A DNA stretch of 64,000 nt. It comes from Anaerolineae bacterium. GTDB taxonomy: Bacteria > Chloroflexota > Anaerolineae > Anaerolineales > E44-bin32. The DNA lies in NCBI GenBank assembly GCA_030605795.1, contig JAUWHR010000037.1, positions 22,670 to 86,669 on the forward strand, in the 5' to 3' direction. Of this stretch, positions 1 to 64,000 are shown piece by piece. Each line of letters opens with the position of its first letter. Position 1 is the stretch's first letter. Position numbers and translations under genes: made by a program. Below the pieces are notes generated by a model. The model was not told where the DNA came from. It was given only the letters and a program-made list of their open reading frames with translations, and searched no databases.

Positions 1-872
1 AGAGTGTTGGTGTTACCAGTGCGACACCTGAACTGGCTCGTCGGGCGACACTTCTGCTTGCATTCGGTTTTTCAGTCATTATGGCCGTTCCTCCATTTCA
101 CCTGTGGCTTCCCTCTGCTGCTGGAGAAACGAATCCATATTCGCTAGCATTTGTGACCGTGATTCTGCAAAGCGCGGGGTTGTTTTTCTTACTTCGCTTC
201 CTCGACAACTATGCTTGGTTGCGGGCTATGCCGGAGTTGTTTGATGGCATCCGATTGGTCGGAATAGCAATGGTCCTGTTTGGGAGCTTCTTAGTGTTAG
301 CCCAGAAATCGTTCTCCAAAGTAATGGCTTACGCGCTGCTGACTGATTTCGGTGTGATGCTGCTCGCAGTTGGTGCTGGAACACCTGAGGGTTACCGGCT
401 GGCGCTTGGATTGTCGGCGGTCCGGGTAATAAGTTTGTCAGTATGGGCGTTGGGGTTGGCTTGGATGCTCGACCATCCTGGAGGAGATCATTTGCAGTTG
501 TTGCGAGGTGCAGCTCACCGCTCACCCCTTGCCGCAACGGCTGCGCTGGTGGGCATGATGTCAATTGCTGGTTTTCCATTGACGGCTGGCTTTCCTGGTC
601 GCTGGGGGTTGCTATTAACGCTTGCCCCACTCGATCCAATCGCCGGATGGGCGATCTTACTAGCGTTCCTTTGCGTCGGTGCGACAGCAATACGTTGGGC
701 GTATACCCTGTTGAGCGAACCGCGTCTGAGAGAGCGAAAGGCCATAAATTTCAGTGAGCGTCTATTTTTAGGTGGGGGAATAGTCATGTGTCTTGTGTTA
801 GGAGCTTTCCCCCAACTCTTATATCCATGGGTAGTTGAGGTTGCAGCTGGTATGACGCAGTTATTCCCATAG
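1..872 (+). CDS. NADH-quinone oxidoreductase subunit N-like proton channel protein, 5'-truncated by window edge
   Basis: The frame is open from base 3, so the gene starts outside the window and about 290 C-terminal residues are present. The sequence is strongly hydrophobic with several membrane helices. It carries the hallmark AVPPFHLWLP segment near the left edge, a membrane lysine in QKSFSKVMAYALL, and SIAGFPLTAGF, all typical of the antiporter-like subunits NuoN/NuoL/NuoM and MrpD (proton-conducting transporter family). These subunits translocate protons in complex I or related complexes. SIAGFP-TAGF is closest to NuoN, but ND2/ND4-type subunits cannot be separated without the missing N-terminus. 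As the last gene of its apparent operon it probably closes a nuo cluster to the left (inference). Confidence 0.8.
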   Translation, partial: SVGVTSATPELARRATLLLAFGFSVIMAVPPFHLWLPSAAGETNPYSLAFVTVILQSAGLFFLLRFLDNYAWLRAMPELFDGIRLVGIAMVLFGSFLVLAQKSFSKVMAYALLTDFGVMLLAVGAGTPEGYRLALGLSAVRVISLSVWALGLAWMLDHPGGDHLQLLRGAAHRSPLAATAALVGMMSIAGFPLTAGFPGRWGLLLTLAPLDPIAGWAILLAFLCVGATAIRWAYTLLSEPRLRERKAINFSERLFLGGGIVMCLVLGAFPQLLYPWVVEVAAGMTQLFP

Positions 873-919
873 TGTTGGCTAAACAGTATAATCCGCCGGC
901 ATGAATTTGAGGGCATACA

Positions 920-2095
920 ATGGAGCCTGAGCAGATTGAGAATAGACTTTCCTGGCTGGATGAACAACATCGGAAGGATAGCGAGACTATTCACCGCTTG
1001 AAGGAGAGATTGACTGTTGCAGAAGAGAGTCTCTCTAAGCAATCTCAGCAATTCAAGGAGATATCCAGCGAGGTGGCACGACTGGCAGGCCTGACGACGC
1101 GTATCCATCAGGTTGACGAGGCGATGAGTAAACATCGGCAGGAGATTTCTCGTCAGCTGGGGGAAGCGGAGAAACAGCGCACAGAAAAGGAAAAAGCGCT
1201 TGAGGCACTCCGCAAAGCGGATCACCGGACATTAGCCACCCAAATAGAGAAGTTACGGGATGAGATACAGGCGATAGATGAAATCCAGCAAACACTTGAA
1301 ATTCGACGTGAAGAGGAAATCCGTATTACCCGCAAACTTGATGCTTTCGAGAAGCGCCTTGAGGACCTCGTCGCTAAGGATGAGGATAGAGCACGAGCCC
1401 TAATATCACTGGAGGAAGGAAGGAAGCAGGACGGTCGACGCGTGAGCGAGTTGCAGGATTCTACCTCCGACCTTCGGATTAAGATGGATAATCTTCATGG
1501 GGGGCTGGATATAACCGAGGACCGCATTCGACGTCTCGATGTGCAACTCTCCGATCTGATAGCCAGTGAGAGTGAGAGGCGTGAGATCCAGAGTCTGTGG
1601 ATTGAACAACAGAATCTGAAGTTGGTTGAATTCGAAAGAAGTTGGAAGGAATGGGAGAGTCGCTTTGACCAATTTGACAAGAGAGCAACCGACCTAGACG
1701 AACGCATGCTCTCTTATGAGGAAACCTATCGGGCGCTGAAGCAAATGCGGCTTGATCTAGATAAGGTGCTGGAACGACTGGAACGTCGCATAAACGAAAT
1801 TACCGAGATGCAACGTCTGGCAGAGGATCGCTTGAAACAAGAATGGTCCGGCTTTCAGTCTGACGACCAAAAGCGTTGGAACACCTACAAACTTACGATT
1901 GATGAACATTGGAGAGAGCACAATCGGGTGCATGAAAAACTTGGTCCCGAGCTAGAAATTATTAAGGAGAATGCTACCGAAGCATTGCGTTTGATTGGCG
2001 AAATAAAAGAGATGGATCAGCAACGTGTGCTTGAAATTTATGAAGTATTGCGTGAATGGGCGACAGAGGTTGAACGACGTAGGGGGACAGACTGA
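920..2095 (+). CDS. Coiled-coil protein of unknown function
   Basis: 391 residues, almost entirely charged heptad-type sequence rich in E, R, K, L and Q, with no signal peptide and no membrane segment. It is expected to be a long cytoplasmic alpha-helical coiled coil over most of its length. There is no recognisable catalytic motif. It starts 47 bases after the NuoN-like gene and ends 59 bases before selB, on the same strand, so it may be cotranscribed with either. Low-complexity coiled coils of this type are hard to assign; SMC-like or scaffolding roles are only possibilities. No function is claimed. Confidence 0.8.
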   Translation: MEPEQIENRLSWLDEQHRKDSETIHRLKERLTVAEESLSKQSQQFKEISSEVARLAGLTTRIHQVDEAMSKHRQEISRQLGEAEKQRTEKEKALEALRKADHRTLATQIEKLRDEIQAIDEIQQTLEIRREEEIRITRKLDAFEKRLEDLVAKDEDRARALISLEEGRKQDGRRVSELQDSTSDLRIKMDNLHGGLDITEDRIRRLDVQLSDLIASESERREIQSLWIEQQNLKLVEFERSWKEWESRFDQFDKRATDLDERMLSYEETYRALKQMRLDLDKVLERLERRINEITEMQRLAEDRLKQEWSGFQSDDQKRWNTYKLTIDEHWREHNRVHEKLGPELEIIKENATEALRLIGEIKEMDQQRVLEIYEVLREWATEVERRRGTD

Positions 2096-2154
2096 GTTCT
2101 GACGCCTCTCCTTCTACCAATACCTGACACACCTTTTTTCCAGGCAACGACAAA

Positions 2155-4050
2155 ATGAGAGTATTGGCAACTGCTGGTCACGTGGATCATGGGAAATCAA
2201 GACTTGTGCAGGCTCTTACTGGGATCAACCCCGATCGCTTGCAGGAGGAGCAGGAGCGCCAGATGACTATCGACCTGGGCTTCGCTTGGATGACTCTTCC
2301 TTATGGTGAACATATTGGAATCATCGATGTGCCAGGTCATCGCGATTTCATAGAGAACATGCTGGCGGGTGTTGGTGGCATCGATGCGGCGTTGCTAGTT
2401 GTTGCCGCAGATGAGGGTGTGATGCCGCAGACGCGAGAGCACCTGGCGATCCTCGACCTTCTGGAGGTAGAGAGAGGGGTGGTGGCGCTCACCAAAATTG
2501 ACCTGGTTGAAGATGAGTGGCAGGAATTGGTGTACGACGAGATCGAGCAATTACTGACAAAGACCCATCTGGATGATGTCCCGATCGTGGCCGTCTCTGC
2601 TAAGACAGGTGAGGGGTTGGATTCGCTCGTAACCGCGATGAGCGAGATGTTGCGGGATGCGCCACCTAGGCGAGATATTGGTCGTCCACGCCTTTTTATC
2701 GACCGCGTTTTCACTATCTCGGGATTCGGAACGGTGGTTACCGGAACGTTGGTTGATGGTAGTTTGAGAGTAGGGCAGGAGGTGGAGATCCTCCCCAGCA
2801 GGATTAAAGTGCGGGTAAGAGGATTACAAACCCACAAGACCAAGATTGAAGAGGCCGTCCCGGGCAGTCGGGTGGCGGCTAATCTCGCCGGTGTTGAAGT
2901 CCGGGATTTATCTCGAGGGGATGTGGTGACCAATCCTGGCACGTACCAACCGACTCAACTTATCGATGTACGCCTGCAACTACTATCAGATGCGGTCAGC
3001 GTGATAAAGCACGATCAACAAGTCAAACTATTTCATGGAACGGCGCAACGATTGGCTCGTGTTCGTTTGTTGGGAATGGAGACAATGCGCCCAGGCGATC
3101 AGCGATGGCTGCAGTTAGTTGTAGATAAGCCGTTGATCGTATCGCGTGGAGATCGCTTTATCTTGCGTCGGCCATCCCCGGGAGCCACACTAGGCGGTGG
3201 GCGCGTCGCAGATGCTCACCCAGCACGCCGGCACCGCCGGAAAGACCCAGAGCTGATGGAGCGCCTGGAGCGGTTGCTTCAAGGGACGCCAAGTCAGGTG
3301 CTCGCTCAATCATTGATGTCCCTCGGTCCTACATCACTCCGTCGGGCAATACGTCATTCAGGGTTGGCTACTGAAGCGGCTTCACAAGCGATGGATGAGC
3401 TGCGTGCAGCGGGTGAATTGATAGCTTTGGAAGATGGACCGCTTGACCTGAGCTCTGAGGTCCTGGTCATTGATGTAAAGACATGGGAAGGTCTACGGGA
3501 TCGGATTGAATGGGAACTGCAATCCTTTCACCAATTAAATCCCCTCAAAGCGGGGATACCCAGAGAAGAACTAAAGAGCCGGCTGATGCTGGATGGGAAG
3601 GTTTATTCTGCTGTAATACGATTAGCGGCTGAAAAAGGGATTATCGTTGTTGATGGGACACGAGTGCGTTCAATTCATCATGCTATTACCTTGACCACCT
3701 CACAGCAAGGAGATGTGGACGCCTTGCTCGAGCGCTTTCACGCGTCACCCTACAGCCCGCCGTCGATAAAAGAATGCAATCAGGCGTTAGGTAGCGATTT
3801 GATGGCTTATCTTCTGGAGAGTGGAAGATTAGCCCAGGTCTCGCCGGACGTGGTTTTCACTACGGAAGTGTATGACGAAATGGTCGAAGAGGTTCAGCAT
3901 GCCTTGAGGGAAAGAGGCATGATAACTGTGGCGAAGGTTCGCGACCGTCTAAATACTTCTCGTAAATACGCCCTGGCGCTGATGGAACACTTAGACGCGA
4001 TTGGCATTACTGTACGAGAGGGGGATATTCGTCGTCTGGCGAGGAAATAA
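2155..4050 (+). CDS. selB: Selenocysteine-specific elongation factor SelB
   Basis: 631 residues, the usual length for SelB. It is a translational GTPase that delivers Sec-tRNA to UGA codons followed by a SECIS hairpin. Visible motifs: P-loop GHVDHGKS (residues 8-15), the SelB-typical switch 1 sequence MTIDLGFAW (37-45), DVPGH (58-62) and TKID near residue 113. EF-Tu-like domains 2 and 3 follow ([26 protein letters not shown]), and the C-terminal ~260 residues look like the tandem winged-helix domains that bind SECIS RNA. The gene ends 32 bases before the convergent amidohydrolase. No selA, selD or selC is present here, and I saw no obvious in-frame UGA selenoprotein in the window. Confidence 0.95.
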
Positions 4051-4082
4051 GGGGCACTGGTTCGAAAATCCCAGCGTTAGTC

Positions 4083-5663
4083 TCAAAATTCCCGATAGCG
4101 CCAGGTACCTCCGACCATGGTTCCGATCGGCATTATTTCAGCCAGCGCCTTTTCATCACAGCAATATGGGTCATCCTCCAGGACTATCAAATCGGCCATA
4201 GAGCCAATCGCCAGGCGACCGACGATCGGGCTCAATCCGGCGGCGTAGGCGGGTCCATGGGTGTAACCGAGCAAAGCTTCATGAACACTTAGTCGCTCGG
4301 TGGGTGTCCAACCCACTGGGCCAGGGCTTCCATCGAGTCGTCGGCGTGTTACCGCAGCATGCAAGCCCAAGAATGGGTTGGGGGATTCCACCGGCGCGTC
4401 AGAACCGAAAGCCAGGGTTGCCCCAGCCTGGAGTTGGCTGCGCCAGGCGTAAGCATACTTTACTCGGGAACCCCAATAGCGGTCAGCCATTTCCATATCC
4501 GACGTGGCATGGATTGGCTGCATGGAAGCGATGATGTCATATTCTGCTGGACGAGAGAGGTCATCCGGGTGCAGAAGTTGCAGGTGTTCTATCCGGTGAT
4601 GGAGATGGGTTAAATAGTTGTCCGTTTCAAAGCTACGGAGGTCTGCTAACGCATCCAGCACATTGCGATTGGCCAGATCACCGATGGCGTGAACTGCCAT
4701 GGCTAAACCACCCTTCGCTGCACGGATGAAGATCTCAAGCAACTCCTCTCTATCGCGCAGGCACATCCCGGTATTATCAGGGTCCCCCTCATATGGAGCC
4801 AACATGGCTGCAGTACGTGTGCCTAGAGCGCCGTCGGCAAAAACCTTAATATTACCAATTCGAATCCATTCATCGCCATATCCCGTTCTTAGGCCTATAC
4901 CGAGGGCATGTTCAAGATCGTCGACTAGGATATTATTAACTACCCGCAGTCCAAGCTGACCCCGCTCACGCAAAAGCTGAATGGCCCGGAAGCAGCGGGA
5001 ACCATCGAAATCATGAACGGCTGTGATCCCATACCGCCATAATTGGGCTTGAGCTTCGGGGAGTGCATCGCAGGTGCTCTCTGCAGTTGGCGTGGGGATG
5101 ACTTTAGATACTAATCGCATAGCCTCTTCGAGAAGAATACCGGTTGGCGCTCCACTGGCGTCACGTTGAATCTTGCCCCCAGGGGGATCTGAAGAAGAAG
5201 AAGTTATCCCCGCGCGCTCGAGGGCGAGGGTGTTTCCCCATCCTGCATGAAGTGACTTCGCTGTAAGATAAACCGGGTTGTTGGGGGACACGCTGTCGAG
5301 ATCAACCGCAGTGCCGAAGCGTTCCCATTGGTTTTGGTTCCAACCGTGACCCAGGATCCATTTTCCTGGTTCGGTCTCCTGTACCCGCTGACGAACGCGT
5401 TCTAAGCAGGCTTGTAAGCTCGAAACCTCAACATCGACTTTATTCAGGTTGTGGGTATACTTTTCGAGATGTATGTGTGCGTCTGTCAGACCGGGCAGGA
5501 CGATTCGACCTCCGAGGTCTACGACTACCGTTCCAGTAACGGTGATGTCCGCAAGCTCATCGTCGGAACCAACAGCCACCACGCGATCTCTGTCGATGGC
5601 TAGGCTTTCGGCTAACGGGATGAGGTTGTCGAGCGTCCGAATGATACCGTTGCGTAGGATCAT
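4083..5663 (-). CDS. Amidohydrolase family protein (YtcJ-like metal-dependent hydrolase)
   Basis: 526 residues, the size of YtcJ-type amidohydrolases. It has a beta-sandwich N-terminus (MILRNGIIRTLDN), the metal-binding HxH in LPGLTDAHIHLEKY (about residues 53-66), later histidines in MAVHAIGD and LHHRIEHLQLL, and the conserved aspartate of FGSDAPVESPNP. Members hydrolyse amide or ester bonds in varied metabolites; the substrate cannot be predicted. It lies 39 bases downstream of glpC in the same direction and is probably the last gene of the glpKABC transcript, but a link to glycerol metabolism is not evident. Confidence 0.9.
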   Translation of the reverse strand: MILRNGIIRTLDNLIPLAESLAIDRDRVVAVGSDDELADITVTGTVVVDLGGRIVLPGLTDAHIHLEKYTHNLNKVDVEVSSLQACLERVRQRVQETEPGKWILGHGWNQNQWERFGTAVDLDSVSPNNPVYLTAKSLHAGWGNTLALERAGITSSSSDPPGGKIQRDASGAPTGILLEEAMRLVSKVIPTPTAESTCDALPEAQAQLWRYGITAVHDFDGSRCFRAIQLLRERGQLGLRVVNNILVDDLEHALGIGLRTGYGDEWIRIGNIKVFADGALGTRTAAMLAPYEGDPDNTGMCLRDREELLEIFIRAAKGGLAMAVHAIGDLANRNVLDALADLRSFETDNYLTHLHHRIEHLQLLHPDDLSRPAEYDIIASMQPIHATSDMEMADRYWGSRVKYAYAWRSQLQAGATLAFGSDAPVESPNPFLGLHAAVTRRRLDGSPGPVGWTPTERLSVHEALLGYTHGPAYAAGLSPIVGRLAIGSMADLIVLEDDPYCCDEKALAEIMPIGTMVGGTWRYREF

Positions 5664-5702
5664 AATTGGATGTGAGTAGGTTATTGTCGGTCTCCTTTAT
5701 CT

Positions 5703-6932
5703 TCAAGGTTGGATATCCATCGCACGGGCCATGATTTCAAGCGGATGGTATACCGGGAGACCCGTGTGTTTGGCAATCCACCAGCGGCAGGTCTCGGAGT
5801 CACAAATTACGAAATCGAGCTCGAGCTGGCTAATCTGGTTAAAGAGACCCTGGCCCACCTCGTACGCCACAGGGAACTTTTCAAGTTTCATGCCGTAGGT
5901 GCCTCCGGCGCCGCAGCACTCTGATTCTGAAAGGTGCAGTTGTAGCTCGGGGATTTGTCTCAGGATGCTGAGCGCTGGGGCGCCGATTCCGTGGTTGCGA
6001 AGTTTGCATGGAGGGTGGTAGAGGGCGCGCGCGTGGAGTGAGTTGAACTTGATGCGATTGATTTCATTTTTCACAAAAATGGTAAGGAATTCGAAGAAAT
6101 CGTAGGTTGAAGTGGCAATTGTCTCGACATCTTCACCGCGTATTCCCAGTATGGTTCGATAATCATGCTTGAGCATCAACGTACATGAGGTCGATGTTCC
6201 CACAATTGGTATTCCTTGCTTGGCGAAGGGTGCTAACCAGGTGATATTGGCTTGTGCGTGACGGCGAGCGGCGTCGAACAATCCATTGGATTGCAGGGGA
6301 AGTCCACAGCATATTTGAGGCGGGATGACCACTTCGTATCCCAACCGCTCGAGGATAGCAATCGTCTGCTCACCTAGTTCAGGCTCGTAGTAGTTGCTAC
6401 TGCAACCGTGAAAGAAGGCTACAGTGTGGTCGATGTCATGTTTTATATCCAGTGGAGTGTCGAAGCAACGATCACGAAAGCGCTTACGAAGTGGGATTCT
6501 GGTGAAGGTCGGAATAGGCGCATGGCGACTGATACCTATTGTTTTCTCCAGTAGCCATCGGGCTGGACGTAAATGTATCGAAGTGTTGGCAACAGGAGCG
6601 ATTGGGGAGGCGATACGCCCGAGTAGTTCAGGGTGAGCAATGAGTTGGTCACGTAAAGGCGTATGCCTCTCTTTGGTTAAGCGCCCTTTGGCTAAGATGT
6701 TAATTTCTGCCACTGCAACACCATGTGGGCAAACACGTGAGCATATACCGCACCCTGAGCACCAGTCGACCGACACGTCCGGCATTGATAGACGAGGGTG
6801 GCGGTAACGCTCTGCTTGAGGACCGACGAACTTGGGTCCAGGGAACAGATCAGTGACGGCTGCAACCGGGCAGGCCGCGGTGCAGATATTGCACTTCAAG
6901 CACAGGTCGGTAGTGAACAAGGGTAGGTTCAT
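5703..6932 (-). CDS. glpC: Anaerobic glycerol-3-phosphate dehydrogenase subunit C
   Basis: 409 residues. The N-terminus has two [4Fe-4S] ferredoxin motifs: C11-x2-C14-x2-C17-x3-C21 in CLKCNICTAACPV, and CSGCGICSRVCPHG. These are followed by two CCG-type cysteine-rich domains (CCGLPLQSNG; HPPCKLRNHG...CCGAGGTYGMK), the architecture of GlpC. It is the membrane-anchoring, electron-transfer subunit that passes electrons from GlpAB to menaquinone. Its ATG overlaps the glpB stop by four bases (ATGA), indicating translational coupling. The complete motif set and the neighbouring glpA and glpB make the assignment secure. Confidence 0.93.
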   Translation of the reverse strand: MNLPLFTTDLCLKCNICTAACPVAAVTDLFPGPKFVGPQAERYRHPRLSMPDVSVDWCSGCGICSRVCPHGVAVAEINILAKGRLTKERHTPLRDQLIAHPELLGRIASPIAPVANTSIHLRPARWLLEKTIGISRHAPIPTFTRIPLRKRFRDRCFDTPLDIKHDIDHTVAFFHGCSSNYYEPELGEQTIAILERLGYEVVIPPQICCGLPLQSNGLFDAARRHAQANITWLAPFAKQGIPIVGTSTSCTLMLKHDYRTILGIRGEDVETIATSTYDFFEFLTIFVKNEINRIKFNSLHARALYHPPCKLRNHGIGAPALSILRQIPELQLHLSESECCGAGGTYGMKLEKFPVAYEVGQGLFNQISQLELDFVICDSETCRWWIAKHTGLPVYHPLEIMARAMDIQP

Positions 6933-8155
6933 CCCAGCGCTACCTCGACTGCACGGTAGGCAGTAGCAAGATCAATACCCTGGCGGGATCCTTCCATAGT
7001 CCGGTCTGCGCCGCCGAGCAGGCCTCCAGCGACGTACAGGTTCTCAAAGATCGGTGCGCCCTTGGCATCTAGGGGCTGCATAAGATCGTTGACCAGAAGC
7101 CCGTAGCCTGAATAAGGTTGGGAATCGAGTGGAGAGGTCGTCGTCCAGTACCCTCTACCCTGATCATAATTCACCGGCAGGTCGAATACAGATTCTTGAA
7201 CACGTCCATCTTGCTGGAAGACAAGTCCTCCGTTCAATATACCGCCGGTTGCCAGTATGACCACATCAGCAGTATGTACCCGTGGACCACCGACAGTTTG
7301 GAGGACTACTCCAGATACGCGGCGGCCGTCCGACCTTCCATCAATCCGGCCAACGACTCGAGGTCCCTCAATGAAATGTACTCCGGTATTAAGCGCTCTC
7401 CGGCGCAAGATGACTTCCAAGCGCAAGCCAGGTAAGGAAGGGGGTAGGGTTGGGATTTCAAACAGAGTCAAGCCAAGCCGTTCCTGCAGGTCTTCAAGGA
7501 CATGCTGCGGATCACGGAGACCGAGTACGGCCGGTAGACCAAGGCGTTTAATGCCTATTAGTTGAGGTTTCCAAACCCGAGCGACTTCTTCTCGCCAATT
7601 GGATTTATCGAATAAATGAGCGAGGTCGGAAGTGTAGAAGTCATGGCGTGTATCATCCAACGGTATGGGGAGATCGAGAACACTTTGGACGGCAATACCT
7701 GCACGACGGAGGTTGGACGCTGCCAGTTGTGGATAGAAATCACGCAGATTGTCGATACCGGCGAGGGTAAAGGGTGTTCCATCGAACAAATCGCCCTGCG
7801 CCAAAGATTGCGGTGCGAGCGCGGTTGGATGAATGGCGCCTAGCGCGGTTGGTAAATGCAGGTTGCGCGAAATGCTGCCGGGAAAAGGATATTCTGCTTG
7901 CTGGGTGATTTCCTCGAAGAATTCAAGCGCCGCATGCAAGGCTGCCGTACCTGCTAAGCGATAAGGATGACTCTTACGCAGGCGACTGAGTGCTCGGGAG
8001 GGTGTTGCACGTCCCCAGATGTCGATGCAGCCATGGGACAGTTCGAGCCCTCCGCGACCTTGGGCCACTAAAGTGACAGCATTGCCACGCTCAGCCACCA
8101 GAAGTGAGGCGAAAAGACCGGTCAACCCTGCGCCAACGATAAGAACCTCCGTCAT
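6929..8155 (-). CDS. glpB: Anaerobic glycerol-3-phosphate dehydrogenase subunit B
   Basis: About 408 residues from the start MTEVLIVGAGLTG. I chose this ATG (8155-8153) because it overlaps the glpA stop in an ATGA and places the dinucleotide-binding GAGLTGLFASLLVAERG at the N-terminus; the frame stays open further upstream, but only inside glpA. The FAD/NAD-binding fold and the C-terminal YVAGGLLGG segment match GlpB, the flavoprotein partner of GlpA. Its own stop overlaps the glpC start by four bases. It acts with GlpA and GlpC to oxidise sn-glycerol-3-phosphate to dihydroxyacetone phosphate under anaerobic conditions. Confidence 0.92.
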   Translation of the reverse strand: MTEVLIVGAGLTGLFASLLVAERGNAVTLVAQGRGGLELSHGCIDIWGRATPSRALSRLRKSHPYRLAGTAALHAALEFFEEITQQAEYPFPGSISRNLHLPTALGAIHPTALAPQSLAQGDLFDGTPFTLAGIDNLRDFYPQLAASNLRRAGIAVQSVLDLPIPLDDTRHDFYTSDLAHLFDKSNWREEVARVWKPQLIGIKRLGLPAVLGLRDPQHVLEDLQERLGLTLFEIPTLPPSLPGLRLEVILRRRALNTGVHFIEGPRVVGRIDGRSDGRRVSGVVLQTVGGPRVHTADVVILATGGILNGGLVFQQDGRVQESVFDLPVNYDQGRGYWTTTSPLDSQPYSGYGLLVNDLMQPLDAKGAPIFENLYVAGGLLGGADRTMEGSRQGIDLATAYRAVEVALG

Positions 8156-9711
8156 TTCGTTGGCTCCGGAAGAGAGTGTGTTTGGAGAAGCTCGAGATAA
8201 ATGCGACGGGTCAATTCCATCTGGCGCAGTGTATGTCCCCATCCCAAGGGAACCATTCCACGCCAACGCTCTTCGAGGAAAGGTGTAAGACCGCCACTAG
8301 CTGGCGCAGTCGGCGCCAATTCATGCGCGATGCCGGCCGCACGGAAAGCGCAGAACCCAGCTTGGCAGGGTCCCATACCAAGCCTCAGCTCCCGTCGAAC
8401 CTCGTCTAGGTCAAGTGTTGACGCAAACCGCAAGGCTTCCTCAATTGCTAGGCGGGTTACCAATTCGCATTCGCATACCACCTGCGGTAGATCATGGGAG
8501 GTGGTGACCTCGAGCTTAGCCAACCGGTCAGGTAGCTTGTAGAACGATCGGGATGTCATCGTTAATGGAGTTTCAGCTGTATGGCAAACTGCTGCGATGT
8601 TCATCTGTTTGCACACCAGATCCATCACTTGCTCGGCCATTAGGCGGAAGATGGTCAGCTTGCCACTAAAAACACTTATCAGTCCCTGGAGGCCGTCACG
8701 GTCAGCGTGGTCGAGAATGATTTGTGAGCGGGGAAGCTCCCTAGTCTCTCCAAGTTCACCTGTAGTGGGTCGGTAAAGGGGTCTTACACCAGCCCAGGCA
8801 CGCAGGGGTCGCTGGTAAGCCAACTGGGGAACCAGGATCTCTCCTTGGGCCAGAAGGAAGTCAACCTCCCAGGGTTCAATCGTGGTGTCTGTGGGCTGTT
8901 GGACTTCCACATCGGTTGTGCCGAGCACAGCGACAGTTCCCACCGGGACGATGATATCGCCATCGGAAGAGGGCCTGCAGCGGTTAATGACTGTGTGAAT
9001 CGGTCGGGTGGCCATGGCGACCATTGAGCCCTTGCCAAGAGCGATAGGGACCTTGATATCAGCCAAGGATGCAACCTGACCCGCCCAGGGTCCGGTAGCA
9101 TTGACGAAGAAGTCGGCTCCGATGGTTAGTAATTCGTCGGTGTCAAGGGCTCTAATCTCGGCGGCGACAATTGTGTTGCCGTTCAGTATCAGCTTCTCTA
9201 CCCGGTGCCTGAGCCACACCTGCCCGCCTGCTCGTTTGATCTCCGCGGTAAGGGTGTGGAGCAAATCAAAGGAATCGAGAGAGCCATCCTGGACGCGAAA
9301 GACGCGCGAAATGCGCGGGTTGAGCGCCGGCTCTAGACGTAATGCTTCGGCGGTTGTGATTTCCTCTGCAGATACGCCCAACTCCTGGCAGGCTGCAAAC
9401 CAGCGATCGGGGAAATCGATCGGATCCGTGGGTGTTGCCAAGAAGAGTCCGCCCGTGTCCTCGATGGTATGGGGAACGATTTGACGCAGCACACGGTTCT
9501 CGACCGCGCAGTCACAGGCGGAGGTTGGATCGGAGATGACATAACGGCCGCCGGAATGTAGCAGGCCGTGGTAGCGGCCGGAGGTGCCCTGGCCTAGATC
9601 ACCTTGTTCGACAAGTACAACTTTAAGACCACGCAGACAAGCATCCCAGGCGACACCGAGGCCGGTAGATCCACCACCAATAACGAGAAGCTGGGTTGAT
9701 AACACGGGCAT
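8152..9711 (-). CDS. glpA: Anaerobic glycerol-3-phosphate dehydrogenase subunit A
   Basis: 519 residues. The N-terminal FAD-binding Rossmann motif is LLVIGGGSTGLGVAWDACLRG, followed by GRYHGLLHSGGRY, typical of GlpA/GlpD. The C-terminus has a BFD-like [2Fe-2S] domain with cysteines in VVCECELVTRLAIEEAL and MGPCQAGFC, which marks the anaerobic enzyme GlpA and is absent from aerobic GlpD. It is the catalytic subunit. It follows glpK by 110 bases and overlaps glpB by four bases. The complete glpKABC set implies that glycerol or glycerophosphodiester carbon is fed into glycolysis with electrons going to the quinone pool. Confidence 0.93.
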   Translation of the reverse strand: MPVLSTQLLVIGGGSTGLGVAWDACLRGLKVVLVEQGDLGQGTSGRYHGLLHSGGRYVISDPTSACDCAVENRVLRQIVPHTIEDTGGLFLATPTDPIDFPDRWFAACQELGVSAEEITTAEALRLEPALNPRISRVFRVQDGSLDSFDLLHTLTAEIKRAGGQVWLRHRVEKLILNGNTIVAAEIRALDTDELLTIGADFFVNATGPWAGQVASLADIKVPIALGKGSMVAMATRPIHTVINRCRPSSDGDIIVPVGTVAVLGTTDVEVQQPTDTTIEPWEVDFLLAQGEILVPQLAYQRPLRAWAGVRPLYRPTTGELGETRELPRSQIILDHADRDGLQGLISVFSGKLTIFRLMAEQVMDLVCKQMNIAAVCHTAETPLTMTSRSFYKLPDRLAKLEVTTSHDLPQVVCECELVTRLAIEEALRFASTLDLDEVRRELRLGMGPCQAGFCAFRAAGIAHELAPTAPASGGLTPFLEERWRGMVPLGWGHTLRQMELTRRIYLELLQTHSLPEPTK

Positions 9712-9821
9712 AACGGGTTCATTGTGACATAGAATTAGAAAGTGTCAACGTCAGGATTTATTTGTGTTGCCTATCCGTCAGGGATCTGTGATCCCAACCA
9801 ATGCGTATCTTGAACGTGCCG

Positions 9822-11330
9822 TCATTGCTCTGGGCTAGCCCATGCGCGGCAACGTTTGACCGCCCGCTTCCATTGGTCATACAGGGATCGTCGTTGATCT
9901 TCGGAGATTTGCGGTGTGAATTCTCGATCTTGTCGCCAAAGACTTGAAAGCGCTTCTAAGGAAGGCCATAACCCAACTGCCAGACCGGCAAAGAAGGCGG
10001 TACCAAGGGCGGTGGTCTCATTGATAACTGGTCTTTGGACAGGAACACCGAGGATGTCGGCTTGAATCTGCATTAACAAATCGTTGCGTGCCGCGCCCCC
10101 ATCAACACGTAACGATTCAAGGGGCAAGTCGTAATCTATATGCATCGCCTCAATCACATCTAGGGTTTGATAGGCAATGGCTTCTAGCGTGGCCCGCGCC
10201 AGGTGTCCACTTGAGGAGCCGCGTGTCAGGCCAAGGATTGTGCCCCGAGCGTAGGGGTCCCAGTAAGGGGCCCCTAAACCGACAAAAGCCGGCACAAAAT
10301 ATACTCCCCCGTTGTCAGGGACGGATGCGGCAAGCGATTCGATTTCCTGCGATTGGGAAATTAAGCCTAGCTCATCCCGGAGCCATTGAACCGCTGCTCC
10401 AGCGATGAAAATACTCCCCTCGAGACAGTAGGTCAGGGAATTTTGCGCCCCTAGATCCCAACCAATCGTAGTTAGAAGGCCGGAGGTGGACGTCACCGCT
10501 TTATCGCTAGTATTGAGAAGGAGAAAGCATCCCGTTCCGTAGGTGTTCTTCGCCATTCCAGGGTGATAACAAGCTTGGCCGAATGTGGCAGCCTGCTGGT
10601 CGCCGGCGATGCCGGCTAGTGGAATGGGAGCGCCAAGCAAGTGTGGCTCGATTTCACCGTATATGGCAGAAGAGGGGTGGACTTCAGGCAGAAGGGAGGA
10701 GGGGATGCCCAGATGCTCCAAGATTTCATCGTCCCATGCCTGGGTATGAATGTTGTAGAGCAAGGTACGTGAGGCATTTGATGGATCTGTTATATGAAGA
10801 CGACCGCCAGATAAGCGCCAGAGCAAGAAGGTATCGACTGTGCCGAAGGCCAGCTTTCCTCGATCAGCAAGACTGCGGACTCCGGGAATATTTTCAATGA
10901 GCCAAGCGATTTTCGTGCCCGAGAAATAAGCATCAGTTACTAATCCGGTCTTCTCTCGGATGACTTGGTCGAACCCTTCGGCTTTCAAACGCTCGCACAT
11001 TGGCGCAGTACGACGACATTGCCAGACAATGGCGTTGTGGATAGGCTCTCCAGTTTCTCGGTCCCAAATAATTGTTGTTTCACGCTGATTGGTAACGCCA
11101 ATGGCGGCGATTCGTTCGGGTTTTAGCCGCGATTGAGAAAGTGCTGCTCGCGCGGTTTCAAGTTGTGATGACCAAATTGCCTCCGGATCGTGTTCTACCC
11201 AGCCTGGTTGGGGATATATCTGAGGGAACTCTCGTTGAGCCTGGGCGATAATTTCCCCGCGATGATTGAAAATAATCGCCCGCGAGGATGTCGTACCTTG
11301 ATCCAGGGCCAGGATATGATCTTTGGTCAT
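9822..11330 (-). CDS. glpK: Glycerol kinase
   Basis: 502 residues, the normal length. It has the FGGY-kinase N-terminus [16 protein letters not shown], the substrate and conformational segment [27 protein letters not shown] (broken here at recognisable GlpK positions), [13 protein letters not shown], and the C-terminal [14 protein letters not shown]. It phosphorylates glycerol to glycerol-3-phosphate, the substrate of GlpABC encoded directly downstream. No glycerol facilitator (glpF) and no GlpR/GlpP-type regulator are visible next to it. The ~125-bp region between its start and the fmt stop should contain the operon promoter, but I see no strong -35/-10 pair there. Confidence 0.96.
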
Positions 11331-11455
11331 AAGAATTCCTTGATTGAAAAAATTAGGATAACTAGAATCCTCGATATTGCTCGCCTACAAATTCTGCTGT
11401 TTGAAGTTAGTATCTTAATCGGGTACTCGTTAGCAAGATCACTCCAGTCATTGAC

Positions 11456-12394
11456 TTAGGTGTCCTGCACCTCAGTTCCAAGATATGCGTTAAGGAAATG
11501 CTTGGCGCCACGTGCAAACGCGTCGCCAGGCATTTGTTTACTTCCTGCAGGTTGAACGATATCCAGCACCAACATACCCGATCCTGTTGCTACAGCCGGA
11601 GAACCATCCACCTCGGTGACATGTCCGTGCATGCCGCCGTTTCCCTGTACTGCGTGCGCCTTTCGGATGACAAGACGGCGTTTACCCCAGATGAGAAAGG
11701 AGCCGGGCCATGGTTCATATGCGCGGACCTGAAGGGCCAGCCGCTTGGCGGGAAGTGAGAAGTCTAATCTCCCATCAGACTTTTTAAGCATCGGAGCGTG
11801 GGTAGCTTGTGTATCATCCTGGGGAATTGGTTGAAGAGTTCCCTGAATATATCGGGGAATTATTTCCGACAATAACTCCGCTCCGAGAACTGCCAACCTG
11901 GCAGTGAGGTCCCCACCGGTCTCATCCGGATGAATAGTTATGCTTCGCTGAGATAGGATCGGACCGGTGTCAAGACCAGGATCCATCTTCATAATCGTGA
12001 CGCCAGTTTCGGCATCACCTTGTCGAATAGCAGCCTGGATAGGTGCCGCGCCCCGCCAATGAGGTAGCAGAGAAGCATGAACATTAAGACAGCCCCACTC
12101 TGGAAGGTCTAGCACCGCCGGTGGCAGGATCTGACCATAGGCGGCCACCACAATTATGCTTGGTTTCCAGACGAGGAGCTGATCGATGGCGTCTGGGTCT
12201 TTGAGCCGGTACGGTTGAGCGATTGGAAACCCTCGTTCGAGGCTCCAAGATTTGACTGCTGATTGACGTAGAGCTCGGCCTCTTCCTGCCGGGCGATCAG
12301 GTTGGGTCACTACGCCGACAATAGGGTAAGACCCAGCCAGAGCTTCAAGGCTGGGGATAGCGAACTCGGGTGAGCCCATGAATACAACGCGCAT
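11456..12394 (-). CDS. fmt: Methionyl-tRNA formyltransferase
   Basis: 312 residues, a standard length. The N-terminus MRVVFMGSPEFAIPSLEAL, the active-site region NVHASLLPHWRGAAPIQAAI (Asn-His) and MKMDPGLDTGPIL are diagnostic of Fmt. The enzyme formylates initiator Met-tRNA using 10-formyl-tetrahydrofolate. The usual partner def (peptide deformylase) is not adjacent. It is transcribed in the same direction as glpK, ending 125 bases before it. Confidence 0.95.
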   Translation of the reverse strand: MRVVFMGSPEFAIPSLEALAGSYPIVGVVTQPDRPAGRGRALRQSAVKSWSLERGFPIAQPYRLKDPDAIDQLLVWKPSIIVVAAYGQILPPAVLDLPEWGCLNVHASLLPHWRGAAPIQAAIRQGDAETGVTIMKMDPGLDTGPILSQRSITIHPDETGGDLTARLAVLGAELLSEIIPRYIQGTLQPIPQDDTQATHAPMLKKSDGRLDFSLPAKRLALQVRAYEPWPGSFLIWGKRRLVIRKAHAVQGNGGMHGHVTEVDGSPAVATGSGMLVLDIVQPAGSKQMPGDAFARGAKHFLNAYLGTEVQDT

Positions 12395-12588
12395 GGATTA
12401 ATCGTATCATGATTGAACCCAAGCGAAAAATGATATTCTTTTATTTTCGTTGAATCAGACACATTATGATTGTACTTGCATGATCTCGACGGACGAGTAA
12501 AATTGTTAGTCAATGAGGCAACCCATGGGCCTCGAAATATTTATTAAATAGTATCCGGCTAGTTAAACTCATCTGGAAGGAGAGAGAC

Positions 12589-12918
12589 ATGAATGAGCAA
12601 CCGCAAATTACCAGTGACGATAAGCTATGGGCTTTGTTGGCTTATGTTCTAACACCACTTGTACCAATAATCATATTGTTGATTGAGGAAAAAAAGGATC
12701 GACCCTTTATACGGGCACATAATGCGCAAGCACTAGTATGGGGTCTGTTTAATGTAGTAGGAGGAACCATACTTAGCACTGCTCTATTTTTCTGCTTCGG
12801 TGCACCCTCCCTGATCATATGGGCAATCGGCATATTTTGGGGCATCAAGGCATACCAGGGGGAATATGTAACCATTCCTGTGATTACGGATTTTGTAAAA
12901 AACCAGGGCTGGGTTTGA
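12589..12918 (+). CDS. DUF4870-type small membrane protein
   Basis: 109 residues with an N-terminal SDDKLWALLAYVLTPLVPIIILL helix and two further membrane segments (VVGGTILSTALFFCF; SLIIWAIGIFWGI). The polar motif FIRAHNAQAL between the first two helices is characteristic of DUF4870/Tic20-like proteins. Function unknown. A good Shine-Dalgarno (GGAAGGAGAG) lies just before the ATG. The gene appears monocistronic: a strong intrinsic terminator follows its stop at 12938. The 194 bases upstream, back to fmt, are AT-rich with no gene and no convincing promoter. Confidence 0.85.
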   Translation: MNEQPQITSDDKLWALLAYVLTPLVPIIILLIEEKKDRPFIRAHNAQALVWGLFNVVGGTILSTALFFCFGAPSLIIWAIGIFWGIKAYQGEYVTIPVITDFVKNQGWV

Positions 12919-12937
12919 ACCGCTAAATAATCTTTGG

Positions 12938-12966
12938 AGGGCCCGCAAAACGCGGGCCCTTTTTTT
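12938..12966 (+). terminator. Intrinsic terminator after the DUF4870 gene
   Basis: Perfect GC-rich stem AGGGCCCGC / GCGGGCCCT with a short AAAAC loop, followed by a run of T residues. It separates the DUF4870 gene from recJ. Confidence 0.93.
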
Positions 12967-12992
12967 ACAATCTTATGACATAGGAGGTGGCT

Positions 12993-14708
12993 TTGGAGAA
13001 ACGCTGGAAACTAACCCCGCCACTCCCTCCTGAAATTCAGAATTCGCTGGCCGATTATCGACCAGTCGAGCGAGTGATTCTGTTCAATCGCGGCATGGAG
13101 ACCAAACACCAGGCGGACGCTTATTTCGCGTTGGAGGATTTAAAGGATTACGATCCCTTCCTCATGTCAGGGATGGATCAGGCGGTTGAGAGGCTGCTGA
13201 AAGCTGTCCGATCGAGGGAAAAAATCGTGATATACGGCGACTACGATGCAGACGGCGTCACCGCGACAGCACTGCTTGTCGAGGTGCTGCGCAGGATTGG
13301 AGCATCTGTCGAACATTACATCCCCAATCGCTTTGACGAAGGTTATGGCCTGAACCACGATGCCCTAACCAAGATTCGGGAGCGGGGTGGGGAGCTCGTC
13401 ATAACCGTCGATTGTGGTGTGCGGGCGGTTGACGAGATTGAACATGCAGTGAGCCTGGGCCTTGAAGTGATTGTCACTGATCATCATCAACCTGGGTTGC
13501 ATTTACCTCGTGCATTTGCAGTGATCAATCCTTCACAAAAAGGGGATTCCTACCCGTTTAAGGGCTTAGCTGGGGTTGGTGTAGCGTATAAGCTGGCTCA
13601 GGCCTTATTGAGGCGCCTTGGGGAACGGGAGCCAATCGAGAGCCTTGATCTGGTGGCCATCGGCACAGTGGCTGATATTGTCCCTCTTTATGGTGAGAAT
13701 CGACAGCTTGTAAGGATGGGTCTTGAACAACTTAATCATACACAACGTCCGGGATTACGAGCGATCATAGAGACCATCGGATACGAATTTGGACATCTGA
13801 ACACAACGACAATTGGATTTGGTATCGGTCCTCGGCTGAACGCAGCCGGCAGGATCGATTCCGCAGAAAGAGCCTTCAACCTACTGATGGCGATTGAGGA
13901 AATGGAGGCAAAGCGTCTTGCAAACCAGCTAGAGGAGATAAATCGCCAACGGCAGCGTATCACTCGAGAGATGGTCGAAGAGGCGCGTATGCATGGGGTC
14001 GGTAAAGGCCCGCCGCCAATACTAATTATTGCTATTGATCCAGATTTTAACCAAGGTGTGATTGGATTGACCGCCTCGCGTTTGGTGGATGAGTTCTATC
14101 GACCATCGATTGTTGCTTCTTATGGAGATCAAGTAACAATAGGTTCAGCGCGTAGCATCTCTGAGTTTCACATTACCGAGGCTCTCGATGAATGCGACGA
14201 CTTGCTGGAGCGCTATGGCGGGCATTCAGCAGCGGCTGGCTTCTCTGTCCGAAACGAGAAGCTGGACGAATTTATCCAGCAAATAAACAAGGTAGCAGCT
14301 AAGAAACTATCGGGAATAGAGCTCCGACCAACCTTAACTGTTGACACGATAGTACGATTTTCGGATCTAGATTGGTCCCTACTTGAATTTATTGAGAGAA
14401 TGGAGCCCTGCGGATGTGGTAATCCATTGCCGGTATTTGCAGTGCAGGATGTGGAGGTGGTGAGTAAACGGTCTGTTGGTGCTGAAGGACGCCATCTCAA
14501 GTTGACAATGAGGGATGAGCGGAAGGTATTCGATGCTATTGCATTCCGTCAGGGTCATCTCTATAAGAATCTTCCGCAACGTGTTGACCTGGCATTTCGC
14601 CTCGAGCGAAACGATTATATGGGTATATCCAGCCTGCAGCTAAACGTTCTGGATGTGCGCTCAGCTGGCTCATTGGGTGATCTCAATTTAACGATCCAGG
14701 GACCTTAA
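12993..14708 (+). CDS. recJ: Single-stranded-DNA-specific exonuclease RecJ
   Basis: About 571 residues. DHH-family nuclease motifs are intact: YGDYDADGVTATALL (motif I), VTVDCGVRAV (II), VTDHHQPG (III), IGTVADIVPL (IV), and the DHHA1 motif GGHSAAAGFS. A C-terminal OB-type domain follows. It degrades 5'-ended single-stranded DNA in recombination and mismatch repair. Start choice: TTG at 12993 sits five bases after AGGAGG (12982-12987), whereas the in-frame GTG at 12987 overlaps that ribosome-binding site, so TTG is preferred. It converges with the glycosyltransferase, with stops four bases apart. Confidence 0.95.
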   Translation: MEKRWKLTPPLPPEIQNSLADYRPVERVILFNRGMETKHQADAYFALEDLKDYDPFLMSGMDQAVERLLKAVRSREKIVIYGDYDADGVTATALLVEVLRRIGASVEHYIPNRFDEGYGLNHDALTKIRERGGELVITVDCGVRAVDEIEHAVSLGLEVIVTDHHQPGLHLPRAFAVINPSQKGDSYPFKGLAGVGVAYKLAQALLRRLGEREPIESLDLVAIGTVADIVPLYGENRQLVRMGLEQLNHTQRPGLRAIIETIGYEFGHLNTTTIGFGIGPRLNAAGRIDSAERAFNLLMAIEEMEAKRLANQLEEINRQRQRITREMVEEARMHGVGKGPPPILIIAIDPDFNQGVIGLTASRLVDEFYRPSIVASYGDQVTIGSARSISEFHITEALDECDDLLERYGGHSAAAGFSVRNEKLDEFIQQINKVAAKKLSGIELRPTLTVDTIVRFSDLDWSLLEFIERMEPCGCGNPLPVFAVQDVEVVSKRSVGAEGRHLKLTMRDERKVFDAIAFRQGHLYKNLPQRVDLAFRLERNDYMGISSLQLNVLDVRSAGSLGDLNLTIQGP

Positions 14709-14712
14709 TCTC

Positions 14713-15399
14713 TCAATCGACAAACCGATATTTGAGCAGGGTCCAGGCGGCCATAAATGCATCGCCAAGCCCAATCTTCTTACCTTCGGAATATTCTCGA
14801 GGGTTGAAGGAGATCGGTACTTCAAAGATGCGTATACGGCGTTTTAACAACTTGGCGGTTACCTCGGGTTCGAAGTCAAAGCGACGGGCGCGTAGAGGTA
14901 TGGATTTTATGACTTCACTCTTAAAAAGTTTATAGCCCGTCTCCATATCGGAGAGGATGCTGTTGTAAAGTATGTTGGTCATCAATGTGAGTAGTTTATT
15001 GGCGACCATGTGCCAGAACATCGTTGACCTGCGTGGTGCTCCCAAAAATCGTGAGCCGTAAACTACATCGGCAATACCTTCCTCGATTGGTCTCAGCAGA
15101 TTCGAGTAATCGCGCGGGTCGTATTCAAGGTCGGCGTCTTGGATGAGAATCAATTCGCAACGTGCGGCCTGGATACCGGTACGGACGGCGGCACCTTTGC
15201 CCTGATTATGCTGGTGAAGGATCAGACGCATGATTGGATAGTTGGGCGCAATTTCCTGTAGCAACTCACGCGTTCCGTCGGTCGAGCCATCGTCAACAAT
15301 GATGATCTCATCCACTAAACCTACTGCTTCAACCCTACGGAGGATTTCTTCAATCGTCGCTCGTTCGTTGTAGACAGGCGTCACAATGGAAAGTTTCAT
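14713..15399 (-). CDS. Family 2 glycosyltransferase (polyprenyl/dolichol-phosphate sugar synthase-like)
   Basis: About 228 residues from MKLSIVTPVYNE; an in-frame ATG at 15453 would add 18 poorly conserved residues. The GT-A fold is seen as SIVTPVYNERATIEEIL at the N-terminus, the nucleotide-binding IIIVDDGSTDGT, and the metal-binding acidic motif LIQDADLEYDP. The length and the conserved VYGSRFLG and DMETGYKLF segments fit the DPM1-like subgroup that transfers a sugar to a polyprenyl phosphate. There are no C-terminal membrane helices. The lipid or glycan target cannot be read from context. Confidence 0.88.
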   Translation of the reverse strand: MKLSIVTPVYNERATIEEILRRVEAVGLVDEIIIVDDGSTDGTRELLQEIAPNYPIMRLILHQHNQGKGAAVRTGIQAARCELILIQDADLEYDPRDYSNLLRPIEEGIADVVYGSRFLGAPRRSTMFWHMVANKLLTLMTNILYNSILSDMETGYKLFKSEVIKSIPLRARRFDFEPEVTAKLLKRRIRIFEVPISFNPREYSEGKKIGLGDAFMAAWTLLKYRFVD

Positions 15400-15546
15400 A
15401 GAGGGGATTGTACCCAGCAAGTGCGATTGGGACAAATAAGTATTTGCCCGCAACTGAGGCCGTGTATATAATCCATTTGTAAGAACTCTGATAGCTATTA
15501 TGTCGCAGTTATCAATAAAGGGCTATGTAGTTTCTGGAGGCGTAGG

Positions 15547-16896
15547 ATGTCCTTACCGCGAAGCTCTATGAGATCAGCCCATCCTGAGCCGATCCCCACA
15601 ACCTCAAGTCTGCGATTCATCCCTCCCCCAATAAGCCGAATGGAGGATACCGGTTTATCGCAATTATGGTTACAGGACTTGGCGCTCAAGATCCTTTATT
15701 TCCGTGGTAACCTGACCGGCTTTAACGTCGCTGAGGCAATGGCGCTACCTTTCGCTGGGTTAGTGGATCATGTCCTTGAAGCGTTGAAGCGTGAGAAGTT
15801 CGTCGAGGTTAAAACCCAGGTAGGTTTTGGTGAGGGGTCGTATCAGTACGCTATAACTGGGGCAGGCATCGCCCGTGCGCGTGAGGCACTCGAGCGCAGT
15901 CAATATGCCGGACCAGCGCCTGTACCTCTTTCTGTCTATAACGACTCAATCCTTCGCCAGAGTCGTGGTCGTCCTACTGTACATGCTCGTTCGATGCGAC
16001 AAGCTCTATCTGATCTCGTCCTTTCTGAAAGGACATTCAACCAGATTGGTCCAGCGGTTAATTCTGGTACCTCAATCTTTCTATATGGGCCGCCCGGTAA
16101 TGGTAAGACCTCAATCGCCCGTGCGATTGGAAGCATCCTCCTTAAGGAGGACATGTTCATTCCGTACGCCATCGATATCGACGGGCAAGTTGTGAAGCTG
16201 TACGACTCAGTGGACCATGTACTTTCTCCTGAGGATGATGTCACCGAATCCGGCACTGGCACTATGAAGACGGGCGCCAAGCGTGATCCTCGTTGGGTCA
16301 AAATCCGGCGACCGTTCGTCGTGGTGGGTGGAGAGCTGACAATGGCTGGATTGGACCTTGTATTCGACGACGTCAACAAGTTCTACGAGGCGCCGTTCCA
16401 AGTGAAAGCCAATGGAGGTGTGTTATTAATCGATGACTTTGGGCGTCAGCAAGTGCGGCCACGCGACTTGTTAAACCGTTGGATTGTGCCACTCGAAAAC
16501 CGTATCGATTACCTAACACTACATACCGGTCGGAAGGTTGAGCTGCCATTCGATGTTCTGGTGGTCTTCTCCACTAACCTTCCACCCCGCGATCTGGTGG
16601 ATGAGGCTTTTCTCCGCCGCCTTCGTCATAAGATCGAAATTGGCGATCCATCCTATGAATCGTACCGCAAGATTTTTAAGCTTGTCGCTGATGATAAGGG
16701 GATAGCTTACTCAGATAAGGGATTGGCGTATTTATTGCAGGAATGGTATATCAAACGTAACCGAAAACTGCGAGCCTCGCATCCACGTGATATCTGTGAC
16801 CAGATCCTAGACATCTCACGTTATATGAACGTCGAACCTGAAATGAATAAGGATCTGTTAGATCGAGCAGCTGAGGCATACTTCGTCGAACTATAG
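15547..16896 (+). CDS. AAA+ ATPase with N-terminal winged-helix-like region
   Basis: 449 residues. The first ~110 residues (LQDLALKILYFRGNLTGFNVAEAM...) resemble a small helical or winged-helix domain. A complete AAA+ module follows: Walker A GPPGNGKTS (about residue 181), Walker B GVLLIDDFG, sensor-1 STNLPP, and an arginine-finger-like RRLRHKI. The order and spacing are MoxR/RuvB-like, but a long insertion lies between Walker A and Walker B. Start: GGAGG lies just upstream of the ATG; two later ATGs (15571, 15640) are possible. No substrate or partner protein is evident. The glycerophosphodiesterase starts within 20 bases of its stop. Confidence 0.85.
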   Translation: MSLPRSSMRSAHPEPIPTTSSLRFIPPPISRMEDTGLSQLWLQDLALKILYFRGNLTGFNVAEAMALPFAGLVDHVLEALKREKFVEVKTQVGFGEGSYQYAITGAGIARAREALERSQYAGPAPVPLSVYNDSILRQSRGRPTVHARSMRQALSDLVLSERTFNQIGPAVNSGTSIFLYGPPGNGKTSIARAIGSILLKEDMFIPYAIDIDGQVVKLYDSVDHVLSPEDDVTESGTGTMKTGAKRDPRWVKIRRPFVVVGGELTMAGLDLVFDDVNKFYEAPFQVKANGGVLLIDDFGRQQVRPRDLLNRWIVPLENRIDYLTLHTGRKVELPFDVLVVFSTNLPPRDLVDEAFLRRLRHKIEIGDPSYESYRKIFKLVADDKGIAYSDKGLAYLLQEWYIKRNRKLRASHPRDICDQILDISRYMNVEPEMNKDLLDRAAEAYFVEL

Positions 16897-16913
16897 TCAT
16901 GGAAGCAACTTCA

Positions 16914-17687
16914 ATGTGGAATAAAAGCGTCCCGTTGGTGATTGCTCACCGCGGGGCGTCCTTTCATGCACCAGAGAATACAATCGCGGCCTTCCGTATG
17001 GCTGCCGAGCTGGGGGCCGATGCTGTGGAAATGGATGCTAAGCTGACCATTGATGGTCAGGTAGTTGTGCACCACGATCTGATACTAGATCGCACGACTA
17101 CCGGAACAGGGCCTCTTTCAGCCCGAACACTAGAAGAGCTTCAACGTCTAGATGCGGGGTCACATTTCGACCTGAGCTACGCTGGGGAGCACATCCCCAC
17201 TTTACGGGAGGTTTTCAGATCTGTCGCCGATCGGTTGTTGATCAATATTGAATTGTCGAATTACGCCAGTCCTTTTAATACTCTGCCTGAGGCAGTCGTC
17301 AAACTGGTTCAAGAGTTTGGTCTCGAGAAACGGGTGTTGCTGTCCTCGTTTAATCCGGTAGGGTTGAGAAGGGTGCGAAAACTGACAACGAGGATACCGA
17401 TCGGTCTGCTTGTCAGAGCCAAGGAGCCTGGATGGTTGCGCGCGTTCTTTAGTTGGTTGACTCCCAACTACGAAGCTTTCCACCCCTCAATGGCACTGGT
17501 TAGCGAAGAGATAATCGAAGGTCAACATCGGAAAGGCCGTTGGGTCAATGTTTGGACGGTCAATGAGCTGGAATATATCAAAAGGGTGGTTTATTGGGGT
17601 GTGGATGGGGTGATCACAGACGCTCCTGATTTGGCTCGAGAGGTGGTGCGCGAAATTTATCCCGAAAACGGAGAAGGAGACGCTTGA
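16914..17687 (+). CDS. Glycerophosphodiester phosphodiesterase
   Basis: About 257 residues. The GDPD catalytic N-terminus IAHRGASFHAPENTIAAF contains the HR and the E-N-T motif. DAVEMDAKLTIDGQVVVHHD supplies the metal-binding glutamate, aspartate and second histidine, and the C-terminal VNVWTVNE and GVDGVITDAPD are also family-typical. It hydrolyses glycerophosphodiesters to glycerol-3-phosphate and an alcohol; the product would feed GlpABC (inference from the nearby cluster). There is no signal peptide, so it is cytoplasmic. ATG 16914 has GGAAG eight bases upstream; an ATG at 16899 lacks one. Its stop overlaps the next start (TTGA). Confidence 0.93.
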   Translation: MWNKSVPLVIAHRGASFHAPENTIAAFRMAAELGADAVEMDAKLTIDGQVVVHHDLILDRTTTGTGPLSARTLEELQRLDAGSHFDLSYAGEHIPTLREVFRSVADRLLINIELSNYASPFNTLPEAVVKLVQEFGLEKRVLLSSFNPVGLRRVRKLTTRIPIGLLVRAKEPGWLRAFFSWLTPNYEAFHPSMALVSEEIIEGQHRKGRWVNVWTVNELEYIKRVVYWGVDGVITDAPDLAREVVREIYPENGEGDA

Positions 17688-17878
17688 CTAAGGTTACATG
17701 GACGATCGATGAACTAATTTGCGTATGCATCGCCCGACAAGTGCAAGATGGTGAAGCAGTAGCTCAGGGATTAGCAACACCGTTGGTGGCCGATGGCTAT
17801 CTCCTAGCGTGGCATACCCCCGCTCCAAATTTGTACTTCGCTCTCGAATCTAGGCCAATCCGATTTAAACTCTGGTAG
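17684..17878 (+). pseudogene. N-terminal remnant of a CoA-transferase beta subunit (GctB-like)
   Basis: 64 codons from a TTG that overlaps the preceding stop (TTGA) and has a GGAGAAGGAGA ribosome-binding site. TWTIDELICVCIARQVQDGE followed by GLATPLVADGYL and HTPAPNLYFALES matches, in order, the first ~55 residues of GctB-type CoA-transferase subunits as I remember them (TxDELMAV-AAR...DG...G-G-P-LAA-LA-THAPN-L-YE-G). The frame then stops. The usual ~110-130-residue middle of the protein is missing, while the C-terminal part follows immediately in another frame (17880-18128). I interpret the pair as an internally deleted pseudogene. The intact start region means a short peptide may still be made. 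Confidence 0.65.
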
Positions 17879-17879
17879 G

Positions 17880-18128
17880 ATGCGAATAACTCATCTGCAT
17901 CCCGGAGTGAGCTTTGAGCGGGTGCAGGCGAAGACGGGTTTCGACTTAGATGTTTCCTCACGATTATCGACTACTAAACCACCGTCGAAGGAGGAGGTAC
18001 GTCTTCTGCGAGAGGTCATTGATCCATTGGATATTCGGCAGTTGGAATTGTTAAGTGGGTCGAAACGGCGCAGGTTTTTTAGGGCTGATTTAGAACAGAA
18101 AATTGCGCATAGCCATAATAGAGTTTAG
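17880..18128 (+). pseudogene. C-terminal remnant of the same CoA-transferase beta subunit
   Basis: 82 codons in a different frame from the upstream fragment, beginning one base after its stop. THLHPGVSFERVQAKTGFDL, then KPPSKEEVRLLREVIDPLDIR, matches the conserved C-terminus of GctB-like subunits (LHPGV-VE-V-A-TGF-L...PPT-EEL-LLRE-IDP-GIR). Together the two fragments give both ends of the family but no middle. The last nine codons (KIAHSHNRV) are supplied by a copy of a repeat also seen at 23280 and 36795, so the 3' end was altered too. Confidence 0.6.
18102..18120 (+). repeat. Solo end of the ATTGCGCATAGCC repeat family
   Basis: Nineteen bases identical to the left end of the 73-bp element at 23280-23352. 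No matching right end is found within ~100 bases, so this is a solo or degraded copy. It lies over the last codons of the CoA-transferase remnant. Confidence 0.6.
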
Positions 18129-18148
18129 GTTTGCTACGCCTATAGCTC

Positions 18149-18177
18149 TTGTGACGACCCATCGTCAAAGGTATACT
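18149..18177 (+). promoter_or_regulatory. Sigma-70-type promoter for the GH3 gene (probably leaderless)
   Basis: TTGTGA (18149-18154) and TATACT (18172-18177) are separated by 17 bases. The expected start point (~18184) falls essentially on the ATG at 18185, and no Shine-Dalgarno precedes that ATG, which fits a leaderless mRNA. Confidence 0.45.
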
Positions 18178-18184
18178 ATCCATT

Positions 18185-20980
18185 ATGCATCGTCTACTTC
18201 TCACACTTATTTTGTTCTGCATATTGTTCTTACCCACACAGGTCGGACAAACACTGCATGAGCAATATACTAAAGATTCTGCATCAGATCTTTTACAGGA
18301 GATGACACCCGAGGAAAAGGTAGGTCAGCTATTCTTGGTGACCTTCAAGGGAAACGCTCCACAACCAGGTGATCCAATCATTGATCTAATCGTTAATCAC
18401 CATATTGCCGGTGTAATTTTTAAAAAAACTAATAATAATTTTGCTGAATCACCGGAAACCCTGAACGAAGCGAGAGCCCTCATTGCACTGCTTCAGGATG
18501 CTGAATACGAAGCTTCGAAGATTGAAACCGAAGTTAGTGCAGATAATGGTAATTCAAGCTACCCAGCCTATATCCCTTTATTCATCACAATCAGCCAGGA
18601 GAGCGGGGACCCGCAATTCACTGAGATACTCTCTGGTGTCACAGAACTACCCTCTGAGATGGCGATCGGTGCAACCTGGGACATTGAAAAGGCGAGGGAA
18701 GTTGGAGAGGTGCTTGGAGCGGAATTGGAGGCGCTGGGTTTTAACCTTCTACTCGGACCAACTCTGGACGTCCTGGAGGAACATCGTTTAATCGGCCCTG
18801 GCGACCTGGGTGTGAGGTCGTTTGGAGGTGATCCGTACTGGGTGAGCGTGATGGGCCGAGCTTATGTCGCCGGTTTGCATGAAGGCTCCCGTGGTCGGTT
18901 AGGTGTGATAGTCAAGCATTTCCCTGGGCTTGGCAGCGCGGATCGCTCTATTGAGGAGGAAGTTGCGACGGTTCGGAAGTCACTCGAGCAACTGAAGCAA
19001 ATTGAATTAGCGCCTTTCTTTGCCATAACGTGGACCAACCCAGGCGAGGCTGAGGATATAGCTGATGGCTTATTAACTTCGCATATTCGATACCAAGGCT
19101 TCCAGGGCAATATTCGTGACACAACCAGGCCAGTCAGCCTGGACCCTCAAGCTCATGCTCAATTGATGGCGCTTGAACCCCTGGCGACCTGGCGGCAGGG
19201 CGGTGGGGTCATGGTAAGCGACTCGCTGGGGTCAAGGGCACTACGCCGGTTCCGCGATCCACTTGAAAGGACATTTACAGCGCATTTAGTTGCCCGTGAC
19301 GCGTTTCTTGCCGGCAATGATCTGCTTATACTTTCAGACTTCAGAAGCACTGATGATCCGGATGAAGTGACTACAATCCGGTCGACGCTGGATTTCTTTG
19401 CTCAGAAATATCGAGAAGATTCTGTATTCGCCCAACGTGTCGATGAAGCTGTGCAGAACATCCTACAACTGAAATTGCGATTATACGGTGATAACTTCTC
19501 GGGTGAAGCAGTGAGGCCGGCCGAGTCGGGAATAACCGAGATCGGCCAAGGCGAGGAGGTTATCCTCCAAGTAGCCAGAGCCGCTGCTTCTTTAATCAGT
19601 CCATCACAAGAGGATATTGCAGAGAGATTGGGTGGGCCTCCACAGTTGAATGAGAGGATTGTGTTCTTCACTGATGTACGTATGTGGGAGCAATGTTCTA
19701 CCTGTGCCCCACAACCCGGGATTGATACCAATGCACTTATGGACTCAGTTCTTGCGCTGTACGGTCAAGCAGCTGCTGGTCAAGTTAGGTCCTGGTATTT
19801 AGAGTCGTTCACCATGGCGGATCTCGCGCATTTCCTGGGAAAACAACCGCCGGTTGTACCAATTGTACCGCTTACACCAGCAGATGAACTTGAAAAGCCC
19901 TTGCAGAACGCAGATTGGCTTGTCTTCTGTGTTCTTGACAGCACTGATCAGGTATTTGGAGCTGATGCCCTGAAATTACTGCTTGACCAGCGGATGGACC
20001 TTGTGCGTAATAGACGAGTAGTGGTATTCGCTTTCGATGTCCCATATGGATTGGATGCCACGGACATCAGCAAGATAGATGTCTACTATGCGCTTTATGG
20101 ACAAGGGCATGCTTTTATTGATGTGACTGCCCGCTTATTTTTCGGCGAACTTTCGGCTTCGGGAGCTCCTCCAGTGAGTGTACCAGGGATAGGATATGAC
20201 CTAATTGAAGCCACATCTCCTGATCCCGACCAGATGATATCCTTAACTGCCTACGTTGATGAGGAAGAGGTTGCCTCGGAGGATCACCCACCAGAATTAT
20301 TGGTTGGTGATCTGATACCCGTGGAGACAGGGGTTATACTGGATGTGAACGCACACCCTGTACCAGACGGGACTGTTGTGGAATTCATTCTCACTCACCA
20401 AAGAGAGAACATCCCTCCGGTTATTATCAAGTCAACTACCACGGATGGGGTGGCTCGTATTAGCGTACAACTTGATCGTCCTGGCTTATTGACGATCTCA
20501 GCTAGAAGCGACCCGGTGCGGAATTCAGAGACCTTTCAACTTAATGTTCAAGGAGATTTGCAGGCTATAGCTACTTCAATCTCGCCAACGCTCGTACCAA
20601 CTGTCACCCTTCTACCAACCACTACCACCTCTTTACCAACATCCACAGCAGTGGTGGGGATCGAGGAGACGAGCTTTCGGGAGGAAAGGTCTGTAGACAT
20701 GGGTATCTTCGATTTGTTGCTTGGTATATTGGGTGTGGCGATGGTCGCTGGGGCGGGTTATATTTCCGCTGAACGCCGGGACGTTACATTGAGCAGCCGG
20801 GTTCGCAGCACTCTACTGCCGATTGTATGTGGTTTAGTGGGATATAACTACCTTGCATTAAATCTTCCCGGCAGTGATGTCCTCCTACAGTCGATGGGAG
20901 CACTGGCTGGAATGGCTTTCGCTTTGGCCGCGGGAGTTGTGGGGCTTTTGATCGCCCAAATTTTGTGTAGGGGAAAATGA
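18185..20980 (+). CDS. Membrane-anchored glycoside hydrolase family 3 protein (NagZ-like, atypical active site)
   Basis: 931 residues. An N-terminal signal or anchor (HRLLLTLILFCILFLPTQ) is followed by a GH3 TIM-barrel domain: MTPEEKVGQLFLVTF, the substrate-binding VKHFPG near residue 242, and VMVSDSLG with the nucleophile Asp346. A GH3 C-terminal-like alpha/beta domain, an Ig-like segment (about 700-790), a Thr/Pro-rich linker and 3 or so C-terminal membrane helices complete it. NagZ enzymes release N-acetylhexosamine from cell-wall fragments. However, the general-acid D-x-H motif expected after KHFPGHGD is replaced by SADRSIEEE, so catalysis may be altered. It converges on the Ser/Thr kinase gene, with stops about six bases apart. 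Confidence 0.85.
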   Translation: MHRLLLTLILFCILFLPTQVGQTLHEQYTKDSASDLLQEMTPEEKVGQLFLVTFKGNAPQPGDPIIDLIVNHHIAGVIFKKTNNNFAESPETLNEARALIALLQDAEYEASKIETEVSADNGNSSYPAYIPLFITISQESGDPQFTEILSGVTELPSEMAIGATWDIEKAREVGEVLGAELEALGFNLLLGPTLDVLEEHRLIGPGDLGVRSFGGDPYWVSVMGRAYVAGLHEGSRGRLGVIVKHFPGLGSADRSIEEEVATVRKSLEQLKQIELAPFFAITWTNPGEAEDIADGLLTSHIRYQGFQGNIRDTTRPVSLDPQAHAQLMALEPLATWRQGGGVMVSDSLGSRALRRFRDPLERTFTAHLVARDAFLAGNDLLILSDFRSTDDPDEVTTIRSTLDFFAQKYREDSVFAQRVDEAVQNILQLKLRLYGDNFSGEAVRPAESGITEIGQGEEVILQVARAAASLISPSQEDIAERLGGPPQLNERIVFFTDVRMWEQCSTCAPQPGIDTNALMDSVLALYGQAAAGQVRSWYLESFTMADLAHFLGKQPPVVPIVPLTPADELEKPLQNADWLVFCVLDSTDQVFGADALKLLLDQRMDLVRNRRVVVFAFDVPYGLDATDISKIDVYYALYGQGHAFIDVTARLFFGELSASGAPPVSVPGIGYDLIEATSPDPDQMISLTAYVDEEEVASEDHPPELLVGDLIPVETGVILDVNAHPVPDGTVVEFILTHQRENIPPVIIKSTTTDGVARISVQLDRPGLLTISARSDPVRNSETFQLNVQGDLQAIATSISPTLVPTVTLLPTTTTSLPTSTAVVGIEETSFREERSVDMGIFDLLLGILGVAMVAGAGYISAERRDVTLSSRVRSTLLPIVCGLVGYNYLALNLPGSDVLLQSMGALAGMAFALAAGVVGLLIAQILCRGK

Positions 20981-20985
20981 GGATA

Positions 20986-21969
20986 TTATTGAAAAGTTGC
21001 AATCGTGGCGACAAGCAGCAGGATCACTGCTGTTGCTGCCAGGAGGCGATCGAATGCCGAAAGTAGAAAAGGTTCAACGAAAGCTGAAGGACTGTGTAGA
21101 AGATAATGTCCTGTAGGTACAGTTTCGAGTAATGCTTGACGAAAGGCCTTAATGTTCTGCGGACGTTTATCTGGATGTAGCTCCATGGCCCATAAAACAG
21201 CGCTCTCCACAGTGGAAGCGATATCAGGGTTTAGATCTCGAAGTGGACGTAATGCGCCTGGCTTAAGGAATCGTTGTTTGGCTTCAGCTGGAGTCTGGTT
21301 GGTCAACAGATGATAGAGCGTAGCACCAAAAGCATAGATATCGCTGCGTACATCGGTGTGGCCCGAATCACCTCCATATTGCTCAAGTGGAGTATATGAG
21401 GCGGTGCCACGACCCTGAATAACCGTGATCGTCATCTCATCGGGAACCAGTTGTTTGACCAAGCCAAAGTCGACTAACTTTAATAGGCCGCTTGGTGTTA
21501 GCTTGAGATTGCTAGGTTTAATATCACGGTGGATTACGGGGGATGGCTGGTTGTGCAAGTATTCCAAAGCATCGGTGAGTTGGGAAGCCCAGGTTAGGAT
21601 ATCTGTTTGTGCAAGGTAACTTCCATCGCGGCGGGTGTTGTCTATCATGGTTTTCAAATCCTCACCTGGGACATAGTCCATCACAAGGTAATCACACTCT
21701 AAGTCGGAAAAAAAGTCCGAAACTTTAGGGAGATTGGGATGATCTAAGCGAGCGAGGAGCGAGGCCTCACGATAGAACTGTTCTCGCCCCTGGTCAAGTG
21801 TTTCCGCGGGAAGGTTAATATCATACTTAACCTCCTTAAGCGCGCAAAGCCGTCCGGGTAGGCGATTGTCTTCCGCCAGATAGATAGAACCCATGCCGCC
21901 ACGGCCAATAATCCGACGGATGATGTAACGATCACGTAGGATCTGTCCTGACTCAAGCGGGTATTGCAA
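20986..21969 (-). CDS. Serine/threonine protein kinase with C-terminal membrane anchor
   Basis: 327 residues. It has a Hanks-type kinase domain with P-loop IGRGGMGSIYLAED, catalytic loop HRDIKPSNLKL, Mg-binding DFGLVKQL and SDIYAFGATLYHLLT. The activation segment SYTPLEQYG is the bacterial variant found where APE is replaced. A single C-terminal hydrophobic helix (AATAVILLLVATIATF) anchors it with no extracytoplasmic sensor domain, so it probably senses a cytoplasmic or membrane cue. It is divergent from the FHA-winged-helix regulator, a natural substrate candidate (inference from PknH-EmbR-like pairs). Confidence 0.93.
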   Translation of the reverse strand: MQYPLESGQILRDRYIIRRIIGRGGMGSIYLAEDNRLPGRLCALKEVKYDINLPAETLDQGREQFYREASLLARLDHPNLPKVSDFFSDLECDYLVMDYVPGEDLKTMIDNTRRDGSYLAQTDILTWASQLTDALEYLHNQPSPVIHRDIKPSNLKLTPSGLLKLVDFGLVKQLVPDEMTITVIQGRGTASYTPLEQYGGDSGHTDVRSDIYAFGATLYHLLTNQTPAEAKQRFLKPGALRPLRDLNPDIASTVESAVLWAMELHPDKRPQNIKAFRQALLETVPTGHYLLHSPSAFVEPFLLSAFDRLLAATAVILLLVATIATFQ

Positions 21970-22005
21970 GGTTGGGCCTCACTTACACAAGGGCAGAGGT
22001 TGCGT

Positions 22006-22059
22006 CAGGTGTTGCTCTAGGCGTGAACCCTGCCCCTGAGAACGGGTTCAGAGCACCTG
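22006..22059. promoter_or_regulatory. Three-segment inverted repeat between the divergent kinase and FHA regulator genes
   Basis: CAGGT (22006), GCTCT (22014) and GAACCC (22025) are matched in order by GGGTTC (22044), AGAGC (22050) and ACCTG (22055), giving 16 base pairs with small bulges. It lies in the 149-bp divergent intergenic region, beside a TATAAT-like element (22077-22072, minus orientation). It could be an operator for the FHA regulator or an RNA hairpin; this is inference. Confidence 0.45.
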
Positions 22060-22118
22060 CAGCTCATTTGCATTATACTCTGTCTCGATCATTTTAGGGG
22101 GGTGGGGAAGGTGGTAGA

Positions 22119-22778
22119 ATGCCAGACAAAATGTATAATGTTCCGGTTCTGATCGCCCAAACTGGCAAACTCCATGGACAAAGTTGGAACCTGGGTAAGG
22201 ATGAGATCATCATTGGACGTGAACCAGACTGTGATGTGGTTGTTCCAGATCGCCAGGTATCACGTCATCATGCCCGTGTATGGCGAACTGCTGATGGGTA
22301 TTTCATTGAGGATCTAGACAGCAAGAACGGAACTCATTTAAATGGCGCCCTCATTCAGAGTCCAATGCTGCTCCAGGATGGCGATGTCATCCAAGTAGCG
22401 CTTGCTCTGTATATAACATTTATTGGAACCGAGTCGACGGTGCCGCTCTCGGTGGCTAATGCTGTACAAAATGGATCAGGGCGGTTGCACATGGTTCCAC
22501 AAGCTCACCGTGTGTTGATAGGAGGAGATGATGTGGAACCTCCGCTCTCACCGCCCCAGTACAGGTTGCTTGAATTATTGTACCGTAATCCGGAACGAGT
22601 TGTCTCGCGGGATGAAATTGCTGAATTAGTGTGGCCTGGAACAATGGGCGTGGGAGTCTCTAACCAGGCCATCGACGCGCTTGTAAGACGGGTGCGCAAC
22701 AGATTGGCTGAGGTTGATCCGGATCATGCTTATGTGGTGACCGTGCGGGGTCACGGTTTCCGTATTGACAATCCTTGA
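22119..22778 (+). CDS. FHA domain-winged-helix transcriptional regulator
   Basis: 219 residues in two parts. Residues ~10-100 form an FHA phosphothreonine-binding domain with IIIGREPDCDVVVPDRQVSRHHARV and DLDSKNGTHLNG, including all the usual Gly-Arg, Ser-Arg-His and Asn-Gly positions. Residues ~125-219 form an OmpR/EmbR-type DNA-binding winged helix (LSPPQYRLLELLYRNPERVV...QAIDALVRRVRNRL...VRGHGFRI). There is no receiver domain, so control is likely by binding a phosphorylated protein or by phosphorylation. It is divergent from a Ser/Thr kinase, the obvious partner. Confidence 0.92.
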   Translation: MPDKMYNVPVLIAQTGKLHGQSWNLGKDEIIIGREPDCDVVVPDRQVSRHHARVWRTADGYFIEDLDSKNGTHLNGALIQSPMLLQDGDVIQVALALYITFIGTESTVPLSVANAVQNGSGRLHMVPQAHRVLIGGDDVEPPLSPPQYRLLELLYRNPERVVSRDEIAELVWPGTMGVGVSNQAIDALVRRVRNRLAEVDPDHAYVVTVRGHGFRIDNP

Positions 22779-22813
22779 TAAGCAGAGTTTCGACTAGCTC
22801 CTGATAGAAAGTA

Positions 22814-22836
22814 AAATGCCCTCCAAGAGGGCATTT
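22814..22836 (-). terminator. Terminator hairpin downstream of tmRNA
   Basis: Perfect 10-bp stem AAATGCCCTC / GAGGGCATTT with a 3-base loop, immediately after the tmRNA 3' end. In the minus direction it is followed by TTAC. It also lies 35 bases after the FHA regulator stop and may serve both directions. Confidence 0.8.
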
Positions 22837-22837
22837 A

Positions 22838-23238
22838 GGTGGAGATGGCGGGAATCGAACCCGCGTCCGTAGGTTTCGGTCACAGAGCTTCTACAAGCAT
22901 AGTCGACCTATTATTTTCTCACCGTCAGGTCGCCAGTCGACGGGCTATCCTGAAGGCCAGCCACTGGAGCCCAAAAGCTCCTCTTTCGCGCTTTGCATGG
23001 CCTACCGCGCGGCACCTTGACACTTTGTCGCCTTACCCCACACCGGCCAAGGAAGCTGTGGGGAGGCGGGTCCTTTTGCTTAGGACCGAGCTCCTCTCTT
23101 AGCGGATTTAGGCCGCAAGGGGAAGAGCTGCTAAGTTAGTGCGTTTGGCACTTATTTTATGTGCGCTGATTTTGCGAGTTCGGCGCCTCTCGGCTTGCAG
23201 TTCTGTGCCAGCCACCTCCGTCGAAACCGATCATCCCC
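22838..23238 (-). ncRNA. ssrA: Transfer-messenger RNA (tmRNA)
   Basis: The 5' end reads GGGGATGATCGGTTTCGACG and the 3' end GGTTCGATTCCCGCC then ATCTCCACC. The acceptor stem pairs GGGGATG with CATCTCC (one G-U), and only CC of the terminal CCA is encoded. The resume codon and tag frame run 23149 to 23108 and encode AKRTNLAALPLAA then TAA, ending in the expected LAA-type degron; with the charged alanine the tag is AAKRTNLAALPLAA. tmRNA with SmpB rescues stalled ribosomes; smpB lies just upstream on the same strand. Confidence 0.95.
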
Positions 23239-23246
23239 ATGATGAA

Positions 23247-23252
23247 ATTATA
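23247..23252 (-). promoter_or_regulatory. Extended -10 promoter of ssrA
   Basis: On the minus strand TGGTATAAT ends eight bases before the mature 5' end of tmRNA. This is a TGn-extended perfect -10. No good -35 is visible at 17 bases, consistent with an extended -10 promoter. Confidence 0.6.
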
Positions 23253-23279
23253 CCATAGAGTATATTTAAAGTATTAAAG

Positions 23280-23352
23280 ATTGCGCATAGCCATAATAAA
23301 TATTAAATTATTATATTTATTTTCAATAAATAATACATAGGCTACACGCAAT
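23280..23352. repeat. 73-bp MITE-like element with ATTGCGCATAGCC terminal inverted repeats
   Basis: The left end ATTGCGCATAGCC (23280-23292) is mirrored by GGCTACACGCAAT (23340-23352), with two mismatches. The interior is nearly pure A+T with no ORF. It lies between the ssrA promoter and the smpB stop. A second full-size copy is at 36795-36866 and a solo end at 18102. Confidence 0.6.
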
Positions 23353-23425
23353 TTTGAACATCACTATATGGCTTCTTTCTCTGCTTGATTAAGCTGAATG
23401 ATTGAATAATTTGAGCAGTTGGTTT

Positions 23426-23890
23426 TTACGATCCCCTGCGTCGCAATGCGCGGGAAATCTCGCGTTCAGCATCTCGCTTGGCGATCTCGCGTCGTTTATC
23501 ATATTGCTTCTTACCCCGTGCCAGGGCGATCTCGATCTTTGCCCGTCCTCGTTTTAAGTACATCATTGTGGGTATCAACGAGTAACCACGGATACGAACT
23601 TTTTCGTACAGACGCCGAATTTCACGCTTATGGAGGAGCAATCTGCGCGGGCGTCGAGGTTCATGGTTTAATGTGCTGGCAGGATCATAGGGCGCAATGT
23701 GGGCATTTACTAGCCATGCTTCATGATCATCGATTCGAACATATGATTCACGCAGACTAACTTGACCTGCACGTACAGACTTGATCTCGCTGCCCTGTAG
23801 TGCAATACCTGCCTCTAGCCTATCAAGCAGGAAATAATCATGAGAAGCTTTTCGGTTGGTTGCCACTACTTTCTTCGCTGAGTCTTTCAT
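23426..23890 (-). CDS. smpB: SsrA-binding protein SmpB
   Basis: 154 residues from MKDSAKKVVATNRKASHDYF. The ATG at 23890 has AAGGA upstream; the longer open frame runs into the protease gene and is not conserved. SmpB signatures are present: LEAGIALQGSEIKSVRAGQVSLRESYV, the LHKREIRRL helix, and the basic tail KKQYDKRREIAKRDAEREI that enters the mRNA channel. It binds tmRNA and Ala-tRNA-like complexes for trans-translation. The neighbouring ssrA gene downstream on the same strand is its RNA partner. Confidence 0.96.
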   Translation of the reverse strand: MKDSAKKVVATNRKASHDYFLLDRLEAGIALQGSEIKSVRAGQVSLRESYVRIDDHEAWLVNAHIAPYDPASTLNHEPRRPRRLLLHKREIRRLYEKVRIRGYSLIPTMMYLKRGRAKIEIALARGKKQYDKRREIAKRDAEREISRALRRRGS

Positions 23891-23897
23891 CAGATCC

Positions 23898-25061
23898 TTA
23901 CTGGTCACGCTGAAGCCAATCAACTGCAGCGAGCATGATGGCATCATGTTCCCCATCATCTATCGTAACCGGAACATCAGGTTGTAGTCCATGTAGGTCC
24001 AATGTGATACCCTGTGGTGTCTTCCAACGAGACGCAGTCACATGTAAGCTTGATTGATCGCTAAGTTCAAGAATAAGCTGTACCGACCCTTTACCAAAGG
24101 TCGGCGTTCCGATCAGCGGAGCCCTATGATTGGCCTGTAGAGCTGCAGCGACAACCTCTGCTGCACTAGCCGTATTTCCGTTGATTAGCACCGCTAGGGA
24201 GATATCCACCGCGTCGCCTTCGGTCTCGACTCGATAAACTTCTTTCACCTCGCCCCGTCGCTCTTCGATCAAGATCAAGCCATCTGAGAGGAAGAAACGC
24301 GCCACGTCAATACCTGAATCGAGCAACCCTCCAGCATTGTCACGTAAGTCGAGCACCAAGGTTTCCATCCCTCGGGATTTGAGGTCCAAGAAGGAATCTT
24401 CAACTTCTTGAGGAGTCTTTTCACTGAAGAGGGTGATCACAATCACGCCGATTTTTAGATCGGTTGGTAGCAGGTAACAAGTGACGGAAGGAATGGGAAA
24501 GGCTTCGCGCACAATATCCAAGATGAGGTCATCATCTCCAATGTTGCGTGATTCCAGGATGAGGTTGACCGAGGTTCCCACAGGACCGCGCACCATTGCT
24601 AAGATCGTCTCGAGGCCGGTGTTTTCTTCAATAAGCTGATAGTCCACCGCGATGAGAATATCCCCCTCCATCACGCCTGCTCGTGCTGCAGGTCCATCGT
24701 CGAAAGGGATGAGATGAACTTTCCTATCCTCACCTCGGGAGAGATATGCACCGATACCTCCATATTCACCAGTCAAGTCATCCGTCTGGATTTCATGAGC
24801 AGCTGGTTCGATATAGGTCGTATACGGATCACCTAATTTATCAACCATCCCGTGGATCATCCCCCGTTCGAGCGTAAGCTGCTCGGGCAATTGGCGCAAG
24901 TAATGATTATCCAATAACCGGTGAGCTTCTTTTAATAGTCCATACTCCTCGGAGCTAGGCGGCCAGATCGTACGCAACTGGTAGCCTGCAAACATCGCTG
25001 ATACTGCAAGGATCAAGCTATATAGCATCCCAAATAGTAATGCTCGTCTCTTGTATCTCAT
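23898..25061 (-). CDS. S41-family C-terminal processing peptidase
   Basis: 387 residues with an N-terminal membrane anchor (RALLFGMLYSLILAVSAMFAG), a PDZ domain around residues 95-180 (YGGIGAYLS...GPAARAGVMEGDILIAVD) and the S41 protease domain. The catalytic serine lies in NGNTASAAEVV, and the lysine in GTPTFGKGSVQ completes the Ser-Lys dyad. Such enzymes (CtpA/Prc) cleave C-terminal tails of extracytoplasmic or tagged proteins. It ends eight bases before smpB, so a functional link with tmRNA-tag degradation is conceivable but unproven. Confidence 0.92.
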   Translation of the reverse strand: MRYKRRALLFGMLYSLILAVSAMFAGYQLRTIWPPSSEEYGLLKEAHRLLDNHYLRQLPEQLTLERGMIHGMVDKLGDPYTTYIEPAAHEIQTDDLTGEYGGIGAYLSRGEDRKVHLIPFDDGPAARAGVMEGDILIAVDYQLIEENTGLETILAMVRGPVGTSVNLILESRNIGDDDLILDIVREAFPIPSVTCYLLPTDLKIGVIVITLFSEKTPQEVEDSFLDLKSRGMETLVLDLRDNAGGLLDSGIDVARFFLSDGLILIEERRGEVKEVYRVETEGDAVDISLAVLINGNTASAAEVVAAALQANHRAPLIGTPTFGKGSVQLILELSDQSSLHVTASRWKTPQGITLDLHGLQPDVPVTIDDGEHDAIMLAAVDWLQRDQ

Positions 25062-25112
25062 TCATCGCCTTCCATAGCGGTGCATTGTAGCATGACATGA
25101 TAATAGCGACCT

Positions 25113-26075
25113 CTAGATCACGGGATACGGAAGGGGTACACCTTTAAGCCCAGCCAGCAGGTTGTCCACGGCCATGTGCGCCATTTTGGTGCGGGTCGCA
25201 GCCCCGGCTGAAGCAATATGGGGTGTGATCAAACAGTTTGGGAGCTCATAAAGGGGGTGGTTAGCAGGTAATGGCTCAGGATCTGTCACATCGAGCCCGG
25301 CGGCATCGATTTCCCTATTTTGCAAAGCATGGAGTAAAGCTTCAGTATCGACCACCTTGCCACGCGAGGTGTTTATCAACAGAGCTGACGGTTTCATCAT
25401 CTTAAGCTGGGGATAGCTGATCAAATGATGGGTCTGATCTGTTAAGGGAACATGTAGTGTGACGATGTCTGCCTGGGTCAGGAGATCATCAAATGCTACA
25501 ATTTTTGCGTTCAACTTATTCTCGACATCGGTTCTTTGTATGCGATCGTGGTAGACCAAATTGGTGCCAAAGGCGGTAATTCGCTCGGCGACTGCCTCGC
25601 CTATTCGACCCATACCTACAATCCCGATGGTCATCCCAAGCAAATCGTGACCAAGGAGAAGACCAGGATCCCAGGTGCTCCACAAACCCGAACGGGCATA
25701 TTCGACCGCCTGTGGTATTCGACGGGCGACACTTAAGATCATAGCCATAGTGAAGTCTGCGGTGGAGTCAGTAAGAACACCGGGTGTATGGCCGACCTGA
25801 ATTCCCCGACGGCGACACGCCTCGAGGTCGATATGCTCATAGCCTACAGACATTGTGCTGATTACACTCAGACGGGGAGCACTTTCCAGAAGATGAGCGT
25901 CAATGCAGTCGGTAAGTAAGCAAAGTAAGCCATCGCAATCTTTGACCATTTGCATCAATTGTATGTGAGCTGGAGGTTGGCGTTCAGTCCAGATAGTAAT
26001 TTTGCCTACGTTGTGAAGTCGCTCAATCGCCGGCTGGGCGATTGTCCGCGTGACAGCAATTCTATGTTTTTCCAT
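25113..26075 (-). CDS. D-isomer-specific 2-hydroxyacid dehydrogenase (glyoxylate/hydroxypyruvate reductase type)
   Basis: About 320 residues from MEKHRIAVTRTIAQPAIERL; this ATG (26075) is preceded by AGGAGGG, whereas the upstream ATG at 26120 lacks a ribosome-binding site. The NAD(P)-binding motif is GIVGMGRIGEAVAERI. The catalytic Arg (INTSRGKVVD), Glu (DVTDPEPLP) and His (ITPHIASA) are all present. It reduces a 2-keto acid such as glyoxylate or hydroxypyruvate, or oxidises the D-hydroxyacid; the exact substrate is not predictable. The gene appears monocistronic. Confidence 0.9.
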   Translation of the reverse strand: MEKHRIAVTRTIAQPAIERLHNVGKITIWTERQPPAHIQLMQMVKDCDGLLCLLTDCIDAHLLESAPRLSVISTMSVGYEHIDLEACRRRGIQVGHTPGVLTDSTADFTMAMILSVARRIPQAVEYARSGLWSTWDPGLLLGHDLLGMTIGIVGMGRIGEAVAERITAFGTNLVYHDRIQRTDVENKLNAKIVAFDDLLTQADIVTLHVPLTDQTHHLISYPQLKMMKPSALLINTSRGKVVDTEALLHALQNREIDAAGLDVTDPEPLPANHPLYELPNCLITPHIASAGAATRTKMAHMAVDNLLAGLKGVPLPYPVI

Positions 26076-26258
26076 TGTCCCTCCTATTTTGAATGGTCTC
26101 AGTATACATAGGAGCAGCATAGCTAGCCATAATCAATAATCCATGCCTTATACCGCGAGATATCTATAACCCATGATAGCCAAAATTTGATATGGGATAA
26201 TTGGCTCATGTAATTCATCAATAGCTTAGCTGTATAATCAACTTAGAGCTTTACTGGG

Positions 26259-29200
26259 GTGGATCAGGTGGGTAATAATTCGTCAATGGTAGAAAGTATC
26301 ATAGGGAGCGATGGTCAGTCAGCCGCTGAGATAGCATCACTCTTTCAACGGCTAGCTTTGGACCTGGGGCAGATTCATGATACGAATCTGGCGCTTGATA
26401 TTATTTTACGACAGGGTCAGAAGCTGCTCGAGGCAAGCAGCGCAGCTGCTTTTGTGATAGGCGAAGATGGTCATCCTGTCCATCACATCTTGATAGATTT
26501 ACCTCCTAAAGCAGTCAAAATGCTGTCGAATGCCTTCGAAGTCCTTTTCACTGATGCGCCACATGAATTGCTATCCGGCGCGGTGATGATCGAGGATCTG
26601 GCCGCTGAGGATTGTGCTGCTGTGGTTAATTTGGGGGAATTGGGCGTTTATTCTTGCTTGGTTCTCCCTCTGGCTCAGCGTGGTAACCTCCTCGGAGGGC
26701 TTTGGTTCTTATTTACAGAACGACATCATCTAACTAGAATGCGATTAAATTGGGCAGTGGTTCTAGCGGGGCATGCGTCGCTCACTCTTGAGAATGCACG
26801 CTTGGTCGATTTGGCGTTGAGACAAGCCACTGAGTTGGGGGCTTTCTATGAGACCGCGGCGGCTGTCGAGAGCAAGCACGACCAATCTTTCTTGCTCAAT
26901 CAAATCATCGATCAGATGACGACATTGCTTGACTGCCGGATGGGCATCATTTTCCTGGCTGATGAAGAAAATCAAATGCTGAGACCCGTGGTCCACCGCG
27001 GGATCCACGATGGTTTTCAGGTTATGGAATGTCCGTATGGCGAAGGAGTGGCGGGAAGGGTAGCCGAAACCCGTGAGCCTCTCGTAATCGATGAATGCAA
27101 TAACTGGGAGGGGACTACAGAATCCTTAGATGAGACCAGCAATAGTGTGCGGGTGTTAGCTATGCCCATGATATGGAATCAGCGCCTGATAGGCGTCTTG
27201 GATTTGGCAGCGAACATCACTAGAATGCCTTTCTCAGATACAGATGTTCGGCTGGCAAAGTCAGTGGCATATCAGGCAGCGAATGCGCTTGGGATTGCTA
27301 ATCTCATTGAGTCAGAACGTAGACAATTTCGCATGGCGGAAGCTCTGCAAGAGGCTTCTCTGGTTATCAGCCATCAAGTCGAACTAGATGAAGTTCTTGA
27401 TCGTATTCTTGAGCAGGTGATGCATGCTTTCCCCTGTGACGCCGCAAATGTCCAATGTATTGAAGGAAACCGAGTACGGATCATACGCCATCGGGGTTAC
27501 GAGCGATTCGATCTGTCAACAGGGTCGATTAGTGATTTCTCTCTGGTGATTGAAGATGATCTGAACCTGCGACGTTTGATGGCTGGTGAAGTTGTCGTCA
27601 TACCTGACACCACTCAAGAACTTTCATGGAACTTCCGTCCTGGGTGGGAGTGGGTTAGGTCGTGGGCTGGTGCACCGATCCAATATGGTCAGGAAATGCT
27701 CGGTTTTATCAATCTTGACAGTTCTACCTCAGGTACGTTTGATGATGCCACCATTCAATTGCTCGCAGCCTTCGCTGCTCATGCTTCAGCCGCGATGCAT
27801 AAAGCAGAACTCTACCGAAGATTGGCAACAGAGCATCGGAGGTTGCGAACGCTTTATGAGATTGAACGATCGGTCACCGTAAGCCTTGAACCAGATGAGA
27901 TCTTGACTCATTTGCTAGAGGGCGCCCTAGACGCTGTCGAGGGTGTATATGCCCAGGCTTTCATGGTTGTGGATGACAAAGAAGATCCGCTTAAGCGCGG
28001 ACCGAGAGTGGATCGCCTAGGGGATGATGATTTAGCATTTCATCCCCAAGCGATACAGTTGGTAGAACAGTCAATCAACCAGGTCACCCCTGTGCAGGCT
28101 ACGTTGATTTATCCTTCACGAAGCTATAGCGTTCTTGCTTTCCCCATCGCCGCGGGCGGGCATGTTTGGGGGGGTGCTCTTATATGGGTAGCAGACGATG
28201 AGGAAAACCTAGAGGCATGGCTTGAAGTCTTTCGTGCAGCTGGTCAACAGGTTGGCTTGGCATTGACCAATGCGGATCAACATGCACAGGTGGAGCGTCG
28301 CCTAGCTGAAATGACGCTCCTTCAGCGAGTGGTCAGAGCTATTGCTGGAAGATTGGAAGTAGAATCCATGCTTCGAGAGGTGACCGAACAGCTTCATAAT
28401 AACCTGGGGTTCCCGGCCGTGCAAATATATCGGCGAATTGGTGAGGAGTTAGTGCTGGTAGAGGCTAGCGGACCTCGACCCATATTGGAGCGGTTACAGA
28501 TCCAGCGAGGGATCATGGGCCGGGTTGCACGAACAGGTCATCCCGCACTGGTTGAAGATGTCCACGAAGATCCGGACTATGTGGCCGGATTAGTAGGAAC
28601 GCAAGCCGAGTTGACGGTTCCAATCCGGCTAGATGAAGAGATCATTGGCGTGTTGAATATTGAAACTTCTGATCCGTCTCAGATCGACAATGGCGCGCTG
28701 GAATTGCTAATGCTTGTTGCTGATCAGGTATCTGTGGCATTGCAAAATGCTATGTTGTATGAACGTGTACAAGATAGCGTCGTCCATCTTGAAGAGCAAA
28801 TCAAGATCCGGACTATCGAATTGGAGCAAGCACTAGAGCAAGCACAAGAAGCGGATCGCGCCAAAGCCCAGTTTGTTGGAGATATTTCACACGAATTGCG
28901 TACTCCGTTGACAAACATCGGTCTCTACCTTGATTTAATCGAGATGGGTGACGAGGGACGCTATATGGAGTATATGACTACCTTGAGGCGTGAAACGGAA
29001 CGTCTGGGATCACTCATTGAGCAGTTATTGGCTATCTCTCATCTTGATACCGGTCAGGTAGAGCTTAAGCCTCAACCAACCGATATTAATTCGTTGGTTC
29101 AAGTTTTGGTTTTGGATAGGGCACTTATGATCGGAGAGAAAGGCCTGGATCTAAGCGTGATGACAGGGAAAGATATCCCATTGGCATATGTCGATCCACA

Positions 29201-29564
29201 ACTTATCATTCAGGCGATGACTAGTTTACTAACTAACGCAATAAACTACACGCCCTCCGGCGGAAAGATCAGAATTGAAACCCAACAGCGCACCTGGAAA
29301 GGCAGACCATGGGTGACGGTTGCGGTGGGAGATACCGGTTCAGGAATCCCGGAGGATGAGAAGAAACGGATCTTCGATCGTTTTTATCGAGGGTTGGTGG
29401 GTCGAACCAGTGGGATCCCTGGCACCGGGTTGGGGTTGCCAATCTGCAAAGAAATTATCGAACGTCATGGAGGGAGAATTATGGTCGTAAGTAGAAGCGG
29501 AGAGGGAACCCGCTTCACCATGTGGTTACCAGTGGCCGACATGACACCTCATGACCATCAATGA
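26259..29564 (+). CDS. Multi-GAF hybrid-free sensor histidine kinase
   Basis: 1101 residues, no membrane helices. About five consecutive GAF-type domains (roughly 25-180, 195-345, 360-515, 530-680, 690-840) precede a short coiled coil, a HisKA domain with the phospho-acceptor histidine in FVGDISHELRTPLTNI (about residue 880), and an HATPase_c domain (N-box LLTNAINYTPSGG; G-boxes DTGSGIPED and GTGLGLPICKEI). It is a soluble sensor of diffusible ligands or redox state. GTG starts at 26259 or 26268 and an ATG at 26286 are all possible. The HD-GYP response regulator 85 bases downstream is its likely partner. Confidence 0.92.
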   Translation: MDQVGNNSSMVESIIGSDGQSAAEIASLFQRLALDLGQIHDTNLALDIILRQGQKLLEASSAAAFVIGEDGHPVHHILIDLPPKAVKMLSNAFEVLFTDAPHELLSGAVMIEDLAAEDCAAVVNLGELGVYSCLVLPLAQRGNLLGGLWFLFTERHHLTRMRLNWAVVLAGHASLTLENARLVDLALRQATELGAFYETAAAVESKHDQSFLLNQIIDQMTTLLDCRMGIIFLADEENQMLRPVVHRGIHDGFQVMECPYGEGVAGRVAETREPLVIDECNNWEGTTESLDETSNSVRVLAMPMIWNQRLIGVLDLAANITRMPFSDTDVRLAKSVAYQAANALGIANLIESERRQFRMAEALQEASLVISHQVELDEVLDRILEQVMHAFPCDAANVQCIEGNRVRIIRHRGYERFDLSTGSISDFSLVIEDDLNLRRLMAGEVVVIPDTTQELSWNFRPGWEWVRSWAGAPIQYGQEMLGFINLDSSTSGTFDDATIQLLAAFAAHASAAMHKAELYRRLATEHRRLRTLYEIERSVTVSLEPDEILTHLLEGALDAVEGVYAQAFMVVDDKEDPLKRGPRVDRLGDDDLAFHPQAIQLVEQSINQVTPVQATLIYPSRSYSVLAFPIAAGGHVWGGALIWVADDEENLEAWLEVFRAAGQQVGLALTNADQHAQVERRLAEMTLLQRVVRAIAGRLEVESMLREVTEQLHNNLGFPAVQIYRRIGEELVLVEASGPRPILERLQIQRGIMGRVARTGHPALVEDVHEDPDYVAGLVGTQAELTVPIRLDEEIIGVLNIETSDPSQIDNGALELLMLVADQVSVALQNAMLYERVQDSVVHLEEQIKIRTIELEQALEQAQEADRAKAQFVGDISHELRTPLTNIGLYLDLIEMGDEGRYMEYMTTLRRETERLGSLIEQLLAISHLDTGQVELKPQPTDINSLVQVLVLDRALMIGEKGLDLSVMTGKDIPLAYVDPQLIIQAMTSLLTNAINYTPSGGKIRIETQQRTWKGRPWVTVAVGDTGSGIPEDEKKRIFDRFYRGLVGRTSGIPGTGLGLPICKEIIERHGGRIMVVSRSGEGTRFTMWLPVADMTPHDHQ

Positions 29565-29648
29565 CTCACTTATCCATAATTCGAAGCGGAGCAACAATTA
29601 TTCACTTCGCAATAGACATGGTTAATTTGGCTCAGCTCTTGCACGAGA

Positions 29649-30695
29649 ATGATAGATATGACCGACCAAGATAACAACCATTCCGGCTTAACCCTGCTTG
29701 TAGTTGAAGATGACCTCGCCTTGCTTAAGGCGTTACACGACATCTTGGAAGCGGAAGGGTATCAGGTGCGGACAGCTACACACGGGGAAGAAGCGCTGGA
29801 GTCCTATCGGGAGAAGAAACCCGACCTGATTCTTTCCGACATCTCGATGCCGGTTATGGATGGGCTTCAACTTTTCGAAGCCGTACGCAGGCAGCCGGGA
29901 GGCATCGCCATTCCCTTCATCTTCCTCACCGCACACAGTAGTGGTAGAAGAGAAGATAAATTCCACGGCAGATCGTTGGGGGCTGACGATTACATCACTA
30001 AACCGATTAGTAGTCATGAATTGCGAAACGTGGTGCATGCTCGCTTAAGACGGGCTGATGAGCTAATGGTGGAGCAAATTAAAATTGCTTTTAAGAAAAG
30101 CTTGTCCACTTTTGCGAACGCAATTGAGCTGAGAGATCCATATACCTATAACCACGTAAAACGGATCAATGAATACGCACAAGCGATGGCAAATGAGCTA
30201 GGGTGGGATGAAAATCGGCGAGAGGCGCTGGAGTTCGGCGCAATTTTACATGATATCGGCAAGCTCGAAGTGTTTATCGACATACTATCCAAGAAGGATG
30301 AATTAACTCCGGAGGAATGGGAAGTAATGCGTCGACATCCCGAGTTCGGTGCGCATATGATCGAGAAAATTGATTATTTGGCACCTGTGGTTCCTATGAT
30401 TCTTCATCACCACGAGCGATGGGATGGTTCAGGCTATCCAGGTGGATTGGTTGGGGAAGAGATCCCTGAAGAAGCGCGTCTGCTTGCTGTAATAGACAGT
30501 TTTGATGCCATGACAACCGATCGACCTTATCGATCAGCAATGCCACCTGAGGTCGCATTGGAGGAAATTAAGCAACGGGCTGGAGTGCAATTCGATCCTT
30601 ACATGGTGGCAATCTTCAATCGTATTTGGGAGAGTGGTGCAGTTCCGTCAATCATAGAAGAACGGAAGAATAATAGAGAAAATAATATTGAATAA
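29649..30695 (+). CDS. Response regulator with HD-GYP cyclic-di-GMP phosphodiesterase domain
   Basis: 348 residues. The receiver domain (LLVVEDDLALLKAL; phosphorylatable Asp in LILSDISMPVMDG; TKPIS lysine) is followed by an HD-GYP domain with GAILHDIGKLEV and HHERWDGSGYPGGLVGEEIP, then IDSFDAMTTDRPYR. All canonical HD and GYP residues are present, so it is expected to hydrolyse cyclic-di-GMP when phosphorylated. It sits downstream of the multi-GAF kinase on the same strand, a plausible two-component pair. Confidence 0.94.
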   Translation: MIDMTDQDNNHSGLTLLVVEDDLALLKALHDILEAEGYQVRTATHGEEALESYREKKPDLILSDISMPVMDGLQLFEAVRRQPGGIAIPFIFLTAHSSGRREDKFHGRSLGADDYITKPISSHELRNVVHARLRRADELMVEQIKIAFKKSLSTFANAIELRDPYTYNHVKRINEYAQAMANELGWDENRREALEFGAILHDIGKLEVFIDILSKKDELTPEEWEVMRRHPEFGAHMIEKIDYLAPVVPMILHHHERWDGSGYPGGLVGEEIPEEARLLAVIDSFDAMTTDRPYRSAMPPEVALEEIKQRAGVQFDPYMVAIFNRIWESGAVPSIIEERKNNRENNIE

Positions 30696-30843
30696 TAAGG
30701 TGACTGAATGGAGAGGGGGAGGGAGTTTGTAATGGGATGGTAAATATCAAGAAAGATATTTGATAGCAATTAATATAAGACACAATCCTCTAGTAAAAAA
30801 AGCAACATATGAAGAAAGTAGAATATACGTGAAAGTAGGGGGC

Positions 30844-30873
30844 TTGACATGATGGTTGAATTTCTGGTAAAAT
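30844..30873 (+). promoter_or_regulatory. Sigma-70-type promoter of the tyrosine recombinase
   Basis: A perfect -35 TTGACA (30844-30849) and a -10 TAAAAT (30868-30873) lie 18 bases apart. The predicted start (~30880) coincides with the left edge of the dif-like site, so recombinase bound there would block its own promoter (inference). Confidence 0.65.
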
Positions 30874-30879
30874 ATTTAT

Positions 30880-30907
30880 GCTTTCGATAAGTATCATTAA
30901 CGAAAGC
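30880..30907. other. dif-like Xer recombination site (11-bp arm, 6-bp core, 11-bp arm)
   Basis: Left arm GCTTTCGATAA (30880-30890), core GTATCA (30891-30896), right arm TTAACGAAAGC (30897-30907). The arms are inverted repeats with one mismatch. The 11-6-11 geometry, and the ATAA/TTA bases bordering the core, are those of bacterial dif sites. It lies 48 bases upstream of a solitary Xer-type recombinase gene, the arrangement known for single-recombinase systems such as XerS/difSL and XerH/difH. No experimental support; the assignment is inference from geometry and position. Confidence 0.6.
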
Positions 30908-30955
30908 TAGTATTTTTCAATTACAACTATCCAATATGCATACGGATGTTGTGAA

Positions 30956-31936
30956 ATGCCTAAAACTACCATAAAAAAAACGATAAGCGATTATCTGGAG
31001 AATGTCTCCTTGTCGCGTAGTCTCAATACTGCCCGTACGTACCGTAATGCCTTGGGATCGTTTACTGCAACACTCGAGGCTATAGGTATCGATATTGAAA
31101 ACACCATGGCGTCACAAGCCTCTGAAGATTGGATTGCTGACTTTTCTACTGCACTTAAAAGCTACGCACCAGCGAGCGAGCGGCTCTACCTTACCGCGGT
31201 TACTGGATGGTATGAGTTCCTGGCCGCCGAGAGATTAGCCGACATAAATATTCCCCGTATACGCTTACTGATTCGACAACGGGCACGCCGACCAGGACAA
31301 CGCCTTCCCCAATTTCCACGAGAACACATTGAATCAGTATTACAATATGCAATTAATCTTACGAATGCTCCGACGAAGGACGGGCGGGAACACCTGCGCA
31401 ATCTGCGCGATCGGTCTTTCTTACTCACCTTAGCCGACACCGGGCTTCGTGTTCATGAGGCCTGTAATCTGCGCCGAGGAGACCTCGATTGGAACGAGGG
31501 ACGAGCCCAATTGGTAGGGAAAGGAAATCGCGAGTCTTTGGTCCGCTTCTCAAAACGCGCTATCTCGGCGATGAAACAATACCTTACTGCTCGAGCTAAG
31601 TTGGACGGTGCCTCTGGCAGACCTCTGAGCTCCCTCCCCCTCTTTGCTCGGCATGATCGTGGCGCGGGAAAAAAAGTTCTCCCAATTAGTACGACGACCG
31701 GTCGAGCAATCGTCCACCAGCGCACTCGCGAGTCTCTAGGAGTTGAATGTAAGGGCGTCATCACCCCCCACTCATTCCGACATTATTTTGTTACCACTGT
31801 TCTGCGCGCTTCAGGTGGCAATCTCAAGCTAGCCCAGGAACTTGCCCGTCACCGTAACATCGCCGTCACCCAGCGCTACGCTCATTTATCAAACGATGAG
31901 CTAGACCGTGGTTATTATGAGATCTTCGATTCCTGA
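30956..31936 (+). CDS. Xer-type tyrosine recombinase (candidate single chromosome-dimer resolvase)
   Basis: 326 residues. An N-terminal SAM-like core-binding domain (residues 8-95) precedes the catalytic domain. The active-site set is complete: Arg165 (DTGLRVHEA), Lys189 (GKGNRE), His272 and Arg275 (PHSFRH), His299 (ARHRN) and nucleophile Tyr308 (QRYAHLS). The length is close to XerC/D/S/H. No phage or island genes flank it, and a dif-like site lies just upstream, favouring a housekeeping resolvase over a phage integrase. Its codons are C-rich, unlike the preceding plus-strand genes. A mobile-element integrase remains possible. Confidence 0.9.
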   Translation: MPKTTIKKTISDYLENVSLSRSLNTARTYRNALGSFTATLEAIGIDIENTMASQASEDWIADFSTALKSYAPASERLYLTAVTGWYEFLAAERLADINIPRIRLLIRQRARRPGQRLPQFPREHIESVLQYAINLTNAPTKDGREHLRNLRDRSFLLTLADTGLRVHEACNLRRGDLDWNEGRAQLVGKGNRESLVRFSKRAISAMKQYLTARAKLDGASGRPLSSLPLFARHDRGAGKKVLPISTTTGRAIVHQRTRESLGVECKGVITPHSFRHYFVTTVLRASGGNLKLAQELARHRNIAVTQRYAHLSNDELDRGYYEIFDS

Positions 31937-32248
31937 AAATCTAATAACCAGTGGGTTTACCTTACAAGTAGACCCAATGTACCATTGAGAGGGTCTAGAC
32001 GACTCCCCTATGATTTGGTGTGGTCAGGCTAGCATTAACCTATATTTCGTTGGCATACCGCCAGATTTCTGAGGGGTGAAGACGCAAGGATTAGAGGGGT
32101 TATAATCCAACTAGAATCAATCCTGGCTTCTGAGAACGCCAAATCTCTCTAGTTCATATAGCTAGGCGGGTGAAGGATGGTCCGGGCCCTAATAATTTGT
32201 TTACCATCTAGAGCAACGGGCCTGTTTTCTTCCAGGAGAGCAAAGACG
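31937..32248. other. Intergenic region with weak hairpins
   Basis: 312 bases without a convincing gene. Directly after the recombinase stop, GGGTTTAC and GTAGACCC (31953-31975) form an 8-bp stem with one G-U pair but no T-run. Further on, GGATTA and TAATCC form a short inverted repeat around 32089-32109 that includes a TATAAT (32101-32106), a possible -10 for the downstream gene without a recognisable -35. Confidence 0.4.
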
Positions 32249-32647
32249 GTGAAAAAGAAAATCATTCTGGGCATTTTGGTTACCATCATTCTGAGTGCAA
32301 CAAGTGTGGCGTGGGCGGAAGAGCAAGAACGCTATCGAATAATTGACCTGCATCCCACGTCATCTTTAATTTCTCCAGTAGTCAGCACAAATGACACTCA
32401 AGAGATCTTTATCACCGTACGTGATCAGAACCTCAATCCTGTTTCAGGTGCAGCTTCGATGGTCACCATTCAACTTCCAAACGGAGATCAGAGCATATTG
32501 ATGCCCTTGACAGACGAAAATGGTGTCAGCAAGCTTAAACTTAGCATTAATAATCAAACTCCAGGCGCTATCGTTTCTCTTGAATATCGAGTGGTCTATG
32601 GTGATCTCCAGGCCACCACGCGCGATTCATTCCGCATATGGTGGTAA
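32249..32647 (+). CDS. Small secreted protein with Ig-like fold, function unknown
   Basis: About 132 residues from GTG (VKKKIILGILVTIIL), which has AGGAG upstream; an ATG at 32177 would add 24 residues that disrupt a clean signal peptide. The signal peptide with cleavage after SVAWA is followed by ~105 residues of beta-rich sequence (EIFITVRDQNLNPVSGA; VTIQLPNGD; SLEYRVVYGDLQ) that resembles a bacterial Ig-like domain of the Big_1 or transglutaminase-like-prefix kind. It probably acts outside the membrane. It precedes a ParA-like ATPase by 36 bases. Confidence 0.65.
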   Translation: MKKKIILGILVTIILSATSVAWAEEQERYRIIDLHPTSSLISPVVSTNDTQEIFITVRDQNLNPVSGAASMVTIQLPNGDQSILMPLTDENGVSKLKLSINNQTPGAIVSLEYRVVYGDLQATTRDSFRIWW

Positions 32648-32683
32648 ACCGACATCAGTAATATCAAGCTATCCTTGCCAAAG

Positions 32684-33484
32684 ATGAAAACAATTGCCGT
32701 CGCAAACCAAAGAACGGGCGTAGGAAAGACAGCCACAACATTATCTCTTGGCATGGCGCTGGCCGAGCGGGGTATGCGGATTCTCATGGTCGATCTTGAT
32801 CCTCAAGCCGCACTTAGCGCCGCCTGTGGTGTCGAGGAGGTACAAGGTGCGAGTATGGCCAATGTGCTTGGTGGATCAGGGCCAGGAACAGTTGAAATAA
32901 GGGATATCTTAAGAGAAGTTCATCCGGGCCATCGTTGTTCTTTAGCTCCTGCCGACCTCGAATTAACTCTCTCAGAATTGGGTTTGAATTTCAGGATAGG
33001 TCGAGAAAGTGTGTTAGTGAAAGCTCTGGAAACTGTATCTAAAGAATTTGACCTGGCGGTTGTAGATTGCCCATCAGCCTTAGGGATGCTGGCGGTCAAT
33101 GCGCTGAACTCAGCCCAGGCAGTGCTCATTCCAACTCGACCAGAGATAGCTGATCTGCGAAGTGTAAAGCTGTTCCTGACCGTGATTGAAAGGATTAAAC
33201 AAGAAATCAATCCTGATCTTGAAACACTCGGTGTCTTGGTGACATATTACAATCGTGAGCTAGGCCCCCATAAGGCTGCGATTCAGGCGATGCGAGATGC
33301 TGGCCTTCCTTTGCTGACGGTGGGGATTGAGGAAGAAGATCACGATACCGAGGCTCAGTTGAGTGGAAGGTCGCGCCCGATTGACATACCAGGTAATCCT
33401 CGAACCATAATCCAATTGGCCAAATTAGTCGAACAATGGTTAGCTGGTTGGCGAACTTGGCAACCCTCAATCGCAGAACCTTAG
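32684..33484 (+). CDS. ParA/MinD-family ATPase with altered Walker A
   Basis: About 266 residues from MKTIAVANQRTGVGKT. The overall fold is ParA-like: DLDPQAALS after the P-loop, VVDCPSALGMLAVNAL for switch II, and a family-typical C-terminus (GVLVTYYNRELGPHKAAIQAM). The deviant Walker A normally reads KGGVGKTT; here it is RTGVGKTA, so the signature lysine is Arg and the first Gly is Thr. No parB or parS-like gene is adjacent, so it is an orphan ParA that may position another cargo. A TTG nine bases upstream is an alternative start. Confidence 0.88.
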   Translation: MKTIAVANQRTGVGKTATTLSLGMALAERGMRILMVDLDPQAALSAACGVEEVQGASMANVLGGSGPGTVEIRDILREVHPGHRCSLAPADLELTLSELGLNFRIGRESVLVKALETVSKEFDLAVVDCPSALGMLAVNALNSAQAVLIPTRPEIADLRSVKLFLTVIERIKQEINPDLETLGVLVTYYNRELGPHKAAIQAMRDAGLPLLTVGIEEEDHDTEAQLSGRSRPIDIPGNPRTIIQLAKLVEQWLAGWRTWQPSIAEP

Positions 33485-33630
33485 GTAAAAGTAATTGCGA
33501 CTAACCTAACTTCAATGGTATCCTTTGCCGAGGATACAGGATTCACAGCCCGCGAGAACTATGTCATAATATGCGCTCGTGCAACTCTGTGGACCTAATA
33601 TCGTCTTCCGGCTTTACCTGAGGGAAAAGC

Positions 33631-34395
33631 ATGAGGCGTCGTGCCTATATCGCGTTTCTGATTATTATTCTTATTTGTTTTGGGATAGGAATATTTTCCA
33701 CCCTCCTTTCCAATAACAATGGTACCCCATCCATTTCCCTGGATACTCCCACGCCAACCGAAGTTCCTTCAAATAGGACTCTTTTAATTCTTGGGGTTGA
33801 TCAATTCGATATTCCTAATCCAATGCTCTATGCGATTTGGTTTGTAATTCATAGGATACCTGAAGAAGAGGTGGTTCTCTTTGGAATTCCGTTAAATTAT
33901 GAGGTGAACGAATCTGGAACGGACACTCTGAGAAGTATCTTCTCGTGGTCTGTGGAGGAAGGCGTGGAGGGTATATCTACGAGGTTTATGAACGAGCTGC
34001 AAAACGCGGTTCCACATGTTAATCTGGACATGGTGGTAATCATGGATGAAATCTTCTTTTCAGCTTTGGTAGATTATATGGGCGGTATCCCCGCGGGTGA
34101 TATTATTCTTCCTGGGCTAGAAGCGATAGCTGCCCAAAGGTTGATGACTAACCAGCCAGATGCCTTGTTGGAATTTCAAGCCAATATGCTTGAAGCGCTG
34201 CGTTTTCTATTACCGACGAAGGATCCATCAATGTCATCGTCAGGTGATGATTTAAGACCTTTATTCGATATGATACCCGAGCATTGCATCGTTCCAGTTG
34301 ATCCGGGCCAGCTGGTATTACAGGCGCCTCGTTTCTTATTCAACTATCCCGAAGCAATCCGTATCGAACTCATGCCCCACGGACCTGATCGGTGA
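33631..34395 (+). CDS. Degenerate LytR-CpsA-Psr (LCP)-like membrane protein
   Basis: 254 residues. An N-terminal membrane helix (YIAFLIIILICFGIGIFSTLL) and a Pro/Thr linker lead to a domain whose order of strands, RTLLILGVDQ, EEVVLFGIPLNYEV, then VNLDMVVIMDEIFFSALVDYMGGIP, parallels LCP domains (ILLLGtD; LLSIPRDT; IDYYVEINFDGFkkLVDALGGV). The catalytic arginine/aspartate of IPRD is replaced by LNYE, so a phosphotransferase activity seems lost. LCP proteins attach glycopolymers to peptidoglycan. The assignment is moderate; it may be a non-catalytic paralogue. Confidence 0.5.
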   Translation: MRRRAYIAFLIIILICFGIGIFSTLLSNNNGTPSISLDTPTPTEVPSNRTLLILGVDQFDIPNPMLYAIWFVIHRIPEEEVVLFGIPLNYEVNESGTDTLRSIFSWSVEEGVEGISTRFMNELQNAVPHVNLDMVVIMDEIFFSALVDYMGGIPAGDIILPGLEAIAAQRLMTNQPDALLEFQANMLEALRFLLPTKDPSMSSSGDDLRPLFDMIPEHCIVPVDPGQLVLQAPRFLFNYPEAIRIELMPHGPDR

Positions 34396-34473
34396 GTGGA
34401 TCTGAGGTTGCCCCCAAAACGATATATCAAATTTTACCTTAGCCGCCAGTGATATTAATAATTCGATGACCCA

Positions 34474-35337
34474 TTACACAGGGAAGTAACATAGACCGGC
34501 TGTCCCTGGGCCGGTGTGAACGCCTAATGCAGGTGATAGCTCGGCGATTAACGACTCGACGCATGTCAGTCGCTCCTCGATCAATGCCTTAATCTTCTCC
34601 GCTTCTTCCCTAGCTGCTGCGTGAACGTAAGCAATCTTAATCTTGCCCTTGTAGCCTACCGCTGCCTCAACCATTTTGACCATTTTCTTATATGCTTGTT
34701 GACGACTGCGTGTTTGACCTAAAGGTACAATAATCCCGTCTCGCATCCCGATGAGGGGTTTGATATTTAGCAGGCTCCCAAATAGTCGTTTTGCCTTTCC
34801 TATTCTCCCGCCCATATAAAGATATTTCAGCGTATCCGCGGTCTGAATCATATGGGTGATTGGAATCATGCTCTTAACCAGGTCTACTACATCGGACATC
34901 GTCTTTCCTGCCAACGCCGCCCTGGCAGCTTCGATCACCATCCAACCCTGACACAAGGAGACGTTGAGCGTATCGATGACTTCGATCTTCAAATTCGGGA
35001 GCAACTCCTGAATCATACTTTTTGCTGAACTGGCTGCTTGATAAGCACCACTTCCGTGCGACGTCATGTGGATGCTGACAATCTCGCTAACCCCCATTTC
35101 CTCAGCCAGTGATTGATAAATCTTGATGTAATCTCCTGGACCTGGGTTGGCTGTTGTAGGCAGAATTTTCGCTGTTGCCAGCCAGCTATAAAAAGAGTCC
35201 CGATTGATGGTGACGAGATCTCGCAACACCTCTTTCCCACGATGGATGTAGTAGGGAACCCAGTGGATGTTCAACTTGTCCAAAATAGGATTTGGAATGC
35301 TGGCACAACTATCAGTCACTACAGCTATTTTGGGCAT
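34474..35337 (-). CDS. DegV-family fatty-acid-binding protein
   Basis: 287 residues, the standard DegV length. The N-terminus KIAVVTDSCASIPNPIL, the ligand loop LPTTANPGPGDYIKIYQSL, the HMTSHGSGAYQAA segment contacting the fatty-acid head group, and NIKPLIGMRDGII are all family-typical. These proteins bind fatty acids, in Firmicutes acting as FakB with a FakA kinase. No fakA/dak gene is adjacent, so the partner is unknown. Confidence 0.93.
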   Translation of the reverse strand: MPKIAVVTDSCASIPNPILDKLNIHWVPYYIHRGKEVLRDLVTINRDSFYSWLATAKILPTTANPGPGDYIKIYQSLAEEMGVSEIVSIHMTSHGSGAYQAASSAKSMIQELLPNLKIEVIDTLNVSLCQGWMVIEAARAALAGKTMSDVVDLVKSMIPITHMIQTADTLKYLYMGGRIGKAKRLFGSLLNIKPLIGMRDGIIVPLGQTRSRQQAYKKMVKMVEAAVGYKGKIKIAYVHAAAREEAEKIKALIEERLTCVESLIAELSPALGVHTGPGTAGLCYFPV

Positions 35338-35384
35338 GACATTCTCCTTGTCATAGCTTAATTTTACTACGTAGCTATGAGCGG

Positions 35385-36698
35385 TTAGTTTATGTATTCT
35401 ATAAATTGGTTCAGTAAGCGATCAGGAACACGTCCTTCAATGATCACCGCATTCTGGCCATGCTGGATATTTTCAATCATGCCCTGTTCGTGGATGAGGT
35501 TAATCAACCGGCCCTCCTTATATGGTAAATGGACTATAAGTGGCGACATCGCATTAAATAATTCTTGCTCGGTAATAGTCAGCAATGTCGGGATGCCATC
35601 ACCGGTGAGTGCTGAAATCGGGACCGCGCGCTCAAACTCATCTACACTATAGACAATCGATTGAGGATTGCTGAGCAAGTCAATCTTGTTGAGAGCAGTC
35701 ACCATTGGCACATCTGTTACCTCAATCTCCTCCAGTGTGGCCCGGACAGACTTGGCCTGAGCGACAGCATTAGGATGAGTGATGTCTACAACATGAAGTA
35801 GTAAATCAGCTTCGCCAATCTCTTCAAGCGTTGCCCTAAATGCGGCAACAAGAGTCGTCGGAAGTTTTTGAATGAATCCCACCGTGTCAGTGAAGAGGGC
35901 CTGTCGACCCTTGGGCAAATCGACCTTTCGTGTTGTAGGGTCAAGCGTGGCGAAAAGCTTATCAGCAACAAGAACATTGGAATTCGCAACACGATTTAGG
36001 AGAGTTGATTTACCTGAATTTGTATATCCAACCAGCGCTATAGTCGGTATCTCCGCGCGGCGCCTACGCTCTCGATAACGACTGCGATGAGCCCGGACCT
36101 TATCGAGTTGACGTCGCAGGTGGGCAATACGTCGTCTAATATCGCGTCGGTCGACCTCCAGCTGGGTCTCACCTGGCCCGCGTAAGCCAACCCCGCCAAC
36201 TGATCCTGCTCGGCCCCCTCCCCCACCTGCTTGTCGTGCGAGGTGTGTCCAGGCGCGCGTCAGGCGCGGTAATCTATACTCATACTGCGCTAGCTCGACC
36301 TGGAGTGAACCTTCGTGTGTGCTCGCGTGTAATGCGAAGATGTCAAGGATGAGTGCGGTTCGGTCTACGACTCGAACATCTTCCCCGAAGAACTTTTCCA
36401 ACTCACGTTGGTGACGTGGAGAGAGTTCGTCGTCAAATAATACGATGTTAGTAACTGTTTCATGAACAAGACTTCTGATTTCCTTAATTTTTCCCGAACC
36501 GAGAAGAGTTTTTGGATTCGGGTGTCGAATTCGTTGTGTTGCCTGGCCCACGACAATGAGCCCAGCTGTTTGAGCCAGTAGGCTTAACTCTATAAGCGAA
36601 TCCTCAGTTGACAATATTCTGAGTTCATCGTGTAGTTCTACCCCGACGAGGAAAGCCCGTTCTTTTGGTAATTCGGTTGGACGGGTAAATTTTTTCAT
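35385..36698 (-). CDS. hflX: GTPase HflX
   Basis: 437 residues. It has an N-terminal HflX domain with the conserved NPKTLLGSGKIKEI and GPGETQLEVDRRDIRRRI segments, a Gly-rich linker (QAGGGGGRAGSVGG), then a GTPase domain with P-loop LVGYTNSGKSTLLN, DTVGFIQKLPTTLVAAFRATLEE and TALNKIDLL. HflX dissociates or rescues stalled ribosomes, notably under heat stress. It lies upstream of degV on the same strand, 48 bases apart. Confidence 0.96.
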   Translation of the reverse strand: MKKFTRPTELPKERAFLVGVELHDELRILSTEDSLIELSLLAQTAGLIVVGQATQRIRHPNPKTLLGSGKIKEIRSLVHETVTNIVLFDDELSPRHQRELEKFFGEDVRVVDRTALILDIFALHASTHEGSLQVELAQYEYRLPRLTRAWTHLARQAGGGGGRAGSVGGVGLRGPGETQLEVDRRDIRRRIAHLRRQLDKVRAHRSRYRERRRRAEIPTIALVGYTNSGKSTLLNRVANSNVLVADKLFATLDPTTRKVDLPKGRQALFTDTVGFIQKLPTTLVAAFRATLEEIGEADLLLHVVDITHPNAVAQAKSVRATLEEIEVTDVPMVTALNKIDLLSNPQSIVYSVDEFERAVPISALTGDGIPTLLTITEQELFNAMSPLIVHLPYKEGRLINLIHEQGMIENIQHGQNAVIIEGRVPDRLLNQFIEYIN

Positions 36699-36794
36699 AT
36701 GTTAATTATAACCATTAATCCTCTACACACTTGTATCTTTATTACTATGTTCTAAATATCATAAATCCTATCAATTTGTATCAAAAAGAGTCTC

Positions 36795-36866
36795 ATTGCG
36801 CATAGCCTGTATTTTGTTATTGACAAAAGTAAATATAGTATTGTTAGATTAAGTGGCTATGCGAAT
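36795..36866. repeat. 72-bp MITE-like element with ATTGCGCATAGCC terminal inverted repeats
   Basis: ATTGCGCATAGCC (36795-36807) pairs with GGCTATGCGAAT (36855-36866); CGCATAGCC / GGCTATGCG is a perfect 9-bp core. The interior is AT-rich with no ORF. The right end abuts the trmFO stop codon. It matches the 73-bp element at 23280 in length and termini. Confidence 0.6.
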
Positions 36867-38218
36867 TAATTATTAAACTCATCTAGAAACAGCTCCAGAT
36901 CATTCGAGGAACGATTTGCATAAGCTTGAGAACGCTGTCGCCTATTCCTCTTAGTACCATCATCAAGAGGCGGCATGATACCAAAATTAGCTTTCATCGG
37001 CTGAAATGATTTCGGCTCAGCATGGCTAATATAATGACATAACGAGCCAAGCATCGTAGTCTGGGGAAAAATAATCGGGTCGTATCCATGGGCTAGGCGA
37101 GCCGCACTCCAACCTGCATACAAACCAGTCGCAATGTTACCCAAATACCCTTCTACTCCGGTAATTTGACCAGCAAAAATAATGCTAGTTCGCTTACAAA
37201 ATTGGAGAGTCGGTAAAAGTACCCTTGGTGCATTTATAAATGTATTTCGGTGCATCTGACCATAACGGATGAACTTTACCTCTTCTAAACCAGGTATCAA
37301 GCTGAACACCCGATCTTGTTCATAATACGTAAGATTCGTTTGGAACCCAACTATGTTATAGAGGTTCCCAATAAGATTATCTTGACGCAATTGGACAACT
37401 GCATAAGGCCGCTTTCCACTCCGTGGATCGATCAAACCAACCGGACGCATTGGTCCGTAAGCAAGCGATTTCCGGCCTCGTTCAGCGATAACCTCCACCG
37501 GTAAACAACCCTCGAAATATCCATGTGGACCAGCACGCACACCTGTTTTTACCGCAACCTCAAAATCACGGAGAGGGATCTTTTCTGCCCCTAGTAAAGC
37601 ATCTATAAAAGCCTCATATTCAACTTCATTCATTGGGCAATTGATGTAATCTCCCTCTGCAATTTGACCACGCCCATAGCGTGATGCGCGGAAAGAAACC
37701 GACATATCGATGCTCTCAGTCTCAACAATTGGTGAGAGAGCGTCAAAAAAGTATAAATGCTCTTCGCCGGTTATGCGTGACAGTTCATTTGCAAGCTTGT
37801 CAGAGGTAAGTGGACCGGAGGCGACAATCACAATTCCATCAGGGATACGACTGACTTCCTCACGAATCAATGTTATGTGTGGTTGTGTGTCTATTTGTTC
37901 TGTCACACCTCGGGCAAAGGCTTCTCGGTCCACCGCAAGCGCTCCCCCGGCTGGCACTGCCTCCCTTTCAGCGATACTCAACAACAAAGATTTCAAGCAC
38001 CTAATCTCGGTCATGAGAACCCCTGATGCCCTATCTGGCAACCGAGAACCTAGCGAGTTGGAGCATACCAGTTCCGCCAAATACCCACTTTGATGAGCGC
38101 CGGTCTGTTTCAGGGGACGCATTTCATAAAGCACTACATCTACACCACGCTTGGCAACCTGCCAGGCGGCCTCACTTCCTGCCAATCCCCCACCTATTAC
38201 GATTACTTCTTTGGTCAT
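36866..38218 (-). CDS. trmFO: Methylenetetrahydrofolate-tRNA-(uracil-5-)-methyltransferase TrmFO
   Basis: 450 residues. The N-terminal FAD motif VIVIGGGLAGSEAAWQVAKRG, the GAHQSGYLAELVCSNSLGS segment, NCPMNEVEYEAF, and FAGQITGVEGYLGNIATGLYAG are diagnostic for TrmFO/GidA-small proteins. The enzyme makes ribothymidine at position 54 of tRNA using folate carbon and FADH2. It is divergent from rpoN; the 93-bp region between them holds the rpoN promoters. The terminal ~30 residues (RNRRQRSQAYANRSSNDLELF) are unusually polar but not uncommon as a tail. Confidence 0.95.
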   Translation of the reverse strand: MTKEVIVIGGGLAGSEAAWQVAKRGVDVVLYEMRPLKQTGAHQSGYLAELVCSNSLGSRLPDRASGVLMTEIRCLKSLLLSIAEREAVPAGGALAVDREAFARGVTEQIDTQPHITLIREEVSRIPDGIVIVASGPLTSDKLANELSRITGEEHLYFFDALSPIVETESIDMSVSFRASRYGRGQIAEGDYINCPMNEVEYEAFIDALLGAEKIPLRDFEVAVKTGVRAGPHGYFEGCLPVEVIAERGRKSLAYGPMRPVGLIDPRSGKRPYAVVQLRQDNLIGNLYNIVGFQTNLTYYEQDRVFSLIPGLEEVKFIRYGQMHRNTFINAPRVLLPTLQFCKRTSIIFAGQITGVEGYLGNIATGLYAGWSAARLAHGYDPIIFPQTTMLGSLCHYISHAEPKSFQPMKANFGIMPPLDDGTKRNRRQRSQAYANRSSNDLELFLDEFNN

Positions 38219-38242
38219 ACACAGATTCTAACACGTTACTAA

Positions 38243-38258
38243 CGGCATATTTCTTGCA
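38243..38258 (+). promoter_or_regulatory. Sigma-54-type promoter upstream of rpoN
   Basis: CGGCAT, five bases, TTGCA: GG and GC at the exact 12-base offset required for -24/-12 recognition, one mismatch to TGGCAY. The predicted start is 38269, downstream of the ATG at 38261, which supports the later ATG at 38312 as the true rpoN start. Confidence 0.65.
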
Positions 38259-38264
38259 ACATGA

Positions 38265-38293
38265 TTGCGCACAACTTATACCCATTGTATAAT
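38265..38293 (+). promoter_or_regulatory. Overlapping sigma-70-type promoter of rpoN
   Basis: TTGCGC (38265-38270) and a perfect TATAAT (38288-38293), spaced 17 bases. Predicted start near 38300, still upstream of the rpoN ATG (38312). Together with the sigma-54 site this gives a basal plus an autoregulated promoter (inference). Confidence 0.55.
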
Positions 38294-38311
38294 TTTCATC
38301 CGAGGCTACCT

Positions 38312-39721
38312 ATGCTTCAAATACAAAACCAATCACAACGTCCACTTACCACCGCCCACCTGGCACAGACCATGAGCCTTCTCTTGCTCTCGAACATTGA
38401 ATTGCGTGATAAGGTGATGGCGGAGTTGTCAGTTAACCCAGCACTCGAGTTGGTCGAGGAGCGCATCTGTCCTAACTGCCGACGTCGTCTCACAAGTCCC
38501 GGAGCTTGTCCGATCTGCAGTCTTCATCAGACTGATGAAGGTCCGATCGTTTTCCTCTCACCACGCGAATCCTACCGCTCTACCCCTCCAGCGGTGCAAC
38601 AGGACACTCCCCCCGATCAGGAACCGGCAGCACCTGAGGATCTGACGACCTATGTCCTTCAACAGTTGTCGTCAAACCTAAACCCCGATGACCGACGTTT
38701 GGCGATCTACATCCTTTCCAGCCTCGACGAAGATGGCTTTCTCCAGGACCCGCCCGCCTTCATTGCTCGAGCAACACGTTCAACACTCTCACACGTCGAC
38801 CGCATCTTGCAGCTAGTCTCGCATGCTGAGCCTCCTGGACTGGCAACCACCGGGCCTCGTCAGGCGCTTTTAGTTCAACTAGACCTGTTTCCTCAGGATA
38901 GTCCCATACTTCAATTGGCTCGAGGCATACTGGAAACGTTCTTCCGTGAGCTTGGACACCGCGAAATTGAGAAGATCGCAGCAAACTTGGAAGTTAGCTC
39001 CAACCGGGTACGAGAAGCCGCTGCATTCATTCACGATAACCTTAACCCCTATCCCGGGAGAGCCTTCTGGGGGTCAGGCAGACAACCCCAGAAAGGTGAT
39101 CCAAATGTCTACCATTCTCCTGATATTCTCATCTCCCATAATTCATCCGATGTAAGTGGCCCGCTGATGGTAGAAATCTTCGCCCCGGTATCAGGATGGC
39201 TACGGGTTAACCCCATGTTTTCACAGGCGAAGTCCAAGACCAATAACAATCAAACAGATGAGTGGGCCAAGCATATTGAGCGCGCCTCGTTATTCGTCAA
39301 GTGCCTTCAGCAGCGCAACAACACGATGCGCCGCCTCATGCAATCATTAGTGACCCAGCAAAACCAATTCATATTGAATGGTGACCGCCACCTCATACCG
39401 ATAACACGCGCCAAGGTAGCCAAAGAGATCGGCGTCCACGAATCCACCGTCTCGCGTGCTGTTGCTCACAAATCGGTCGCTTTACCAGATGGTCGGATCA
39501 TCCCATTATCCCGATTCTTTGACCGTAGCCTGGCTATACGCGACCGAATCAAAGAGATCATCAAAAACGAGTCTCGCCCCCTCACTGATGACCAAATTGC
39601 CACCCTTTTACGACAGGCAAACGTGTGTATTGCGCGGCGTACTGTCGCCAAATACCGATCCATCGAGGGCATTCTCCCAGCTCGTCTACGTCATCGCAAA
39701 GGTGCCCGTACTATAGAATAG
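38312..39721 (+). CDS. rpoN: RNA polymerase sigma-54 factor
   Basis: About 469 residues from MLQIQNQSQRP. Region I (glutamine/leucine-rich, LAQTMSLLLLSNIELRDKV) is followed by a small zinc-ribbon-like insertion, CPNCRRRLTSPGACPIC, then a core-binding region. The DNA-binding part has the helix-turn-helix VHESTVSRAVAHKSVALPDGR and the RpoN box ARRTVAKYR at the expected C-terminal position. It directs transcription from -24/-12 promoters with an AAA+ activator. It heads an operon with a histidine kinase and an NtrC-type activator, and three matching promoters are found in the same 13 kb. Confidence 0.96.
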   Translation: MLQIQNQSQRPLTTAHLAQTMSLLLLSNIELRDKVMAELSVNPALELVEERICPNCRRRLTSPGACPICSLHQTDEGPIVFLSPRESYRSTPPAVQQDTPPDQEPAAPEDLTTYVLQQLSSNLNPDDRRLAIYILSSLDEDGFLQDPPAFIARATRSTLSHVDRILQLVSHAEPPGLATTGPRQALLVQLDLFPQDSPILQLARGILETFFRELGHREIEKIAANLEVSSNRVREAAAFIHDNLNPYPGRAFWGSGRQPQKGDPNVYHSPDILISHNSSDVSGPLMVEIFAPVSGWLRVNPMFSQAKSKTNNNQTDEWAKHIERASLFVKCLQQRNNTMRRLMQSLVTQQNQFILNGDRHLIPITRAKVAKEIGVHESTVSRAVAHKSVALPDGRIIPLSRFFDRSLAIRDRIKEIIKNESRPLTDDQIATLLRQANVCIARRTVAKYRSIEGILPARLRHRKGARTIE

Positions 39722-39730
39722 GTCTGTACT

Positions 39731-41740
39731 TTGCCAATCGACTCTTCAACCCTTACCTCCATCGCTCGTTTCTTCAGACCTGACCCATATCGTGACATCT
39801 TCCGTGTTCTAGCTGATTCACTCGATGATGCAGTTCTCGTCATTTCGAGTGATGCATCTCAGATCTTAACCTGTAACCATGCATTCCTTCTTCTCTCTGG
39901 TTATGCACGCGCTGAAATTGAGAAGCTTACTTTCGCTGATCTACTAACCGAGGAAGAAGAAGGAAAACAAGCCTTGAGTCAACTCCTTCAGTGCTCTAAG
40001 ACCCCGGATTGCATAATAGAAGAAGTACCCATCCGAACACGAACTAGAGAGATTATCCCAATCGATCTCCACGTCCGACCAGTAGGACTTGTCTCTTCTG
40101 CATTGCTCCTCATTGGTCGTCCTGTTAGTGCTCGAATCCAGGTAGAGGACCAACGTCGCGCGCAGCAAGACCGTCTCGACACCTTAGCCCAAATCTCGAC
40201 CCTAATCCTCGACGAAATGGTTGCTGCCCTCCCCACTGCCCTCGACCTCGCTAAACGGCTGCTTTGCGCCTCATCGATTGGTCTCTATCGAGTGTCTGCA
40301 ACGACAACAGATTACATCCTGGACGGCTCATTACCCCCCGAATTTCCCCAAACACTCCCCACCTCTGATTTGATCTCTTTTCATCAAACAAACTTGTGGT
40401 CACTTGGACAACGCCCTGAACTTACGCTGCATAAGTCTGCCCGCGCCGCTGGTTTTGGCGCGCTTCAGACTTTTCTCATAGGTGACCCTACAGCTTGGGC
40501 AGGTCTTCTAGTCGTCGGCTGGCAGAAACAGGTTGCCACCCCGGATTATTCCAAGTCACTTATCCCGGTAATTGCTAATCTTTGTCATGTAGCTATCACA
40601 CTCAGCTTACAACGAGCTTCGGTTGCAGAAGCCGAGAAATCTCTTGAGCAACTTCGAGCCGAAGTAAACGACCAATTCGCAGCCGTACCTGATATACTCC
40701 TCTCGCTTGACGGCGACCTTAATGTAATCCAGGCCAACCCAGCCATATCCAGAATGCTTGGCTACCAGCCAGAAGAGGTAGTTGGCTTACCAATACAGGA
40801 TGTGCTTGTTAGCCCTGAGGATGTTCGTCCAATCTTGCTCGACGCGTTAGACCATAAGCGGGTGGCAGAGCTGATGCGTGTCGTTTTACATCGCCGTGAT
40901 GGGACCCCTCTCCCCGTACACCTGCTCGCTACACCCTTATCAGATCAGGCTCGATCTCGTTTGCTAGTCATCTTGAAGGATCAATCCGCGCAACAGAAGA
41001 TTGAAGATCAAACGGAAACACTTACTCAACGTGCATTACTAGGTGAGGTCACAGCTACATTCGCTCATGAAGTCCGCAACCCGATCAATAACATCAGTAC
41101 CGGGGTCCAATTGGTCGCGTCTCGCCTAGGTAAGGACCACCCGCTCCATTCATCTCTCGAGCGGGTGCACAAGGAATGCAACCGTCTGGACCAACTTATG
41201 AGCGATGTCCTAGTCTTCGCCCGACCCCTCAAACTCAAAATAGAGCCCCTCAACCTAACTGAATTTTTGGAACTAATCCTCTCCCGCTGGACTCCCCATC
41301 TCAAACAAGTAGGCATTCGCTGTCATAAATCTTATAATCCCGACATCCCCATGGCACTAGCTGATGAACGTACATTGGAGCGGGTTATCGTTAATCTAAT
41401 CACTAACTCAATACAAGCCATGCCCGAGGGTGGAACGCTTTCTATCGCACTCGATTCGACTCAAACTGCCCAAGGTGAAATGGTGGAGCTAAAAATCATT
41501 GATACTGGTCCCGGTATTTCGCCCGATGTAAAGGATCGAATCTTTGATCCGTTTTTTACAACCAAGAAAGACGGTACAGGACTAGGGCTAGCCATCAGCC
41601 GGCGCATTCTAACCGCTCATAAAGGCACTATCCAGTATGAAAGTTTCACCGACGCCGGCACAGTATTTACCATTTGCCTCCCGTCGGTAACCCAATCCTC
41701 GGAGGAAGCAAACCATGAGCGCGACTGTCCTGATCGTTGA
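39731..41740 (+). CDS. Soluble PAS-domain sensor histidine kinase (NtrB-like)
   Basis: 669 residues from a TTG ten bases after the rpoN stop. PAS domain 1 (about 20-125), a GAF-like middle (about 140-300), PAS domain 2 (about 315-420, LSLDGDLNVIQANPAISRMLGY), HisKA with the phospho-acceptor in TATFAHEVRNPINNIS, and HATPase_c with ITNSIQAMPEGG, DTGPGISPD and GTGLGLAISRRI. No membrane helices, so the stimulus is cytoplasmic. It overlaps the activator gene by 26 bases and is the obvious kinase for it, as NtrB is for NtrC. Confidence 0.93.
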   Translation: MPIDSSTLTSIARFFRPDPYRDIFRVLADSLDDAVLVISSDASQILTCNHAFLLLSGYARAEIEKLTFADLLTEEEEGKQALSQLLQCSKTPDCIIEEVPIRTRTREIIPIDLHVRPVGLVSSALLLIGRPVSARIQVEDQRRAQQDRLDTLAQISTLILDEMVAALPTALDLAKRLLCASSIGLYRVSATTTDYILDGSLPPEFPQTLPTSDLISFHQTNLWSLGQRPELTLHKSARAAGFGALQTFLIGDPTAWAGLLVVGWQKQVATPDYSKSLIPVIANLCHVAITLSLQRASVAEAEKSLEQLRAEVNDQFAAVPDILLSLDGDLNVIQANPAISRMLGYQPEEVVGLPIQDVLVSPEDVRPILLDALDHKRVAELMRVVLHRRDGTPLPVHLLATPLSDQARSRLLVILKDQSAQQKIEDQTETLTQRALLGEVTATFAHEVRNPINNISTGVQLVASRLGKDHPLHSSLERVHKECNRLDQLMSDVLVFARPLKLKIEPLNLTEFLELILSRWTPHLKQVGIRCHKSYNPDIPMALADERTLERVIVNLITNSIQAMPEGGTLSIALDSTQTAQGEMVELKIIDTGPGISPDVKDRIFDPFFTTKKDGTGLGLAISRRILTAHKGTIQYESFTDAGTVFTICLPSVTQSSEEANHERDCPDR

Positions 41741-42890
41741 CGACGAAGAGACCGCTCGCAGTTTCATCAGTGAAGCTTTGTGTGATGCCGGCTACGAAGC
41801 GGTAGAGGCTGGGGATTTAGCCGAGGCTAATAAGTTTGTCGATACCGGCGCGGCGGATATCGTACTGTTAGATGTTATGCTACCTGACGGTTCGGGACTT
41901 TCGTTGTTGGACCGCCTTTCGATGGAGAACCCAAGCCCGCCTGTAATCCTTATCACCGCATACGGTGAGGTCGATACTGCGGTTGAGGCGATGAAGAAGG
42001 GCGCCCAGGACTTCCTACAAAAACCACTGGATCTAGATCGCCTGATACAGGCAGTTGAACGGGCGGATGAAATAGTCTCGCTTAGGCGGGAATTAACCTT
42101 GTTGCGCCAATCCTCTGGTGACCAGACGGAAATGGTCGTCGGAGAAACACCGGCCATGCAACGAATCCTTGAGGAAGCTCAACGGGCGGCGGCAGCCTCA
42201 GTGTCGGTCCTGATCACCGGCGAGACCGGCACAGGCAAGGAGGTCTTGGCGCGCGCTATACGCACTATGGGAACGCGGTCTGACAAACCCTTCATCCCCA
42301 TTAATTGCCCTGCCCTTCCAGAAACGATGATCGAGTCCGAATTGTTTGGACATGAAGCCGGCGCCTTCACCGGCGCTCAGAAGAAAAAGCCTGGTTTGAT
42401 CGAAATTGCTGACGGAGGGATCCTATTCCTCGACGAAATTTCCTCCACTAAGACCGATATGCAAGCTAAGCTATTACGCGTCCTTGATGAACATCGTTTC
42501 CGTCGTGTTGGTGGGGTAAAAGAAATTGATGTCGACATCCAAATTCTGGCTGCGTCCAATCGGGACTTGCAAGCGATGATGGAAGAAGGAACTTTCCGGG
42601 AAGATCTCTTTTATCGGCTCAAAGTAGTTGATCTCCATTTACCTCCCCTGCGCGATCGAATCGTCGACATCCCCGCACTGACCGGCACCTTCATCCGCCA
42701 AATTAATATGCGAACTGGAAACATTATTCAAGGGATCACACCACGCGCGATCAAAGCTCTGAAAGCACATGATTGGCCCGGGAACATTCGTGAACTACGA
42801 CATGTCATTGAACGAGCCATGCTTTTCTGCGATGATGAGGAAATCGATATCGCCCATCTCTCGCCAGATATTCAGGCTCTCGCTTCATAA
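41715..42890 (+). CDS. NtrC-family sigma-54 activator lacking a DNA-binding domain
   Basis: 391 residues: receiver domain (1-120, phosphorylatable Asp53 in VLLDVMLPDGSG, Lys103-type LQKPLD) and an AAA+ domain (about 140-375) with Walker A GETGTGKE (169-176), the sigma-54-contacting GAFTGA loop (216-221), Walker B GGILFLDE and the FREDLFYRL sensor. The protein ends about 20 residues after the AAA+ domain, so the C-terminal Fis-type helix-turn-helix of ordinary NtrC (typically 450-480 residues) is absent. FlgR of Helicobacter and the chlamydial homologue are known to work without one. It probably activates every local sigma-54 promoter from solution. Confidence 0.95.
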   Translation: MSATVLIVDDEETARSFISEALCDAGYEAVEAGDLAEANKFVDTGAADIVLLDVMLPDGSGLSLLDRLSMENPSPPVILITAYGEVDTAVEAMKKGAQDFLQKPLDLDRLIQAVERADEIVSLRRELTLLRQSSGDQTEMVVGETPAMQRILEEAQRAAAASVSVLITGETGTGKEVLARAIRTMGTRSDKPFIPINCPALPETMIESELFGHEAGAFTGAQKKKPGLIEIADGGILFLDEISSTKTDMQAKLLRVLDEHRFRRVGGVKEIDVDIQILAASNRDLQAMMEEGTFREDLFYRLKVVDLHLPPLRDRIVDIPALTGTFIRQINMRTGNIIQGITPRAIKALKAHDWPGNIRELRHVIERAMLFCDDEEIDIAHLSPDIQALAS

Positions 42891-42934
42891 ACCTTCAGTA
42901 CATTTGATTCGCAAAAGATTGACCAACTCGTGAG

Positions 42935-42967
42935 CCAGGCGAATTCCAGGAAGCGCCAGGTTTTTTT
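42935..42967 (+). terminator. Intrinsic terminator of the rpoN-kinase-activator operon
   Basis: CCAGGCG and CGCCAGG pair as a 7-bp stem with one A-A mismatch around a 12-base loop, followed directly by seven T. It isolates the regulatory operon from the sigma-54 target operon that begins at 43049. Confidence 0.7.
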
Positions 42968-43048
42968 CTGCTTGATCTTCTTTCCCTTATAGATACTTCT
43001 CTATAGCTGCCTCATTCCCTAAAGTTAAGTTTTCCCCCATAACTCATA

Positions 43049-43064
43049 TGGCATGTTCCTTGCA
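43049..43064 (+). promoter_or_regulatory. Sigma-54 (-24/-12) promoter of the membrane protein-TPR-C25 operon
   Basis: TGGCAT-GTTCC-TTGCA: a near-perfect match to TGGCAY-N5-TTGCW with exact spacing. The predicted start is 43075, 30 bases before the ATG at 43105, leaving room for the Shine-Dalgarno TGGAGGT. Confidence 0.88.
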
Positions 43065-43104
43065 ACTTCATACTCCAGATTGAATAAAAGAACTGGAGGT
43101 AAAA

Positions 43105-43440
43105 ATGATCCCCCTGTCGATGAATGATCTGCAAATTTTCATTGCCACCGCTGTTTTCGTTTTGGGATGTATGTGCATCATATTGGGTGCGCTGGTCCTG
43201 GTAAGCCGGGGCTATTCACGCGAAGTACGCGCGATCGCCGTCCACACAGCAAAGCTCGGTCAGAAAGGTGTCGCCTCAGAAGTTGCTGGACTAGTGAATA
43301 GCGCATCGGAATTGGTGGCCTCCCTCAACCAACTGGTTCGAACGGCAAACGGGATTGGTATGTTCCTAATCTCGCTTGGGTTGGGAATGCTTGTGGCCGC
43401 TTATTGGATCATCCAGCAAATTCAATGGCCCGTGAGCTAA
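43105..43440 (+). CDS. Small two-helix membrane protein, first gene of a sigma-54 operon
   Basis: 111 residues with two membrane helices (IFIATAVFVLGCMCIILGALVLV near the start and GIGMFLISLGLGMLVAAYWII near the end) flanking a ~45-residue amphipathic stretch (AKLGQKGVASEVAGLVNSASELVASLNQLV). I recognise no family. TGGAGGT precedes the ATG. It overlaps the start of the giant TPR gene and would be cotranscribed with it from the promoter at 43049. It may anchor the soluble TPR partners at the membrane (inference). Confidence 0.75.
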   Translation: MIPLSMNDLQIFIATAVFVLGCMCIILGALVLVSRGYSREVRAIAVHTAKLGQKGVASEVAGLVNSASELVASLNQLVRTANGIGMFLISLGLGMLVAAYWIIQQIQWPVS

Positions 43441-46400
43441 ATAGCGTGGAAGCCCAGATGCTTTCAGACGCTGAAGTCCTCGCTGCGTTAAGTGAGGTGC
43501 TCTCGCCTGGCGAATTGTCACAGGCGATGGAGCGGATCCTGCGCGTTCCCGAAGCTTGGAACCAACTTCATGATCCAAGCTTGCTTGAACAAGTGACGCG
43601 GCAGAACGCCGCTTCTTCAACTGTGCCAAGTCACATGGCATTCATGGTCATTGGAATTCCCGACCTGGCTGAACATGATCGACCTTTAACCGAAGCGCAC
43701 GAAGCCCGTTTAGATCAGCTATGGAAGGACGCGTTAGAGGGTTTGGTGGACGATCTCGACTTCGAATCTGTCGCCTTGTTGACCATCGGATTGCTACGTG
43801 AATACAGCAAAGAGAACGGTCCACAAAGTATCGCTCGTCTGGCGCTAGAAGAACCTGATGTGTGGCGTTCAAGCCTCTCCTGTGCTTGGCCTCATTTAAC
43901 CCAACCCGAACAACTGCTCTCCAACCTGATCAGAGAGGGTCGTTCAAGCGGTGTATCCCTAGCCGCTCATATCTTGCTCGCCAACATCTCGCCAATAGAA
44001 GCTGCTGAAACCTTGTTCATCAGCTCTCCTCATACCTCCAATAAAATTCTGCTAGCACTTCAGGAGATTGGTGAGTGTACCCTTGCCAAGTCATTTGCTA
44101 AAACCACTGCCAGTATTTTAGTTGATCCAAACGTAGAGTTGACATCAGATTCAGCGATGAATCTACTTGCCTCTACCACTCGCAACCTTCTCAGCGATGA
44201 TTTAGAAAAAGCACATCAAAACTTGAACAAAGCTTGGGAAACGGCGTCTCACACAATTGGCTTAGTAGCGGATAAGGTAGCTGAAATCGCTCTCCTGGAG
44301 GGTGACCCGGTCGTTGAGGTGGAAGCGAGACAGCAAGCTTTACGATCCCATTCCTCCTCGGTTCGCCGTGCTTGGCTTGGTTTCGCATTGCTGCAACTTG
44401 GCCATCCGCAGGATGCATTGGCTTCGCTACAACACGATCCAGAAACTTTAGAGGAACTGATTGCAGTTGGATTGATTCTCTCTAAATTGGGTGAAACAAC
44501 TCAGGCTACTCAATCATTAAACCAGGCCGTTCTGCAATTGTCCAAAGCTGAAGGTTGTGATGATCGACTGCTTAAATATTTACTCGATGGCCTGAAATCA
44601 ATCGGTGAAATTGAACAAGCTCTTCTTGTAGCTCGTTTTCGGGTCCACTGCAAACCGACCAGCATCGAGAGCCGGATCGACCTCTCGGAAATGCTTAATT
44701 TAGCTGGGGATTCACAGGCAGCCGCCAAACAAGCCCACCTCGCATTGGTGCTAGACCCGAGCTCTACCCCCGCCCGGTTTGCACTAGCTCATAGCCTGCA
44801 GGCAGACGGTCGCCCTGAAGCTGCCCTACCTCACTGGCAAACCCTGGTAACAACTGAGCCGGAGTCGCTTGCCAACCTTGCCAATTGCGCGCTGGATGCT
44901 GGACAAATGGACCTGGCTCGGGAAACAGCACAGTGTCTTCTCCAAGAAGATCAAAACTCGTTCCAAGGTCAAATTGTACTCGGTAAGGCACTTGTCGCCT
45001 TGGGTGAACACGAAAGTGCGCGCGGCTACCTTGATAAGGCTATCCAAATAGCGCCACAGTACCCGGAACCATGGATTGCACTGGCAGAGTTCCAGATGAC
45101 CTCAGGTGACGACCAGGCTGCTGGTGCTACGCTATCCGCTGGGACCCAAGCTGCACCCAATCATGGAAGCCTATATATCGCGTTGTCCCGCTGGCTGAGA
45201 AACCAGGGGCGCTTGAGCGATGCGCTTAAGGCTGCCAAGAAGGCGACCAACCTGGATCAAAATCAAGCACAGTGGCTGGTCGAGTACGGAGACCTTCTTC
45301 GAAATTTAGGTCACCACGACCGCGCACTTTTAGCATTGAGGAAAGCTCTATCCCGCCAGCCAGCGAATTGGGAAGCTCGTCTGGCATTAGCCCTAACCTA
45401 TGAACAGCGTGGCGAGGTGGCATCCGCTGCCCGTTTATTGAAAGCCCTTCCCCCTGAAACCAGCCCAGAAACTCATTTTCTCGTAGGAAGAATATTGGCC
45501 AAATCTGGCAAGCAGGGCGAACATTCTCTATTAAACGATGTTGTGACCCACCTTGAGCATGCTCGATCGGGTGGTTGCCAGGACCCCTCCATCGACTATT
45601 GGCTTGGGCTGGCTCACGAACACGCCGGTCAAGCCGACGAAGCTTTTCATGCCTATCAGCATTACTTACAGAATGACCCTGAAGAAAATCTGGATCTCCG
45701 TCGGGAGGCTGTTCTTGGCTTTGCCAGATCTGCCTTAGCCACGGATTTGGTCTCACTTTCCCTCTCCACACTGGAAGAGGAGCGCAAACGCTATCCTACT
45801 TCAACCGAAATACTTGTGTTGTTGTCTGAGGCATATCTTAAGGCGGATTTACCGGCACAAGCGCTTCGTACTGTCCGCCAGGCTGCAGACCTCGATCCCA
45901 CCTCCGAAGAGATCCTGCGTATGTTAAGCCGTGCTGCAACTGAGACTGGCGAAATTACAGAAGCAATCGAGGCAGTCAAACGCCTTGTGGACATCCGCCA
46001 GGATGATGCTATCGCATGGCTAGAACTAGCAGAGCTTTCACAGAAGGCCGGGAAGAGTATCACGTCCCGGAATGCACTCGCTCAATCTCTCCGCTTGGAA
46101 CGGCGTCAACCTAATGTGCTGCGGCGAACAGCTGAAGTCCTTCTGGATATGAATAATGGTTCCGCCGCTCAACGTATGCTCCGACAAGCCTCTATCCTGC
46201 AACCTGATGATCCAGCAACCTACCAAAAACTGGCGATCCTCAGCGAACAACTTGGTGATTTGGAGACTGCCCAACAAGCCTGGCGACACTGCTCAGAACT
46301 AGAGCCGGAGAATCACAATCCGCTTGATCATGCCGCCCAAGCTCTTTGGGGATTGAATCGCCGTTCAGCAGCCATCGGACTTTGGCAGCATGCAGCGGCG

Positions 46401-48611
46401 CTTTGTCCTGAGGATGGAGTTATACAAACGAAGCTGGCTAAAGCTTATCTGGCAAACGGGGAAACAGAACGAGGCCTAAACCACTATTCTTCAGCACTTG
46501 AACTAATTACGGATGATGCCGACCTCACTCTCGAAGCGGGTATAGCCGTTCTGAGACACGGATCACCGCTGGAAGCGCTTGAATTACTGCAAAGAGCAGC
46601 TCGCTTGGCGCCAAACAAGACTGATCCGCTCATCGTCTTAGGAGAATGCCTCCTGAACCTTGATCAGCCCAGCGAAGCACGAGATGTCTTGAAACAGGCT
46701 ATTCAATGCGACAAACCCCCACAACAGGCATATGCGCTGCTTGCGCTCGCTGCGCTGGGTATGGACGATTTCTCTTCTGCTAAGGCTACGCTAAATTCCG
46801 CTAAAGCTATTACTCCCCAATCTCGAGAGGATGCTGTCTGGCTCTCAAGAGCAGCCTTACGGATGGGATTCTGGCAGCAGGCTGTCAAATCACTTGAAGA
46901 ATGGCTTGCATTTGAAGATGACATTTCGACAGTCCTCGAGCTAACCCAACTCAGGTTACGCCTCCTGGATGCTCACTGGATCTACGCCGTTGCCGCGAAT
47001 GCTCATAGACATGCTCCTGGTCCTGGCTTTACAACTGATCAAGCTCGCCAGACCATCCAGACACTGATCGAAACCTGTCGCCAGAAAGGTGCACCAAAGA
47101 CTGCACTTGATGCGCTTACACTCTGGTCGTCAATATCTGAAGGCAATTTTGATGATGAAGCCCTTCAAGCGCTGAAGACGACTAACCCAAAGGATGCTTC
47201 ATCGGAAATTACCCAGTCACTCGCCATTGTATTCCTACGCGAAAGTCACCCAGAAGACGCCGAGAAGACACTCAGGTCCTACGACGAGGCCCTTAATCCA
47301 GACGCCTGGGGTGCAATTCTTCTTGGTTTGGCCCACGCAGCCAAAGGGCAGCATACACAAGCACGCCACGCTTTCCAAATGGCCGCTCGCAACCCTGCCA
47401 TACGACCACTTACCTCATACCTTATCGCTCGCTCCTGGTGGGTAGAGGACCAAGCGAAGAAGGCTGCCGACAGCTTCAACGCTGCAATTGCGGCTTGGCC
47501 AAACGAGCCGGCCTGGCATTTCCAGCTTGCCTCCCTTTATCTAGAAGAGGGTGAACTTGACGCCGCCCTTCCTCATCTATATCAATCTGTTGAGTTGGAA
47601 CCAGAGGAATCCGATCACCTCCTCGCCTATGCTCGGGCACTACGTGATACGGGTCAACTATCGGAAGCTGAGAAGATCTACTCTCGTATTCTTGAGGCAA
47701 AGCCTGCTATTGGTCAGATATGGAAAGAAGCCGGGCAGATCGCCATGGCAGCAGGACATGCCACCCAAGCAGATACATGGTTCGAGCGCGCTTGCACTCT
47801 ATTGCCATCCGATGTCCATTGTCTTATTGGCTCCGCTCGCTCAGCGATGGCGCTCGGACAGGATCGACAGGCGTTAGAGCGCGCACAGGCTGCGCTGCGC
47901 CTAGCTCCAGATGACTACCAAGTGCTGCTCGGCATGGGTGAGATCTTCGCTGCTCAAAATAAATTTGAAAAGGCTCTTCATGCCTATGACCAGGCGTTAG
48001 AGCGCACAAGCAACCCACTTAATGTTCAGCTAGCACGGTGCAAGCTGCTGGTCAAGATCGGAAACGCCAACCAGGCTAGTGCAGTCTTACACAATGTTTT
48101 GGAGGCGAATCCTGATGACCAGCGCGCCTGGGCTGCGCTCGCTGAAGCCTGCGAAGCGGCCAATCAACTGGATTCAGCACTCGATGCTGCCGCCCAGGCG
48201 GTTCGTCTCTCCCCACGCAATCCATCCTATCGTCTACATCTAGGACGCCTTTGTCGCAAGAGCGGTCAACTTGATCGCGCGTTGGATGAACTTGCTCATG
48301 CCCAATCATCCGGGCTATATGACGCTAATTTTGCCTTGGAGCTGGGCCATATTTATGAAGCCCGTCGCGAATCAAAACAAGCCCTTGAAGCCTACAAACA
48401 AGCCATCGCCATTGATCCCAATTGTGACCAGGCGCACTTTCTTGCCGGTTTGATTCTGAAGCGACAAAAGGAATATCAACAAGCAGCCAACATGATTGAG
48501 CGAGCTGTAGAACTCAACCCTAGAGATCCCGATGTGTTGCATCAATTAGCTGCAGTGCGCGCCCTGGAATTGATTCACGGTGGAACTTTGAAGTCGGCGG
48601 TGTCCTTATGA
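43425..48611 (+). CDS. Giant tetratricopeptide-repeat protein
   Basis: About 1,728 residues from ATG 43425; a TTG at 43404 is an alternative. Nearly the whole length is built of 34-residue TPR-like helix pairs with the usual signature (A..W..L...Y...G....A...F..AL...P), for example in segments near residues 480-700, 1020-1180 and 1480-1700; dozens of repeats are likely. There is no signal peptide, membrane helix or catalytic motif, so it should be a superhelical scaffold for protein binding. Its stop overlaps the next start in an ATGA, tying its translation to the C25-like protein. Confidence 0.92.
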   Translation: MARELNSVEAQMLSDAEVLAALSEVLSPGELSQAMERILRVPEAWNQLHDPSLLEQVTRQNAASSTVPSHMAFMVIGIPDLAEHDRPLTEAHEARLDQLWKDALEGLVDDLDFESVALLTIGLLREYSKENGPQSIARLALEEPDVWRSSLSCAWPHLTQPEQLLSNLIREGRSSGVSLAAHILLANISPIEAAETLFISSPHTSNKILLALQEIGECTLAKSFAKTTASILVDPNVELTSDSAMNLLASTTRNLLSDDLEKAHQNLNKAWETASHTIGLVADKVAEIALLEGDPVVEVEARQQALRSHSSSVRRAWLGFALLQLGHPQDALASLQHDPETLEELIAVGLILSKLGETTQATQSLNQAVLQLSKAEGCDDRLLKYLLDGLKSIGEIEQALLVARFRVHCKPTSIESRIDLSEMLNLAGDSQAAAKQAHLALVLDPSSTPARFALAHSLQADGRPEAALPHWQTLVTTEPESLANLANCALDAGQMDLARETAQCLLQEDQNSFQGQIVLGKALVALGEHESARGYLDKAIQIAPQYPEPWIALAEFQMTSGDDQAAGATLSAGTQAAPNHGSLYIALSRWLRNQGRLSDALKAAKKATNLDQNQAQWLVEYGDLLRNLGHHDRALLALRKALSRQPANWEARLALALTYEQRGEVASAARLLKALPPETSPETHFLVGRILAKSGKQGEHSLLNDVVTHLEHARSGGCQDPSIDYWLGLAHEHAGQADEAFHAYQHYLQNDPEENLDLRREAVLGFARSALATDLVSLSLSTLEEERKRYPTSTEILVLLSEAYLKADLPAQALRTVRQAADLDPTSEEILRMLSRAATETGEITEAIEAVKRLVDIRQDDAIAWLELAELSQKAGKSITSRNALAQSLRLERRQPNVLRRTAEVLLDMNNGSAAQRMLRQASILQPDDPATYQKLAILSEQLGDLETAQQAWRHCSELEPENHNPLDHAAQALWGLNRRSAAIGLWQHAAALCPEDGVIQTKLAKAYLANGETERGLNHYSSALELITDDADLTLEAGIAVLRHGSPLEALELLQRAARLAPNKTDPLIVLGECLLNLDQPSEARDVLKQAIQCDKPPQQAYALLALAALGMDDFSSAKATLNSAKAITPQSREDAVWLSRAALRMGFWQQAVKSLEEWLAFEDDISTVLELTQLRLRLLDAHWIYAVAANAHRHAPGPGFTTDQARQTIQTLIETCRQKGAPKTALDALTLWSSISEGNFDDEALQALKTTNPKDASSEITQSLAIVFLRESHPEDAEKTLRSYDEALNPDAWGAILLGLAHAAKGQHTQARHAFQMAARNPAIRPLTSYLIARSWWVEDQAKKAADSFNAAIAAWPNEPAWHFQLASLYLEEGELDAALPHLYQSVELEPEESDHLLAYARALRDTGQLSEAEKIYSRILEAKPAIGQIWKEAGQIAMAAGHATQADTWFERACTLLPSDVHCLIGSARSAMALGQDRQALERAQAALRLAPDDYQVLLGMGEIFAAQNKFEKALHAYDQALERTSNPLNVQLARCKLLVKIGNANQASAVLHNVLEANPDDQRAWAALAEACEAANQLDSALDAAAQAVRLSPRNPSYRLHLGRLCRKSGQLDRALDELAHAQSSGLYDANFALELGHIYEARRESKQALEAYKQAIAIDPNCDQAHFLAGLILKRQKEYQQAANMIERAVELNPRDPDVLHQLAAVRALELIHGGTLKSAVSL

Positions 48612-51307
48612 TTAATCGCGATAACATCATCAAATTGATCCAAGCAGCTAAGCTGGCAAGCCGGCACGATTTCGCTAGCGCCGCAGCCGCAGATTGGCTT
48701 GCTTTGTGGCCGGGCGATCTTGAAGTTCAATTCCTTAATGCTCAAACGGAAATGGATCAACTTCACCACCAACCCGCAATACAACGTTTGATTAATGTCG
48801 TAACAGTAGATCCCGAGTATGTGGAAGCATACGACCTCCTCTCTGATGCTCTCCATGCTGCTGGTGAGCCAACCCGAGCTCGAATCTATGCAGCATGTGC
48901 TGAGGTATTTCGAGGTGCGGAGCTAAATAAGGCACAGTACCCGTCTTGGGCGATCCATCTCAACCAAGCGATATCTGCTCTCGCCTCAGGTGATCCTCAT
49001 ACAGCCACTTCTGATTCCCAAAGAGCGCTAACTGCAGATCCCGATCTGCCTCTGATTACACTTGTGGCAATGAAAGCACAATTGGCTGCCGGTGATCGTC
49101 CTGCAGCATTAATGCTCGCTCGAACAGGTCACAACCGCTGGCCAGAGTGTCTGGCTTTCCGTCTACTCTTAGCTGATGAACTCCTCTCACATGGTGAAGT
49201 TCGACGTGGTGTTGAGTATTTTCATCAAGCAGCTAGTGATGATCCTACCGGTCGGGTAACAGATCGCATTCTAGGGCCGTCTAATCCCTATCGGAGCCTG
49301 TGGCCAACTCAGTTGGAAACCCGCCTCAGCCGTCCGGTGCCTGCTATAGTGGCCGCCGTTCTTGGCAACAATCGTTTGGCAAGTGGAAGTTTGGGCCAAG
49401 TTGATCTAAAGACATCTTGTGGTAGTGAGCAGTCTAAAGTAAGTCAGGGTGTTGCAGGTAGAAAAAAGGCGGTAAAGGAACCTGCAACCTCATGCAAGAA
49501 GCCTGATGCAACCAACCTTGACATCGGAGTACAACCATCAGATGGGGACGATTCCCTACCTGTGCCTGAGCCGTGGGAATCCTTTCAGGGTCCTGATCCA
49601 GGGAATGATGTGTTACCTGAACACGATCAGGATGCGGAGATACTACTCGAGATCGAGCAGGATTTTAACTGCATAGCGGCGCGGGTAAATGCTCGCCAAC
49701 GTCATCGCGATGAAGATCGCCGGGTTCCGGCCTATATCATCCTATCAAGCCATACCCGGCTGATACAGTCCTTTGGTGATGACTGCTTCCAACGCATAGA
49801 CCAAGCTATAATGTCCCTGGTGGAATCAGTTCGCCGCCGATCAGGATGGACAGCTTATCATCTGTACATCGACGATTCCAATAGCTCCGAGCCATTTGGC
49901 TTATCACCCGCTGATCCTGCCAATGCATGGCAGATCAAACTGCGTTTGGCAGATTTAGACCAAGCCCTCGGTCGTCGCGGCGAAATGATTGGTGCACTTC
50001 TCATCGTCGGAGGGGATCGCATCGTGCCGTTCCATATGCTCCCCAACCCAACTGATGATGATGATGAAGTTATCCCTTCGGACAACCCCTACGCTACTAC
50101 TGATGAAAACTACTTCGCGCCTGAGTGGCCTGTCGGTCGTTTACCGTCAGCCAATGATCCTGACCTTCTCGTTCGCCTACTTCGATCATATGCTGACGAA
50201 CATCGCGTTGCTGTGAAAGCCCTCAACCCATTTTTACGCTTCCGTATATGGCTTGCGACTAAGCTTGGTAGACTTTTCCGCAACAGCTCTCAAACGCTTG
50301 GTTATAGCGCTAGTATTTGGCGAAAGGCTTCGCTGGCAGTCTATAAAGTCATCGGCGATCCGGTCTCCATGCTTATTTCACCCCCAACTGAAGCCGACCG
50401 TCTTCCCCCTATTGCCATGCGTCCGGCTAAGTTTTCCTATTTCAACTTGCATGGTCTTGAAGATGCCCCTGAATGGTTTGGTCAAAGAGACCCTGTGCGC
50501 GACGAAGGTGCAGGGCCAGAATACCCTATTGCTATGCGCCCACAGGATATTGTGAACAACAACAATGCACCAAAGATCATCTTCACCGAAGCTTGTTATG
50601 GGGCTAATATCCTCGGTAAGACCAGCCAATCCGCCCTCTGCCTTAAGTTCCTGGACGCTGGAAGCCGAGCTGTTATTGGCTCGACGAAAATCTCTTATGG
50701 CTCAATGACCACCCCTTTGATCGCCGCTGACTTGCTCGGCCGTCTGTTTTGGGAGTATCTCAACCAGCCGCTTCCGGTGGGAGAGGCCTTACGTCGGGCG
50801 AAACTCAAGCTGGCAACCGACATGCACCGCCGCCAGGGCTTTCTCGATGGCGAAGACCAAAAAACGCTTATTTCATTTGTATTGTATGGAGACCCGCTTC
50901 ATTGCCCAACCTATGTCACGGTCCGGCCTGGCCATAAGATGATCATTCGGCGAATGACCCGCCCAGAGCATTTAAAGACCGTCTGCGCACTTGGAGGACC
51001 GTGTATTGATTCTGAGAACCTCGATCAAGCTTACCTCAAGCGGGTAAAAGCCATCGTTTCTCAGTACCTCCCAGGCATGGCCGATGCCCAATGCCGGATC
51101 CATCCCCAACATCATGGATGTAATGGTAGTGATAATCTCTGCCCCACACATCAGCTTGGGATCAAAAGTCTTGAAGCCGAAGGTAGAGAGAACCTAGTGG
51201 TTACTTTCTCAAAACATGTTCGCGATGGGGCTCTACAGCATCCCCACTTCGCCCGTTTAACCCTGGATCCCACCGGCAAGGTCCTTAAACTAGCTGTTTC
51301 TCGGTAG
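48608..51307 (+). CDS. TPR and caspase-fold protein resembling peptidase family C25 (gingipain-like)
   Basis: 899 residues. Residues 1-215 are TPR-like; 270-345 form an acidic low-complexity linker; 374-770 resemble a C25/clan CD peptidase. Visible there are ALLIVGGDRIVPF (463-475), TDENYFAPEWPVGRLP (498-513), the candidate catalytic His615 in YFNLHG and Cys663 in FTEACYGA, 48 residues apart as is usual for caspase-like folds. Then comes SRAVIGSTKISYG and a C-terminal ~125-residue Cys-rich domain. No signal peptide, unlike secreted gingipains, so it would act in the cytoplasm. The TPR partner directly upstream may be its regulator or substrate platform (inference). Confidence 0.82.
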   Translation: MINRDNIIKLIQAAKLASRHDFASAAAADWLALWPGDLEVQFLNAQTEMDQLHHQPAIQRLINVVTVDPEYVEAYDLLSDALHAAGEPTRARIYAACAEVFRGAELNKAQYPSWAIHLNQAISALASGDPHTATSDSQRALTADPDLPLITLVAMKAQLAAGDRPAALMLARTGHNRWPECLAFRLLLADELLSHGEVRRGVEYFHQAASDDPTGRVTDRILGPSNPYRSLWPTQLETRLSRPVPAIVAAVLGNNRLASGSLGQVDLKTSCGSEQSKVSQGVAGRKKAVKEPATSCKKPDATNLDIGVQPSDGDDSLPVPEPWESFQGPDPGNDVLPEHDQDAEILLEIEQDFNCIAARVNARQRHRDEDRRVPAYIILSSHTRLIQSFGDDCFQRIDQAIMSLVESVRRRSGWTAYHLYIDDSNSSEPFGLSPADPANAWQIKLRLADLDQALGRRGEMIGALLIVGGDRIVPFHMLPNPTDDDDEVIPSDNPYATTDENYFAPEWPVGRLPSANDPDLLVRLLRSYADEHRVAVKALNPFLRFRIWLATKLGRLFRNSSQTLGYSASIWRKASLAVYKVIGDPVSMLISPPTEADRLPPIAMRPAKFSYFNLHGLEDAPEWFGQRDPVRDEGAGPEYPIAMRPQDIVNNNNAPKIIFTEACYGANILGKTSQSALCLKFLDAGSRAVIGSTKISYGSMTTPLIAADLLGRLFWEYLNQPLPVGEALRRAKLKLATDMHRRQGFLDGEDQKTLISFVLYGDPLHCPTYVTVRPGHKMIIRRMTRPEHLKTVCALGGPCIDSENLDQAYLKRVKAIVSQYLPGMADAQCRIHPQHHGCNGSDNLCPTHQLGIKSLEAEGRENLVVTFSKHVRDGALQHPHFARLTLDPTGKVLKLAVSR

Positions 51308-51315
51308 AAATAATT

Positions 51316-51331
51316 TGGCACCAATCTTGCA
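51316..51331 (+). promoter_or_regulatory. Sigma-54 (-24/-12) promoter of the TIM-barrel/ftsZ operon
   Basis: TGGCAC-CAATC-TTGCA, a perfect consensus with exact spacing, starting nine bases after the C25-like stop. Predicted start 51342, 21 bases before the ATG at 51363. Confidence 0.9.
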
Positions 51332-51362
51332 CTATTGATGATCAAAGAGGAAGAACAGTCAA

Positions 51363-52670
51363 ATGTCTTCACCGAACAGTCGCCTCGGTTTCTATTATTC
51401 TCCAGATGACCAGCACTACACTCAGCTAGATCTTGACACCTGGTTGCCTGTTTTAGGGGGGTTAGGAGCCCGTTGGCTGACCTTACAGGCATCGCCTGAA
51501 CGAGCCATCCCAGAATCCTTTATCCGAGGCTTGCTAGACTCACAAATCGAACCCATCATTCACATCCCCTGCACCGTGGGGAGTGTGTCAGCCACGAGCT
51601 TAACCCCCCTGCTAAGCAGCTATGCCCGTTGGGGGGTTCACTACGTGGTCGTCCATGATCGACCCAATATTAGATGTAACTGGGAGGCATCTGATTGGGG
51701 GAAAACAGGTTTAATTGAACGCTTTATTGACTATGTATTACCGATCTTGGAGACTCAACAATCCATCGGGCTTCAGCCTGTCCTTCCCCCACTCGAACCT
51801 GGAGGGGACTATTGGGATACTGCCTTCCTTGAATCCGTTCTCGAATCCTTAATACGGCGAGGTAAACAAGATCTTCTCCAAGAGCTGACACTGGCTATTT
51901 ACGTCTGGACATATGGTAAACCCATTGATTGGGGTGCTGGCGGGTTCGAACGTTGGTCAGAAGCACGTCCATATCATACACCACCTGGTTGTCAGGATCA
52001 GTTGGGATTCCATATTTATGAATGGTACTCCGAAATTGTAGAGAAAACATTGCATAGTTCGCTGCCGATGCTGATCATTGCTGGTGGAGAATTGCCCTCC
52101 CTCGAGGCTGTTAACCTCGGGCCTGACCCTCACACTGAGCAGAATCTCACCATCGCCCGCGCCCTTACCAGCGATGAAGTTCCAAATATCGTCTTAAATT
52201 TCGCCTTTTATCACCTCACCTCGACACCTGACCAATCGGATCACCATTCTGCTTGGTACCCATCCGTCGATCAACCATTACCTGTTGCCGCGGCTATCAA
52301 TCAATTAGCAAATTTAACGATTAAAAAGCCACCAGTGTCGGTCGGAAAACCTCTCCAACATTATGTCCTGCTGCCCCCGCAGTCCAGCCCTGATTACAAC
52401 CAAAACTGGAGTGCGATTGGTCAGTTCGTCCTCGCAGTTCAACCAGTGATTGGTTTTTCACCTCAGGAAGCACGCCTGGCAAAACGAGTCACACTTTTTG
52501 GAGATGAGCAGGCCATTCCCAAGATAGTAGAAGATGAACTTCGTGACGCTGGATGTTATGTAAAACGCTACGGTGCAGTGGGTCGCGAATTCTTCACCAA
52601 CAAAAGCCCCACTGTAGCCACTGCATCCCCTGCTTCATACTTCTCAACCCAGGGAAAATCTAATGAATGA
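51363..52670 (+). CDS. TIM-barrel glycosidase-like protein of unknown function
   Basis: 435 residues, no signal peptide. The N-terminal ~300 residues have the strand-helix rhythm of a (beta/alpha)8 barrel (LGFYYSPDD; GARWLTLQASPE; IEPIIHIPC; VHYVVVHDRPN; SIGLQPVLPPLEPGG; PMLIIAGGELPSLE). Such folds occur in glycoside hydrolases and related cellulase-like proteins, but I cannot identify a catalytic acid pair. The C-terminal ~80 residues (ARLAKRVTLFGDEQAIPKIVEDELRDAG) look like a separate alpha/beta domain. Its end overlaps the ftsZ start by eight bases, and it is first in an operon driven by a perfect sigma-54 promoter. Confidence 0.75.
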   Translation: MSSPNSRLGFYYSPDDQHYTQLDLDTWLPVLGGLGARWLTLQASPERAIPESFIRGLLDSQIEPIIHIPCTVGSVSATSLTPLLSSYARWGVHYVVVHDRPNIRCNWEASDWGKTGLIERFIDYVLPILETQQSIGLQPVLPPLEPGGDYWDTAFLESVLESLIRRGKQDLLQELTLAIYVWTYGKPIDWGAGGFERWSEARPYHTPPGCQDQLGFHIYEWYSEIVEKTLHSSLPMLIIAGGELPSLEAVNLGPDPHTEQNLTIARALTSDEVPNIVLNFAFYHLTSTPDQSDHHSAWYPSVDQPLPVAAAINQLANLTIKKPPVSVGKPLQHYVLLPPQSSPDYNQNWSAIGQFVLAVQPVIGFSPQEARLAKRVTLFGDEQAIPKIVEDELRDAGCYVKRYGAVGREFFTNKSPTVATASPASYFSTQGKSNE

Positions 52671-53781
52671 AATCGCCCAAGTAATCGCCCGGTCTCGCAC
52701 CACTGCTGTCGACGAACTCCAAAAAATAGGTCGGGTTAGGATTAAAGTGCTTGGCCTGGGTGGCGGGGGTTCGAACGCAGTCAATCGTATGATTGAACTT
52801 GGCTTAGCTGATGTCGACTTTATCGCTGCTAATACCGATAAACAGGCCCTGGCATCGAGCCTGGCGCCTTGCCAGATACAATTGGGACCGCGAGTAACGC
52901 GTGGACTCGGCGCCGGTGGCGACCCTAGAGTCGGTGCTTCTGCTGCCATGGAAAGCAGTCGCGAATTGGCTGCCGCCCTTCGCCATGCGGACATGGTATT
53001 TATTACAGCTGGTATGGGTGGTGGAACGGGAACCGGAGCTGCGCCAGTCGCGGCTGAGATCGCTCGTGAAATAGGCGCCATCGTGATCGCCATTGTCACC
53101 ATGCCTTTCGCTTTCGAAATGAATCGCCGTGCGCAGAATGCCCTCGATGGTGTGAAACGACTCCAACCTCACACGCATACCCTGATTACCGTCCCTAATG
53201 ACCGACTGCTCCAAGTTGTTCCCCACGATCTCAGTCTTGAGATTGCTTTCCGTCTGGCGGACGATGTGCTGCGCCAGGGCGTGCAAGGGATCGCTGAATT
53301 AATCACCCGACCTGGTCTGATCAACGTCGATTTCGCTCACATTCGACAACTGATGCTGAACGGAGGCGGCGCATTCATGTCGATCGGCCTCGGTGAAGGC
53401 CCCGAAAAGGCTAAGGCAGCCATTCATCAGGCGCTTAATCATCCTCTACTGGAGATCAATAGCCTAGAACAAGCGTCAGGCATTCTGGTTCACTTCACCG
53501 GTGGTGCAGACCTCACACTGCACGAAGTTGGGGAGGCAGTAACTGAATTGCGCAAATCCCTTGCGCCTGATACAGACCTGATCCTGGGAGCGACCTCGGA
53601 GGAGATTATGACCGGGCGCGCTCAAGTGATCTTGATTGTAACCGGCATTGGCGGCAGACCAATTGGTATGCTGAACACGATGGAAACCGATACCCGATTA
53701 CTGAGTGTTGAGCAAGTATCTTCAGTAGCGGACGATTTGGATCTACCCACCTTTCTACGCAGACGAGCTGCAATCGGATAG
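52663..53781 (+). CDS. ftsZ: FtsZ-family tubulin-like GTPase with altered catalytic T7 loop
   Basis: 372 residues. The GTP-binding half is canonical: VLGLGGGGSNAVNRMI, GLGAGGDPRVG and the tubulin signature GGGTGTG (119-125). The T7 loop reads NVDFAHIRQLM (221-231), whereas ordinary FtsZ has NxDFADV; the second catalytic aspartate (Asp212 in E. coli) is His226, codon CAC at 53338-53340. The linker is short and the C-terminal peptide DLPTFLRRR is retained, so binding to FtsA/SepF-type anchors is likely. It lies in a sigma-54 operon rather than with ftsA or mur genes and is probably a second, specialised FtsZ; the copy number in the genome is unknown. Confidence 0.93.
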   Translation: MNEIAQVIARSRTTAVDELQKIGRVRIKVLGLGGGGSNAVNRMIELGLADVDFIAANTDKQALASSLAPCQIQLGPRVTRGLGAGGDPRVGASAAMESSRELAAALRHADMVFITAGMGGGTGTGAAPVAAEIAREIGAIVIAIVTMPFAFEMNRRAQNALDGVKRLQPHTHTLITVPNDRLLQVVPHDLSLEIAFRLADDVLRQGVQGIAELITRPGLINVDFAHIRQLMLNGGGAFMSIGLGEGPEKAKAAIHQALNHPLLEINSLEQASGILVHFTGGADLTLHEVGEAVTELRKSLAPDTDLILGATSEEIMTGRAQVILIVTGIGGRPIGMLNTMETDTRLLSVEQVSSVADDLDLPTFLRRRAAIG

Positions 53782-53790
53782 GCGAGAGTC

Positions 53791-54024
53791 ATGAAGCGTT
53801 CAATAATCGCCAAATTAAATTGTCAAGTTACTGAGAAGTTCCCTGAGATGAAAGGTGTATGCCCTACTGTGCGTCGCGGCCCACAGCTCAAAGGCGGTGA
53901 TCAACGTTATACACTCACTTACAAAGGAAAGGCAGATCTGCCAGGAGGGCGGAAGATAAGTCGGATAGTGCGCGTGGTTGCTGACGAAGAAGGGCGCATC
54001 CTCCGAATTAGCACCTCAAAATAG
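53791..54024 (+). CDS. Small basic protein in the ftsZ operon
   Basis: 77 residues (MKRSIIAKLNCQVTEKFPEM...), basic, with a predicted beta-rich half (QRYTLTYKGKADLPGGRKISRIVRVVADEEGRILRIS). No signal peptide and no known family recognised. It starts ten bases after the ftsZ stop and ends two bases before the next small gene, so it is almost certainly part of the same transcript. A role accessory to the divergent FtsZ is inference. Confidence 0.65.
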   Translation: MKRSIIAKLNCQVTEKFPEMKGVCPTVRRGPQLKGGDQRYTLTYKGKADLPGGRKISRIVRVVADEEGRILRISTSK

Positions 54025-54026
54025 CC

Positions 54027-54215
54027 ATGGATAAAAATTACCCCCACACAATAGATATGATGAAGGCAACTTTCTGGCGGATAGCTGCCTCCTTGATCGG
54101 AATAGCCATCCGCAGAAGAAAAGTCTTCGATCGGGTGATGACTTACACACCATTCGCGATTGCCGGCATCGTGGCTTACATGTTGGGCCGCTTGATTGGA
54201 GAGCTACTGTTGTAG
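54027..54215 (+). CDS. Small single-helix membrane protein in the ftsZ operon
   Basis: 62 residues: a basic, amphipathic N-terminal half (KATFWRIAASLIGIAIRRRK) and a C-terminal membrane helix (FAIAGIVAYMLGRLIGELLL). It starts two bases after the preceding stop. Family unknown. In this context it might tether operon products to the membrane. The operon terminator follows at 54332. Confidence 0.6.
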   Translation: MDKNYPHTIDMMKATFWRIAASLIGIAIRRRKVFDRVMTYTPFAIAGIVAYMLGRLIGELLL

Positions 54216-54331
54216 AGAAAATCTTCACAATAATCACTAGATTATTAAAAAGATTTTCCAACTCCTCACCTACGCCTTTATACTTATTACCCCCTCTAGA
54301 TGAGTCTTTTGCAGGTGTTGATGCGACACCG

Positions 54332-54363
54332 CCCCCCTGAAACTGAAATCGGGGGAGCTTTTT
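54332..54363 (+). terminator. Terminator of the sigma-54 ftsZ operon
   Basis: CCCCC / GGGGG stem around a ~13-base loop, then AGC and five T. In the opposite direction there is no T-run, so it acts on the plus strand; it abuts the stop of the convergent PLP-enzyme gene. Confidence 0.6.
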
Positions 54364-54364
54364 A

Positions 54365-55834
54365 TTATTCGTTCAAGCCCGCATATTTACAGACAATTTC
54401 CACCGCCTTGACGAGCGTCTTTGCCGCCAGAACGGCGTATTCAATGATCAAGTTCCCATCTTCATCTAAAGTGCCCAGGCCCGGCCCGAGGAACATATTC
54501 CCACCATAAATAGTTGCTGGCTCAACGCCCATCTCGACTTGGGCAGAGCAGATGGGATTGGTGTTAGCCCACAAATCCTCGAGCGTAAAAATAGGGATCC
54601 CATACTCATCGTCTTCCCAGGTACGTTCGTAGTTTAATTCTGTTCCGCCAAGGTGATAGCTCTTGGTGAAGATTAGCTTTTCCCTGAACCGGCTTGGCTT
54701 GAGAGATTGAAATTGCTCCACTATGATCTCGTGAAATTTATCAATAGGATCTTTCACAATGTGGGGCATGTCGCGCAATACCTTCATGTACGCTACCAAC
54801 CCGATTACGGTATCCCGACCCGGGTCGCTGAACGTGAAGACCGCTTTCCCATGTGAAGAAAGCTCGCCATAACGTTGTCCACCCAGCCCCATACCTTTTC
54901 GTATAGGATTGATAACTTCGTCTTTCCCTATGATGAGGCCACAGGTGGGCGAACGGCCAGCCTTGTCCATGCTGTATGTCATAATGTCGGCGCCGATATG
55001 GCGAGGATCCAGGCCAATTATGGGCAGACAACTAGCATTATCGACGATAAACGGTATGTCGTAGTCTTTGGCTAATTCACCTAGCAGTCGCTTCAGCGTA
55101 GGCGCTCCATTATCGTCTTTTTGGGTATAACCATAGCTCGGAGTATCGTATCCCAGACACGCTACACCGGATAAAAGATGCTCATGCCGGGCTGCGACCT
55201 TCCTGACGTTCTGCATGGTTTTTTCAACGTCTATCTGAGTCAACAAAGAAGTAGGATTGAAGCGTATCCCATGCGATTGGTACTTCGCTCCCGCGAAACG
55301 CACATATAACGCGTCGAGGTTGGCTAAGCTTTTGCCCTCAACTCCCAATTCACCCGCCGCGACAGTGCGATCAACCAACAGATTTTTATACTTCGGGGGA
55401 AATGCTCGACCATAGCCTCCCATCCACTCGTAATCTTCTCCGTAGAGCATAAGGAAACGCGAGCGGTAGGCGTCGCCCCGACGCAGAGCCGGCGGTGCAC
55501 ACAAGGTTTCGAAGCATATTCGCAGCGCAGCCTCGCAGGTATTGGCCACCGCGGCATCGTACTCGTCGCCATAAACATCCTTCACCACTTGTCGTAATTC
55601 ATCTTCTACCTGGCGCAGCGTCAGCGTCCAGTTGCTTCGATTGCCTTTGACTATTTCGTCAAGTACATAGTTAGGCAGATTGCCCGGGCGGGATGAAGTT
55701 CCAGCGTAGAGCCCGATGTCGGCACCTAATTTATCAAGTCCTAATTCCTTTCCGTATTTGCGGGCTTCGATATGGATTCTTGGAATGTTTTCGTAGATGT
55801 CTTGGTACCATTGATAAAGATACTTTCTGCTCAT
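54365..55834 (-). CDS. PLP-dependent fold-type I enzyme, substrate unknown
   Basis: 489 residues. A fold-type I PLP site is visible: the pyridine-nitrogen aspartate in IPFIVDNASCLP (Asp265) and the Schiff-base lysine in YSMDKAGRSP (Lys291), with GTSSRPGNLP near the N-terminus and an upstream NTCEAALR phosphate-binding segment. The order resembles SelA/Cys-Met-type or aminotransferase/lyase relatives but I cannot place it in a named family. It is a single gene with an ATG preceded by GAAGGA. Its 3' end converges on the sigma-54 ftsZ operon. Confidence 0.8.
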   Translation of the reverse strand: MSRKYLYQWYQDIYENIPRIHIEARKYGKELGLDKLGADIGLYAGTSSRPGNLPNYVLDEIVKGNRSNWTLTLRQVEDELRQVVKDVYGDEYDAAVANTCEAALRICFETLCAPPALRRGDAYRSRFLMLYGEDYEWMGGYGRAFPPKYKNLLVDRTVAAGELGVEGKSLANLDALYVRFAGAKYQSHGIRFNPTSLLTQIDVEKTMQNVRKVAARHEHLLSGVACLGYDTPSYGYTQKDDNGAPTLKRLLGELAKDYDIPFIVDNASCLPIIGLDPRHIGADIMTYSMDKAGRSPTCGLIIGKDEVINPIRKGMGLGGQRYGELSSHGKAVFTFSDPGRDTVIGLVAYMKVLRDMPHIVKDPIDKFHEIIVEQFQSLKPSRFREKLIFTKSYHLGGTELNYERTWEDDEYGIPIFTLEDLWANTNPICSAQVEMGVEPATIYGGNMFLGPGLGTLDEDGNLIIEYAVLAAKTLVKAVEIVCKYAGLNE

Positions 55835-55956
55835 GCAATATCCTTCCTTCTATGTTATCCGCTAAGAAACGACTACTACTATTCAGTCCCCCTCTTTTTA
55901 ATAAAAATATGCCGGCCTAAAAAAATATCATATCCTACTTCATCAGGAGTTCAACG

Positions 55957-56160
55957 ATGCACAAGTCAGTCCAACCACTAACAATTCCTATAAGCGCTAT
56001 TACTTCACTCTATCCGGATGAACCTTCGGTTCGGCAGTATATCAGAGATGTGGTTGCATGTGTTGTTTACAGTCCACATTCGTTTTGGATGATGGTTGGC
56101 TTTCTTAATCGACTTAAAAATGATAATGATTTATTTGACTATATTACAAATTACCAATAG
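55957..56160 (+). CDS. Small hypothetical protein
   Basis: 67 codons with a good ribosome-binding site (AGGAG, 7 bases before ATG). MHKSVQPLTIPISAITSLYPDEPSVRQYIRDVV is largely helical and carries a hydrophobic stretch (VACVVYSPHSFWMMVGFL). No family recognised. Being short and isolated, it may not be real; the ribosome-binding site is the main support. Confidence 0.4.
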   Translation: MHKSVQPLTIPISAITSLYPDEPSVRQYIRDVVACVVYSPHSFWMMVGFLNRLKNDNDLFDYITNYQ

Positions 56161-56305
56161 AATGATCAAAGTCCAATTACTTATTTATATGGCAGGTAAT
56201 CGAAACTAGCTCATACCATTTCCTAAACATGATTTTCATGTTTATTGGCGATCACTATCAGTTAAATTATTTAGAAACCGCGTCTAGATTTTAAATTTAC
56301 TTGAA

Positions 56306-56317
56306 TTAGTGCACTAA
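56306..56317. promoter_or_regulatory. Operator-like 12-bp perfect palindrome
   Basis: TTAGTGCACTAA lies about 240 bases upstream of the amino-acid-binding lipoprotein gene. Its size and symmetry suit a dimeric repressor. No repressor gene is adjacent. Confidence 0.35.
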
Positions 56318-56348
56318 AAATAATCCCCTCGATGAGTGGGGAGGGTAA

Positions 56349-56383
56349 ATGTGGGTGTGCAGGCTGCGCCCGCACACCCACAT
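56349..56383. other. Perfect 12-bp GC-rich hairpin in the ABC operon leader
   Basis: ATGTGGGTGTGC pairs fully with GCACACCCACAT over an 11-base loop. It is stable enough to be an attenuator, a terminator lacking a T-run, or the end of a small mobile repeat. It lies ~180 bases before the lipoprotein start. Confidence 0.45.
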
Positions 56384-56561
56384 CTAGCGGTCCTCTTATC
56401 GCAGTTGACCTTTTTTCAGTGGAGTCATCAATACATTTCTTTTAGGTTAGACATTCCTAATACTACAGAAATCAGTTGATGAGGAGGTGAAATAGGAGAA
56501 AAACACATCGGATAATCCATATTGGAAGATCTAAAGAACAATATATATGGAGGAGATTTCA

Positions 56562-57392
56562 ATGAGAAGAAATGCGTATTGGGCTATCCTCATTCTAGTA
56601 GGCCTAACTATAGCTAGCTGCGCCCCAGCAGCAGAATGCCCAGAATGTCCAGAAGCCCCAGAGTGTCCACCTGTTGGACCACAAACCGATCTTGGAGGCC
56701 GAGAGGTCCGCATGGCGGTAGAGAACGCCTATCCGCCCTTCAACTACATTGATGAGGAGACCAATGAGGCGGTGGGTTGGGACTACGACGTCGGGCGTCG
56801 TATCTGCGAATTACTGAACTGCACCCCGATCTTTGTGGAAACCGCCTGGGAGGGCATATTTGAGGCGATGGCAGCGGGCGAGAACGACGTACTCTTCGAC
56901 GGCGTCACCATTTACCTGTCCCGATCTTTGAAGATCGACTACTCCGATCCCTACATCGAGTACGGCCAGGTAATCGTAGCCCAAGTCGACGATCACCGTT
57001 CAGAGCTCGCCGACGAGGACAGCTTCGTGGCCTCGGATATGATACTCGGCACCCAGATCGCGACCACCAATGAGATCACCGCCATCAAGCTCATCGGCGA
57101 GGACAGGATAATGAGCTTCGATACCTTCGACTTGCCTATGGTGGCCTTGATGGCCGGCGAGGTAGATGGCGTCATCATTGACGAGGTCGCAGCCATTGGC
57201 TTCATGGGAGCGAACCCTGGCAAATTGAGGATCGCCTTCCCTGTGACCAGTGGCGAGTACCTGGCCTTCGTCTTCCCGCCCCTCAGCGATCTTGTCGTGC
57301 CCTTCAACTGGGCCTTGGAACAGATGTTCGCCGACGGCTCGTTGGATTCGATCTGTGAGGAGTGGCTCCTTCGACCCTGCTCACCGGAGTAG
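56562..57392 (+). CDS. Amino-acid ABC transporter substrate-binding lipoprotein
   Basis: About 276 residues. ATG 56562 is chosen because GGAGGAGATTTCA directly before it is a strong ribosome-binding site; an ATG at 56547 would cover that site. The signal peptide ends in the lipobox IASC, followed by a Cys/Pro/Glu-rich stretch (APAAECPECPEAPECPP) with five more cysteines, unusual after a lipobox. The family-3 binding-protein fold follows (VRMAVENAYPPFNYID; GWDYDVGRRICELLNC; VDGVIIDEVAAIGFM). Ligands of this family are polar amino acids. It heads an operon with permease and ATPase genes. Confidence 0.92.
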   Translation: MRRNAYWAILILVGLTIASCAPAAECPECPEAPECPPVGPQTDLGGREVRMAVENAYPPFNYIDEETNEAVGWDYDVGRRICELLNCTPIFVETAWEGIFEAMAAGENDVLFDGVTIYLSRSLKIDYSDPYIEYGQVIVAQVDDHRSELADEDSFVASDMILGTQIATTNEITAIKLIGEDRIMSFDTFDLPMVALMAGEVDGVIIDEVAAIGFMGANPGKLRIAFPVTSGEYLAFVFPPLSDLVVPFNWALEQMFADGSLDSICEEWLLRPCSPE

Positions 57393-57502
57393 ATCGGGGA
57401 ATACACTCAGAATCTGAAGAGATGGGGCTGCGGGGCGCCCCTGGCGCCCCGCAGCTGCTGTAATTCTTCGAATCTCCCGCTGGCTTCATACAGGAGTGCC
57501 CA

Positions 57503-58375
57503 ATGGCTATCACTAGTGATATTGAGAAGCCCAGTCCCAAGTTGATCCCTTGGACCGAAAAACTGGCGCAGGTTCCCTGGTGGGCTTTGATCATCCTGCT
57601 ATTGGGTGTGCTCATCGTCTACTTCATCTTTACATCCCCTACCTATGAGGATGCCTTCTTCTTCCTAATCGCGGGCGTTCGACTCACTATCCAGGTGAGT
57701 CTCATCTCCTTTGGCACAGCCCTGGTTGTCGGGCTCATCGTCGGCCTGGGACGGGTCTCGAAGAATGTGGTTTTCTACAATCTCTCTTCCCTGTACGTCG
57801 AGGTGGTGAGGGGTATCCCTATCCTGGTCATGCTCATCTACTTCGCCTTCGTGTTGACACCCCTCGCCCTCCAATTATTGCACTGGTTGAGCACAGCGAT
57901 GCTCCAGAACCTGGCCATCGGTCCTGTGGTAGGGCTGGCCGAATCCATGGCTAATCTCAACATCCGGGATGTGCCCATGGTGGTCAGAGCCATTGTCGGG
58001 CTGGCCTTCTGCTACGGCGCTTTCGAGGCGGAGGTATTCCGCGCGGGGATCGAGGCCATCGAGAGAGGACAGATGGAGGCTGCCCGTTCCCTGGGCATGA
58101 GCTATTTCCAGGCAATGCGTTACGTCATCCTCCCTCAAGCCATCAGAACGGTTTTACCCCCCCTGGGCAACGACTTCATAGCTATATTAAAAGACTCCTC
58201 CTTGATATCAGTTCTGGCGGTTAGAGAACTGACCCACCTGGGTAAACTCAATCGGGCTCGAACCTTCCGCACCTTCGAGACCTGGAACACGGTCGCATTT
58301 CTCTATCTCATTCTGACTCTCAGCCTATCAATATTGGTTAAGTTTATAGAGAGGAGGATGACCTATGAAAAATAA
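57503..58375 (+). CDS. Amino-acid ABC transporter permease
   Basis: 290 residues in a HisM/GlnP-type permease: several membrane helices, an N-terminal conserved segment ([28 protein letters not shown]), [18 protein letters not shown], and the EAA loop [32 protein letters not shown] that contacts the ATPase. It ends eleven bases into the ATPase gene, indicating coupling. Confidence 0.95.
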
Positions 58376-59132
58376 TATGGTTGAGCCTATTCCGGTGGAT
58401 GACGACATCATCATAATCGACCATGTCTATAAAAGCTTTGGAAAGACCAAAGCCCTGGTGGATGTCAGTCTGAGGGTAAAGAAAGCAGAAGTTTGCTTCA
58501 TCTTCGGCCCCAGTGGCGGGGGGAAGAGCACCCTTCTCCGCTGTATCAATCACCTGGAGGCTCCTGACAGCGGCCGGATCATCGTCGATGGCATCCCCCT
58601 CACCCATGCTAAAACCAACATAGATCTGGTACGCGCCGAGGTCGGGATCGTCTTTCAATTGTTCAACCTATTCCCCCACCTCACAGTTCTAGGGAATGTA
58701 ACCCTGGCCCAGGAGAAAGTTCGCAAGCGTTCAAAAGAGGAGGCGGAACAGCTAGCCATGGAACTCCTGGAGAGAGTAGGGATTCCAGAGAAGGCAAATG
58801 CCTATCCCGGCCAACTCTCCGGCGGGCAGAAACAGCGCGTCGCCATCGCAAGATCTCTGGCTATGAACCCCAAGATCATGCTCTTCGATGAGCCAACCTC
58901 CGCTTTGGATGCCGAGATGATCAAAGAAGTGTTAGACGTCATGCTTGATTTGGCGAAAGAGGGCATGACGATGTTGGTCGTGTCCCATGAGATGGGTTTT
59001 GCCAAAGCTGCGTCGGATAGGATGGTTTTCTTGGCCGAAGGTAAAATCATTGAAGAAGGGTCTTCAAAAGAATTGTTCGCCAACCCCAAGCAGGAGAGGA
59101 CGCAAGCCTTCATCGATCAAATCCTATATTAA
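58365..59132 (+). CDS. Amino-acid ABC transporter ATP-binding protein
   Basis: 255 residues. Walker [13 protein letters not shown]-loop [13 protein letters not shown], signature [17 protein letters not shown], Walker [12 protein letters not shown] and the H-loop VVSHEM are all present, with the A-loop and KAEVCFIFG strand typical of GlnQ/HisP. It energises the permease encoded just upstream. A 10-bp hairpin follows at 59140-59166 as a possible operon end. Confidence 0.96.
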
Positions 59133-59139
59133 GCATGAC

Positions 59140-59166
59140 GCGGGAACCAAAATACATGGTTCCCGC
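59140..59166 (+). terminator. Possible terminator hairpin after the ABC operon
   Basis: GCGGGAACCA and TGGTTCCCGC form a perfect 10-bp stem over a 7-base loop. It lacks a T-run on the plus strand, so the terminator function is uncertain. It lies between the ATPase stop and the 3' end of the convergent tRNA-Leu. Confidence 0.5.
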
Positions 59167-59171
59167 TTGAG

Positions 59172-59253
59172 TGCGCTGGGCGGGAGTTGAACCCGCACGC
59201 CTTACGGCACATGGCCCTCAACCATGCCTGTCTGCCAATTCCAGCACCAGCGC
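59172..59253 (-). tRNA. tRNA-Leu(GAG)
   Basis: Acceptor GCGCTGG pairs with CCAGCGC, discriminator A at 59172, no encoded CCA. The anticodon loop TTGAGGG sits between CATGG and CCATG, giving anticodon GAG. A long variable arm (TGCCGTAAGGCG) and a T-arm GCGGGTTCAACTCCCGC confirm the class II leucine type. Length is 82 bases before CCA addition. Confidence 0.95.
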
Positions 59254-59698
59254 GCAAAATATTTAATCTGCGGTATTATAGCTCACGGGCAAGTATTGTC
59301 AACTTGTTAATTTTAAAACCGAATAATTTAGTAACTACTCATGTATCGTCTGGAAAGAGGCAAGCCTAATCATGAGGCGACTTTTGGATGTCATTGCGAG
59401 CCCTTCGATACCTCAGGGCCTTCGGCTCCGCGAAGCAATAACATGTAATCAACGGTGGAGATTGCTTCGTCACTTCGTTCCTCGCAATGACAGACTGAGT
59501 AGTTACCCGAATAATTTAGTGACTAATCACCCTCCCGCAGTTTTAGATGTTGTTTTGACATACAATCGCGTCTCGACCGGATATTCAAACCAATAAATAC
59601 TTTCAATCATAACCTGCGGGAGGGTAGGCTGAGTAGCCACAATTGCCTCAGACGAGCAATGAAGCCCCATTCTTGTGCCATTCTGGAGGTAAGCAATC
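59254..59698. other. Non-coding region with nested repeats upstream of plsX
   Basis: 445 bases without a gene. It holds the MITE-like element (59390-59491, separate entry) and direct repeats CCGAATAATTTAGT (59319 and 59507) that bracket the element. Also ACCCTCCCGCAG (59529-59540) with its inverse CTGCGGGAGGGT (59614-59625), and GTAACTACTCA (59331-59341) with its inverse TGAGTAGTTAC (59496-59506). A plsX ribosome-binding site (GGAGGTAAG) lies at its right end. Confidence 0.55.
59390..59491. repeat. Palindromic MITE/REP-like element
   Basis: GTCATTGCGAG (59390-59400) and CTCGCAATGAC (59481-59491) are perfect 11-bp terminal inverted repeats of a ~102-bp element. Inside, GCGAAGCAAT... and GATTGCTTCGTCACTTCG again mirror each other. 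This GTCATTGCGAG...CGAAGCAATC type of palindrome is familiar from environmental bacterial genomes, where it is dispersed between genes. No transposase is present, so it would be mobilised in trans or be fixed. Confidence 0.7.
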
Positions 59699-60718
59699 AT
59701 GAGAATCGTATTGGATGCAATGGGCAGCGATACCCATCCGGGACCAGAAATCGAAGCCGCCGTTGAATCTGCACGCCACTGGGGCGATACGATCTTACTC
59801 ACTGGTCCTGAGGGTCTTCTCCAACCCAAACTAGATGCGCTAGGGATACCTAAGTCGATAGTTGAGGTCGTACACGCGCCTGAGGTGCTGGAGATGACTG
59901 ATAAACCGGCCGAAGCCGCTCGTGGCAAAGCGGCAAACTCTATGGCGGTCGGCATTGATCTTTTAAAGGGAGGTAAAGCCGACGTCTTCGTCACCGCCGG
60001 CAACACCGGCGGTGCGATGGCCAACGCGCTCTTCCGCCTTGGTCGTATCCGTGGCGTTAAACGCCCATCTCTCGCTATAATCATCCCGGTTCGCGGAGGA
60101 TATACTGCTGTTCTTGACATCGGAGCAAACGCTGATTGTAAGCCCATTTTCCTTGTTCAATTTGCTATTATGGGCTCAATCTACGTTGAGAAGATGTTGG
60201 ATATACTATCGCCTCGTGTTGGGCTTTTATCCATCGGAGAGGAGCCTGGAAAAGGGAACATGTTGGTCAAAGAGACCTTCCCGTTGCTTGAGAATGCGGG
60301 GGTAAATTTTATCGGCAATGTAGAGCCTAAGGAGATATTCGCAGGTGAAGCAGATGTTGTCGTCACCGACGGCTTCTCTGGAAACGTGTTCATCAAAACC
60401 AGCGAAGCGGTATCCCGGTTCATTAGCGACATCATACGGGATGAAATTAAAGCCTCCCCTATCTCCTCCGTTGGTGGATTGCTGGCTAAGCCAGCTTTCC
60501 GTCGTGTAGGATTGATGCTGGATCCCTCTGAATATGGCGCTGCGCCCTTATTAGGTGTCGATGGTCTGGTTTTTATTGGCCACGGTCGCTCTAACGCCAA
60601 AGCTCTTGTATCTGCTATCCGCGTAGCCAGGCAGGCAGTCTCGAATAGACTACTAGAAGCCACGCGGGAGGCTATCCAAAGACGTTTGGCAGATTTAAAT
60701 CGAAAGGAGGAAGCGTGA
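59699..60718 (+). CDS. plsX: Phosphate acyltransferase PlsX
   Basis: 339 residues. It starts with the conserved RIVLDAMGSDTHPGPEIEAAVE, then VFVTAGNTGGAMANALFRLGRI, a GKGNMLVKETFPLLENAG motif and DGFSGNVFIKTSE; all are PlsX hallmarks. It converts acyl-ACP plus phosphate to acyl-phosphate for PlsY in phospholipid synthesis. Its stop overlaps the fabF GTG start, so the pair is translationally coupled, as in other plsX-fab clusters. Confidence 0.96.
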   Translation: MRIVLDAMGSDTHPGPEIEAAVESARHWGDTILLTGPEGLLQPKLDALGIPKSIVEVVHAPEVLEMTDKPAEAARGKAANSMAVGIDLLKGGKADVFVTAGNTGGAMANALFRLGRIRGVKRPSLAIIIPVRGGYTAVLDIGANADCKPIFLVQFAIMGSIYVEKMLDILSPRVGLLSIGEEPGKGNMLVKETFPLLENAGVNFIGNVEPKEIFAGEADVVVTDGFSGNVFIKTSEAVSRFISDIIRDEIKASPISSVGGLLAKPAFRRVGLMLDPSEYGAAPLLGVDGLVFIGHGRSNAKALVSAIRVARQAVSNRLLEATREAIQRRLADLNRKEEA

Positions 60719-61980
60719 AGAAGCCCTCCTCCCATCCACAAACCCGGGTCGTCATCACCGGTTTGGGTGTCATCACTCCTATCGGAAGCGAATTGGACAC
60801 CTTCTGGCAGGCATTACTGGATGGCAAGTCCGGTGTACGACGAATCACCCAATTTAACGCCGAAGATCTCCCATGCCAGATTGCTGGTGAAATCCCAGAT
60901 TTTGATCCCACTGATCATATGCTAGCCAAGTACGCTCGCCGGATGTCACGTTCTTCCCAACTCGCCCTAGTTACCGCAAAGAAAGCTATGGCGGACTCAG
61001 AACTACCAAACCCTCTGCCTGACCCCGAGCGTGTTGGAGTGTACTTTGGAACGGCAATCGGTGGCCTGGAACGAGCAGACCAGGGAATGCAAGTTCTAAG
61101 AACCCGAGGGCTGTCGAAGGTGAATCCATTTATCCTTCCTTCTGCTCTGCCTAATATGCCGGCCTTTTTTATTACGCTTGAGTTTGGCGCCCTTGGACCC
61201 AACATCACAATCAGCACGGCCTGTGCCACCGGCACACAGGCTATCGGTGAGGCTGCACATGCGATTAAAGCTGGCCGGGCGGATGTCATCATCACTGGAT
61301 CTTCAGAGGCACTAATTCAGGATTTCGCGATTGCTGGTTTTTCTAAAATGCGCGCTCTTCCCACCAATTTCAATGACGATCCTGAGCGAGCATCACGCCC
61401 CTTTGACGCCCAGCGAGAGGGATTCGTCTTATCAGAAGGCGCTGCCTGTATGATCTTGGAAAGCCTCGAACATGCTCAAGCACGAAATGCCCATATCTAC
61501 GCTGAGATCTCCGGCTATGCCAGTTCAAGCGATGCATTCAACATCGCCGCCCCGGATCCCTCCGCACGTGGCGCGATCCGAACCATTCAATGGGCGCTCG
61601 ATGACGCCGGTATCTCTCCCAATCAAGTGTCATATATCAACGCCCACGGGACCTCAACACCTGCCAATGATGCTGTCGAGACCCTGGCCATCAAGCGTCT
61701 TTTTGGTGATCTGGCCTATCAAATTCCGATCTCATCCACAAAATCAATGATCGGCCATGCCATGGGCGCTTCGGGCGCGATCGAAGCTGTTGTCTGCGCC
61801 CTCTCCATTGAGCATGGCGCTATCCATCCGACGATAAACTACGAGTATCCTGACCCGGAGCTGGACCTAGACTATGTACCAAACCATCCTCGGAAACTAC
61901 CGGTGGATTACGTTCTGTCGAATTCCTTTGGTCTTGGTGGTCAGAACGCCTGTTTGTTGATTAACCGATTGGAGTTGTAA
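60715..61980 (+). CDS. fabF: Beta-ketoacyl-ACP synthase II
   Basis: 421 residues from a GTG preceded by AAAGGAGGAAGC. The KAS active site is complete: the cysteine in ISTACATGTQAIGEAAH, the first histidine in INAHGTSTPANDAVE, the lysine/histidine in STKSMIGHAMGASGAIEAV, and FGLGGQNACL near the C-terminus. It elongates acyl-ACP by condensation with malonyl-ACP. It is overlapped by plsX upstream and the membrane/NERD-like gene downstream (one base). Confidence 0.95.
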   Translation: MKKPSSHPQTRVVITGLGVITPIGSELDTFWQALLDGKSGVRRITQFNAEDLPCQIAGEIPDFDPTDHMLAKYARRMSRSSQLALVTAKKAMADSELPNPLPDPERVGVYFGTAIGGLERADQGMQVLRTRGLSKVNPFILPSALPNMPAFFITLEFGALGPNITISTACATGTQAIGEAAHAIKAGRADVIITGSSEALIQDFAIAGFSKMRALPTNFNDDPERASRPFDAQREGFVLSEGAACMILESLEHAQARNAHIYAEISGYASSSDAFNIAAPDPSARGAIRTIQWALDDAGISPNQVSYINAHGTSTPANDAVETLAIKRLFGDLAYQIPISSTKSMIGHAMGASGAIEAVVCALSIEHGAIHPTINYEYPDPELDLDYVPNHPRKLPVDYVLSNSFGLGGQNACLLINRLEL

Positions 61981-62666
61981 TGAGACAGTATATAAACCGT
62001 CGCATGGTCAAACGTAACAACAACCTAAGTAAAGCCATGATCCTCATCGGCTTAATACTCTTGATAGGCGCCCTTGTGCTCTCCTTCACTCGTCCTGAAA
62101 CAATGAACCAACTTCTGATAGGGGTTATTGTTGGAACACTGTTCTCTCAAGCCGGTCTGGCTTTGAACAACCGTTGGGGCAGGCAGCCACGTATTGACCA
62201 GATCTTCGACGCGTCATTAAAGGGCCTCGACAATCGCTATGCCATATTCCACTATAAGCTAGGCACAAGCCACGCCCTTATTTTCCCAGCAGGGGCTTTT
62301 GCCCTCATACCTTGTCAAGATGAAGGGGAAATCACCTTCGTTGAAGGAAAGTGGTGGAAGCAAGTTGGGAAGCGCGGTGTATTCCGCCGATCGGGACGAA
62401 AGCGTCTCAGCAGAATAGAGGATAGCGCCAAAGCACAAGCTCGTATAATGCAGCGTTCTTTACATAAAGCTCTATCTGAAAGAACTGATATCTCAGTACG
62501 ACCAATTCTCGTCTTCGTCAGCAAGGATGCTTTGGTTAAGGTTGATCATGCTCCAGTTCTCGCTGTTCACATCAAAAAGCTGAAGTCTGTGGTCCGCCGC
62601 CTTCCAAGCAACAAATCTTTAGACGCGGTGGAGATTGAGCGTCTAGCGAAGGCGGTAGGCTTCTAG
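61980..62666 (+). CDS. Membrane protein with NERD-like domain
   Basis: 228 residues. Two close membrane helices (MILIGLILLIGALVLSF and LLIGVIVGTLFSQAGLAL) lead to a cytoplasmic alpha/beta domain (LDNRYAIFHYKLGTSHALIFPAGAFAL; ...DISVRPILVFVSKDALV). This resembles the NERD nuclease-related fold, but the catalytic Asp-Glu-Lys set is not clear. It sits between two ketoacyl synthases and overlaps the first by one base, so a link to lipid synthesis is positional only. Confidence 0.6.
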   Translation: MRQYINRRMVKRNNNLSKAMILIGLILLIGALVLSFTRPETMNQLLIGVIVGTLFSQAGLALNNRWGRQPRIDQIFDASLKGLDNRYAIFHYKLGTSHALIFPAGAFALIPCQDEGEITFVEGKWWKQVGKRGVFRRSGRKRLSRIEDSAKAQARIMQRSLHKALSERTDISVRPILVFVSKDALVKVDHAPVLAVHIKKLKSVVRRLPSNKSLDAVEIERLAKAVGF

Positions 62667-62725
62667 CTTATATTACTCGATCTGTTCATAGAATAACCTG
62701 ATCATCATTGAGGAGGATAAGTGTA

Positions 62726-64000
62726 ATGATGGGCTTCAATACCCGACTAAATCCCACATTGCAAACTGCATCCAACAAAAATAGACGCCGAGTTGTAGTC
62801 ACCGGTATTAGCGCCATCACACCAGTTGGTCACACTGCGTCAGAGACTTGGGAGGCTCTTAAAGCTGGCTGTTCGGGTGCGGCACGGATCACATTACTCG
62901 ATCCTAGTCCTTATACGTGTCAGATCGCTTGTGAACTGAAGGATTTTCAACCTGAACAATATATTACCCATAAGAAGATCCGACATATGGCATATTCCAG
63001 TCAGTTGGCGGTCATCGCCGCCGGGCAGGCGATTGATGACGCAGGTCTTGACCTGGATGTAATGGACCGAGACCGAATTGGAGTGATTATTGGCACCGCT
63101 GGGGGAAGCACCGTTGAGGAAACTGAGCTAGCTATTCGACAGCTACTATCAAAGAAATTACGCAAGCTGTCTCCTTTCCAGATTCTACGATTCTGGCCGA
63201 ACATGCCTGCATTTTTCATCGCTGAAAGATACCATCTCCGAGGATATAATAGCACTGTTGTCACCGCCTGTGCATCAGGCACGCAGGCCATTGGTGACGC
63301 GGCCAGGATGATTCAATGTGGTAAAGCAGAGGTCATACTTTCTGGTGGCACTGAACGCCTGGTTTCAGATACAGCCCTGGCTGGCTTTTCCGCAATGCGC
63401 GCACTATCCACAAACTCTAACGACGAGCCCAAAAAAGCTATGCGCCCATTCGACGCAAATCGGGATGGATTTATCCCTGCGGTAGGGAGCGCGATTCTGG
63501 TTATCGAGGAGCTAGAACATGCAAAAACCCGTGACGCCAATATCTATGCTGAGGTACTTGGGTCCGGGGTATCCAACGACGCCTTTAATATGATTATCCC
63601 CGACCCTGAGGGAGATGGTGCTGCGCTAGCGATACATCGAGCGTTGGAAGATGCCAACGTAACAATTGAGCAGATTGACTATATTAACGCTCACGGGACC
63701 TCCACTCCCCTCGGTGATCTATCCGAAACCAAAGCTATTAAATCAGTTTTTGGAAACCGTGCATATGATATTCCAATCAGCTCAACAAAATCGATGATCG
63801 GACACTTGATGGGGGCAGCCGGAGCAGTTGAAGCCGTCGTCTGCATTATGACGATAATCGAGGGTATTATCCACCCGACAATTAACCTGGATACACCTGA
63901 TCCGGATTGCGATCTTGATTACGTTCCCAATAAAGCTCGAGAGATGAAGGTTGATGTCGTGTTATCCAATTCCTTCGGCTTAGGCGGCCAGAACGCCTGC
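62726..64000 (+). CDS. Second beta-ketoacyl-ACP synthase (FabF-like), 3'-truncated by window edge
   Basis: 425 codons are present; the frame is open to base 64000 and only a few C-terminal residues are missing. ATG 62726 follows AGGAGG by nine bases (62729 is also ATG). The KAS triad is intact: Cys in VTACASGTQAIGDAA, His in INAHGTSTPLGD, Lys-His in STKSMIGHLMGAAGA. It has an extra ~25-residue N-terminal stretch (MMGFNTRLNPTLQTASNKNR) before the usual RRVVVTGI. It is clearly paralogous to the FabF at 60715; its chain specificity cannot be read. Confidence 0.93.
   Translation, partial: MMGFNTRLNPTLQTASNKNRRRVVVTGISAITPVGHTASETWEALKAGCSGAARITLLDPSPYTCQIACELKDFQPEQYITHKKIRHMAYSSQLAVIAAGQAIDDAGLDLDVMDRDRIGVIIGTAGGSTVEETELAIRQLLSKKLRKLSPFQILRFWPNMPAFFIAERYHLRGYNSTVVTACASGTQAIGDAARMIQCGKAEVILSGGTERLVSDTALAGFSAMRALSTNSNDEPKKAMRPFDANRDGFIPAVGSAILVIEELEHAKTRDANIYAEVLGSGVSNDAFNMIIPDPEGDGAALAIHRALEDANVTIEQIDYINAHGTSTPLGDLSETKAIKSVFGNRAYDIPISSTKSMIGHLMGAAGAVEAVVCIMTIIEGIIHPTINLDTPDPDCDLDYVPNKAREMKVDVVLSNSFGLGGQNAC

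Follow-up and report, generated by a model that had tools for sequence, protein, structure and literature searches.

A probable single-recombinase Xer/dif system, with its site beside the recombinase gene, in the Anaerolineales

Introduction

Does a 28-bp inverted repeat found directly upstream of a tyrosine recombinase gene in an Anaerolineae genome represent a dif site served by that recombinase alone? Several single-recombinase systems have been described: XerS/difSL, XerH/difH and archaeal XerA (PMC5357621), as well as XerL (PMC9765430). Within the Chloroflexota, the dif predictions of Kono et al. are limited to three Dehalococcoides genomes (PMC3025954). The preliminary description of this DNA knew of no single-Xer system described for the phylum. 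We have found none for either Anaerolineae or Chloroflexota in the literature searched, which does not cover most subscription journals, and a prior description cannot be ruled out.

The stretch of DNA analyzed (the window, 64,000 nucleotides) is part of a 98-contig MAG, 81% complete, which belongs to Chloroflexota and is close to Anaerolineales. The relatives that have a name, among them Ornatilinea apprima (Chloroflexota, Anaerolineales according to NCBI), belong to the Anaerolineae. Because the genome is incomplete, any statement about absent genes rests on its relatives. Instead of a XerC/XerD pair, the whole order Anaerolineales appears to rely on one recombinase, whose 28-bp site at the terminus adjoins its own gene. 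Very probably, the locus is a complete Xer/dif system in which one recombinase resolves chromosome dimers; recombination, binding and dimer resolution are inferred, there are no such data.

A conserved site upstream of a recombinase gene

The features in the immediate region are the following:

30844..30873, + strand: sigma-70-like promoter, TTGACA-18-TAAAAT with a TG extension (from the sequence; spacing kept in orthologue loci)
30880..30907, + strand: dif-like, putative recombination site (left arm 30880-30890; core 30891-30896, GTATCA; right arm 30897-30907)
30956..31936, + strand: Xer-type tyrosine recombinase, 326 aa (from the ORF, PF00589, residues shared with orthologues, AlphaFold/Foldseek)

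The site reads GCTTTCGATAA-GTATCA-TTAACGAAAGC (arm-core-arm, 11-6-11). The arms are complementary at 10 of 11 positions and enclose a 6-bp core, and the gap between the site and the recombinase ATG at 30956 is 48 bp. The sequence and the ORF thus agree with what had been claimed, 11-bp arms with one mismatch placed 48 bp before a complete gene. A repeat search at the default seed missed this imperfect palindrome.

The preliminary description had proposed to check whether the site is unique and whether it is kept upstream of orthologues; both are the case. The genome of the window contains one copy at up to three mismatches (none with a reversed-pattern control), and related genomes normally have one each. 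A degenerate pattern gives 37 matches across 61 related genomes, against a single one with the reversed control. They are found in 34 of these genomes, mostly once each, usually beside the orthologous recombinase gene. The PWM of the site has no match of 20 bits or more in shuffled DNA. With these two controls, we conclude that the 28-bp site is not due to chance. A stricter pattern found no matches in 199 genomes of the class, known carriers included: It was over-specified, so this result is not evidence.

In 68 orthologue loci, which include some species twice (two collections were used), the site lies no more than 1.3 kb upstream of the recombinase, the usual distance being 37-190 bp. GATAA and TTAT, at the inner arm positions, are nearly fixed across these loci. 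At the variable positions, left and right arms agree more than expected by chance (z 5.3, a value not reached in any of 5000 shuffles). Such co-variation, as far as sequences alone can indicate, suits a single protein on both arms. Some genomes in the order lack both the recombinase orthologue and a clear site.

The promoter had been thought to overlap the left edge of the site. This is not correct: TAAAAT ends at 30873, 6 bp ahead of it. The predicted +1 approximately coincides with the first base of the site, which makes auto-repression plausible. The recombinase bound at the site probably limits its own transcription, an inference for which there are no repression data. The spacing of the -35 and -10 boxes relative to the site is the same in 38 of 57 orthologue loci, with the -10 about 12 bp before the start of the site. 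Both this fixed spacing and the predicted +1 would also fit a palindrome which is an operator only, through which the recombinase-like protein (or some other regulator) shuts down its own promoter, without any crossover. Nevertheless, genomes without a gene-adjacent site have one elsewhere, in intergenic DNA and with no promoter. In Ornatilinea apprima, for example, it is found 9.2 kb upstream of the recombinase gene. A site that persists unlinked in this way is not merely an operator.

Family f12 presents an unusual pattern. One genome (G050) has two sites with differing cores, GTGATA adjoining the gene (G050:C52:33161) and CTATCA elsewhere (G050:C20:26221). In another (G037), an unlinked CTATCA site is the only one (G037:C4:17854). 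This may correspond to a dif that has moved, or to an element which uses dif.

Position of the site and polarity of KOPS

The following features place the site in the chromosome:

27053..45452, no strand: terminus region (GC skew switches from + to -, with the cumulative maximum at 34146)
30716..30723, + strand: KOPS-like GGGNAGGG, 157 bp left of the site, pointing toward it
31632..31639, - strand: KOPS-like motif, right of the site and inside the recombinase gene, pointing toward the site
27053 (+ strand) and 36216, 40227, 42308, 45445 (- strand): further converging KOPS in the terminus region

GC skew in the window is +0.083 before the site and -0.079 after it. A position at the skew switch, another of the checks proposed, is also observed in several relatives: G036, G004, G052 and Ornatilinea apprima. 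In G036, a single-contig genome, the distance between the site and the sampled maximum of cumulative skew is 0.3% of the genome; in G004, where skew is noisy, it is 1.9%. In G052, skew around the site falls steadily (+0.107, +0.088, +0.015, -0.040, -0.092). Skew is noisier in G046 and G389, and the sampled maximum of the latter is 11.7% of the genome away, yet there is a local flip at the gene. Among 30 shorter loci, 23 have a higher skew in the left flank than in the right one (p = 0.005).

The octamer GGGNAGGG is a KOPS sequence (PMC13342612). Over 54 loci, 180 copies point toward the site and 18 away from it. The polarity is strongest close to the site (82 toward and 3 away within 1.5 kb) and fades with distance. 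No copy points away in the 200 bp to the left of the site, where 30 point toward it, nor between 500 and 1500 bp to the right, where the corresponding number is 26. This polarity ranks first among 126 G-rich arrangements. Part of the signal is G bias, since other G-rich octamers are also polarised. The FtsK-gamma domain is present in 59 of the 61 genomes, usually in two copies.

A site at the skew switch, with KOPS converging on it from both sides, does not agree with a simple operator. These observations, together with the unlinked sites lacking a promoter, the 11-6-11 layout typical of dif and a recombinase whose active site is intact (see below), lead us to reject the operator explanation, to which we attach only a very small chance.

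If the locus is a single-recombinase Xer/dif system, two recombinase subunits would occupy the 28-bp terminus site, one on each of its near-identical arms. A chromosome dimer would bring two such sites together at the septum. FtsK would load on KOPS, translocate toward the site from either side, align the two sites and activate the recombinase. Strand exchange mediated by Tyr308 at the 6-bp core would then restore two monomers. Binding, cleavage, activation by FtsK and dimer resolution are inferred, as is auto-repression.

The recombinase

The protein matches PF00589 with 90.9 bits. Its NCBIfam scores (XerC 117, XerD 114, XerA about 110 bits) are far under the cut-offs, which are 335 for XerC, 330 for XerD, 220 for XerA and 267 for XerS. 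The active site is intact: The six catalytic residues, R165, K189, H272, R275, H299 and Y308, are at least 97% conserved in 80 near full-length orthologues and invariant in a 20-member alignment. Identity with E. coli XerC and XerD is about 24-28%. The AlphaFold model has a mean pLDDT of 86.9, and according to Foldseek its nearest solved structure is archaeal XerA (5hxy). In a tree, the recombinase has a clade of its own, to which neither the XerD of Anaerolineales nor E. coli XerC or XerD belongs. The only outside references in this tree are the two E. coli proteins, XerH is absent, and two long branches make any finer placement unsafe.

A match to the recombinase is found in 47 of the 61 related genomes, normally as a single copy, and in 25 of the 27 genomes of the family of the window. 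Among 400 genomes sampled across the phylum, only Anaerolineales and one other family of the class have it. It is a conserved core gene. The remaining recombinases in the genome of the window are unconserved integrases, fragments or apparently inactive copies.

Could the gene encode a mobile-element integrase, with the site as its att? A tyrosine recombinase does adjoin an att-like sequence, and a viral contig (L309, see below) encodes a relative with 42% identity. However, there is one conserved copy across families of the order, the site generally occurs once, without any att duplication, and its location follows the terminus; relatives from plasmids and phages share no more than about 30% identity. 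We have rejected this possibility, which retains next to no chance.

Two other proteins may be mentioned. The genome of the window has a second recombinase-like protein (G000:C83:41496-41966, L009), which by eye seems to lack the catalytic residues: It has GIKKGE where GxRxxE is expected, and no catalytic Tyr was seen. Just downstream of the recombinase gene (32675-33484), there is a ParA-family ATPase with an odd Walker A motif, QRTGVGKT, the usual one being KGGVGKT.

XerD-like proteins in the order

The single-Xer reading would be refuted by canonical XerC and XerD elsewhere in the genome, according to the preliminary description. None of the 61 genomes of the order has a protein which passes the NCBIfam cut-off for XerC or XerD. 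These cut-offs are strict, some control genomes fail too, so a direct look at XerD-like proteins is stronger evidence. All genomes examined in the family of the window (f1, 27 genomes) have one such protein. The aligned members have lost three catalytic residues (Lys, the His of LLGH, and Tyr), and the first His varies. The same three residues are missing from the only close XerD-like protein in the genome of the window. This family has no canonical XerC/XerD partner. The gene in this genome (G000:C71:23965-24813; L006 1165-2013; L205 3966-4817) adjoins a gene for purine nucleoside phosphorylase, with ftsK nearby, neighbors which were named by their sequence and by a match to FtsK-gamma. The non-catalytic motifs of this inactive XerD are strongly conserved in the family. 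Purifying selection of this kind suggests that the protein retains a function or has acquired one.

The situation is different in other families. Only f3, f4 and f10 have a XerD-like protein with all catalytic residues (three members aligned), and in f4 it co-occurs with the new recombinase. No XerD has been detected in several other families of the order. The single-Xer reading is supported, with the qualification that the order is not uniformly single-Xer.

These proteins raise the possibility that the site is served by two proteins, one on each arm: the active recombinase and either the inactive XerD (f1) or the catalytically complete XerD-like protein (f4). The inactive XerD is kept in 27 of the 27 family genomes examined, with strongly conserved motifs, and its gene is near those for purine nucleoside phosphorylase and FtsK. 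On the other hand, the two arms are almost symmetric, and in many families which have this recombinase and site no XerD-like protein can be detected. We regard a two-protein system as improbable. As for the family of the window in particular, it is unlikely, if conceivable, that the inactive XerD holds one arm or links FtsK to the complex. If it did, the pairing of this relict XerD with the active recombinase would be a halfway stage between XerCD and a single recombinase.

In fact, the order contains what appear to be stages of such a replacement: XerD-like protein only, both proteins, inactive XerD with the new recombinase, and the new recombinase alone. Since these stages coexist in one order, the way in which one recombinase replaces two, and whether FtsK and KOPS are carried over, become directly testable.

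Comparison with known systems

The general features of Xer/dif systems are present: a recombinase with the R-K-H-R-H/W-Y residues, a single site of about 28 bp, a terminus position, and FtsK-gamma with KOPS. The system resembles E. coli XerC/XerD-dif in its 28-bp terminus site, converging GGGNAGGG, FtsK-gamma and catalytic residues. It differs in having a single recombinase, which belongs to a separate clade; in most of the order, XerD is either inactive or has not been detected. It does not fit the XerC/XerD two-recombinase systems, as no competent pair was found (0/61 over the cut-offs).

The system is an analogue of XerS, XerH and XerL and apparently distinct from these three, none of which is in the tree. 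XerS/difSL of streptococci and lactococci also has one recombinase, a site which adjoins its gene and a link with FtsK (PMC5357621), but difSL is 31 bp long, and the XerS model NF003462 gives only 54 bits against a cut-off of 267. XerH/difH of Helicobacter and Campylobacter shares the single recombinase and a site near the gene (PMC5357621, PMC9765430). XerH is longer, 354-362 aa (PMC5357621) against 326 aa, and a profile comparison with XerH 5jjv gives a weak match (34.7 bits), XerA and XerD being better. XerL/dif of Legionellales is also an order-wide replacement of XerCD by one recombinase, and its arms are highly symmetric (PMC9765430). In Legionella a long distance separates XerL from its dif, whereas gene and site are usually adjacent here. 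Archaeal XerA/dif likewise has one recombinase, and XerA 5hxy is the nearest solved structure. Nevertheless, XerA is described as FtsK-independent (PMC5357621), whereas our genomes contain KOPS and FtsK-gamma, and the XerA model NF040815 gives 109.5 bits, below its cut-off of 220.

This adds an apparently independent single-recombinase Xer system, in a phylum for which the literature searched has dif predictions for the three Dehalococcoides genomes only. The site also provides a terminus marker for Anaerolineales genomes.

Related sequences in viral contigs

Contig L309 (IMGVR_UViG_3300016474_000578) encodes its relative of the recombinase at 1520-2478, directly after a dif-like sequence with a GTATAA core. 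By eye, the contig is phage-like, with RecT-like and methyltransferase-like ORFs. It could be a phage which uses a Xer relative of its own to integrate into the dif of its host.

Other viral contigs match the degenerate pattern. We have rejected them as Anaerolineales elements: They are mostly low-GC, with a differently biased dif-like sequence. The low-GC contigs L278-L281, L287, L290, L294, L295, L297, L302 and L303 contain dif-like AGTTACGATAA GTTTTA TTATTGTAACA, and may be phages that rely on the Xer system of some other lineage.
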